Translations under genes and position numbers: made by a program | Source: Candidatus Cloacimonadota bacterium | GTDB lineage: Bacteria > Cloacimonadota > Cloacimonadia > Cloacimonadales > Cloacimonadaceae | Assembly: GCA_020532515.1 (NCBI GenBank) | Contig: JAJBAY010000017.1 | Coordinates: 1 to 32,939 of the forward strand | Direction of reading: 5' to 3' | DNA: 32,939 nt | In this document: positions 1 through 32,939 of the stretch, in pieces | Layout: the number at the start of each line of letters is the position of its first letter | How positions within the stretch are numbered: the first letter of the stretch is position 1 | The notes under the pieces: model-generated | What the model saw: the letters and a program-made list of their open reading frames with translations, nothing else | Database searches by the model: none | What the model was told of the DNA's origin: nothing

Positions 1-325
1 GGCCTTGAAAAGGAACACCAAGTCCCCTGCTTGTGCAGGCGAGACGCCTGCAATCCTCTGGCTGAAGTGCAGGCGGGCTGCTGGATTGGATGCGTCTCGC
101 GTCCAACAAGGCCAAAGGCCTTGAAAAGGAACACCAAGTCCCCTGCTTGTGCAGGCGAGACGCCTGCAATCCTCTGGCTGAAGTGCAGGCGGGCTGCTGG
201 ATTGGATGCGTCTCGCGTCCAACAAGGCCAAAGGCCTTGAAAAAGGGAAACCAGTTCCCCTGCTTGTGCAGGCGAGACGTCTGCAATCCTCTTGCTGAAA
301 GTGCAGGCGAGGTGCCAGCGATCCT
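1..325. repeat. 116-bp tandem repeat, about 2.8 copies, rich in nested palindromes
   Basis: Two identical 116-bp units (1-116, 117-232) are followed by a diverged partial third (233 to about 325); the array probably continues left of the window. Each unit contains CCTGC-ttgt-GCAGG overlapping GCAGGCG-aga-CGCCTGC, so the two hairpins are mutually exclusive. A further pair GCGAGACGC / GCGTCTCGC spans most of the unit. Unit junctions form CAAGGCC-aaa-GGCCTTG (107-123 and 223-239). It lies just downstream of the minus-strand ligase gene, so transcripts of that gene would run into these hairpins, which may act in termination or mRNA 3'-end protection. The short ORFs across it are a by-product of the repeat. 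Confidence 0.93.
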
Positions 326-2015
326 ATTGATAGAGAAAACGTTTGATCTTCTGGGTGGGCGTCTTTTCAAAGGGCTCCTTTTGTTCGACGATCTTGTGCA
401 CCTTGGAAAATGATGCCACATTGGCATTCAGCTCTGTACGCAAATCCAGCAGATGTTTTTCGATAAACTTCTCGGTCTGATTCATGCCCATTTTGCTGGT
501 ATTGTACAGGTCATCTAACATCTCATAATTCAAGAAGACCCGCGCTACTATGTGTCCTCCACTTTCATAAACCATGGATTCCAGCACTGTTTCTGCTTCA
601 TTAAGCTTGGCTTCCACCTCTTCGGCATAGATATTGTCGCCGTTGGGGCCGATGATCACGTTTTTGATCCTGCCTTTGATGTACAGGTAGTTCTTTTTTG
701 TGAGCACGCCCAAGTCTCCGGTCTTGAAAAAACCGTCTTTGGTAAAGGCTTCATCGGTACGCTCTTTATCCTTGTAATAGCCCGACATCACGGTGGGACC
801 CTTGACCTGGATCTCGCCAACCCCGGTTTTGGGATCAGGATTTGCGATGCGTACATCCAGTTCCGGCAAGATCACGCCGGTGGAACGGAATTTCACCGCG
901 GCAGGTCCGCTGCCAGCGATCAGAGGGGAGGTTTCGGTGAGTCCATAACCGATGGCATAAGGGAATCCGGCTTCATTGAGAAAACGTTCCACATCGTGTG
1001 AAAGCAGAGCGCCACCGATGCCAAAGAAGTGTATGCACCCGCCAAAGGTCTTCATCAGTTTCTTACCCGCCACCTTGTGTAAAGCATTGTGTATAAAGGG
1101 GAGTTTGTAGAGCTCGCGCATGAGCAGATTCTTGGTGAGCTGAGGATAGATCTGCAATTTGAAGATCTTTTCGATAATCAGCGGCACAGTGAGGATCATG
1201 GTGGGTTTGATCTTCTGCATGGCAGGCACCAAAATCCTGGCCGTGGGCGGTTTGTCCAAATAGTACACACAGGCACCGGTCATCATGGGAATCAAAAAGC
1301 CCAGGGTGAATTCATAGGTATGGGAGAGCGGTAAGACCGAAATCAGACGGTCATTTTCATCCACAGGCTGGATGTGCAGCGTGATCCAGGCATCTTTGAC
1401 CAGGTTTTTGTGCGAAAGCATCACACCCTTTGAACTGCCGGTGGTGCCCGAAGTATAGATAATGGCTGCCAGGTCGTTTTCTTCTGGCTCATTGTAGGCA
1501 ATCCCCATGGCGTCCATAGCTTTGGCGCGCATACGCTTGAAGGCAGCCTTGCCATCACGAATAAAATCTGCCAGTTTGTCTTTGGGAAGATTGGCCTGTA
1601 TTTCATGCAGGGTATCCAGGTTGAACATCAGCGGGAAAGGATCAAGATCGCTATAACCCACCTTATCGTATTGCGCCTCAGACACAAAGACAGCCTTGGC
1701 TGCGCTGTGCCGGATAATCTGCAGGATTTCATTCACGTGGAAGTCCACCAAAATCGGCACCCCAACTGCACCCATGGTGGTGATAGCCAGATAGGCCACT
1801 CCCCAATTCGGCATGTTTTGAGATAGAATCGCCACTTTATCGCCCTTTTGGATGCCGTGATCATGCAGCATGGCTTGCACCTGCTTGATCCGCACATCCA
1901 GCTCGGCATAGGTCATGGGGCTTTCATCCACCATCGATAGCGCAGGGCGGTTTGGAAACTTGGCAATAGTAGTATCCAGCATGGCTTTTAACGTGTAAGT
2001 TTTTATTTCAATCAT
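324..2015 (-). CDS. AMP-dependent acyl-CoA synthetase / long-chain fatty acid ligase
   Basis: A 563-aa adenylate-forming enzyme expected to activate a carboxylic acid, probably a fatty acid, with ATP to an acyl-adenylate and then to acyl-CoA (or acyl-ACP). The family motifs are all visible: the P-loop YTSGTTGSSKG at residues 187-197, GYGLTETSP at 356-364, TGDLG at 432-436, the hinge region KGRIKNVIIGPNG near 447-459, and the C-terminal catalytic-lysine context TPTQKIKR with K556. The length is typical of FadD-like ligases. The ATG at 2015 is supported by a GAGGAGA Shine-Dalgarno sequence 4-5 nt upstream. No signal peptide or membrane segment is obvious, so it is probably cytoplasmic or peripheral. 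It lies 55 bp downstream of the flavoprotein gene on the same strand and may have its own promoter. Exact substrate chain length cannot be read from sequence. Confidence 0.93.
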   Translation of the reverse strand: MIEIKTYTLKAMLDTTIAKFPNRPALSMVDESPMTYAELDVRIKQVQAMLHDHGIQKGDKVAILSQNMPNWGVAYLAITTMGAVGVPILVDFHVNEILQIIRHSAAKAVFVSEAQYDKVGYSDLDPFPLMFNLDTLHEIQANLPKDKLADFIRDGKAAFKRMRAKAMDAMGIAYNEPEENDLAAIIYTSGTTGSSKGVMLSHKNLVKDAWITLHIQPVDENDRLISVLPLSHTYEFTLGFLIPMMTGACVYYLDKPPTARILVPAMQKIKPTMILTVPLIIEKIFKLQIYPQLTKNLLMRELYKLPFIHNALHKVAGKKLMKTFGGCIHFFGIGGALLSHDVERFLNEAGFPYAIGYGLTETSPLIAGSGPAAVKFRSTGVILPELDVRIANPDPKTGVGEIQVKGPTVMSGYYKDKERTDEAFTKDGFFKTGDLGVLTKKNYLYIKGRIKNVIIGPNGDNIYAEEVEAKLNEAETVLESMVYESGGHIVARVFLNYEMLDDLYNTSKMGMNQTEKFIEKHLLDLRTELNANVASFSKVHKIVEQKEPFEKTPTQKIKRFLYQ

Positions 2016-2046
2016 AATCTCTCCTCAAGATCCCATATGTATTTAC

Positions 2047-2074
2047 AATATAATCAATATCTTAAATAAATCAA
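2047..2074 (-). promoter_or_regulatory. Candidate sigma70-type promoter for the acyl-CoA ligase gene
   Basis: On the minus strand TTGATT (2069-2074) and TATATT (2047-2052) are separated by 16 bp within the 55-bp AT-rich gap before the ligase ATG. The -35 overlaps the stop codon of the upstream flavoprotein gene. Predicted transcription would begin near 2040, giving a 5' leader of about 25 nt that contains the GAGGAGA ribosome-binding site. Identified by consensus match only. Confidence 0.4.
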
Positions 2075-3243
2075 ATGTCATTCAGTGCCGAAAGAGCGGC
2101 CAGATAGCCTGTGCTGACCGCCATCTGGATACTAAATCCACCAGTGGGAAGGGAATACGCCAAGCTTTCTCCGGCAAAATACAGGCCGGGAGTAAATCTC
2201 GACTGCATGCTCTTGGCCACTACTTCATTTAGCTGAATCCCGCCAAAATCAGACATGGCGCTGGCAAGGCTTTCTATATCGCGAATGATGAATTCCGCAC
2301 CGGTCAGAAAGGCCCGGAGGTTTTTACGATGGGCAGCTTTAAAGTGCGCCGCTAAAGCATCTTTGGGGATTTGCAGTTTCAGCAGAATCGCCTCACAAAG
2401 GCTCTTGGGCAAAGCCAGCATTTGCAGGATGCTGACGATCTGCTTTTTCGGGTAGCTTTGCAAAAGATCGAATAACCGATCCTGGCCATCGAAGACCAAG
2501 CGAATCGTTTGCCCGGGCTGCATTCTGCGGGAATTATCCAGAATCAAAGGGCCGCTCAGGCCCTGATGAGTAAAGAGCAGATCTCCGCTAAAGCGGTCTT
2601 TGCCGATGATCAGCGTGCTTTGGGGCAGTGATATTCCGGCGCAGGTATCAAAAGGAGGGTAATCCCGGATGCGTATTGAGGCCAAAGCAGGAACCGGTGC
2701 CAGGACCTGGTGCCCCAGCTTCTGGGCAATCCTGTAGGAAAAGCCATCACTACCGGTTTCGGGCCAAGCCGCTCCACCTGAGGCCAGGATCAGCTTTTCT
2801 GCTTGGATGGTGGCATTGCCCACTTTGAGCAAGAAACCTGTGCCCTGGGGGCTAATATCTTGCACTTTGGAGCTGTAGTTTATCTTGGTCCCTCTTTTTT
2901 GCACCAGATTCACCAGCGTGTCACGCACATCGGCAGATTTCATGCTCTGGGGAAAGACCTTGCCATCATCACGAGCAAAAACAGGGCAGGAGTTTTCCTC
3001 TAAGAGCTGCATGAAAGCTGCATTATCAAATGCATAAAAAGCGGGTTTCAACCAGGTGCGGAACTCTCCCAAAGCAGAGAGAAATTCAGCTTTGGTCAGG
3101 GCATTTGCGAAGTTGCACTGTCCGCTGCCCGAAAGCAGCAGTTTCTTGCCACAAAAGGCATTGCGCTCGAAGATCTGCGCAGCTTTGCCACAGGCAAGAG
3201 CAGCTCCCAAAGCCGCAGGTCCGCCTCCCACGATCGCAATCAC
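2071..3243 (-). CDS. BaiN/HI0933-family FAD-dependent oxidoreductase
   Basis: A 390-aa flavoprotein of the HI0933/BaiN (aminoacetone oxidase-like, often annotated NAD(P)/FAD-dependent oxidoreductase) family. The N-terminal dinucleotide fold reads IVGGGPAALGAALA (residues 4-17). It is followed by the family signature GKKLLLSGSGQCNFAN near residues 32-47, where many members have RCN instead of QCN. The C-terminal FAD-binding segment PGLYFAGESLAYSLPTGGFS near residues 349-368 matches the usual PGLYFAGE...PTGG pattern. The start is the GTG at 3241-3243, which puts the first beta strand at the very N-terminus as in relatives; the ribosome-binding site is weak (GAAAG). The natural substrate of the family is largely unknown. 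It is followed 55 bp later by the acyl-CoA ligase on the same strand; a functional link is not evident. Confidence 0.9.
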   Translation of the reverse strand: MIAIVGGGPAALGAALACGKAAQIFERNAFCGKKLLLSGSGQCNFANALTKAEFLSALGEFRTWLKPAFYAFDNAAFMQLLEENSCPVFARDDGKVFPQSMKSADVRDTLVNLVQKRGTKINYSSKVQDISPQGTGFLLKVGNATIQAEKLILASGGAAWPETGSDGFSYRIAQKLGHQVLAPVPALASIRIRDYPPFDTCAGISLPQSTLIIGKDRFSGDLLFTHQGLSGPLILDNSRRMQPGQTIRLVFDGQDRLFDLLQSYPKKQIVSILQMLALPKSLCEAILLKLQIPKDALAAHFKAAHRKNLRAFLTGAEFIIRDIESLASAMSDFGGIQLNEVVAKSMQSRFTPGLYFAGESLAYSLPTGGFSIQMAVSTGYLAALSALNDI

Positions 3244-3526
3244 TGCTTTCTGCCAGTTGGGGACAGCTTAAGTTTTAAAAACAGCACATTAATCGGGGCT
3301 CGAAGCCGTGGCATGCCACTATTCAGCTTATCTTTACTAATTGCTCTTTCGTATTTCCAGCTCATAAAATTCATAGGGTTTCAACTTAGTTTAGCCTCGG
3401 GTTTTTGTCAAGATCGATAAAAAGCGAATCCTGCTTGACAAAAAATCACCTAATTTTTCGCTAAGAAATAGCTAATCGGTAGATGCTGGTTAAGCTATCT
3501 AAGAAAAGAACAAGAATGAGGAACAG

Positions 3527-4300
3527 ATGAAACTTAAGCTATGGAGTTGGAATGTAAACGGCCTGCGGGCGGTGCTAAAGAAAGATTTTATCAAGACAAT
3601 CAAGGAATCAGGGGCCGATATCATCGGTCTGCAGGAAACCAAGCTGCAAAATCATCAGATACCCGAGGAAATTCAGGAATTAGACGAATATCATCTCTAT
3701 TGGTCTCACGCTGAGCGCAAGGGTTACTCCGGAACTGCTCTGCTCAGCCAGATCAAGCCACTGCACTTTGAGGACACTTTTGGGGTAGAAGAATTTGACA
3801 ACGAAGGCCGCATAAACATTGCTGAATATGAGGACTTTATCTTCTTCAACATCTATTTCCCCAATGGCCAGAGCGGCGATGCGCGGCTGGAATACAAGCT
3901 CAGGTTTTATGACAAAGCCCTTGAAATCATGCAAGAAAAGCGCAAGACGGGAAAGATGGTTTTGGTGGCTGGAGATTACAATACCGCCCATAAAGCAATT
4001 GACCTGGCCAATCCCAAGGCCAATGAAAAGACCTCCGGCTTTTTACCCATAGAACGGGCTTGGATCGATAAAATAGTAGAACTGGGCTGGGTGGATACCT
4101 TCCGGGATTTTGACCTTTCGCCAGAGCAATACTCCTGGTGGAGCTATAGAACCAATGCCCGGCCGCGGAATGTGGGCTGGAGAATCGATTATTTCTTTGT
4201 GGATAAAGAGCATCGGAATCAGATCATCGATGCTGGCATCCGTCAGGACGTGATGGGTTCAGATCACTGCCCTGTCTTTGTAGAGCTTAGTTTGCCTTAA
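3527..4300 (+). CDS. xth: Exodeoxyribonuclease III (AP endonuclease)
   Basis: A 257-aa member of the exonuclease III / APE1 family, acting in base-excision repair by cutting 5' of abasic sites and removing 3' blocks or nucleotides. Family motifs are complete: WNVNGLRA (8-15), QETK with metal ligand E37, GDYN with D150 and N152, WSYR and the RPRNVGWRIDY segment, and the terminal SDHCP with D246/H247. E. coli Xth is 268 aa, so this is full length. The ATG at 3527 follows GAGGA with about 5 nt spacing. The 283-bp upstream gap has a TTGACA at 3435-3440 but no convincing -10 at normal spacing, so no promoter is called. The 3' end overlaps the convergent CAP-domain gene by 14 bp, with no terminator between them. 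Confidence 0.96.
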   Translation: MKLKLWSWNVNGLRAVLKKDFIKTIKESGADIIGLQETKLQNHQIPEEIQELDEYHLYWSHAERKGYSGTALLSQIKPLHFEDTFGVEEFDNEGRINIAEYEDFIFFNIYFPNGQSGDARLEYKLRFYDKALEIMQEKRKTGKMVLVAGDYNTAHKAIDLANPKANEKTSGFLPIERAWIDKIVELGWVDTFRDFDLSPEQYSWWSYRTNARPRNVGWRIDYFFVDKEHRNQIIDAGIRQDVMGSDHCPVFVELSLP

Positions 4301-5078
4301 GTACGAGCCCCTCGGGAAAGTAGCCACCATCAAAGCCGAAACAGATCTTGTAATCCCCTTTTCCGGCTGCGAAAGGGACGATAACGTCAAATTCAGATTT
4401 AGAGACCCACTCAATCTGGAGTGGCTGCACACCGACCATTACATGCTCTTCAGAAATCTGGTATAGTTTAGTTGGGTCTGGATAGATCAATGTGCCAGCC
4501 AGGCGATTCTGTTGATTTGGTGACAGATACTGAAAGCTGATGCGGTACATTTTGCCGTCTTGCAGACCTTGGGGCATGTCTGTTTTGATTTTGGCCAAAG
4601 AGGTGGTAAAGTTCTGCGTGGCATACATGACGTCTCTGTTTAGGGCGATCCCCACGCCCAGATGGGTGTAGTCCGGATTCAGGATATTACTTCTGTGTTC
4701 GGGAGAATTCATCCATCCATTCACCAAATCCTGAGGGGCAAAGGCGCCAGCGCTATTACGGAATCTGCCGATATTTTCGCCGATACTGGATATCACCAAC
4801 GTGGGATAGAGCTTTTTTTGTCTGCCGGATACTTCATCGCCTTGAGGATCGCGATGAGCAAAGAAGTTATTCTTCTGCATATTCAGGGAATGGTAACGTG
4901 CCAGTTCTACCAAGCCAGGTTCGTAGGCCAGTGGCTTTAGAGAATGCCGTGTTCTTTCTATATTGGTAAGCCGCCAAACTTCTTTTTCAAAGTTTTCGAT
5001 GCTCATGGTCTTGTTCTTTGCTGGTAAAGCGCTCAAGGTGAGAGCTAAGGCTAAGAGGATTAAAAGCCATTTCTTCAT
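4287..5078 (-). CDS. Secreted CAP-domain (SCP/PR1, YkwD-like) protein
   Basis: A 263-aa exported protein. Residues 1-20 form a signal peptide (basic MKK, then a Leu/Ala-rich core ending near SALPA). Residues about 30-165 are a CAP domain, with the typical N-terminal NIERTRHSLKPL, the histidine of YHSLNM, FAHRDPQG, GENIGR, and the second conserved block WMNSPEHRSNILNPDYTHLG. Bacterial CAP proteins are usually extracytoplasmic; their activity is mostly unknown. Residues 165-263 form a beta-rich extension without a family I recognise. AAGGAG lies about 8 nt before the ATG at 5078. It is the second gene of a minus-strand pair, 16 bp after the DUF5683-like gene, so probably co-transcribed. It overlaps xth tail to tail. 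Confidence 0.9.
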   Translation of the reverse strand: MKKWLLILLALALTLSALPAKNKTMSIENFEKEVWRLTNIERTRHSLKPLAYEPGLVELARYHSLNMQKNNFFAHRDPQGDEVSGRQKKLYPTLVISSIGENIGRFRNSAGAFAPQDLVNGWMNSPEHRSNILNPDYTHLGVGIALNRDVMYATQNFTTSLAKIKTDMPQGLQDGKMYRISFQYLSPNQQNRLAGTLIYPDPTKLYQISEEHVMVGVQPLQIEWVSKSEFDVIVPFAAGKGDYKICFGFDGGYFPEGLVLKAN

Positions 5079-5094
5079 TAAGGGTCTCCTTTGT

Positions 5095-5529
5095 TTAGAA
5101 AGTGAATTGCAAAGCTATTGTTTCATCTTCAAAGCGAAGCCGTAGCTTGGTTTTTTGGGATTCAAAATCGGCCAGATGCGCATCCACATAGGCATCCAAC
5201 ACACTCAGTGCAGCGGTAATTCCAATCCACCAGATGTCGCTGGTACGCTTGTCTTTTTGTTCATCGGCACGCTGTCGGTAATGCTGTGTGAGATAGAGAT
5301 CGTTGCTGGAGGATGCCTTAGATTTATAATCTTCCATTTTTGAATCATGATACAGGGCAGTGCCGATAAGATAAGATTGCAAGCCGATCACTACCGATGC
5401 CTTTACATAGGCATGGTTGTAGATCTGTCCTCCGCCTGGAATAAAAGCAGAGCATAGCATGGCATGAGTGGGATTCACAGCGCAAAGAGCTGTCAACCAA
5501 AGCAAGGGTATTATCATCAATCTTTTCAA
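5095..5529 (-). CDS. Small DUF5683-like predicted membrane/exported protein
   Basis: A 144-aa protein with an N-terminal signal or anchor (residues 1-22), then SAFIPGGGQIYNHAYVKAS, a motif typical of DUF5683-type proteins (S-x-x-PG-x-GQ-x-YN). A central charged stretch follows, then a second hydrophobic segment WWIGITAALSVLDAYVDAHL, also characteristic of that family. The function of the family is unknown. The start is chosen as TTG at 5529 because GAGG lies 7 nt upstream, whereas the next in-frame ATG (5517) is too far from it. It is the first gene of a two-gene unit with the CAP protein, 16 bp upstream of it. Confidence 0.75.
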   Translation of the reverse strand: MKRLMIIPLLWLTALCAVNPTHAMLCSAFIPGGGQIYNHAYVKASVVIGLQSYLIGTALYHDSKMEDYKSKASSSNDLYLTQHYRQRADEQKDKRTSDIWWIGITAALSVLDAYVDAHLADFESQKTKLRLRFEDETIALQFTF

Positions 5530-5697
5530 TTATCTGCCTCAATTTGAATTTGTGTCAATGTGCTAAATGTCTGAATGGTGTCAAGCAAAAATAAAGTAGG
5601 CATTGCCCATTTGCTGATTATTGATAGTGCTCAGGCCTATTGGATTCGACAAATTGACTGGATATAAGAGGTTTCGGAAGTTTGCAATAATGAGCGC

Positions 5698-5929
5698 CTA
5701 AAATACTTCACGGGCGTTGATAATAAAATTACCAGAGTCTTTGCCGAATCCTATGTACGCCCTCAGATTCAGACTCTGCTTCGCTGATCTCATACTTGAA
5801 AAAGCTGAAGGCACCTATCATTATCTTCGTCTCGGAAGAATAAGCCAGATAAGGATATGCCGTGAAATTTGTCTGGGCTAAGAGCAGCGTACAAGGCATG
5901 AGCAGCTAAATGAGAAGGTATCTTTTCAT
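5698..5929 (-). pseudogene. Decayed outer-membrane/exported protein gene, 5' remnant
   Basis: An ATG at 5929 with AGGAAA 7 nt upstream opens MKRYLLI, then a TAG stop, then the same frame continues LLMPCTLLLAQTNFTAYP (a normal signal-peptide ending) and YLAYSSETKIMIGAFSFF, which resembles the start of a surface-antigen-type beta-barrel. About 55 codons later the frame breaks at a GGG run; one base less restores AYIGFGKDSGNFIINA before a TAG at 5698-5700. An in-frame stop inside a signal peptide plus a frameshift is best read as a dying gene. The rest of the gene towards 5580 is not recognisable. The beta-barrel assignment rests on pattern only. Confidence 0.45.
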
Positions 5930-5994
5930 ATCTATTTCCTGTTGATTATTATTTGTATATTCAGATAATAGTCTATTCTGCGTTTCAGCCTAAA

Positions 5995-6132
5995 ATGAAT
6001 TTTACTTTACAAAATCCCCAGGCTTTGATTATTGGTTTTCTACTTTTTGTACTTGCTTTTGGTGCTTTCGCTATATCTTATCATACACAGATATGGCATA
6101 GGCCTGAGTATTTTTATTTTTACAATCAGTAA
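5995..6132 (+). CDS. Possible 45-aa membrane peptide or gene fragment
   Basis: An ORF of 45 codons starting MNFTLQNPQALIIGFLLFVL with one clear transmembrane stretch, ending in TAA 26 bp before the HtrA-like ATG. No ribosome-binding site is visible. The N-P-x-A-L-x-x-G pattern followed by a membrane helix resembles the N-terminus of BatA-type membrane proteins, so it may be a leftover of such a gene. The rest of the 629-bp gap (5530-6158) holds only the remnant described at 5698-5929. Confidence 0.2.
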   Translation: MNFTLQNPQALIIGFLLFVLAFGAFAISYHTQIWHRPEYFYFYNQ

Positions 6133-6158
6133 AAGATATTTATATAGAGGAGATAAGA

Positions 6159-7619
6159 ATGAAAGTAGTAAAAAGTCTCGTAATATTACTGATGCTAATC
6201 AGTTTCAGCAGTTGTGCACAGGCCAAAGGCGGCATGTTGATGGCCGATGGGCAAAGCCCCGTAGTCAAGATAGTTCGCGATGTGCGTGAGGCCGTAGTGC
6301 AGATCAAGGTGGAAGCCACCGTGAATGTAAAAACAAATCGCAATCCTTTTTTTGATGACGATTTTTTCAAGTTCTTCTTCCCCTCTCCCCAGCAGCAGAG
6401 GCCTGTAAGCTCGATGGGAAGCGGATTCATCTATGAATACCATCCATCCACCCGGGAAGCCTTTATCATGACCAACAACCATGTGGCAGAGCGCGGACAG
6501 GAAGGCAAGATCACCGTAACCATGGCAGACAAAAAGACCTATATTGCCACCGTGGTGGGGCTGGACTCCAATACCGACGTAGCCGTGATCAAAATCAAGA
6601 TTGATGAAAAAGATACGATAACCGTAGCGCCTCTGGGGGATTCTTCCACTTTGGAAATCGGAGAATGGGCCATCGCCATCGGAAATCCCTTTGCCGAAGG
6701 TCTGGATCGCACTGTGACCCTGGGTGTGGTTTCCGCTCTGGGTAGATACGACATCATTCAGGGAGCGAACTCCCCGCTTTATCAGGATTTTATCCAAACA
6801 GACGCGGCTATCAATCCTGGCAATAGCGGTGGGCCACTACTCAATATTGACGGTCAGGTAATCGGCATCAATACAGCGATAGCCAGCACCAGCGGAGGTA
6901 ATATCGGCATCGGTTTTGCCATTCCCATCAATCTGGCAAAGCGGGTGGTGGATGACCTTGTGGCCAATGGCAAAGTGCAACGTGCCTACATCGGGATTCT
7001 GCCCCAGGAAATCACTCCAGATCTGGTGGAAGCCTTTCATCTGGCAGAAGTATCCGGAGTCTTGATCGCCAAAGTAGAAACAGATAGTCCCGCGGAAACC
7101 GCCGGGTTCAAAACCGGTGATGTAATCCTGGAAATCGATGGTGAAAAAGTAAGCAATGTGGCCAGATTCCGGATCGCTATCGCTACCGCCAAGATCGGCA
7201 GCAAGATTCCCATCAAAATCCTGAGGGATGACAAAGAGAAAGTCATCCAGATCAAACTGGAAGCTTTCCCTGAAGACAGCGTCGCCACCACAAAAGAGAA
7301 CGGAACCCAAACTAACGTTTCCACAGGTTTCGGCGTGGATGATATTGATAGCCCGATAGCCAAGCGCCTGAGCATCAATTCTGACAAAGGAGTGGTAGTA
7401 AGCTCTGTGGAGCCAAACACCCCCGCCTCCAGAGCAGGATTGGAGGTTGGCTTTATCATCCTCGAAGTCGATGGCACCCCCGTAAATACCGTTAGTGAAT
7501 TCCGCACTGTACTGGCAGAGGCCAAGCAGCGTATGGAAAAAGACAAGCGCAATATTATCCGCATCTACGTGCTGGATCGCAATCAGGTTCCTCAATTCAG
7601 GGTCCTGCGCTTTGAATAG
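6159..7619 (+). CDS. HtrA/DegQ-type periplasmic serine protease with two PDZ domains
   Basis: A 486-aa envelope quality-control protease. A signal peptide (1-22) contains FSSC, so lipidation at C19 is possible but the lipobox is imperfect. The trypsin-like domain carries the complete triad H108 (TNNHVAE), D140 (NTDVAV) and S223 (GNSGGPLL). PDZ1 lies at about 275-370 and PDZ2 at about 390-480, as in DegP/DegQ. A Phe-rich insert (FFDDDFFKFFFP) in the N-terminal loop fits the family's LA-type loop before the protease core. The ATG at 6159 has a strong GAGGAG 7 nt upstream. A strong intrinsic terminator follows immediately, so this is a single-gene unit. The upstream region includes TTTACA and TATATA at 16-bp spacing, but so close to the ATG that they cannot be the main promoter. 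Confidence 0.95.
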   Translation: MKVVKSLVILLMLISFSSCAQAKGGMLMADGQSPVVKIVRDVREAVVQIKVEATVNVKTNRNPFFDDDFFKFFFPSPQQQRPVSSMGSGFIYEYHPSTREAFIMTNNHVAERGQEGKITVTMADKKTYIATVVGLDSNTDVAVIKIKIDEKDTITVAPLGDSSTLEIGEWAIAIGNPFAEGLDRTVTLGVVSALGRYDIIQGANSPLYQDFIQTDAAINPGNSGGPLLNIDGQVIGINTAIASTSGGNIGIGFAIPINLAKRVVDDLVANGKVQRAYIGILPQEITPDLVEAFHLAEVSGVLIAKVETDSPAETAGFKTGDVILEIDGEKVSNVARFRIAIATAKIGSKIPIKILRDDKEKVIQIKLEAFPEDSVATTKENGTQTNVSTGFGVDDIDSPIAKRLSINSDKGVVVSSVEPNTPASRAGLEVGFIILEVDGTPVNTVSEFRTVLAEAKQRMEKDKRNIIRIYVLDRNQVPQFRVLRFE

Positions 7620-7642
7620 TTAAGATCAAATCATTGGCAAAT

Positions 7643-7679
7643 AAAGCTGGATGCTGCGAGCTATCCAGCTTTTCTTTTT
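7643..7679 (+). terminator. Intrinsic terminator after the HtrA-like gene
   Basis: A perfect 10-bp stem, AAAGCTGGAT (7643-7652) and ATCCAGCTTT (7663-7672), with a 10-nt loop, followed by a T-rich tract (7671-7679). It lies 24 bp after the stop codon. Confidence 0.9.
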
Positions 7680-7711
7680 GTCTGATTAGCCTACCCTAGC
7701 TCCTTGGATGT

Positions 7712-7744
7712 CGTGGAGATGCCGTGGAGATAACGTGGAAAATA
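7712..7744. repeat. Three tandem 11-bp repeats upstream of recG
   Basis: CGTGGAGATGC (7712), CGTGGAGATAA (7723) and CGTGGAAAATA (7734) repeat at exactly 11-bp spacing, about one helical turn. They sit between the upstream terminator and the recG start, about 105-135 bp before it, and could be a phased protein-binding site. No -35/-10 pair is convincing nearby. Confidence 0.6.
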
Positions 7745-7847
7745 TCCTCCTATCTGCAGGTCATATCTACCATAGCTTATGCAGGAAGAAGGAAGACCTG
7801 AGCATTAACAAAGTTGACAAAATCCTGAGCTTTCACATCTTTGGTTT

Positions 7848-9947
7848 ATGGAGATGAAGAGGCAAAATGAAGATCCGCTAATGACCCCGGTGATGTATCT
7901 AAAAGGGGTGGGAGAGCATCGTGCCCGGCTTTTGGCAAAACTGGGCGTACAGACTGTGCTCGACCTCATGGAGCTATTCCCTCGCACCTATCTCAGCCGG
8001 CTGGTAAATCCCACTTTGGGTGAATTGCAGGTAGGGGATATGGTCTCCCTCACCGCGGAAATATCCTGGGTGGATGCCAAGCCCACCGCCAGAGGCAAAA
8101 AGATCCTGAGCGTGGGCGTAAATGACGGCAAGATCGGCCTCACCTGCGTGTGGTTTGCCTTTCCTCCGGCTTATTTGACCCTGTTTAAACCAGGGAAAAC
8201 CATCTGGTTGAGCGGTACTCTTTCCGCCTTCAACAACCAATTACAGATGAATCATCCCGATTTTGAGATTCTGGCCGATGATCACGAAGAAGATAGCTTC
8301 TGGAAAAGCAGGCAACTCCTGCCGGTCTATCCTCTTACGGAAGGAATCACCCAAAACCTCATGCGCAAGCTCGTGCTCAGCGCCTTTTCCAGCTATGCGG
8401 ATCAGATAGGCGAAAACCTACCTGCTTTCATCCTCGAAAAGCGGCAGTTTCCGCCCCGCCGGGATGCTTTGCAGATCATGCACTTTGCGCAAAAGACCCA
8501 GGCTGCAGACCAGGCCCGAATCCGCTTTGCCTATGAAGAGTTCTTTTACAGTCAGATCATGTGGGCGCGGCACCGGGTTTTTCATGAAAAGAAAGAGCAG
8601 GGCATCAAACACGAAAATCATCAGAAACTTACCACTGCACTGAAGGAAAGACTTGCTTTTGAGCTCACCTCAGCTCAGAAAAGAGTGATCCGCGAGATCT
8701 TTGCCGATATGTGTTCTGAGATCCAGATGTCCCGCCTCATGCAGGGAGATGTGGGCAGCGGCAAGACCATCGTGACCCTTTTTGCCATGCTTTTGGCGGT
8801 GGAAAATGGCCATCAGGCGGCTTTGATGGCGCCCACAGAGATCCTGGCGGAACAGCATTACCAGAATTTTACCCGGCTCCTGGAGCCCCTTTCCCTGAAA
8901 GTAGTCCTCCTCAAAGGCGGCAATTACAAAGGCAAGGCTGAACTGAAAGAGCAGATCGCCAGCGGCGAGGCTCAGATCGTCCTGGGCACCCATGCTTTGA
9001 TCCAAAAAGATGTGGCTTTCCACCGGCTCGGCTTGGTGGTGGTAGATGAACAGCACCGTTTTGGTGTAGAGCAAAGAGCACTTTTGGCAGCTAAGGACAG
9101 CCATCCGGACCTGCTCTATCTTTCGGCCACACCCATCCCCCGCTCTTTGGCCATGACTGTTTATGGCGATCTGATGGTTAGCCAGATCGATGAAATGCCG
9201 CCAAACCGTAAGTCTGTGCTAACTTATGTACGTTCGGACCGCAAGTTTGACACCGTCTTGAGCGATGTGAAGAAAGAGCTGGATAAAGGCCGCCAGGCTT
9301 ACTTCGTCTGCCCTCTGGTGGAGGAAAGCGAAAAGCTGGCTTTACTGGATGCCCAAAGGCTCTATGACTATCTGAAAAACAAGGTCTTCACCAACTGTAC
9401 GATTGATCTGATTCATGGCCGGATGGCAAACAAGGTAAAAGATGAGATCATGCAGAGGTTTAAGGCGGCAGAGACACAAATCCTGGTTTCCACCACCGTG
9501 ATCGAAGTGGGCGTGGACGTACCCAATGCCACAGTGATGGTGATCGAACATGCCGAACGCTTTGGTCTGGCTCAGATGCATCAACTGCGTGGCAGAGTGG
9601 GCCGGGGTGCAGATCAGGCCTACTGTTTCCTCATCGCGCATCAGCCTCAGAGCTCCATGGCACGGGAAAGACTCAGCATCATGAGCCGCAGCACGGATGG
9701 CTTTGTGATCGCCGAAAAGGACCTTGAGCTGCGCGGTCCCGGTGAAATGTTTGGCTATGAGCAATCCGGCTTGCCCGAATTCCGCTTTGCCAATCTCGTG
9801 CAGGATCAGGCAATCCTGGCGTTGGCCAGAACAGACGCCTTTGATATCGTTTTGCAGGACCCCCAATTGATGCGAGATGAGCACAAACTCTTGAGAAAGA
9901 TATATCTATCTAAATACGCTAAAAGAGAAGAGCTTATCTTATATTAG
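7848..9947 (+). CDS. recG: ATP-dependent DNA helicase RecG
   Basis: A 699-aa (E. coli RecG 693 aa) superfamily-2 helicase that remodels stalled forks and branched recombination intermediates. An N-terminal wedge/OB domain (roughly 10-160) includes LKGVGEHRARLLAKLGV and the FPRTYLSR segment typical of RecG. Helicase motifs: GDVGSGKT with Walker A K306, DEQHRFG at 400-406, LSATPIPRS (about 425-433), and GRVGRGADQAYC (about 583-594). The C-terminal RecG block with LRGPGEMFGYEQSGLPEFRFAN is present. The start is uncertain: ATGs at 7848, 7854 and 7881 are in frame and none has a well-placed ribosome-binding site (GAAGAGG at 7856-7862 favours none of them cleanly). It stands alone between the HtrA and subtilase genes. 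Confidence 0.97.
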   Translation: MEMKRQNEDPLMTPVMYLKGVGEHRARLLAKLGVQTVLDLMELFPRTYLSRLVNPTLGELQVGDMVSLTAEISWVDAKPTARGKKILSVGVNDGKIGLTCVWFAFPPAYLTLFKPGKTIWLSGTLSAFNNQLQMNHPDFEILADDHEEDSFWKSRQLLPVYPLTEGITQNLMRKLVLSAFSSYADQIGENLPAFILEKRQFPPRRDALQIMHFAQKTQAADQARIRFAYEEFFYSQIMWARHRVFHEKKEQGIKHENHQKLTTALKERLAFELTSAQKRVIREIFADMCSEIQMSRLMQGDVGSGKTIVTLFAMLLAVENGHQAALMAPTEILAEQHYQNFTRLLEPLSLKVVLLKGGNYKGKAELKEQIASGEAQIVLGTHALIQKDVAFHRLGLVVVDEQHRFGVEQRALLAAKDSHPDLLYLSATPIPRSLAMTVYGDLMVSQIDEMPPNRKSVLTYVRSDRKFDTVLSDVKKELDKGRQAYFVCPLVEESEKLALLDAQRLYDYLKNKVFTNCTIDLIHGRMANKVKDEIMQRFKAAETQILVSTTVIEVGVDVPNATVMVIEHAERFGLAQMHQLRGRVGRGADQAYCFLIAHQPQSSMARERLSIMSRSTDGFVIAEKDLELRGPGEMFGYEQSGLPEFRFANLVQDQAILALARTDAFDIVLQDPQLMRDEHKLLRKIYLSKYAKREELILY

Positions 9948-10025
9948 TGTCTTGCCAGGAGTAAAAAGCTCTTGACGATATCTGCCCTCGTACAAAGATG
10001 AAAAAAACTAAGTACTGAGGTGCCC

Positions 10026-13000
10026 ATGAAAAAGCTGAACATATTATTCCTGCTGATCATTATCAGCACAGCCATATTTGCGGAAAGGGTCAAATTCGAT
10101 CCCTACTGGTTCCAATCCCGCACAATAATCGGCTGTTTTACAAAAGAAGCAATTCCCAATATAGATGGAAAATTGGACTTTACAATAGAGGGCGGCGTAA
10201 TCCGCACCGGAATCAAAAGCATCGATGCTCTGGCAGACAAATACCAGATCGTCGATCTTAAGCAGGCCCATCCTTATTTAACTGATTACAATCTGAATGA
10301 TAAAGGTCTCTATCTGCAAAACACCTACCGTTTTATCCTGGCCAGCGATGATAATATCGATGCTGCCTGCACAGATTTGCACAAAGACGCCAATCTCATC
10401 TATGCCGAGCTGGAGGCCATCAACCGTCAAAAGTTCGTGCCGGACGATCCCATGTTGCCCCAACAGTATGCACATCCCCTCCTGCAGAGCTTTGAAGCCT
10501 GGGATTATGTAACCGGAAGCCATGATATTATAGTGGCCATCACCGATAGTGGTGTGAAATGGAATCATCCTGACCTGATGGGAAACATCTGGATCAACCC
10601 CGCCGAATCTCCTGGCATGAGCATCAATTGGACACAAGGTACGATTCTGGGCGGAGACGGTCAGGACGCAGGTGAAGGCGGAGGCAAAATAGACGACTTG
10701 GTAGGCTGGGATTTTGTGAATAATGATAACAACCCCATCCAAACTTATGCTACCAACGATCATGGCACCCACGTGGCCGGATGCGCCGCCGCAATGGGAA
10801 ACAATGGCATCGGCGTAGTAGGCACCGCGCCCAATGTCTCTATTCTTTCTTGCAAAGGAGCACCCAACAATGCTCCCTCCCAAGGCGTGCAATATGCCTA
10901 TGATCAGGTTCTTTATTCTGGCCAGATCGGTGCACACGTCATCAATGCCAGCTGGGGCGGACCCGGCAATGGCGCTTATCCCAATAGCATCGTAAATCAC
11001 GTGACACTTTTGGGCTCAACTTTTATTAGTGCAGCCGGTAACGCAAATTTAGAGCATGGTCCCGGCTATCATGATTATCCTGCGGATTGCGACAACGCGC
11101 TAAACGTAGCCGCTACCAACCATTCAGATATCAAAGCAGACTTTTCAGATTTCGGTGAGCCGATCGATATCTGCGCTCCTGGCGATAACATCCTTTCCAC
11201 CATCATAGGCGGCTCGGGTTATGCTTCTTATAGTGGCACATCCATGGCCAGTCCTGTGGCTGCCGGTGTGGCTGCTTTGGTAAAATCCCTGCATCCCACC
11301 ATGAGCTCTCTGGACCTACGTAACAGGCTGATGATGACGGCAGACCCCATTGACGATATCAACCCGAACTATGTAGGTAAGCTGGGTACCGGACGCATCA
11401 ATTCCTTCACCGCCACCATGTATGACAAGATTCCCTATATCGTGAAGGAAGAGCTTGTCATTACCGAAATCAGCGGCGATGGAGATGGAGTGCCAAATCC
11501 AGGAGAAACCATCGGCATGAATATCAAACTGGGCAACATTATGACTGGACTCGGGATCTTGTGGAAGAATGCCAGCGATCTGAGTGCAAGCCTGAGGACA
11601 AACTATCCTGGCGTAACCATTATTGATTCAGTATCTGCTTTTGGACAAAGCGGATATCTCTATGCCGGCTCATCCGCCTGGAATGCCAATCAATATACTT
11701 TTAGCACCATAGCAGATCTCCCCTCCGAGCCCATTCCTTTTGAGCTCATGGTTACTTCCAACGGCGATCAGGCCTATCCATATCATAAGGTAATCCCTTT
11801 CAGCATCAGTCTTTCTCTGGTGCAAGCAGGCTGGCCTTTTGATACCGGTGGAGCTTCTAGCAGCTCTCCCATCCTGGTGGATATCACTGGAGATGGCAAG
11901 CTTGAAACAGTGTTTGGAGACCAAGCGGGCAATATCGATATCGTAAATACTGCCGGCGTCTCTGTGCTGGCTAATTTCCCCTTGAACCTCGGTTCAAACG
12001 TGGTAGGCTCCATTGCCATGGGCGAGCTGGTGGCTGATGGCCATCATGATTTTGCGGCCAGCCTGGCAAATAACAACATTGTAGCTTTCAATTCAACTGG
12101 CGCTCTGCTGTTCAGCCAACCCGCCGGAGGCACTCTGCGTAGTGGACCTGCGATCGCAAACGTCATCTCAGGCTCCCCTGCCAAGGTAGTTGCTTTGGCT
12201 CAAAATGGCAGCTTGCATGTCTTGAATAGCGATGGTACATATCTGCCCAACTTCCCTGCCGCTCTGGGCGGAGCCTTTCTGGCCAGTCCAGCTGTAGCAG
12301 ACCTGAATGGCGATGGAAATCATGAAATTATCGCCTGCGCTCTTTCCGGCCAGTTGCACGCCATCGATCCTCTCACCGGACAGAATATTGCCGGCTTCCC
12401 CGTGCAATTGAATGGCGGCAGCCAAAACGCTATCACCATTGCCAATATCGATGGCGATGCCTATCCTGAAATTCTGGTGGCAACCAGTAGTTCCGGCCTC
12501 CTTTACGCCATCAATCATGATGGCAGCATACTCTTTGAAAAAACCATCGGCGGTCAGATCAAGACCAGCCCCATCGTAGCAGACGTCAATAACGATAATG
12601 TAAAAGAGATCATCCTGATCGCAGGCAATGGCAATATCTATGTGATGAACGGCGCCGGTGTCAATCTGCCCGGAACCCCGATCATCGTGGGTTCTGCAGT
12701 GGAATGCACCCCCGTAGTGGCCAGATTTGATTACGGCTCAGATAATGCCGGCATCATCTTTGGCGACACCACCGGCAGGCTCCATTCTGTACGCATAGAC
12801 GGCAGCGAATCTCCTAACTTCCCCATTCTCCTGAACGGTAATCTCAAAGTTTCCGCTGCCCTCGCTGATATCGATGATGACGGCGATCTGGATATCGTGA
12901 TTCCGGATAACGGCGGGTATTACGTTATGGATATTAAGCGCCCCTACCAAAGCATTGAATGGGCTTGCTACACTGGCAGTTATGGCCGCGCGGGCAATGT

Positions 13001-13319
13001 TTATTCGCCCACTGCCAACGAGGATTTGGTCATCGATGCCTTTAGCACCACGCTTTTGGGAGCCTATCCCAACCCCTTCAATCCCAGCACCACGCTGAGC
13101 TTCAGCCTCAAAGAGCAAGGAAACGTAAACCTCGATATCTACAATCAGAAAGGACAGAAAGTACGCACCTTGCTCAGTGATACCATGCCTGCGGGCGAGC
13201 ATCGCATCCATTGGAATGGTACCGATGACAACGGCCGCAATGTGGCCAGTGGCCTGTACTTGTACCGTATGAAATCCGGAAAATACAGCTCCACCCGCAA
13301 AATGATCCTGATGAAATAA
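10026..13319 (+). CDS. Secreted subtilisin-like serine protease (S8) with VCBS/FG-GAP-like repeats and FlgD/T9SS-like C-terminal domain
   Basis: A 1097-aa exported peptidase. The signal peptide ends at about STAIFA (residue 19). A propeptide (about 20-145) precedes the S8 domain with catalytic D174 (ITDSGV), H246 (NDHGTHVAG), oxyanion N339 (SAAGN) and S406 (SGTSMASP). Residues about 610-960 hold repeats of the D-x-(D/N)-x-D-G type (for example near 616, 758, 805, 852 and 947), predicted to fold as a calcium-binding beta-propeller or VCBS/FG-GAP module. Residues 1012-1097 form the YPNPFNPST...SGLYLYR...SSTRKM sorting-like domain shared with the protein at 15347-18097. The ATG at 10026 is preferred over the in-frame GTG at 10020 because GAGG (10017-10020) lies 5 nt before it. 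A terminator follows directly. Confidence 0.95.
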   Translation: MKKLNILFLLIIISTAIFAERVKFDPYWFQSRTIIGCFTKEAIPNIDGKLDFTIEGGVIRTGIKSIDALADKYQIVDLKQAHPYLTDYNLNDKGLYLQNTYRFILASDDNIDAACTDLHKDANLIYAELEAINRQKFVPDDPMLPQQYAHPLLQSFEAWDYVTGSHDIIVAITDSGVKWNHPDLMGNIWINPAESPGMSINWTQGTILGGDGQDAGEGGGKIDDLVGWDFVNNDNNPIQTYATNDHGTHVAGCAAAMGNNGIGVVGTAPNVSILSCKGAPNNAPSQGVQYAYDQVLYSGQIGAHVINASWGGPGNGAYPNSIVNHVTLLGSTFISAAGNANLEHGPGYHDYPADCDNALNVAATNHSDIKADFSDFGEPIDICAPGDNILSTIIGGSGYASYSGTSMASPVAAGVAALVKSLHPTMSSLDLRNRLMMTADPIDDINPNYVGKLGTGRINSFTATMYDKIPYIVKEELVITEISGDGDGVPNPGETIGMNIKLGNIMTGLGILWKNASDLSASLRTNYPGVTIIDSVSAFGQSGYLYAGSSAWNANQYTFSTIADLPSEPIPFELMVTSNGDQAYPYHKVIPFSISLSLVQAGWPFDTGGASSSSPILVDITGDGKLETVFGDQAGNIDIVNTAGVSVLANFPLNLGSNVVGSIAMGELVADGHHDFAASLANNNIVAFNSTGALLFSQPAGGTLRSGPAIANVISGSPAKVVALAQNGSLHVLNSDGTYLPNFPAALGGAFLASPAVADLNGDGNHEIIACALSGQLHAIDPLTGQNIAGFPVQLNGGSQNAITIANIDGDAYPEILVATSSSGLLYAINHDGSILFEKTIGGQIKTSPIVADVNNDNVKEIILIAGNGNIYVMNGAGVNLPGTPIIVGSAVECTPVVARFDYGSDNAGIIFGDTTGRLHSVRIDGSESPNFPILLNGNLKVSAALADIDDDGDLDIVIPDNGGYYVMDIKRPYQSIEWACYTGSYGRAGNVYSPTANEDLVIDAFSTTLLGAYPNPFNPSTTLSFSLKEQGNVNLDIYNQKGQKVRTLLSDTMPAGEHRIHWNGTDDNGRNVASGLYLYRMKSGKYSSTRKMILMK

Positions 13320-13343
13320 AACAACAGGACTGAATAAAAATGA

Positions 13344-13373
13344 AGAGCCTCCCATCTGGGGGGCTCTTTTTTT
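13344..13373 (+). terminator. Intrinsic terminator after the S8 protease gene
   Basis: AGAGCCTCCC (13344-13353) and GGGGGGCTCT (13358-13367) pair over 10 bp (one G-U) with a 4-nt loop and run into a stretch of T (13367-13373). It lies 24 bp past the stop codon. Confidence 0.93.
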
Positions 13374-13502
13374 AGGCGCTCTCTCAAACCGAGTGGGTAG
13401 AATTGGATCCCTTATTTGATTCTGCAGATTAATGCAAAGTTTGCCACGAAGGGGAATAAAACTTGCATCTTAAGTAAACTAAGGCTGATCGCTACACATC
13501 AT

Positions 13503-14066
13503 CTATAGTTGAGGCTTTGGACATACACCACTACTTTGCAAGGTCTTTTTGAATTTGAGTTTCTGGTAGGGCTTGCCGTTTACTTCCACGATTCTATCGC
13601 TTTCGATAAGTACAAAGCCAATGCTCAGAGCCAGTCGCACCATTCTTTCATTACCGGACCAGGTCTCGCAATAAACCTGTTCCAGTGGCATGGTTTGGAA
13701 GAGGTGCTGAACCCACATTTCCAGGGCTTCCCTGCCTATCCCCCTACTCCAGAAAGCCATTTCCGGGATGGAAATACCGACGGCCAGGTATTCCGGCTTA
13801 TTTTCAATATAGTAGCTTGTTACCCAACCGATGTGGGTGTTATCCACCCAAATCTCGAATCTTGTTTTTAGCTCTTGTGGCCCTTTTTGAATTCTTTTTG
13901 AGAGTCTATCTATAAAGCTTGCGGCAAAGTCCTCGCTCATTTCTTCCCAGGGAGCATCCCATTTGGTCCAATCCAGTCCTTTTGTGAACCAGGCTCGATA
14001 ATCCTTCAAATCATCTGCAGTAGTAGCCCTCAAAGTGACTATGTTTCCGATGATCTCTGTAATCAT
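13503..14066 (-). CDS. GNAT-family N-acetyltransferase (RimJ/RimL-like)
   Basis: A 187-aa Gcn5-related acetyltransferase expected to transfer acetyl from acetyl-CoA to an amine. The N-terminal strand NIVTLRATTADDLKDYRAWF, the acetyl-CoA-binding loop WSRGIGREAL (about 107-116, matching R-x-x-G-x-G) and the C-terminal ETWSGNERMVRLALSIGF are typical of RimJ/RimL-like members. The substrate is unknown. The ATG at 14066 has only a distant GGAA, so the start is moderately secure. The gene is followed at its 3' end by the convergent S8 protease gene across a 183-bp gap, which contains only the protease terminator. Its start lies 63 bp from the stop codon of the epimerase-like lipoprotein gene on the same strand. 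Confidence 0.87.
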   Translation of the reverse strand: MITEIIGNIVTLRATTADDLKDYRAWFTKGLDWTKWDAPWEEMSEDFAASFIDRLSKRIQKGPQELKTRFEIWVDNTHIGWVTSYYIENKPEYLAVGISIPEMAFWSRGIGREALEMWVQHLFQTMPLEQVYCETWSGNERMVRLALSIGFVLIESDRIVEVNGKPYQKLKFKKTLQSSGVCPKPQL

Positions 14067-14129
14067 TTCAGATTTCTTAGTTCCGGTGACGTCCCTACCA
14101 CTGCAGATACGTTGAAACCGGCGTTAATC

Positions 14130-15089
14130 TCAGTGGCTATCTGCATAAAACAGATCGCTAATAGCCGCGAAATACTCATCTCCAGTCAGCAGTGTACAGA
14201 GGTTCAGCAATTGAATATGCACTATGTGATAATCCACATATTTCTGGCGGTACAAAAGGCAGTAGGCACTGCGCTCAGAGGGATTTCTGTACAAGAGGAT
14301 GTTGTCTTTGATAGAGGTCATTTCACAGCTAAATAGCTTTGCCGACAAATCATCGCCAAACACCCACCAATGATCGTACAAGCCCATGGAGCCAATGATG
14401 GAGCCATTTAACACATATCTTCTACTATGCATGGGGTATTCGTCCACCCAATAGTAGCGGGGACCCTTTAGCAAAGTATCCTCAGCAGAGATCAAGACTC
14501 CGGAGTATGGACTATCAAAATCAGTAAAAGTAGCCAGGATGGAATCTGCCACCGCTTTATACAGAGGGTTTTCAGTATAGTGATACAATCTGCAATAGGC
14601 AGAAAGGGCGGTTCCTTGCGCCATGCCAGAAAACCAGGGTGCCGTGTAGGTCACTTGGGTACCTTCGGAAAAGTCGAATTGGTAAGGGAAATATAGCATA
14701 TTCTTGTATCTAACGGCGTTGCGGCGTAAAGCTTCCATGCTCTTTTCGGCATGACTGAGATATTTTGGCTCAGCGGTATGATCATAATCGCTGAGAGCTT
14801 CCAGGCTCTTGAAGCAGAGGTTTACCGGATGGTAGTAGAGGCCTCCGGCATAAGGGAAAAGGTAAACTCCGTCAGCATCCTGCGGCTCGGCATTCCAGGT
14901 ATCGAATATGCGTTCCCTATTCTTAAATAGCTGTGCATAAGGAACATGCTCCAGTGTAAAAGAGTAGTCATGTAGATCTGAATAGAGAGTTTTAGTAGGC
15001 TCTTTTGAGCAAGATATCAGTGGCAGCAACAGCAATAGTAGCACGAAATATCTCAGTCTGTGGCCCCAGGTAAATATAATATTGCACAT
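14130..15089 (-). CDS. Lipoprotein with D-glucuronyl C5-epimerase C-terminal-like domain
   Basis: A 319-aa predicted lipoprotein. After MCNIIFTWGHRLRYF comes a Leu-rich core and the lipobox LISC, so mature protein is probably anchored through that Cys. The rest resembles the (alpha/alpha) barrel of the C5-epimerase C-terminal family: YPYQFDFSEG near the middle, then APWFSGMAQGTALSAY, a Y-W-x-x-EYP segment and VLNGSIIGSMGLYDHW. In heparan/alginate-like pathways this domain inverts C5 of uronic acids; many bacterial copies are of unknown specificity. The start at 15089 is chosen over an upstream in-frame ATG (15164) because GGTGGA sits 6 nt before it and it begins a normal signal peptide. No polysaccharide genes are adjacent. 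Confidence 0.8.
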   Translation of the reverse strand: MCNIIFTWGHRLRYFVLLLLLLPLISCSKEPTKTLYSDLHDYSFTLEHVPYAQLFKNRERIFDTWNAEPQDADGVYLFPYAGGLYYHPVNLCFKSLEALSDYDHTAEPKYLSHAEKSMEALRRNAVRYKNMLYFPYQFDFSEGTQVTYTAPWFSGMAQGTALSAYCRLYHYTENPLYKAVADSILATFTDFDSPYSGVLISAEDTLLKGPRYYWVDEYPMHSRRYVLNGSIIGSMGLYDHWWVFGDDLSAKLFSCEMTSIKDNILLYRNPSERSAYCLLYRQKYVDYHIVHIQLLNLCTLLTGDEYFAAISDLFYADSH

Positions 15090-15219
15090 TTCGAATCCAC
15101 CTTGTCGATTTTTTGCAATGATCTGCAGGGACAAGCTGGTGTCAAGCAGAATAAATGCGGGCATCTCACTAAAACATCGAACTATCGATTTATAAACAGC
15201 CTATTGACAACCCCGTTGA

Positions 15220-15278
15220 GGCGGTCTCCCGTACCGCCTTAATCATAGCTCATCTTTGTATGCGGTACAGAGACCGCC
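15220..15278. repeat. REP-like pair of palindromes in inverted orientation
   Basis: GGCGGTCTCCCGTACCGCC (15220-15238) and GCGGTACAGAGACCGCC (15262-15278) are imperfect inverted copies with a 23-bp spacer. Each arm is itself palindromic (GGCGGT...ACCGCC; GCGGT...ACCGC). Organisation resembles a REP/BIME unit between two minus-strand genes. Confidence 0.7.
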
Positions 15279-15286
15279 ACTACATG

Positions 15287-15312
15287 AAAAACCCCGGACG
15301 AAGCCGGGGTTT
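15287..15312 (-). terminator. Intrinsic terminator for the 916-aa secreted protein gene
   Basis: Read on the minus strand, AAACCCCGG and CCGGGGTTT form a 9-bp stem with a 6-nt loop (15289-15312), followed by a run of T (complement of 15287-15290). It lies 35 bp after the stop codon of the minus-strand gene ending at 15347. Confidence 0.9.
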
Positions 15313-15346
15313 ATTGATTGTTGTGGCAGATAGTCTGCCGGTAGAT

Positions 15347-18097
15347 TTATTCCATCAGCATCATTTTGCGAGTGCTGCTATAGGCTCCGGATGTGAAACG
15401 ATAGAGATAAAGACCGCTGGCCAGCGGATTCCCCATGTCGTCACGAGCATTGAAGACTATCTGATAGCGTCCTGCAGCCTGGGTTTCATTTAGCAAACTG
15501 CGCACCAATTGACCCTTCACATTGAATATATCAAGGCGCACGTTGCCAGCATCCTTGAGCTGGTAACTGATAGTGGTCTCAGGGTTAAAGGGGTTCGGAT
15601 AGTTGCCACCCAAAACAGTCCCGGATATCGGCACTATTTCATCTTCATTGGAGACAGGTGTCATTACGAAGTTCACTATGGTATCTTGATTTGCTGTCAC
15701 AACGACGTTTTCCTGGGTCACAGTGGAGAAGTTTGCATGGACAGCGCTTACCAGGTAGATTCCCACAGGCACAGTGAGGCTATAAGCGCCGGCAGCGTTT
15801 GTGGTGCTGCTATATCCACCTTCAGCGGAAACGGTAGCACCGAAGATGGGCACGCCGATGTCTGATATCACATGGCCCAGGATGTTGCCCTGCGGCTCTT
15901 CCTTGACCAGAGCATTCGAGAAGGCGGCAGCAGAGATCACATCTCCTGTATAGACAGCTTTCACAGCCCATGTATAGCTGCCGCTAGGCAGAGTGGCCCA
16001 AGTGGGGTCGATGAGATTTGTGGGGAAAATGGGGTAGGTGGTATAGCTCATCCAGTTAGCTTCGTTACCCTGATCAGCAGTCAGAAAACGGTAAACATAG
16101 AAGCCCACGAAAGCGCGGTCTTTGCTAAGATCTGGAAGTTGCCAGCTAATATGCACCTCGTTGCCATTATCCACTATTGTCGCAATCACGTTTTGGGGAG
16201 GATTGATGTTCTCGACCAAAAGGATATCTCCCATATTTACATCACCCGCGCCCACTATCAGATCACCGGTAGCAGTGGCAAAGCCCGGAGCACTGACGCT
16301 GTAGGAGTAGGTATGGTTTCCAAAAACACCGCTAATAGCGAACTGACCGGTGGCGTTTGTGATAGCTTCATAAGGCGCAAAACCGCTGAGGTTGATGGTA
16401 GCTCCAGCAAGACCTACGCTGGGTGCTCCACTTCCTACGATACGGCCGGTAACGCTCACCTGTACAGGAATGATGTCCAAAGCGAAGTTCAGAGTAGCGG
16501 TTTGGCCTTCCAGGATTGTCACAGTGTGGGTTACGGGAGTGTAGCCAGTTTTGCTGGCGGTCACACTATGAGTTCCCACCGGGATAAGATGCAGGATGTA
16601 GCTGCCATCTGCTGCGGATCCAGTGGAGAATTCAGTGCCCTCCACTTCGATTAGAGCTCCAGATAGAGGAGCACCGGCAGCGCTAACTACGCCACCAAGG
16701 CTACCCACTTCATCTGTCACAGGGTTAAAATCTGCCAGCATACGCGGGGTGATCTGAGCTCCGCCCTGGAAGTGAGCGATGAGGCCCAGCACGTTAAATT
16801 GCCCGATGTGCATGGGGGTATCGATATAATCCACATCGTAGAAACTGGTGCGGAAGTTCATGGCACCGGTGGCGTCAGAAATGGGATAGGTCACAGCCGG
16901 ATTAGTGGTGTAGTTTCCGCTGGGACTGGTGAAACTCACATCATTGATCTGCACCAGACGGGATTGATACTGGTTCACACCGATATCGGAATTCAGCTGC
17001 GCCACGGTGACGGTAGGCACCATTAAGTTGTTGCCACTGGATACCGCAGGACCGGGATCTGCCGTAGGCAAGAATTGCAGGGTTTCAAAGTACAAATTCA
17101 GCTTACCGGTGAGGCCAGCGATGGCATCGCCAACGTTGTAGGTGCTGGTGATCACGCCGGGTAGATCGTCGATCAGGATGGCCGCTCCAGCATCTTGCAC
17201 ATATTTCTGATGGCGGTTATTCTGTTTGAAGGTGAGGATTACCTCGCCTGTAACGTGATACACGGTGCTATTATCCGGGTTTTGCTGCCAGAGCTCGCTC
17301 AGGCTACCCACGTTCACATAAAAAGCATAATTCGCGCTTACAATTGCGCTGGGTTCATAGCCCGCAGCATAAGCTCTGGCTTTGATGGTGGTGGCGGTGC
17401 TTACGTTGATTGGAGCGGTAAATAAAGTAGAGGATTGGCTGGGCACGCTGCCATCAGTAGTGTAATAAATGCTGGCACCTGCTGTAGCGGTCGAAATGCT
17501 TACCTCAAAAGGAGCTCCATAGTGTCCAGAAGGTGGATCAAAAGTAGGATTAGCCACATATTGCTGGCCGCTGCCATAGGCAGTCCAAGTGATGTTGTCG
17601 ATAGTTAACTGACGGTTTACTGTGCCACCTTGAAGATGGCGGATTTCCATGGTGAAAGCGCCGGGGATATTTATGCCATTCACGATGAACTCATGAATAG
17701 TGGGGTCTGCACCCGAGGCTCCGCCAAAGATCTGGGAATCTGCCACCCAGACATCGTTGATATACAAAGCCACCTGGCGATCTCCCGCAGAGGTATAGGC
17801 CTTGCGCATCTGCACCGAGAAATTGCCAATTCCATTGGGGATGGGATCCGATACGATCCTACTGGGGACTGCGCTGCGGCGCAGGATCATGCCGTTTCCA
17901 TCAATGGAATTGTCATTGGCTCCGGCTACAGCGCCGGTTACATGAAAGTAGTTCCAGGTGATTCCGCCTTCTCCGACAAAGCTGCCGTCCACGTAGGCGG
18001 TCTCAGCGTAGTCAAAATTGGCGAATGTTTCCAGGCCTTGTGCCCAAACGCTTAGCGCTGCGACAAGGCAAATGATTAAAATGAGTGCTTTTTTCAT
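15347..18097 (-). CDS. Large secreted multidomain protein with CHB_HEX-like, carboxypeptidase-regulatory-like, FN3 and FlgD/T9SS-like domains
   Basis: A 916-aa exported protein with a signal peptide ending at about WAQ (residue 20). Domains in order: an N-terminal beta-sandwich (about 25-175); a chitobiase/hexosaminidase C-terminal-like repeat with YYTTDGSVPS near 210-220; an OB-fold-like segment (about 270-380, with YHVTGEV); two carboxypeptidase-regulatory-like beta domains (about 465-620); an FN3-like domain (PPQNVIATIVDNG..WQLPD); a third regulatory-like domain (about 735-810); and the C-terminal YPNPFNPET...SGLYLYR...SSTRKM sorting domain. No catalytic domain is visible, so a surface adhesin or scaffold is likely. 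The ATG at 18097 is preferred to the GTG at 18109 because GGAGG lies 5 nt upstream. That start overlaps the stop of a 42-codon leader ORF. Confidence 0.88.
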   Translation of the reverse strand: MKKALILIICLVAALSVWAQGLETFANFDYAETAYVDGSFVGEGGITWNYFHVTGAVAGANDNSIDGNGMILRRSAVPSRIVSDPIPNGIGNFSVQMRKAYTSAGDRQVALYINDVWVADSQIFGGASGADPTIHEFIVNGINIPGAFTMEIRHLQGGTVNRQLTIDNITWTAYGSGQQYVANPTFDPPSGHYGAPFEVSISTATAGASIYYTTDGSVPSQSSTLFTAPINVSTATTIKARAYAAGYEPSAIVSANYAFYVNVGSLSELWQQNPDNSTVYHVTGEVILTFKQNNRHQKYVQDAGAAILIDDLPGVITSTYNVGDAIAGLTGKLNLYFETLQFLPTADPGPAVSSGNNLMVPTVTVAQLNSDIGVNQYQSRLVQINDVSFTSPSGNYTTNPAVTYPISDATGAMNFRTSFYDVDYIDTPMHIGQFNVLGLIAHFQGGAQITPRMLADFNPVTDEVGSLGGVVSAAGAPLSGALIEVEGTEFSTGSAADGSYILHLIPVGTHSVTASKTGYTPVTHTVTILEGQTATLNFALDIIPVQVSVTGRIVGSGAPSVGLAGATINLSGFAPYEAITNATGQFAISGVFGNHTYSYSVSAPGFATATGDLIVGAGDVNMGDILLVENINPPQNVIATIVDNGNEVHISWQLPDLSKDRAFVGFYVYRFLTADQGNEANWMSYTTYPIFPTNLIDPTWATLPSGSYTWAVKAVYTGDVISAAAFSNALVKEEPQGNILGHVISDIGVPIFGATVSAEGGYSSTTNAAGAYSLTVPVGIYLVSAVHANFSTVTQENVVVTANQDTIVNFVMTPVSNEDEIVPISGTVLGGNYPNPFNPETTISYQLKDAGNVRLDIFNVKGQLVRSLLNETQAAGRYQIVFNARDDMGNPLASGLYLYRFTSGAYSSTRKMMLME

Positions 18098-18222
18098 ATT
18101 TTCCTCCACTCTTTTATATATGCTGTTTTAATGTCTGTCATAAGTTCTGCTTTAAAATGTGAACAAGGCTGGGCTTCATAGACCCAAATGCTGGGTCTGC
18201 GTATGGTGCAAGCAGGTTCCAT
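18094..18222 (-). CDS. 42-aa leader ORF, ATGA-coupled to the secreted protein gene
   Basis: An ATG at 18222 with a perfect AAGGAG 5 nt upstream opens 42 codons (MEPACTIRRPSIWVYE...) and stops in TGA overlapping the next gene's ATG. The arrangement predicts translational coupling. A hairpin of about 7 bp (AGACCCA / TGGGTCT) lies inside the ORF. The peptide has no signal or membrane stretch and I recognise no family. It may be a regulatory leader rather than a functional protein. Confidence 0.5.
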   Translation of the reverse strand: MEPACTIRRPSIWVYEAQPCSHFKAELMTDIKTAYIKEWRKI

Positions 18223-18258
18223 ATTTTCTCCTTATCAGACTTTTATCCTTGGGTGAGA

Positions 18259-18285
18259 GTATTATTATGCTTTGAATTGTGTCAA
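18259..18285 (-). promoter_or_regulatory. Candidate promoter for the leader ORF and secreted protein
   Basis: On the minus strand TTGACA (18280-18285) is followed after 15 bp by TAATAC (18259-18264). Transcription would start near 18252, about 20 nt before the AAGGAG of the leader ORF. The spacing is short, so confidence is modest. Confidence 0.35.
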
Positions 18286-18660
18286 TTGGTTTTTTGCACA
18301 TGAGGAAAATAGTTTAGGGGTTTTGGAGTTTTATAGTTTTAGCGTTTTATCGTTTGGGGTTTATGGCGTTTAAAGTTTAATGCTTAACGCTCAATATCTC
18401 AGCGTTTTAGCGCTTTAAAGTTGGCTCCCGCTGTATAGCTTTTCCTGTAGGCGAACTGAGTCCCCTGGGGGCGGTATTTTAGTTAGCCAAGCAATAACGA
18501 GTGCCACAGCACTGACTTCAGCCCTCCTCAGCGGCAATATTTTCAAAAAAGAGCTTGACGATAAGAGCAAAGCCAAAAAACAATGTAATTAGTCGTTTAA
18601 CCCTAAATAGTTTGCAAGTGGGACAAAAGGATCCGGTTTGCAAAAAGTGGCTTTAACTTA
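18286..18660. other. Gene-free divergent intergenic region with T/G-rich degenerate repeat
   Basis: From about 18303 to 18420 the plus strand is a low-complexity T/G-rich tract with many variants of GTTTTAGCG and CGTTTTA. The remainder (18421-18660) shows a TTGACG at 18555-18560 without a good -10, and two similar GTTTGCAA-(n)-GTGG stretches (18610 and 18637). No gene is supported. Confidence 0.5.
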
Positions 18661-18675
18661 TTGAAGGATAAAGGA

Positions 18676-19839
18676 GTGAGTAAAATCATTATGCTAGGAC
18701 TAATCATGAAAATGCACCAAGCCCATGGACGCTTAAGCCATAAACTGATCTGGATCACGCTAATCCTATCCACAATTTTTGTCACATCCGGATGCCACAA
18801 GCGCTGCCCCACAGCACCTGCAGAACCTGATGCCTATTGGAATACCGTTACATTTGGGGAAACCGCCTGTAATTTCGTCAGCAACAGCCGCAGCTTTCGA
18901 GGAAAGCTTTTTGCTACCAATCGTTGGGGAACACTTTGCTTTGATGACATGGATAATTATTGGCAGCAGCACGCCTTGGGCATTTCCACCGGCTTGGACT
19001 ACAAGCCCTTAATCTCTAAGGATTTTACCGTGTATTTGAGAGATCGGAATATCTATATCACACGAACCGAGGGAGATGCAAGTGGAAGCATAATGATCTG
19101 GCCCAGAGATATTGATCCCAAGTTTGAAGATTTTTATTTTTCACATACCTATTATGAGAAAGAGCTGGGCTTAATGAACGGAAACAACCGCTTTCTTACC
19201 TGGATTCGTGGAACAGAAGACGGTCATTATATGGACTATTTGGTTTTTGTAGATTTACAGGATGCCCCTATTATTCAGATAACGAATAAAGGCTATTGGC
19301 CGGCATCTCCGCCTCAGGAAGGTGCCAACTTTTGGAATGTTTCGTTTAAGGGCATGCTCGCCATGAATAATAATTTTTATATTGCTTATGATAATGCGCG
19401 GACGTCATATCATCGGGTCATATATCCTGATCTGAGCTACGAAGAAATACAGGTTAATCGTTATCATAGCGCGATTACATTGTTCGAATATAAGGGAAAG
19501 ATCTGGGCGCAGCTTGCCAATACCGAGTTGGTTTATTCCTCAGATTTCCAGAACTGGGAACATTTTGCCTGGATGGAGCCCTATTTATTCGATATTCGCG
19601 CCATAGACGATTATCTGTTCGTCCATATCAATGATAAAGCGTGGTTCTTCAGTGATTCGGAAAACCCCGGCAGCATATACCAAATCCCCACCGAAAACAT
19701 GGAAACCAGGACGATTACCTCAATTAGTAAGTTTTTGGATTATCTTGTCATTACCACCACAAATGGCATATTCTATAAATCTTACGAAACGATCATGAAT
19801 GATAAAATCCTGAATCGGGGAATCAGCCTGCTACAATGA
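18676..19839 (+). CDS. Predicted lipoprotein of unknown function
   Basis: About 387 aa. A long basic N-terminus leads to a membrane-type core (LIWITLILSTIF) and the lipobox VTSGC, after which the mature protein starts CHKRCPTAPAEP. The remainder is rich in aromatic residues and short beta strands with recurring patterns such as a bulky-F/Y-D-DYLFVHI and KGKIWAQL, suggestive of a beta-propeller. I do not recognise a family. The start is uncertain: GTG 18676 has AAGG 8 nt upstream, ATG 18691 and ATG 18706 are also in frame, and a TTG at 18661 extends the frame. A short ORF with a strong ribosome-binding site begins 13 bp after its stop. Confidence 0.72.
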   Translation: MSKIIMLGLIMKMHQAHGRLSHKLIWITLILSTIFVTSGCHKRCPTAPAEPDAYWNTVTFGETACNFVSNSRSFRGKLFATNRWGTLCFDDMDNYWQQHALGISTGLDYKPLISKDFTVYLRDRNIYITRTEGDASGSIMIWPRDIDPKFEDFYFSHTYYEKELGLMNGNNRFLTWIRGTEDGHYMDYLVFVDLQDAPIIQITNKGYWPASPPQEGANFWNVSFKGMLAMNNNFYIAYDNARTSYHRVIYPDLSYEEIQVNRYHSAITLFEYKGKIWAQLANTELVYSSDFQNWEHFAWMEPYLFDIRAIDDYLFVHINDKAWFFSDSENPGSIYQIPTENMETRTITSISKFLDYLVITTTNGIFYKSYETIMNDKILNRGISLLQ

Positions 19840-19851
19840 CGAGGGAAAGCT

Positions 19852-20016
19852 ATGGGAAAAGATTATTTTAGACAGCAAGCACTGCAATACCTGCCGCTCG
19901 AGTCCCTTGGTGAAGGTATTTCAGATAGCAAAACAATAATCCAATACCATAACGAGTGTTGTAGGCACGTTATTTCAGATAGAACCTTGCAGACTTCTGG
20001 CTCTTGGCTTCCCTGA
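19852..20016 (+). pseudogene. 54-codon ORF with a strong ribosome-binding site, probably a truncated gene
   Basis: ATG 19852 is preceded by GAGGGA at 5-nt spacing, directly after the lipoprotein gene, and reads MGKDYFRQQALQYLPLESLG before ending at TGA 20014-20016. The opening is like a normal cytoplasmic protein, but the ORF stops just before the 82-bp palindrome. TATTTCAGATAG occurs twice within it about 53 bp apart. I read it as the 5' stump of a gene cut off when the sequence to the right was inserted or rearranged; a genuine small protein is the alternative. Confidence 0.4.
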
Positions 20017-20022
20017 TCTATA

Positions 20023-20104
20023 GACTTGATTTTAACGGGTGTTTGACTCGAGATGACTCGGATATTCGAGTCAACTCGAGTCGAAAACATGTTGAAATCA
20101 AGTT
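20023..20104. repeat. 82-bp near-perfect palindrome
   Basis: The two halves pair around the centre 20063/20064: CTTGATTTTAAC (20025-20036) with GTTGAAATCAAG (20091-20102), and GACTCGAG with CTCGAGTC, then inner GACTCG with CGAGTC (20045-20082). Only a few mismatches (for example 20038, 20041, 20053) and G-T pairs interrupt it. The core has four copies of the GACTCG/CGAGTC hexamer. No T tract follows, so it is not a standard terminator. Confidence 0.9.
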
Positions 20105-20210
20105 CAGTTGGAAAGGGATGGTAAACCCGCCAGAGGCCACAGCTCGCCGCAAAAGATCGCTTGTGCTGAGAAAGTGCTTGACGCCCTGACTCACTCAAAT
20201 CAAATTGCCC

Positions 20211-20232
20211 TTTGATGACTTATATCATCAAA
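20211..20232. promoter_or_regulatory. Operator-like perfect inverted repeat upstream of the defence locus
   Basis: TTTGATGA (20211-20218) and TCATCAAA (20225-20232) form a perfect inverted repeat with a 6-bp spacer, 65 bp before the leader ORF. A possible promoter TTGATG (20212-20217), 17 bp, TAAAAA (20235-20240) overlaps it, so a dimeric repressor bound here would block the -35. The promoter assignment is tentative. Confidence 0.45.
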
Positions 20233-20296
20233 ACTAAAAACCTGATTTCGCATGAAACCGGAATAGAGCCAGCATAAATGATGTTCGGGAGATAGG

Positions 20297-20392
20297 ATGA
20301 ATCGAAAAAGAGGCACGACCATAGGGACACTTGTGAAAGTCATAGTTCTTTCCACAGGATTACTGTTTAGTCACAAAGGGCACACAACATGA
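20297..20392 (+). CDS. 31-aa leader ORF, ATGA-coupled to the PLD-helicase gene
   Basis: ATG 20297 follows GGGAG at 5-nt spacing and encodes a basic start (MNRKRGTT) and one hydrophobic stretch (VKVIVLSTGLLF) over 31 codons. Its TGA (20390-20392) overlaps the helicase ATG (20389-20391). Layout suggests translational coupling; a separate peptide function cannot be judged. Confidence 0.4.
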   Translation: MNRKRGTTIGTLVKVIVLSTGLLFSHKGHTT

Positions 20393-23300
20393 GCAATTTC
20401 ATCACGAATTCCGGCCAGAAGAATTTGAGAACCCGGCTTTCGACCCTTATTAAAGAAAGCGAAGAGCTCAAAATCCTGGTTGGCTTCTTTTACTTTTCCG
20501 GCATAACGGAATTGATTGACAGTTTGAAAGAAAATCCCGATCTCACCCTCAAGATCCTGGTAGGGCTAAATATAGATGCGCAAAGCTATGGACTGGTGGA
20601 ATATGCCGATAAGGCAAGCAAAAACCGCATTGAGCGCATCGAGGATTATCATGAATCCGTGCTTGCGGCTTTGAATACAGATATTTTCGACAATGAAACT
20701 TTTTATGAGCAGGCCCGCTTCATCATAGATCAGATCATAGCGGATAGGATCATTATCCGTAAAACCCTGCGCCCAAACCATGCCAAATTGTATCTCTTCC
20801 ATCTCAATGCCTTGCAGGTAGCGCGCAACCAGCTTTTTATCACTGGCAGCAGTAATCTCAGCAAAGCCGGGCTCAGCGATCGGGAAGAATTCAATGTAGA
20901 AATTGCCGATTACGGTTTTGAGCAGGCTGAACAGTATTTCGATGAACTCTGGGACACTGCCATTCAGATCACCGAAGCAGACAGAGAAAAGACCAGACTG
21001 CTGCAGAATATCCAGGAAAAGACTCTGCTCAAATCCGTCCATCCCTTTGATGCCTATATGTTTGTGGTTAAGACCTGGCTGGATAGTTTCTATAAATATG
21101 AATCCAGCCGTTTCATCTCGCTCCTCTTGGAAAGAAAAGGCTATATACCCTATAAATACCAGATCGATGCAGTCACTCAGGCTATGTCCATCATCGAAGA
21201 GAATTCGGGTGTGATCCTGGCCGACGTGGTGGGTCTGGGCAAATCCATCATTGCCGGGCTCATCGCGCGCAAGCTGGATAAACGGGGCATCATCATCTGC
21301 CCTCCGGGCTTGATTGGTGACGATAGCGCCAGCTCCGGCTGGAACAAGTACAAAGAAGATTTTGAGCTTTACGATTGGGATGTGCGCTCCGGGGGAAATC
21401 TGGATGCCATCCTGGATTATCTGGAAACCGCACAAGGCATTGAAGTGATCGTGGTGGACGAAGCTCATCGCTATCGCAATAGCAATACCGAAAGCTATGA
21501 AAAGCTGAAATCCATCTGCCGCGGCCGCAAAGTGATCCTGCTCACGGCTACGCCTTTCAATAATTCCCCGGCGGATATCCTGGCCATGCTGAGCCTCTTT
21601 ATCGTTCCCAAAAAGTCCACCATCACGCTCAGCAGCAACCTTGTGGACCTCTTCCGCTTTTACAACAGCCTCTTCAAAGACCTGGCCTTTATCCGCAAAA
21701 ACTGGCAGTCCAAAGACTCTGCCAAGACAGATGAAGCGCAAAAGAAATACGGTGCTTTATTTGGTGATGAACCGGTCAATATCACAAAAGTGATTAAGCG
21801 TTCATCCTTGCTTTCCGGGCAGATCCGTGAGGTCATCGAACCAGTCACAATCCGCAGAAACCGCTTGGACCTGCTGGGCGATCCGGATTACCAGGATGAA
21901 GTGGGCAAGCTCTCTCAGATCGATAGTCCCAAAGAGTGGTACTACTGCTTAAGCGTGGAGCAATCTGCCTTTTATGACCGGGTGATAGAGCTCTATTTTA
22001 CCGATAACCCCGATAGCGCAGACCGCTTCAGAGGCCCCATCTACAAACCCTACACCTACGAGGGTGATCCCTCTGCCTCTGCCAAGATGAGCAGACAAGA
22101 GCAAATAGACCGCCTCAGCCAGGACAACCTCTATGATATCATCCGGCGACAATTGGTAAAACGCTTTGAAAGCTCCTTCGGCGCTTTTCGCCAGAGCATC
22201 GTAAATGCCCGCAATTCTTATCTAAAGATTCTCAAATTTATAGAAGACTCGGGCGGCCGCTATGTGCTGAACCGCAAGCTGATCAACAAGGCCGAATCCG
22301 GAGATGCGGATTATATTGATGAGCTGCTCAGAGAATTTGCCGAAGAAAACAAGGATAAAGACGGCAAGAAAGACCGGGTTTATGATGTAAATAAATTCCG
22401 CTTCAAAGAGCAATTCTTTGAGGATATCGCCTCCGACCTCCGGCTTTTCGATAAGATCATCTCCGAGATCGATGCCCTGGAGCTGGTAAATAACGATCCC
22501 AAGCGCCTGGCCCTGATCGATAACGTGAAAGCAGTGCTTGGCACTCCTCCCAAAAAAGGCGAGCCGGCCCCCAAACTTGTGATCTTCTCCGAATATGCCG
22601 ATACCGTAAAATATCTGGAGACAGATTTGACTGATAACTTTGGAGAGCGGGTCCTGGTGATCTCCTCCGGCATCAGTAAAACCCACCTTGAAGAGATCAA
22701 TAGCAATTTTGACGCTGCCTACTCCAAGAAAAAGCAAAAAGACCAATATGATATTCTGCTGGCCACAGACAAGCTTTCGGAAGGATTCAACCTGAACCGC
22801 GCCCTTATGGTAATCAATTACGATATTCCCTGGAATCCGGTGCGTGTGATCCAACGCGTAGGGCGCATAAACCGCATCAGCAAAAAGGTCTTTGAAACTC
22901 TGTATATCACCAATTTCTTCCCCAGCGAGCAGGGAGCAGACATCGTAAAAAGCCGCGAAATAGCTTCGCATAAGATGTTTATGATTCATCAAACTTTAGG
23001 TGAGGACGCCCGCATCTTTGATGCTGAGGAAGAGCCCTCCCCGGCCAAACTCTTTGCCAAAGTGCAGCGCAATCCATATGAACTCGATGCTGAAAGCCTC
23101 TATACCCGGCTGAAAAAACAAATGCGGGAATGGGAAGAAATGTATCCAGAACGCGTAAAGGCTCTGGAGGAAATGCCGGTGAGGATCAAGACCGCCAAAG
23201 CCGATCTGCAAGATGCGCTTATCATGTTCATCCGCAAAGGCAAGCTCTTCTGTGTAAGCCAGGACTTTGTGGATGAGAATATGCAGCTCTTGCCCTTGCC

Positions 23301-23745
23301 CATAGAAGCAGCTCTCAAAAGGATCCAGTGCAGCCCGGATACAGCGCAGCTTCCTCTGAGCAATAGCTTCTGGACAAACTACAAAATGCTGAAGGAAGAA
23401 GCCGAAAAGTTCAGCTTCAAACAGTCCCAACAGAGTAACTCCACGAAAGCCTTCAACCTGCTCTCCTCCCTTTTGCAGCAGGATGTCCCTGAGCTGCTGC
23501 CCTGGCGCACCTTTATCATCATGCTACGTGAAGATATTCAGGACTATGGGACCTTGGCAGAATACACGCTCAGGACCATCAGCGATTGGGATAATAATGG
23601 CAAACTGGATTATTCGCACATAGCAAAAGAGCTTAAGGTCCTGAGCAGGAAATTGGGCAAGAACTACCTGAAACAGGTAAAAGAAAGCCTCAAAGCCTAT
23701 GAACAACAGGTGATTGTGGCAGTGGAGAATAGGATATGGACATAA
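20389..23745 (+). CDS. SNF2-family helicase with N-terminal phospholipase D-like domain
   Basis: 1118 aa. Residues 1-190 are a phospholipase D-like module with HAKLYLF (H131, K133) and GSSNLSKAG (153-161), a layout seen in helicase-linked PLD nucleases. Residues about 250-850 form a SNF2/RAD54-type ATPase: Walker A DVVGLGKS (279-286, K285), DEAH (357-360), LTATPFNNS (385-393), and C-terminal motif QRVGRINR (822-829) preceded by TDKLSEGFNLNRA. Only one HxK motif is present, so a dimer would be needed for PLD catalysis. Start ATG 20389 has AAGGG 8 nt upstream and overlaps a leader ORF. The 3' end overlaps the methyltransferase by 10 bp, so the pair is co-translated. Role: DNA translocase and probable nuclease of a restriction-like defence system (inference from domains and context). 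Confidence 0.93.
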   Translation: MSNFITNSGQKNLRTRLSTLIKESEELKILVGFFYFSGITELIDSLKENPDLTLKILVGLNIDAQSYGLVEYADKASKNRIERIEDYHESVLAALNTDIFDNETFYEQARFIIDQIIADRIIIRKTLRPNHAKLYLFHLNALQVARNQLFITGSSNLSKAGLSDREEFNVEIADYGFEQAEQYFDELWDTAIQITEADREKTRLLQNIQEKTLLKSVHPFDAYMFVVKTWLDSFYKYESSRFISLLLERKGYIPYKYQIDAVTQAMSIIEENSGVILADVVGLGKSIIAGLIARKLDKRGIIICPPGLIGDDSASSGWNKYKEDFELYDWDVRSGGNLDAILDYLETAQGIEVIVVDEAHRYRNSNTESYEKLKSICRGRKVILLTATPFNNSPADILAMLSLFIVPKKSTITLSSNLVDLFRFYNSLFKDLAFIRKNWQSKDSAKTDEAQKKYGALFGDEPVNITKVIKRSSLLSGQIREVIEPVTIRRNRLDLLGDPDYQDEVGKLSQIDSPKEWYYCLSVEQSAFYDRVIELYFTDNPDSADRFRGPIYKPYTYEGDPSASAKMSRQEQIDRLSQDNLYDIIRRQLVKRFESSFGAFRQSIVNARNSYLKILKFIEDSGGRYVLNRKLINKAESGDADYIDELLREFAEENKDKDGKKDRVYDVNKFRFKEQFFEDIASDLRLFDKIISEIDALELVNNDPKRLALIDNVKAVLGTPPKKGEPAPKLVIFSEYADTVKYLETDLTDNFGERVLVISSGISKTHLEEINSNFDAAYSKKKQKDQYDILLATDKLSEGFNLNRALMVINYDIPWNPVRVIQRVGRINRISKKVFETLYITNFFPSEQGADIVKSREIASHKMFMIHQTLGEDARIFDAEEEPSPAKLFAKVQRNPYELDAESLYTRLKKQMREWEEMYPERVKALEEMPVRIKTAKADLQDALIMFIRKGKLFCVSQDFVDENMQLLPLPIEAALKRIQCSPDTAQLPLSNSFWTNYKMLKEEAEKFSFKQSQQSNSTKAFNLLSSLLQQDVPELLPWRTFIIMLREDIQDYGTLAEYTLRTISDWDNNGKLDYSHIAKELKVLSRKLGKNYLKQVKESLKAYEQQVIVAVENRIWT

Positions 23746-26700
23746 CTAAGATTGTGCTACCCGAGACCTTTTCTGTAAGAAACTGGGTCGATTACTTTGA
23801 GATGGCATCCAAGGTCTTTACCGAGCGAGTGGCGCAGCTCTCAAGATACAATGATGATGATTTTACGGATATTAACACCCTGGGTGCGCTTGATTTTGAA
23901 GAGGCCAGCACTTGTAAAATATACCTTGTTCAAGTGAAGAGAGCTCTTAGCGAACGGGCTTCCCGAAGAAAGCAGTTTAGTAAAGCCACCGAGATCATCA
24001 AACAGGAGAATACGCAGGCCGGGCTCTTTGTCTTTTACGATTCAGCTAATTGCTTTCGCCTGAGCCTGGTCTATCCTATCTACAAGGGCATCAAACGCAG
24101 CTTTAGCAATTTCAAAAGACACTCCTTCTATGTAAGCGATAGCTTGCCAAATAAGACCTACCGGTTGCAACTCGGCAAATATGAGCTGAACAGCATGGCA
24201 GAGCTTAAGGATGCCTTCTCTGTGGATAAGGTCTCAGATGTCTTCTATCAGGAATTTGAAAAGGAATACCAAAACTTGCAAGCCGGAATAAGCCACCTTT
24301 ACAAGCGGGAAGTAACAGAAGATCAAAAGAGCAATTTTGCCTTACTTTTTGTGCTTAGGATCATCTTTCTGGGCTTTGTACAAAAGAAAGGCTGGCTGGG
24401 TGATAACCCCAATTTCATCAAAGACTTTATCAAAAGCTATGATCCCTCACAGCACCCCCTGGGCATGTATCAGGATCTGCTCTGTCCACTCTTTTTTACC
24501 GCTCTGAACTCTGCCCCTTCAGCCAAAAACAGATATGGTTTTCCCAATATCTCCGAACCCTTCAAATCCCAGTTGGTTTCTGCGCCCTACCTGAATGGCG
24601 GACTCTTTCGCAAGCATCAGGATTATGATACAGATGCGCTCATCATCGGTAATGAAGCAATTGAGCACTTTACCGGGTTCCTCTTCAGTTACAATTTTAC
24701 CCTGGAAGAGAATACCCTCTACGATGAAGAATTGGAGCTGAATCCGGAGTTTTTGGGCATCATCTTTGAAAAGCTGATCAACAAAGAATACGGAGCGATA
24801 TATACTCCCCGCCAGGAAGTGGACTTCATGTGCCGCATCGCTTTAGTGAAATATCTGCAACAAAACTCTCTTCCCTCCATCAGTCTGGAAAACCTCTATA
24901 AGCTATTCTTTCCGGAATATGGAGACGAAAGCGAACAAACAGCGGGAGATTTCACCGAGCTTGAAGCCAAAGACCTGCTGAACAAGCTGGAGACCGTTTC
25001 TGTCTGCGATCCTGCCATCGGTTCCGGAGCCTTTGCCGTGGGCATGCTGAATGTGATAGATGAGATCGAATGCAGCATTTACCAGAACTTTCTGCCTGGT
25101 GCTTCTATCGACAGCCCCTATGAGCGCAAAAAACGCATTATCTTCCAGTCCCTATATGGGGTGGAAGTTAAACAGTGGGCAGTGTGGATCACCCAGCTAA
25201 GGCTATGGATAACCTTGCTCATCGAAGCTGAAGATAGCTTCAAACACAGTGAAGATCCGCTACTGCCTTCTTTCGATTTTAAGATCAGGCAGGGAGATTC
25301 ATTGATTCAAATGCTGGGCAATAATCCTTTCCCTATCTCTGGTGAAGGCATCATCTCTGCTGGCACCAAGAAGAAAATAGCCGCTCTGATGAAGCTAAAG
25401 ACAGAGTACTTCTTCAATAAATGCCCGCTTAAATTACATGAAATAGAACAAGCTCAAACAAAACTCTATACTGACATCTTGAGCGACAGGATAAAAGAGC
25501 TAACTGCTAAGCTCTCTCGCTATGAAAATGCCGGTAAGCAGGAAGTGCAAACAAGTTTCCTGGAAGGGAGCTACCAGAGCGAAATCGAGCTCACCAGCCG
25601 CGAACAGGAACAGAAAATCTCAGAATTGAAGTTTCAAATCTCCCAGATTGATCACGAAATCCACCAGCTTGGTAAGCACAACCTACCCTTCATCTGGCGA
25701 ATTGACTTTCCTGAAATATTCATGCAAAAGGGAGGGTTCGACATTGTGATCGGCAATCCGCCTTATTTAGCTCAAGAGCATATTAGTGATCCTCTCGGTA
25801 AAATAGGTAAATCTGCCTATAAGGGCTTGTTAAAGAAAATGACCAATCAGGATTTTCCTATAGATATTCCAGAAATCAGCATAAGCGGCAAAAGTGATCT
25901 ATATACCTTCTTCTACATCAGAGGTCTGAAGATATTAAACGATGCCGGTATCCTTTGCTATATCTGCTCGAATTCCTGGCTTGATGTGGCATTCGGGGCT
26001 TGGTTGCAAAAGCTCCTTTTAGAACGATGCCCTATCCACTTCATCATCGACAATCTGGGTAACAGAGCATTTAAAAATGCAGATGTCAATACGATTATCT
26101 CGGTAATCGGAGCTCCGCAAAAGATGGTGAGAGGCGATGATAAAATTCGCTTTGTGGCATTCAAACTGCCTTTCGAGGAATCCCTTTACACAGAAAACTT
26201 CATTACTATAGAAGAAACTGAGTCCCGTAAAGAGTATGATGATCTGCGCATAAATAGCATCGACAGAGACAAACTGGTAAAGGAAGGATGGGAAAACAGT
26301 GATAAAGATAAATATAACGGAAGCATGTGGGGAGGATTCCACTTAAGGGCACCACACATTTTGATCAGAATTCTTGAGAACTGCCATAGTAAGCTATGTC
26401 TTTTAAACGAAATAGCCCAGATAAGAGGATATATTCACGATAATAATGTTGGCGACCAGCACCCCAAGCAACTTTTTGTTAAGTCGGTTAAGGACATATC
26501 TGTTTTAGGGGTAGATCGCAACACTGAGGGCGTTAAAACAGCTGGGATACGGTTTTCGAAAATGAACGATCTGTGCGCACCAATACTATTCCCAAGAACA
26601 TTAGGATCAAGGCATTTGGTGTTAAGGAACCTGGACAACGTGTATTATAAGGAGTTTTATAAAGTGATCCCAAATATACCTGAAATGGCAGACAGCATAT

Positions 26701-27038
26701 TTGCACAATTGAACTCATCATTTTGCATATTGCAAAGAGAGATTATTGGTTTATCAAATCTTGGCGACGGAGCAATAAAGTTTTCTATTCAGAGCATAGG
26801 CCTTTTTAGGCTTATACGCCAATTAAGCAGCCTTGAGCTTAGTGAAGTCATCCCGTTTCTTTTAACAGAGCCAGTTGATGACATTAAAGATGAGTTATCT
26901 AAGAGCTACAGAATGCATCTTGATGATATCGTCTTTTCTAAGCTTGGATTAGATAGAAATGAACGGAAGCAGTTCATGGATATACTACATCTTACCGTCG
27001 AACAACGACTATCAAGGGCATCAAAGAAAGCAAGATAA
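23736..27038 (+). CDS. Eco57I-like N6-adenine DNA methyltransferase (restriction-modification/defence)
   Basis: 1100 aa. Motif I is DPAIGSGAF (425-433) and motif IV is NPPY (674-677, in IGNPPYLAQEH), the gamma-class N6-adenine methyltransferase pattern of Eco57I/BREX-PglX-like enzymes. A predicted helical insertion (about 565-650) separates them. The N-terminal 350 aa have the VKRALSERASRRKQF segment common in this family; I see no convincing PD-(D/E)XK there. The C-terminal third (after about residue 870) is probably the TaqI-like target-recognition region. Codon use becomes clearly AT-rich from about 26340. The ATG overlaps the helicase gene by 10 bp, so both are made together. It probably marks host DNA so that the helicase/nuclease partner attacks unmodified DNA. 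Confidence 0.92.
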   Translation: MDITKIVLPETFSVRNWVDYFEMASKVFTERVAQLSRYNDDDFTDINTLGALDFEEASTCKIYLVQVKRALSERASRRKQFSKATEIIKQENTQAGLFVFYDSANCFRLSLVYPIYKGIKRSFSNFKRHSFYVSDSLPNKTYRLQLGKYELNSMAELKDAFSVDKVSDVFYQEFEKEYQNLQAGISHLYKREVTEDQKSNFALLFVLRIIFLGFVQKKGWLGDNPNFIKDFIKSYDPSQHPLGMYQDLLCPLFFTALNSAPSAKNRYGFPNISEPFKSQLVSAPYLNGGLFRKHQDYDTDALIIGNEAIEHFTGFLFSYNFTLEENTLYDEELELNPEFLGIIFEKLINKEYGAIYTPRQEVDFMCRIALVKYLQQNSLPSISLENLYKLFFPEYGDESEQTAGDFTELEAKDLLNKLETVSVCDPAIGSGAFAVGMLNVIDEIECSIYQNFLPGASIDSPYERKKRIIFQSLYGVEVKQWAVWITQLRLWITLLIEAEDSFKHSEDPLLPSFDFKIRQGDSLIQMLGNNPFPISGEGIISAGTKKKIAALMKLKTEYFFNKCPLKLHEIEQAQTKLYTDILSDRIKELTAKLSRYENAGKQEVQTSFLEGSYQSEIELTSREQEQKISELKFQISQIDHEIHQLGKHNLPFIWRIDFPEIFMQKGGFDIVIGNPPYLAQEHISDPLGKIGKSAYKGLLKKMTNQDFPIDIPEISISGKSDLYTFFYIRGLKILNDAGILCYICSNSWLDVAFGAWLQKLLLERCPIHFIIDNLGNRAFKNADVNTIISVIGAPQKMVRGDDKIRFVAFKLPFEESLYTENFITIEETESRKEYDDLRINSIDRDKLVKEGWENSDKDKYNGSMWGGFHLRAPHILIRILENCHSKLCLLNEIAQIRGYIHDNNVGDQHPKQLFVKSVKDISVLGVDRNTEGVKTAGIRFSKMNDLCAPILFPRTLGSRHLVLRNLDNVYYKEFYKVIPNIPEMADSIFAQLNSSFCILQREIIGLSNLGDGAIKFSIQSIGLFRLIRQLSSLELSEVIPFLLTEPVDDIKDELSKSYRMHLDDIVFSKLGLDRNERKQFMDILHLTVEQRLSRASKKAR

Positions 27039-27042
27039 AACT

Positions 27043-27294
27043 ATGGAATTCGAAACTCCCTCAGCTCAAAACATACAAAGTGCGCAGATTTCTCCTGATT
27101 TGCAGATCCATGCAGAATCTGAGGCTTTTTTAAAAGCCAGTCCTATCCCTGATAGGAAAGCAATTGATAACATAATGTTCAAATCTCTTGGCTTAAACGT
27201 TCAAGAGGCTAAGGGTCTATATGCAGGTTTGCTGGAGTTAACTGCCAGTAAGCCAAGGAAAGCAAGGATATTTACACCATGTTTATCCAACTAA
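27043..27294 (+). pseudogene. Orphaned C-terminal tail of a second methyltransferase
   Basis: An 83-codon ORF with no ribosome-binding site, starting 2 bp after the methyltransferase stop codon. Its segment KAIDNIMFKSLGLNVQEAKG is clearly similar to the C-terminus of the preceding enzyme (LDDIVFSKLGLDRNERKQ), and both end in a Ser/Lys/Arg-rich stretch. Best explanation: the specificity region of the methyltransferase was replaced and the old tail left behind. It could also be a small translated partner. Two tight palindromes lie inside: GGCTTTT-tt-AAAAGCC (27123-27138) and TCCTATC-cct-GATAGGA (27141-27157). Confidence 0.55.
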
Positions 27295-27325
27295 CACTAT
27301 TGAGTCAAAGAACTGTGGAGGACAA

Positions 27326-28447
27326 ATGAGCGATAGCGATTTTTTTGAATCTTTTTGCATACACACAGAAGTGAAACTGAAACTATATGGAGATTATCTT
27401 CAACGTTACCTAATGATACTTCTTAGGGTCGGTTCTATTCACTCGATCCATATATACGACTTGTTTTGCGGTAAGGGAGAGACTGACGAAGGTCAGACAG
27501 GCAGTGCATTGATAGGTGTCCAACATGTTCTTTCCTCAGTAACAGAGCTTGCAACAAATAAGAATATTTATTTGCATTTAAGTGACAATAACCAGCAATA
27601 CTGTAATGAGCTTGAGAATAGGATTGGACAAATGCAGAAACCAGAGAATGTCATAATCGATGTCAAGTGCGTTGACTTCAAAGATGCCGCACAAGAAGCA
27701 ATAGCAAAACACAAATCTTCGCATAGCACCAGATACGAGAGAGTTCTTTATTTTATCGACCCATATGGGTACAAAGACACTGATCCGCAGACTCTTTTAG
27801 AAATCAAGCAGAACTGTAATTCTGAGATTTTCCTGTTTCTGCCAGTTATCTTCATTTATAGATTTATCAGCGGTGAAAAGGCTAATAGATCTATCGGATT
27901 GTGGAGATCCTTCATTGATTATCACGGAGACTCTTCGGATTTAAGAAGCATCGTTTGGGGTATAACCAAACGATTTTCCGCAGAAGGATTTCATGCTGGA
28001 TACTTTATCCTTACTAACCAAATTTGCGGCAATGAATACGCTATATTCTTTGTCTCTTCAAACTTACGGGGGCTAGAAAAGTTCAATGAAGTGAAGTGGG
28101 ACAATGATAGGGTAAGTGGTAGTCAAATGGGCAGAGACTATACATTTTCCATGGCTTCGTGTATAGAAGATGATCTTCACATGATTGTAATAGAAGAGCT
28201 TAAACGCAATATATTGTGTCACATAGCATCTATTAAAGATCGGAGAATTAATAACGGACAGCTTTACAGCTTCATTGTCCATGAAGGCTTTCTCCCCAAG
28301 CATTTCACGGAAATATGGAATATTGACAAGTTTCTTAAACGTGCATTTACAACAAGACGAAATAGAGGGAATTATATTAGCTATGAGCATTTTAATGAGG
28401 AACCATTAGTATGGTTTTCCCTGAAGGAATCAGATGTGGATATATGA
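27326..28447 (+). CDS. tcmP: Three-Cys-motif partner protein (TcmP-like)
   Basis: A 373-aa protein matching the TcmP family, which typically accompanies a three-Cys-motif partner, often on mobile or defence islands. Motifs resemble a Rossmann methyltransferase: IYDLFCGKGETDEGQTGS (43-60, motif I-like) and FIDPYGYKD (143-151, motif IV-like), so a nucleic-acid modifying role is plausible but unproven. The ATG at 27326 has an excellent GGAGG at 4-nt spacing. Its stop overlaps the next ATG in ATGA, so translation is coupled to the radical-SAM-like partner. The gene is AT-rich, unlike the helicase. Confidence 0.85.
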   Translation: MSDSDFFESFCIHTEVKLKLYGDYLQRYLMILLRVGSIHSIHIYDLFCGKGETDEGQTGSALIGVQHVLSSVTELATNKNIYLHLSDNNQQYCNELENRIGQMQKPENVIIDVKCVDFKDAAQEAIAKHKSSHSTRYERVLYFIDPYGYKDTDPQTLLEIKQNCNSEIFLFLPVIFIYRFISGEKANRSIGLWRSFIDYHGDSSDLRSIVWGITKRFSAEGFHAGYFILTNQICGNEYAIFFVSSNLRGLEKFNEVKWDNDRVSGSQMGRDYTFSMASCIEDDLHMIVIEELKRNILCHIASIKDRRINNGQLYSFIVHEGFLPKHFTEIWNIDKFLKRAFTTRRNRGNYISYEHFNEEPLVWFSLKESDVDI

Positions 28448-29208
28448 AAATAATTCAAAGGAAATCGCTATTATATAAAACTGGAGTCGAATACGGTGAT
28501 TACACCATCAACCACGTGCTTGGTTGCTCGCATGGTTGTACTTATCCCTGCTATGCTTTTATGATGGCAAGAAGATTTGGCAGAGTACGGGATTATAATG
28601 ACTGGTTGGAGCCTAAGCTCGTGGGAAACTCTATAGAACTGCTAAAGAAAGAAATTCCACGGTACCAGAATAAAATCAAATCGGTTCACCTATGTTTTAC
28701 CACCGATCCTTTTATGGTGGGTCATCCTGAGGTTCAGGAAATGAGTCTTGAGATTATTGGATTGTTAGATCACTATGGTATCAAATGCACTGCACTTACC
28801 AAGGGGATTCTACCCATTGAGTTATCGAAATTTGATGCGAAGCATGAATGGGGTGTTTCGCTCGTGTCTTTAGATGAAGGTTTTAGAAAACAATATGAGC
28901 CATTTTCATCTCCGTATGATGCTCGTGCAGATAGCCTACTTAAGCTCCACGAGAAGAGATGCAAAACATGGGTGAGTATTGAGCCCTACCCAACACCAAA
29001 TATAGTGAAGCAAGATCTCATGAGCATTCTGGACAAGGTTTCCTATGTCGATAAGATCATCTTTGGGAGACTTCATTATAACAAACTCGTGGCTGCATAC
29101 AAAGGATATCAAGCATTTTATAATGATTCGGTAGATATTGTGGTAGATTTCTGCCAACACAAGGATATAAACTATCACATTAAAGCTAGGACATTAGTGG
29201 AATCATAA
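28444..29208 (+). CDS. Radical-SAM-like protein with CX3CX3C motif (TcmP partner, SPL-like)
   Basis: 254 aa. Near the N-terminus GCSHGCTYPCYAFMMARR has C28, C32 and C36, that is CX3CX3C, one residue longer than the standard radical SAM CX3CX2C. The rest (HLCFTTDPFMVGH, the TALTKG strand, VSLVSLDEGFRKQYEP, WVSIEPYP) follows the partial TIM barrel of spore-photoproduct-lyase-like radical SAM proteins, which bind a 4Fe-4S cluster and SAM. The start is chosen at ATG 28444, overlapping the TcmP stop, rather than an upstream in-frame ATG (28411) that lies inside TcmP. It is coupled to TcmP, suggesting one complex or pathway. Substrate unknown; nucleic acid modification is an inference. Confidence 0.83.
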   Translation: MKIIQRKSLLYKTGVEYGDYTINHVLGCSHGCTYPCYAFMMARRFGRVRDYNDWLEPKLVGNSIELLKKEIPRYQNKIKSVHLCFTTDPFMVGHPEVQEMSLEIIGLLDHYGIKCTALTKGILPIELSKFDAKHEWGVSLVSLDEGFRKQYEPFSSPYDARADSLLKLHEKRCKTWVSIEPYPTPNIVKQDLMSILDKVSYVDKIIFGRLHYNKLVAAYKGYQAFYNDSVDIVVDFCQHKDINYHIKARTLVES

Positions 29209-29343
29209 GATTGGAATGCAAAATACAAGAGAACTGCTAATCCAAAAAGAAACAAACTCCAGATTAAACTTGTCAATCTCAGATTTTGTAATCCCATTTT
29301 ACTTGAAATTGATGATTTGATTAATGAAATAAAGGATGGATGA
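29209..29343 (+). other. In-frame continuation after the radical-SAM-like stop codon
   Basis: Directly after TAA 29206-29208 the same frame stays open for 44 codons up to TGA 29341-29343 and reads protein-like (NKLQIKLVNLRFCNPILLE). No ATG or ribosome-binding site starts it. It may be a C-terminal extension cut off by a recent nonsense mutation, or chance. The remaining bases to 29411 show no gene. Confidence 0.3.
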
Positions 29344-29411
29344 CCGCAGCATTTATTTCGATGCCCTTGAAACACTTTATGGGGATTGCGCTTTACGAAG
29401 CAGGGAGAATC

Positions 29412-29430
29412 ATTAACACGATATGTTAAT
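29412..29430. promoter_or_regulatory. Operator candidate for the toxin-antitoxin operon
   Basis: ATTAACA (29412-29418) and TGTTAAT (29424-29430) form a perfect 7-bp inverted repeat with a 5-bp spacer, 23 bp before the toxin ATG. A weak promoter, TTTACG (29392-29397) and TAACAC (29414-29419), would be overlapped by it, which fits autorepression by a HigA-type antitoxin. The TTGACA at 29439-29444 is too close to the ATG to serve as a -35 for this gene. Confidence 0.5.
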
Positions 29431-29453
29431 AAAAACACTTGACAGGATAGGCT

Positions 29454-29783
29454 ATGCAAATTATCTTTACCACTAAGAAGATGCAAAAGGCATGCTCAAG
29501 CGAAAGAGAGATGCTAAGAATATATGGTGATAGCTGTTCCAAGAAGCTTAAGCAGAGATTGGCAGAATTAGAAGCTGCGGAAAATATGGGTATGATACCG
29601 CCATTTGCTAGGTGTCATCCTCTGACTGGCAAGCTTAATGGAAAATATGCAGTGGATCTGGCGCATCCTTACCGGCTGATATTTGAGCCGGATTGTGAAG
29701 AATTGCCACTAAAAGCAGACGGTGGACTGGACCTAAACAAGGTAACCAGCATTATTATAAAAGACATAACAGATTATCATTGA
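29454..29783 (+). CDS. higB: HigB/RelE-superfamily toxin
   Basis: A 109-aa protein of the RelE/ParE/HigB toxin fold, likely a translation-dependent mRNA interferase. The N-terminus has the usual beta strand MQIIFTTKK followed by a helical pair (KLKQRLAELEAAENM), and the core strands read LNGKYAVDLAHPYRLIFEPD and VTSIIIKDITDYH, the latter matching the family's C-terminal I-x-D-x-H region. Ribosome-binding site AGGATA precedes ATG 29454 by 4 nt. The toxin-first order and the antitoxin start 12 bp after its stop are typical of HigBA. Confidence 0.85.
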   Translation: MQIIFTTKKMQKACSSEREMLRIYGDSCSKKLKQRLAELEAAENMGMIPPFARCHPLTGKLNGKYAVDLAHPYRLIFEPDCEELPLKADGGLDLNKVTSIIIKDITDYH

Positions 29784-29795
29784 CCAGGGGGAGTG

Positions 29796-30869
29796 ATGAG
29801 CAAGAGCAAACGATACGAGTTCAAACCCAATTATGCGGTGCTTCCGGGAGATTCCTTGCGTGAAGCGATAGAGTATTTGGGAATGAGTCAGGTGGAATTT
29901 GCCCAAAGAATGGGAATTACCGAGCAAAGCTTGGTTCGCATTCTTAATGGCGAACAAAAGATAAGCTACGAGACTGCATCGAGTCTTGAGCTGGTTACAG
30001 GTACTGCCAGCGAGTTCTGGATCAATCTGGAAGCTCAATACCAGAAACAATTGCAGATTGAGGAGCAGCAGAAATCAAAAGAAGCGTTGGCAGCATGGTT
30101 GAAACAATTTCCGATAGCGAGTCTGTGTAAACTGGGTTACATCAAAATTCATGAGGACGTGGTGCTTCAGGCCAGGGAGCTCTTGAGCTTTTTCAGAACC
30201 AGCTCGATCATTACCTTCGATAAAGATGTGGAAAGAATAATGGCCGCAGCCCGTACTACTGCAGCATACGGAACCACTGCAGTTCTGGCTGCTACCTATA
30301 TTTATATGGGCATTAAGGATGCTGAGGAATTGCAGGTTGCACCTTACAATAAGGCAAGATTCAGAGCGGTTCTCAAAGAAGTAAAGATCATGACTCAGAA
30401 TCCCCCAAAAGATTTCGCCATAAAACTGCAAGAACTATTTGCCTCTGCGGGAGTAGCTCTGGTGTATGTTCCTCTTATCAAGGGTGTGCATTTCAATGCC
30501 GTGTGTAAATGGCTATCGCCGGATAGAGCTATGATTGTTGCAAGCAACAAAGGTAAAGCCGAAGACATATTCTGGTTTTCACTCTTTCATGAAGCTGCAC
30601 ACATCCTGCTGCACAGCAAAAAGCAGATCTTTATCTCAGATTCATCGCCCGAAAACCCTAAAGAGAAGGAAGCAGATGAATTTGCAGCAAACTTCCTAAT
30701 TCCATCTAGACACAACAGGAGGATAATAGCTGTAAGTTCAGAAGAAGAATTGAAAGAACTGGCCAAAGAGTTTAGAGTTTCAGAGGGTATCGTGGCTGGA
30801 CGCTACCACTATCTTACCAATAAGTGGCACAAATTCAGGCACCTGATCAGGAAAATTGATTGGGAATAA
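29796..30869 (+). CDS. higA: HigA-like antitoxin fused to an ImmA/IrrE metallopeptidase domain
   Basis: 357 aa. An N-terminal helix-turn-helix of the XRE/HigA type (GMSQVEFAQRMGITEQSLVRILNG, about 28-51) gives DNA binding and presumably toxin neutralisation. The C-terminal half is an ImmA/IrrE (DUF955) metallopeptidase with the zinc motif HEAAH (265-269) and a downstream EKEADEFAANFLIP with E292 as the probable third ligand. Such peptidase domains often cleave a repressor or sense a signal, giving regulated derepression. ATG 29796 follows AGGGGG closely and is preferred over the GTG at 29793. The gene ends 10 bp before the nuclease ATG. Confidence 0.9.
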   Translation: MSKSKRYEFKPNYAVLPGDSLREAIEYLGMSQVEFAQRMGITEQSLVRILNGEQKISYETASSLELVTGTASEFWINLEAQYQKQLQIEEQQKSKEALAAWLKQFPIASLCKLGYIKIHEDVVLQARELLSFFRTSSIITFDKDVERIMAAARTTAAYGTTAVLAATYIYMGIKDAEELQVAPYNKARFRAVLKEVKIMTQNPPKDFAIKLQELFASAGVALVYVPLIKGVHFNAVCKWLSPDRAMIVASNKGKAEDIFWFSLFHEAAHILLHSKKQIFISDSSPENPKEKEADEFAANFLIPSRHNRRIIAVSSEEELKELAKEFRVSEGIVAGRYHYLTNKWHKFRHLIRKIDWE

Positions 30870-30879
30870 GGGATTAGAT

Positions 30880-32586
30880 ATGCCAAAGATATGTTGCATA
30901 GACTTAAAGCAGTCAGATTTAGATGTAATAAATGATAAGTTTGATGATGTCTTTGTTGGGACTTTAGGTAATATTTTAACGATAGGATATAAACGTCAAT
31001 ATGATAAGCACCCTTTATTGTTAGGCTTTGAATTTCCGGAGAATCTGCATGAGTATGATGTTCTACTAATTGACCTTGGAAACAAAACTATCATAGACTA
31101 TGATAAGCAAGTGCAGGATGATATAACAAGAAGAGGAACAAACCGAGAAGTACTAGTATGTCGATACCCTCAGAATCAATTTGATCCCAGACCCTTATCT
31201 TCTAGTATTCTAAAATATAGGATATGGGAGACAAATAAGAATATGATAATAGTGATATTCGCATCTAATGACTATGAAGAAAAGTACCACATAGCAGATG
31301 ATATTAGCGAACTCGATCATACAACAGATCAAACATACAAGCTTTGCGACATCATTTGGGGTGTAAATTCGGAAGCACATTCAGGAACGAAAGTCTCCTT
31401 TTGCGATGAGTTAAAAAACAGCAAGTTCTGCGATATCATTAGCAAATATACTAGTGATTTAAGGTATGAAAGTGCCTTCGATATGCCAACTCAATATGAT
31501 GATCAAGAGAAGAAGAATATTATATTAAGTAATTATTTTCCGATACTACAATCTAATGTCGGAGAGATTGTTTCATTTGCAGCTCAGTATGACAATAAGA
31601 TGTTTTATATACTTCCGCATTTCAATTTGAAGGGGAAGCTTATAGTAGATCTTATGGACAATTACTTTCCTGCTACTCATCCTGATTTGTTTCCAGAAAG
31701 TACCTTGAATGCTTGGTTGGACATTGAAGTGTATAATGTCCCCAAGCATAAAACCCTGCTAAACAACAAGCAAGATTTAATGAGAGAATATGAAACTAAA
31801 ATACAGAAGGCTAATGATGAAATATCTAATAACTTACAACTCCATTCATGGTTACACGATTTAATAACCAAAGATGGCGATGAATTGAAATTAGCTGTGA
31901 TTAAGTACCTGGAATATATTCAATTCGATAAAGTAAGAGATATGGATGCACAAGGCATCAAAGATGAAGACATCCAAATTATCACAGGGAACAAGTTAAT
32001 AATTACAGAAGTGAAAGGCTTAGGTGGCACATCAAATGATGCAAATATTTTGCAGGTTACAAAGCACTTACCTAAAAGGATTAGACAGTTTAGAGAAAGA
32101 GAAGTCTCTGCATTATACATTGTAAATCATCAAAAGCATCTTGAACCATTAAAAAGGGTGTTTAACCCTTTTGAAGAGAGACAACTTGACCTTGTTGATG
32201 AAAGAGATCTAGGTATGGTTACCACATGGCAGCTGTTCTTAACGTATAAGTATCTTGAGGAGGGTGTATTCTCAAAGTCAGATATAAGAGAACAGATTAC
32301 TAATCATTCGTTCATTACTTTTATGCCTCTTGAAAATTATCAAGAATTCAGAGTTAGTAAAGTTTACAAGGATAAGGCTGTAGCAAGCATAGATATTGTT
32401 GATTTTGAAGTGTCTATTGGACAAGATATTGTCATTTTCAATGATCATTTTATTATGGATAAAGCAAGAATAATATCGATTCAAAAAGGTAACAATCAAG
32501 TTGAAACTATATCAAATGGGAAAATTGGTATTGTATGTGGATTACCTTTTACAGAAGGTAAATCTATATTCTTAAGAAAGGCTTAG
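30880..32586 (+). CDS. Predicted PD-(D/E)XK nuclease with C-terminal EF-Tu domain II-like barrel; unknown family
   Basis: 568 aa. Around residues 335-380 a helix (LKLAVIKYLEYIQFDKV) leads into D364 (EDIQIITG) and E377-V-K379 (IITEVKGLGG), the D...ExK signature of restriction-endonuclease-like folds. Residues about 495-568 resemble the beta-barrel of EF-Tu domain II or peptidase U32 C-terminal domains (SIGQDIVIF.. IISIQKGNNQVETISNGKIGIVCG... GKSIFLRK). The first 300 aa start with a possible Rossmann strand pair (ICCIDL, YDVLLIDLG) and are unrecognised. Start ATG 30880 has AAGGGA at 6 nt, better than an upstream TTG at 30856. It is the last gene of the plus-strand block, markedly AT-rich. Likely a defence effector nuclease; target and trigger unknown. 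Confidence 0.75.
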   Translation: MPKICCIDLKQSDLDVINDKFDDVFVGTLGNILTIGYKRQYDKHPLLLGFEFPENLHEYDVLLIDLGNKTIIDYDKQVQDDITRRGTNREVLVCRYPQNQFDPRPLSSSILKYRIWETNKNMIIVIFASNDYEEKYHIADDISELDHTTDQTYKLCDIIWGVNSEAHSGTKVSFCDELKNSKFCDIISKYTSDLRYESAFDMPTQYDDQEKKNIILSNYFPILQSNVGEIVSFAAQYDNKMFYILPHFNLKGKLIVDLMDNYFPATHPDLFPESTLNAWLDIEVYNVPKHKTLLNNKQDLMREYETKIQKANDEISNNLQLHSWLHDLITKDGDELKLAVIKYLEYIQFDKVRDMDAQGIKDEDIQIITGNKLIITEVKGLGGTSNDANILQVTKHLPKRIRQFREREVSALYIVNHQKHLEPLKRVFNPFEERQLDLVDERDLGMVTTWQLFLTYKYLEEGVFSKSDIREQITNHSFITFMPLENYQEFRVSKVYKDKAVASIDIVDFEVSIGQDIVIFNDHFIMDKARIISIQKGNNQVETISNGKIGIVCGLPFTEGKSIFLRKA

Positions 32587-32939
32587 TTCATTTCTTCTAT
32601 ATCCTATATATTAGCTTTCGTCCTCCGGACTCATTGTTGCAATTTGCCATTCCCCAGCAGTCACCTGCTCGGCTAAGCCAATAAACGGTTGTCGCGCTTC
32701 GCACTTTAGTGGCCACAGGGCTATCTCAAATTTCTACTGCAATGTACAGGGCTCTGTGCAAGGCAACAGGGACAATCGGCTAAATTTTGACAGGCCATGC
32801 CATCGGATATGCCGTCCCTTTCTTATTGAATCTTTATGACTTGCTCTCTTCCAATAGTGAGTTATTTTGGTGGAAAAGGGATAGCCGTCCCTTAGACCTA
32901 GAGTCTGTCCTGTTGTTATCCCTTCCACCAACCTTAAAG
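32587..32939. repeat. Gene-free tail with palindromic repeats
   Basis: No convincing gene. TTGGTGGAAAAGGGATA (32867-32883) and TATCCCTTCCACCAA (32917-32931) form a long imperfect inverted repeat with a 33-nt loop that itself overlaps AAGGGA-tagccg-TCCCTT (32876-32893). GCCGTCCCTT occurs twice (32811, 32884). The ORF on the minus strand here overlaps these repeats and is not called. No T-tract terminator for the nuclease gene was found. Confidence 0.6.

Follow-up and report, generated by a model that had tools for sequence, protein, structure and literature searches.

A long palindrome beside a defence island in Cloacimonadota belongs to a dispersed family of symmetric, apparently selected sequences

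Introduction

Several kinds of short sequence are dispersed over bacterial chromosomes. Among the sites that organise the chromosome, parS and matS are 13-16 bp long and their proteins are known. For dispersed palindromes, RNA hairpins and selfish leftovers are the usual explanations. REP, BIME and REPIN repeats are made of REP units of 20-40 bp (PMC3733652, PMC3116915, PMC2817692), and the ERIC and NEMIS/Correia stem-loop repeats have been discussed mainly as RNA hairpins (PMC2267715). Our literature search found no paper on such repeats in Cloacimonadota. Here we describe an 82-bp palindrome of this phylum, in a stretch of 32,939 nucleotides that we call the window, together with its relatives in the same genome (G000) and in other genomes.

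Structure of the palindrome and its family

The palindrome occupies positions 20023-20104 and consists of two adjoining 40-nt arms (20024-20063 and 20064-20103). The arms are 83% complementary, which makes the "near-perfect" of an earlier note slightly generous. The structure itself is real and far beyond chance: the strand has a folding energy of -50 kcal/mol, compared with -21.9 +/- 3.1 for shuffled sequences (z = -8.9), and 0 of 200 shuffles folded as stably. GACTCG is present twice in the left arm and CGAGTC twice in the right, giving the four core copies already noted. It also holds that there is neither a T tract nor a gene here, the overlapping 111-aa antisense ORF (19863-20198) having no Pfam match. 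The most conserved part, TT-N-GACTCGAG-N-TGACTCGA plus its mirror image (20042-20085), is an iterated 10-bp half-site, recognised in the column profile of 148 arms and in near-invariant columns of alignments A1 and A2. Outside the 82 bp, a flank profile of 67 arms shows conservation reaching about 20-22 bp outwards at precise positions, with C at -11 in 99% of the arms and a pyrimidine at -2 in all of them, mirrored on the right. Both outer boxes flank the window copy on either side (C at 20012 and T at 20021; G at 20115 and A at 20106), and with the outer ~22 bp on each side the extended element covers 20001-20126. Palindrome, core and extended element are all assigned to neither strand. The flanks pair no better with their own partner than with those of other copies, and we therefore rejected a specific stem extending beyond 82 bp.

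A covariance model of the family, which matches the window copy on both strands (87.5 and 81.7 bits), finds about 51 copies in its own genome, most of them 82 nt long and the others mostly shortened. The sister species of the same genus (G007, whose contigs match the Cloacimonadota MAG BF1 Bin 88) has at least 75 copies, G011 only about three, and G012, which belongs to another genus, about forty dispersed copies of a homologous 83-nt version. None pass the strict family model in the remaining genomes of the genus, although this model could overlook divergent versions. All 39 located copies of G000 are intergenic, with tandem genes around 17, convergent genes around seven and divergent genes around six; the surrounding genes were called with a simple codon-usage script, and their starts are rough. 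The copy sets are species-specific and some copies have decayed. Of the sites examined, only some are known to be common to G000 and G007, and the window's own site has no copy in G007. At L022, the flanking genes that an empty-site comparison would need side by side are non-adjacent in congeners other than G007.

The length of the element is fixed. The 34 aligned copies of G000 and the 40 of G007 all align over 82 nt without gaps or indels, and they differ from one another by about 20-30% (mean pairwise identity 0.71-0.74; best pair within a genome 0.85-0.88). Their consensus half-site is rAyTyGnyTTTrAynnGyyTTnGACTCGAGnTGACTCGAr. Column-conservation profiles match between left and right arms and between the two species (r 0.93-0.96). 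The shortened copies are 54 and 64 nt long, and these lengths, together with loci L042 and L043, would be explained if 28 and 18 bp had been deleted between the internal CTCGAG repeats.

One repeated element end (...AGTGGTAAAGTTGGGTT), probably that of an insertion sequence, is found at about 10 places, often at contig ends. It has inserted at the centre of two palindromes, and other insertions lie elsewhere (loci L038 on G000:C1, L045 on G000:C145, and L040). We rejected it as a mobiliser of the palindromes since it also sits in unrelated targets. A phage origin was likewise rejected, the palindrome core having no match in viral contigs.

Conservation at orthologous sites

Orthologous copies offer a direct test of the usual explanations. 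We located orthologous sites of G000 and G007 by their masked flanks; both copies are full length at 15 of them, and the column conservation classes were taken solely from non-orthologous copies. Substitutions amount to 4/270 in the most conserved columns, 9/120, 102/450 and 67/240 in the intermediate classes, and 71/150 in the free columns. The conserved columns, being about 30-fold quieter than the free ones, have therefore been held in place since the species split, and the family is apparently under natural selection. In these regions, most coding ORFs show a divergence of about 0.19-0.39 at their fourfold-degenerate sites (a pooled figure of 0.245 also counts spurious antisense ORFs). The free columns diverge by 0.47 per site, which is more than the fourfold sites and possibly hints at conversion between copies or at an elevated mutation rate.

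Copies also keep their distance from one another. On the G000 contigs with several copies the smallest gap is 8.8 kb, and gaps under 8 kb, of which 5.6 were expected, are absent (P about 1.5e-4); for G007, with an incomplete copy list, P is about 0.014. Independently of the contig gaps, 0 of 93 copy-bearing loci of about 2-5 kb hold a second copy, where we estimate that about nine would be expected at mean density. Several copies are within 1 kb of a contig end, and assembly breaks near copies could inflate the contig-gap test but hardly that of the 93 loci.

Taken at orthologous sites, the evidence points to selection on the half-site DNA sequence, in an element of fixed length and spacing. 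Our best explanation, which we hold with as much doubt as conviction, is that the palindrome is a selected symmetric DNA site for a putative multimeric DNA-binding protein. The family would then be a set of dispersed symmetric sites with a core of 82 bp, or about 126 bp with the outer boxes, and a sequence-specific protein would read them as double-stranded DNA. Equivalent half-site arms, with an iterated 10-bp GACTCGA(G) motif and outer boxes, are what the binding of several protomers in mirror symmetry would lead one to expect. Some 50 (G000) to 75 or more (G007) of these sites would be kept in intergenic DNA with a minimum spacing of about 9 kb, and their role might be chromosome organisation or long-range control and not the regulation of one gene. 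Copies could be lost through slippage between the internal CTCGAG repeats, leaving the 54- and 64-nt forms. Against such a DNA site stand the decayed copies, the partial sharing of sites (including the lack of a G007 copy at that of the window), some correlated arm changes in G007, the excess divergence of the free columns and the possible contig-break bias in the spacing.

Is the family a mobile repeat?

A patchy distribution is easier to reconcile with a mobile repeat than with a core function of the chromosome. The main rival explanation is an ageing, non-autonomous REPIN- or MITE-like repeat. Its inverted ends would be fused back to back, a trans-acting transposase would once have multiplied it, and it would now be mostly immobile, the conserved columns reflecting transposase recognition. 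We rate this as a serious contender, if a somewhat less probable one. Such behaviour is known from REPIN families (PMC3116915): like them, the palindromes are dispersed, intergenic and patchy across species, with species-specific copy sets. As in a MITE there are terminal inverted repeats, the whole element being an inverted repeat. Other palindrome families are present in G012 and G010, and one of them, family "b" of G012, has young, almost perfect copies.

Neutral decay after insertion, however, should strike all columns equally, which the orthologous sites contradict. Moreover, close duplicates are missing within the genomes and the copies avoid one another. We found no match to the Y1 transposase (PF01797) in the window's own genome, with positive controls; this genome is 93% complete and the absence of the transposase is thus not absolute, but a REPIN driven by a RAYT was rejected on this basis. 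An IS110-family element acting on a palindromic target was rejected as well, PF02371 having no match in G000 or G007. No target-site duplication was found in 88 copies, where no shared flanking word of at least 3 bases exceeded chance at offsets of 0-30, though old copies could have lost one.

G012 contains three palindrome families, one homologous to the 82-bp family and two unrelated to it in sequence, and all three have 10-11-bp direct repeats inside their arms. In family "b" the palindromes are almost perfect, and changes peculiar to one copy mostly occur as mirror images in its two arms, as template switching between the arms would produce (compare PMC8794818). The near-perfect palindromes at L119, L120, L124 and L126 of this genome, 88 bp or longer (CTCCTTGCTTGATTACCTTAGTATAACCTTAGTATAACCTTACG), have mostly mirrored changes, which we read as concerted evolution of the arms within each copy. 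G010 has a different family of perfect palindromes (CCCCCCTTGTAATTAACGGCACAAAAC..., at L205 1726 and L206 13945) with mirrored variants and T-rich flanks. Repeated origin of dispersed long palindromes thus seems to be a feature of this bacterial family.

Is the palindrome read as RNA?

The palindrome could alternatively act as a transcribed hairpin, be it a terminator, an mRNA stabiliser or an RNase III substrate. The predicted hairpin is indeed very stable, and the G000 copies tend to lie nearer to gene 3' ends than to starts. Nonetheless, an intrinsic terminator should combine a hairpin with a U tract downstream of genes, and here the T tract is missing and six copies lie between divergent genes. 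No known RNA family in Rfam matches the palindrome, and a known RNA was rejected on that account. If the RNA hairpin were under selection, G.U-type changes should be better tolerated than A.C-type ones; both are equally common (G.T 256 and A.C 265), also in the tandem gene contexts of G000. At the orthologous sites pairing partners were co-substituted 11 times, not above the 9.3 expected by chance. The conserved feature is therefore the sequence and not its pairing as RNA. The arms of the G000 copies covary no more than shuffles do; the correlated changes in the G007 arms concern a few columns in a sample chosen by a pairing-aware model, and are weak for that reason. We regard an RNA-level element as improbable.

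The neighbouring defence island

The palindrome lies in non-coding DNA, 284 bp upstream of a PLD-SNF2 helicase gene (20389-23745, + strand) that is the first gene of a defence island and is outside the repeat. Besides the helicase, the island encodes a type IIG-like methyltransferase, candidate defence proteins (PDC-M30-like) and a HigB-like/HTH-M78 pair. The other neighbour is an orphan gene (18661-19839) that, among 12 genomes of the genus, was found in no other. Comparison of the window with contig C154 of G007 (blastn) places the palindrome inside a variable segment (about 18286-20166, without strand); in G007, the same flanking blocks enclose ~15 kb of other DNA instead. On the left, window 9448-18285 aligns in pieces with C154 10500-18171. 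To the right, window 20167-23736, with the helicase, aligns with C154 33130-36698 at 93%, and window 30879-32819 with C154 42247-44187. The claim that the palindrome sits exactly at the island edge is thus only approximately right.

The special link to the island that had been proposed is not supported. Some 50 copies lie in ordinary intergenic DNA elsewhere, no island is known beside the other palindromes of the family, and the family model found no copy in 37 kb of G007:C154 around the island helicase. By these alignments, G007 has the island in the same neighbourhood with no palindrome nearby. Its locus is no clean empty site, and gain in one species is indistinguishable from loss in the other. 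The congeners G006 and G010 carry related island methyltransferases, and the family model gave no match in either. The palindrome has no specific connection with the defence genes next to it, and a false lead on the arrival of this island is thereby removed. That it is the island's integration or recombination site is contradicted already and scarcely credible, given the copies elsewhere, the G007 island, and the lack of a tRNA in the window, of a recognised integrase and of a target-site duplication, even if the ordinary genes do end on one side of it and the defence genes begin on the other. What survives of the proposed integration, recombination or mobile-element remnant is the last part, as some past mobility is likely because a non-coding repeat has spread through the genome.

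The island was also compared with that of G007 over window 23736-30879. Both species retain its helicase (93%) and its last gene (77%), but the methyltransferase and middle genes are replaced, the methyltransferase proteins being about 34% identical. This suggests a cassette exchange of the specificity part. Window 7704-7789 belongs to a different dispersed imperfect palindrome (GGATGTCGTGGAGATGCCGTGGAGAT...). Sequences similar to it are found in G007:C154 at 18496 and at 32807, and the second of these lies directly to the left of the island helicase there. In the stump region (19864-19982) a short motif, TATTTCAGATAG, is repeated at 53-54-bp spacing, and the TTCAGATAGCA motif of this region recurs in G007, to the left of the helicase, and close to other loci.

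Comparison with known systems

Taken as a whole, the family might be an undescribed one: mirror-symmetric, selectively maintained sites of 82-126 bp, about one per 45 kb and mutually exclusive below ~9 kb, which serve a multimeric architectural protein in Cloacimonadota and have analogous, unrelated palindrome families in sister genera. We put forward this fuller picture as a tentative one, less likely to be true than not.

Like ERIC and NEMIS/Correia repeats (PMC2267715), the palindromes are intergenic, of comparable or smaller size and numerous in each genome; unlike them, they have no RNA-strand signature and their half-sites are conserved at orthologous sites. With REP, BIME and REPIN repeats (PMC3733652, PMC3116915, PMC2817692) they share a short palindromic form, many dispersed intergenic copies, restriction to families or species, insertion of IS elements into the repeats and suggested roles in chromosome organisation. 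In contrast to those repeats, the unit is 82 bp, and the GTAG or CGTC end tag is replaced by a consensus end (r)AyTyG... with outer boxes CYY and YT. The copies are neither clustered nor doubled, and their pairing errors show no strand preference in a symmetric element. The length, the tag, the lack of a RAYT gene and that of a target-site duplication are why we do not file the family under REP/REPIN, despite its similar distribution.

parS and matS resemble the palindromes in being dispersed DNA sites with spacing, for which a symmetric protein would be the reader here too. They differ in being far shorter and in having known proteins, where that of the 82-126-bp family is a putative one. If a protein does read these sites, they would add a new type of landmark to the chromosomes of an uncultured phylum.

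Follow-up and report, generated by a model that had tools for sequence, protein, structure and literature searches.

What might a methyltransferase-like protein and a radical-SAM-like protein with an irregular cluster motif be doing side by side, and is the irregularity genuine? The question is raised by two genes in the window, by which we mean the whole stretch of 32,939 nucleotides analysed here, part of a Candidatus Cloacimonadota draft genome of 2.33 Mb in 150 contigs (G000). The features concerned are:

27326..28447, + strand: tcmP, a class I methyltransferase-fold 'three-Cys-motif partner' of 373 aa (TIGR04474, E 7.4e-33, 114.6 bits against a curated cut-off of 53; PADLOC PDC-M30A, E 2.4e-62; AlphaFold2 pLDDT 88.5, with class I methyltransferase folds returned by the PDB search)
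27458..27478, + strand: TcmP motif I, DLFCGKG, residues 45-51 (among aligned relatives, D45 is kept in 53/53 and G51 in 54/54)
27758..27766, + strand: TcmP motif IV-like DPY, residues 145-147 (D145 and P146 in 56/57; Y or F in 56/57)
28444..28447, + strand: ATGA, the overlap of the tcmP stop and the start of the radical-SAM gene, read from the sequence
28444..29208, + strand: SPL-like radical-SAM protein of an uncharacterised subfamily, 254 aa (AlphaFold2 pLDDT 93.6; top PDB match spore photoproduct lyase; Radical_SAM below threshold; 377 relatives in one genome scan)
28522..28557, + strand: cluster motif GCSHGCTYPCYA, CX3CX3C through C28, C32 and C36, with inserted P35 (invariant in 117/117 loci; one residue more than in CX3CX2C relatives, DUF5131 and spore photoproduct lyase)

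The start at 28444, as opposed to 28411, fits the start sites of relatives. A reading made from the sequence alone had given these coordinates and cysteines exactly; the codons lie at 28525-28527 (C28), 28537-28539 (C32) and 28549-28551 (C36).

The irregular spacing is not a chance or local quirk of this contig, because it is kept throughout the relatives, across many phyla and on viral contigs. We collected relatives from related genomes, from a genome collection (377 relatives, of which 80 were kept) and from viral contigs, and all 117 extracted loci carry GC.HGC.YPCYA, or CX3CX3C following TGVEYGD; one viral locus (L145) has FPCY in place of YPCY. A sequencing error or local oddity was thereby ruled out, and the loss of cysteines among homologues that would have spoken against the sequence-only reading did not occur. 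In the 67-sequence non-redundant alignment, G27, C28, H30, C32, P35, C36, Y37 and A38 are all invariant. Distribution is patchy (15 of 98 related genomes) and hosts include Cloacimonadota, Bacteroidota, Bacillota, Spirochaetota, Actinomycetota, Nitrospirota, Planctomycetota, Pseudomonadota and others; a large number of these hosts come from anaerobic environments. Named examples are Mitsuokella multacida DSM 20544 (L089) and Agathobacter ruminis (L100). That the motif is one residue longer than CX3CX2C was also borne out: P35 is a single insertion before the third cysteine relative to canonical TcmP-linked radical-SAM proteins with GC.HGC.F-CY (profile alignment, 99.6% probability), and likewise relative to DUF5131 (C6C2C; 87.8%) and to spore photoproduct lyase (80%). 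A 40-protein tree places the CX3CX3C members on one side of a single branch (96/92), which is compatible with a single origin of these sequences, although the order of the outgroups, where branches are long, is unsure. A published instance of the same spacing, given for NifB in one review, is apparently a misprint, as CX3CX2C is given elsewhere for the same protein.

Because the spacing lies outside the usual CX3CX2C, the extra residue might have abolished cluster binding and left the radical-SAM protein as a structural partner alone. We consider this very improbable: the three cysteines and the inserted proline are invariant in 117/117 loci, unlike what decay would produce, and on these grounds a decayed cluster was rejected as unlikely.

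With the 67-member alignment as input, AlphaFold2 returned a confident overall model of the radical-SAM protein, and to that extent the modelling failure that would have counted against the sequence-only reading did not occur either. The closest PDB entries to its fold are those of spore photoproduct lyase (SPL; TM 0.68-0.69), followed by other radical-SAM enzymes; every one of the 19 matches at E 1e-3 or below is a radical-SAM enzyme. The SPL-like fold proposed from the sequence is thus supported at the level of the model, and the window protein is predicted to have the partial TIM-barrel fold of radical-SAM enzymes. In this superfamily the third cluster cysteine is expected just before a helix, and in the model it immediately precedes helix 37-44. 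The protein scores 24.2 bits against the Pfam Radical_SAM gathering threshold of 29.5, and PF20903 (spore photoproduct lyase) is absent among its Pfam matches up to E 0.1. PDB sequence searches with the radical-SAM and TcmP profiles gave nothing significant. In PHROGs, the radical-SAM protein matches uncharacterised families (best phrog_13321, 1e-21) and TcmP matches none. The PA0069/Rv2578c family and the radical SAM mobile pair A/B proteins of NCBIfam give a partial, SPL-like match to the window protein (best E about 1e-8), which scores far under their curated cut-offs.

A role in DNA repair or direct reversal of damage is one reading suggested by the nearest solved fold: the pair might act on lesions much as spore photoproduct lyase does, TcmP being the lesion- or site-binding partner, and both the top structural match and a profile match to SPL sequences speak for it. 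We nevertheless judge this reading improbable. The similarity to SPL is distant, the neighbours of the pair are restriction and defence genes, none of them repair genes, and a highly variable TcmP suggests diversified recognition. Compared as a known system, SPL gives a weak profile match (80%, E 1e-5) and is a CX3CX2C protein of about 340 aa with no known TcmP partner.

That TcmP should stand beside a three-Cys radical-SAM protein is already known, both from the name of TIGR04474, which calls TcmP after its three-Cys partner, and from PADLOC PDC-M30 and PDC-M41, uncharacterised defence candidates that consist of TcmP and DUF5131 (the phage Gp37/Gp68 family). Our system shares with these candidates the arrangement of TcmP next to a three-Cys radical-SAM protein, a TcmP that is PDC-M30A-like in the window and PDC-M41A-like in others, and a partner that aligns full-length by profile. 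It differs in the partner. DUF5131 proteins have CX6CX2C and match M30B/M41B at 1e-113 or better, whereas the CX3CX3C window protein gives weak, partial matches over about 50-80 residues (1e-4 to 1e-3; for PDC-M30B, E 5.6e-4 over residues 12-64 only) and reaches 19.3 bits against a DUF5131 cut-off of 28.9. These sequence comparisons indicate that the system is a variant of the PDC-M30/M41 kind in which another radical-SAM subfamily replaces DUF5131. Nearest by profile (99.6%) are CX3CX2C radical-SAM proteins of Nostoc and haloarchaeal plasmids, which also have an adjacent TcmP, but they carry GC.HGC.FCY without the inserted proline and are about 26-28% identical to the window protein. One of them, on Nostoc plasmid pC052_C (L132), is encoded divergently from its TcmP, and the two lie beside the BREX genes brxA and brxL. 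We found no functional study of TcmP or its three-Cys partners in the literature searched, where TcmP appears only as annotation. In Sinorhizobium meliloti, a table of NolR-affected genes lists a TcmP gene beside that for the phage-defence helicase Hna (SMa2243/SMa2245; PMC12445080).

The methyltransferase-like motifs ascribed to TcmP from the sequence alone hold up as well: D-x-[FM]-x-x-x-G and DP[YF] are kept in nearly all relatives, and TIGR04474 recognizes each of the 57 upstream proteins that were aligned. Among the fold matches of the TcmP model are RNA methyltransferases, KsgA and TrmR for instance, which raises the possibility that the pair modifies tRNA or rRNA. There is precedent for a methyltransferase and a radical-SAM enzyme acting in sequence on RNA, since in wyosine synthesis the radical-SAM enzyme TYW1 takes a methyltransferase product as its substrate. 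RNA may yet be the substrate of the pair, but we give little credence to an RNA-modifying pair in the style of wyosine synthesis, for its patchy spread, its presence on viral contigs and its restriction-modification (RM) neighbours misfit a housekeeping role.

How firmly are the two halves joined? A TcmP-family ORF lies alongside the radical-SAM gene in 110 of the 117 loci, and the adjacency of TcmP to a three-Cys radical-SAM-like partner holds in the window itself. Among the seven loci without one, four are contig ends (L014, L028, L049, L125) and three are true absences (L060, L063, L081). The coupling by ATGA overlap is present and TcmP accompanies the family, but the claim that the overlap implies a single function asked too much of it; the overlap alone is insufficient, and co-occurrence across many phyla despite the swapping of TcmP is the stronger argument for a joint function. 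This swapping is pronounced. Across 56 loci, the median identity is 64% (51-83) for the radical-SAM protein versus 19% for TcmP, and in 22 of the 38 locus pairs whose radical-SAM proteins are at least 75% identical, TcmP identity is 25% or less; between the window and one relative (L009), the values are 79% and 15%. Such a pattern, drawn from sequence comparison, is as expected if the radical-SAM part carried out a shared chemistry and TcmP provided recognition. In eight loci (L058, L069, L074, L076, L115, L116, L118, L122), TcmP genes in tandem, two per locus, precede a lone radical-SAM gene and a type III Mod gene, an arrangement that fits TcmP as an interchangeable targeting part. Two further split TcmPs, in L051 and L113, appear to be broken genes.

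The defence setting suggested from the sequence is also evident in the genes that follow the pair. Of the 67 non-redundant loci, 38 have a same-strand gene that begins within 100 nt downstream, and 22 of these 38 genes were assigned to RM from Pfam, from PADLOC or because they cluster with a gene so assigned: 12 type III Mod, two Res, three HsdM, two GmrSD and one each of M.EcoRI, HindIII and MvaI/BcnI. As a control, 0 of 86 genes in ten contig stretches of one genome, the window's own, match RM models, and at most five match any defence model. The control stretches (L175-L184) were chosen arbitrarily, and PADLOC matches in them are to mad2, mad3, a CARF-ADA protein and an RT-protease. Other downstream neighbours of the pair are Mrr-like (sub-threshold), PDC-S11, PDC-M24B and Abi_2. 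At one locus, the ORF that immediately follows the pair (L092:2613-4190:+) joins a restriction endonuclease domain of the MvaI/BcnI type to a tyrosine integrase.

In the window, the pair is preceded on the same strand by a PLD-SNF2 helicase gene (20389-23745) and an Eco57I-type methyltransferase gene (23736-27038), which overlap by 10 bases and resemble HKD+Snf2 (C3a139) and DISARM-like defence genes. A short ORF at 26959-27294 resembles the C-terminus of this upstream methyltransferase (BLASTP E 0.001) and is perhaps a gene remnant. Downstream come a HigB/HigA-IrrE pair (29454-30869), whose HigA-IrrE protein, encoded with a HigB-like toxin, matches PADLOC PD-Lambda-2_B (E 3e-28), and an overlapping 576-aa ORF, for which we found no family match. 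The HigB-like, HigA-IrrE and 576-aa ORFs (29454-32586) are possibly a defence operon.

Could the pair simply be the cognate methylase of an adjacent restriction enzyme? We rejected this simple version of the idea: one TcmP subtype is found beside the unrelated MvaI/BcnI, GmrSD, HsdM, HindIII and Mod genes. TcmPs that are 75-80% identical adjoin MvaI/BcnI, GmrSD and HsdM genes, and Mod-Res genes exist without the pair, so it is not a simple modification half; among viral Mod loci, the CX3CX3C pair is present with YPC in 6 of 18 and with FPC in one more. As its specificity is untied to any one RM type, the pair is a module found in association with many defence systems.

The same facts would suit a stand-alone anti-phage system of the PDC-M30/M41 kind, whose target in an infected cell would be the nucleic acid of the phage or a nucleotide, with the proximity to RM genes reflecting no more than the clustering of defence genes. 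TcmP matches PDC-M30A/M41A, neighbours include non-RM defence candidates (PDC-S11, PDC-M24B and Abi_2), the pair is bound to no single RM type, and the nearest downstream genes in the window are a HigB/HigA-like pair. We regard this as a real possibility, albeit on balance an unlikely one: the PADLOC candidates are themselves identified through guilt by association, and operon-like linkage together with fusion to a nuclease-like domain suggests more than island clustering. The fusion occurs in L012 and L013, both from Cloacimonadota relatives, in L028, from a Bacteroidetes MAG, and in L026; in these loci the radical-SAM ORF extends to 610-621 aa with a C-terminal domain of about 370 aa bearing a PDW...IEVV pattern; in another locus (L011:423-1547:-), this domain is encoded as a separate, overlapping gene. 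Its resemblance to PD-(D/E)XK nucleases is a guess based on the sequence pattern, and neither Pfam nor the PDB gave the domain an informative match.

The explanation that we favour, tentatively and at slightly less than even confidence, is a mobile two-component module: probably an enzyme pair of defence islands that modifies or repairs nucleic acid, most likely DNA. In this module, C28, C32 and C36 of the SPL-fold protein would ligate a [4Fe-4S] cluster, and the protein would use SAM to form a 5'-deoxyadenosyl radical, while TcmP, with its class I methyltransferase fold and highly variable sequence, would select the target and might methylate it. Together, the two would modify or repair nucleic acid within defence islands, often sharing an operon with RM genes. 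The sequence and model evidence for such a module comprises the invariant motif, the near-constant presence of TcmP, the constant and swapped halves, the RM neighbours, a predicted fold near that of the DNA-acting SPL, and the nuclease-like fusion. Against it, defence-island clustering alone could account for much of the RM neighbourhood, and GmrSD, which cuts modified DNA, is an awkward neighbour if the pair modifies host DNA. The occurrence of Mod-Res without the pair, a fused domain that lacks Pfam and PDB support, and a control drawn from one genome also count against it. A bolder form of the proposal, in which CX3CX3C is a new cluster-binding motif and interchangeable TcmPs guide a radical-SAM enzyme that makes or edits a carbon-centred DNA modification alongside diverse restriction systems, we hold to be speculative and rather doubtful.

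TcmP is widespread, as are its three-Cys partners, and proteins such as the one described here are under-annotated, as Pfam Radical_SAM scores this one below threshold. An invariant CX3CX3C would add one spacing to those of the radical-SAM superfamily and, if the substrate is DNA, the pair would tie radical chemistry to restriction and phage defence.
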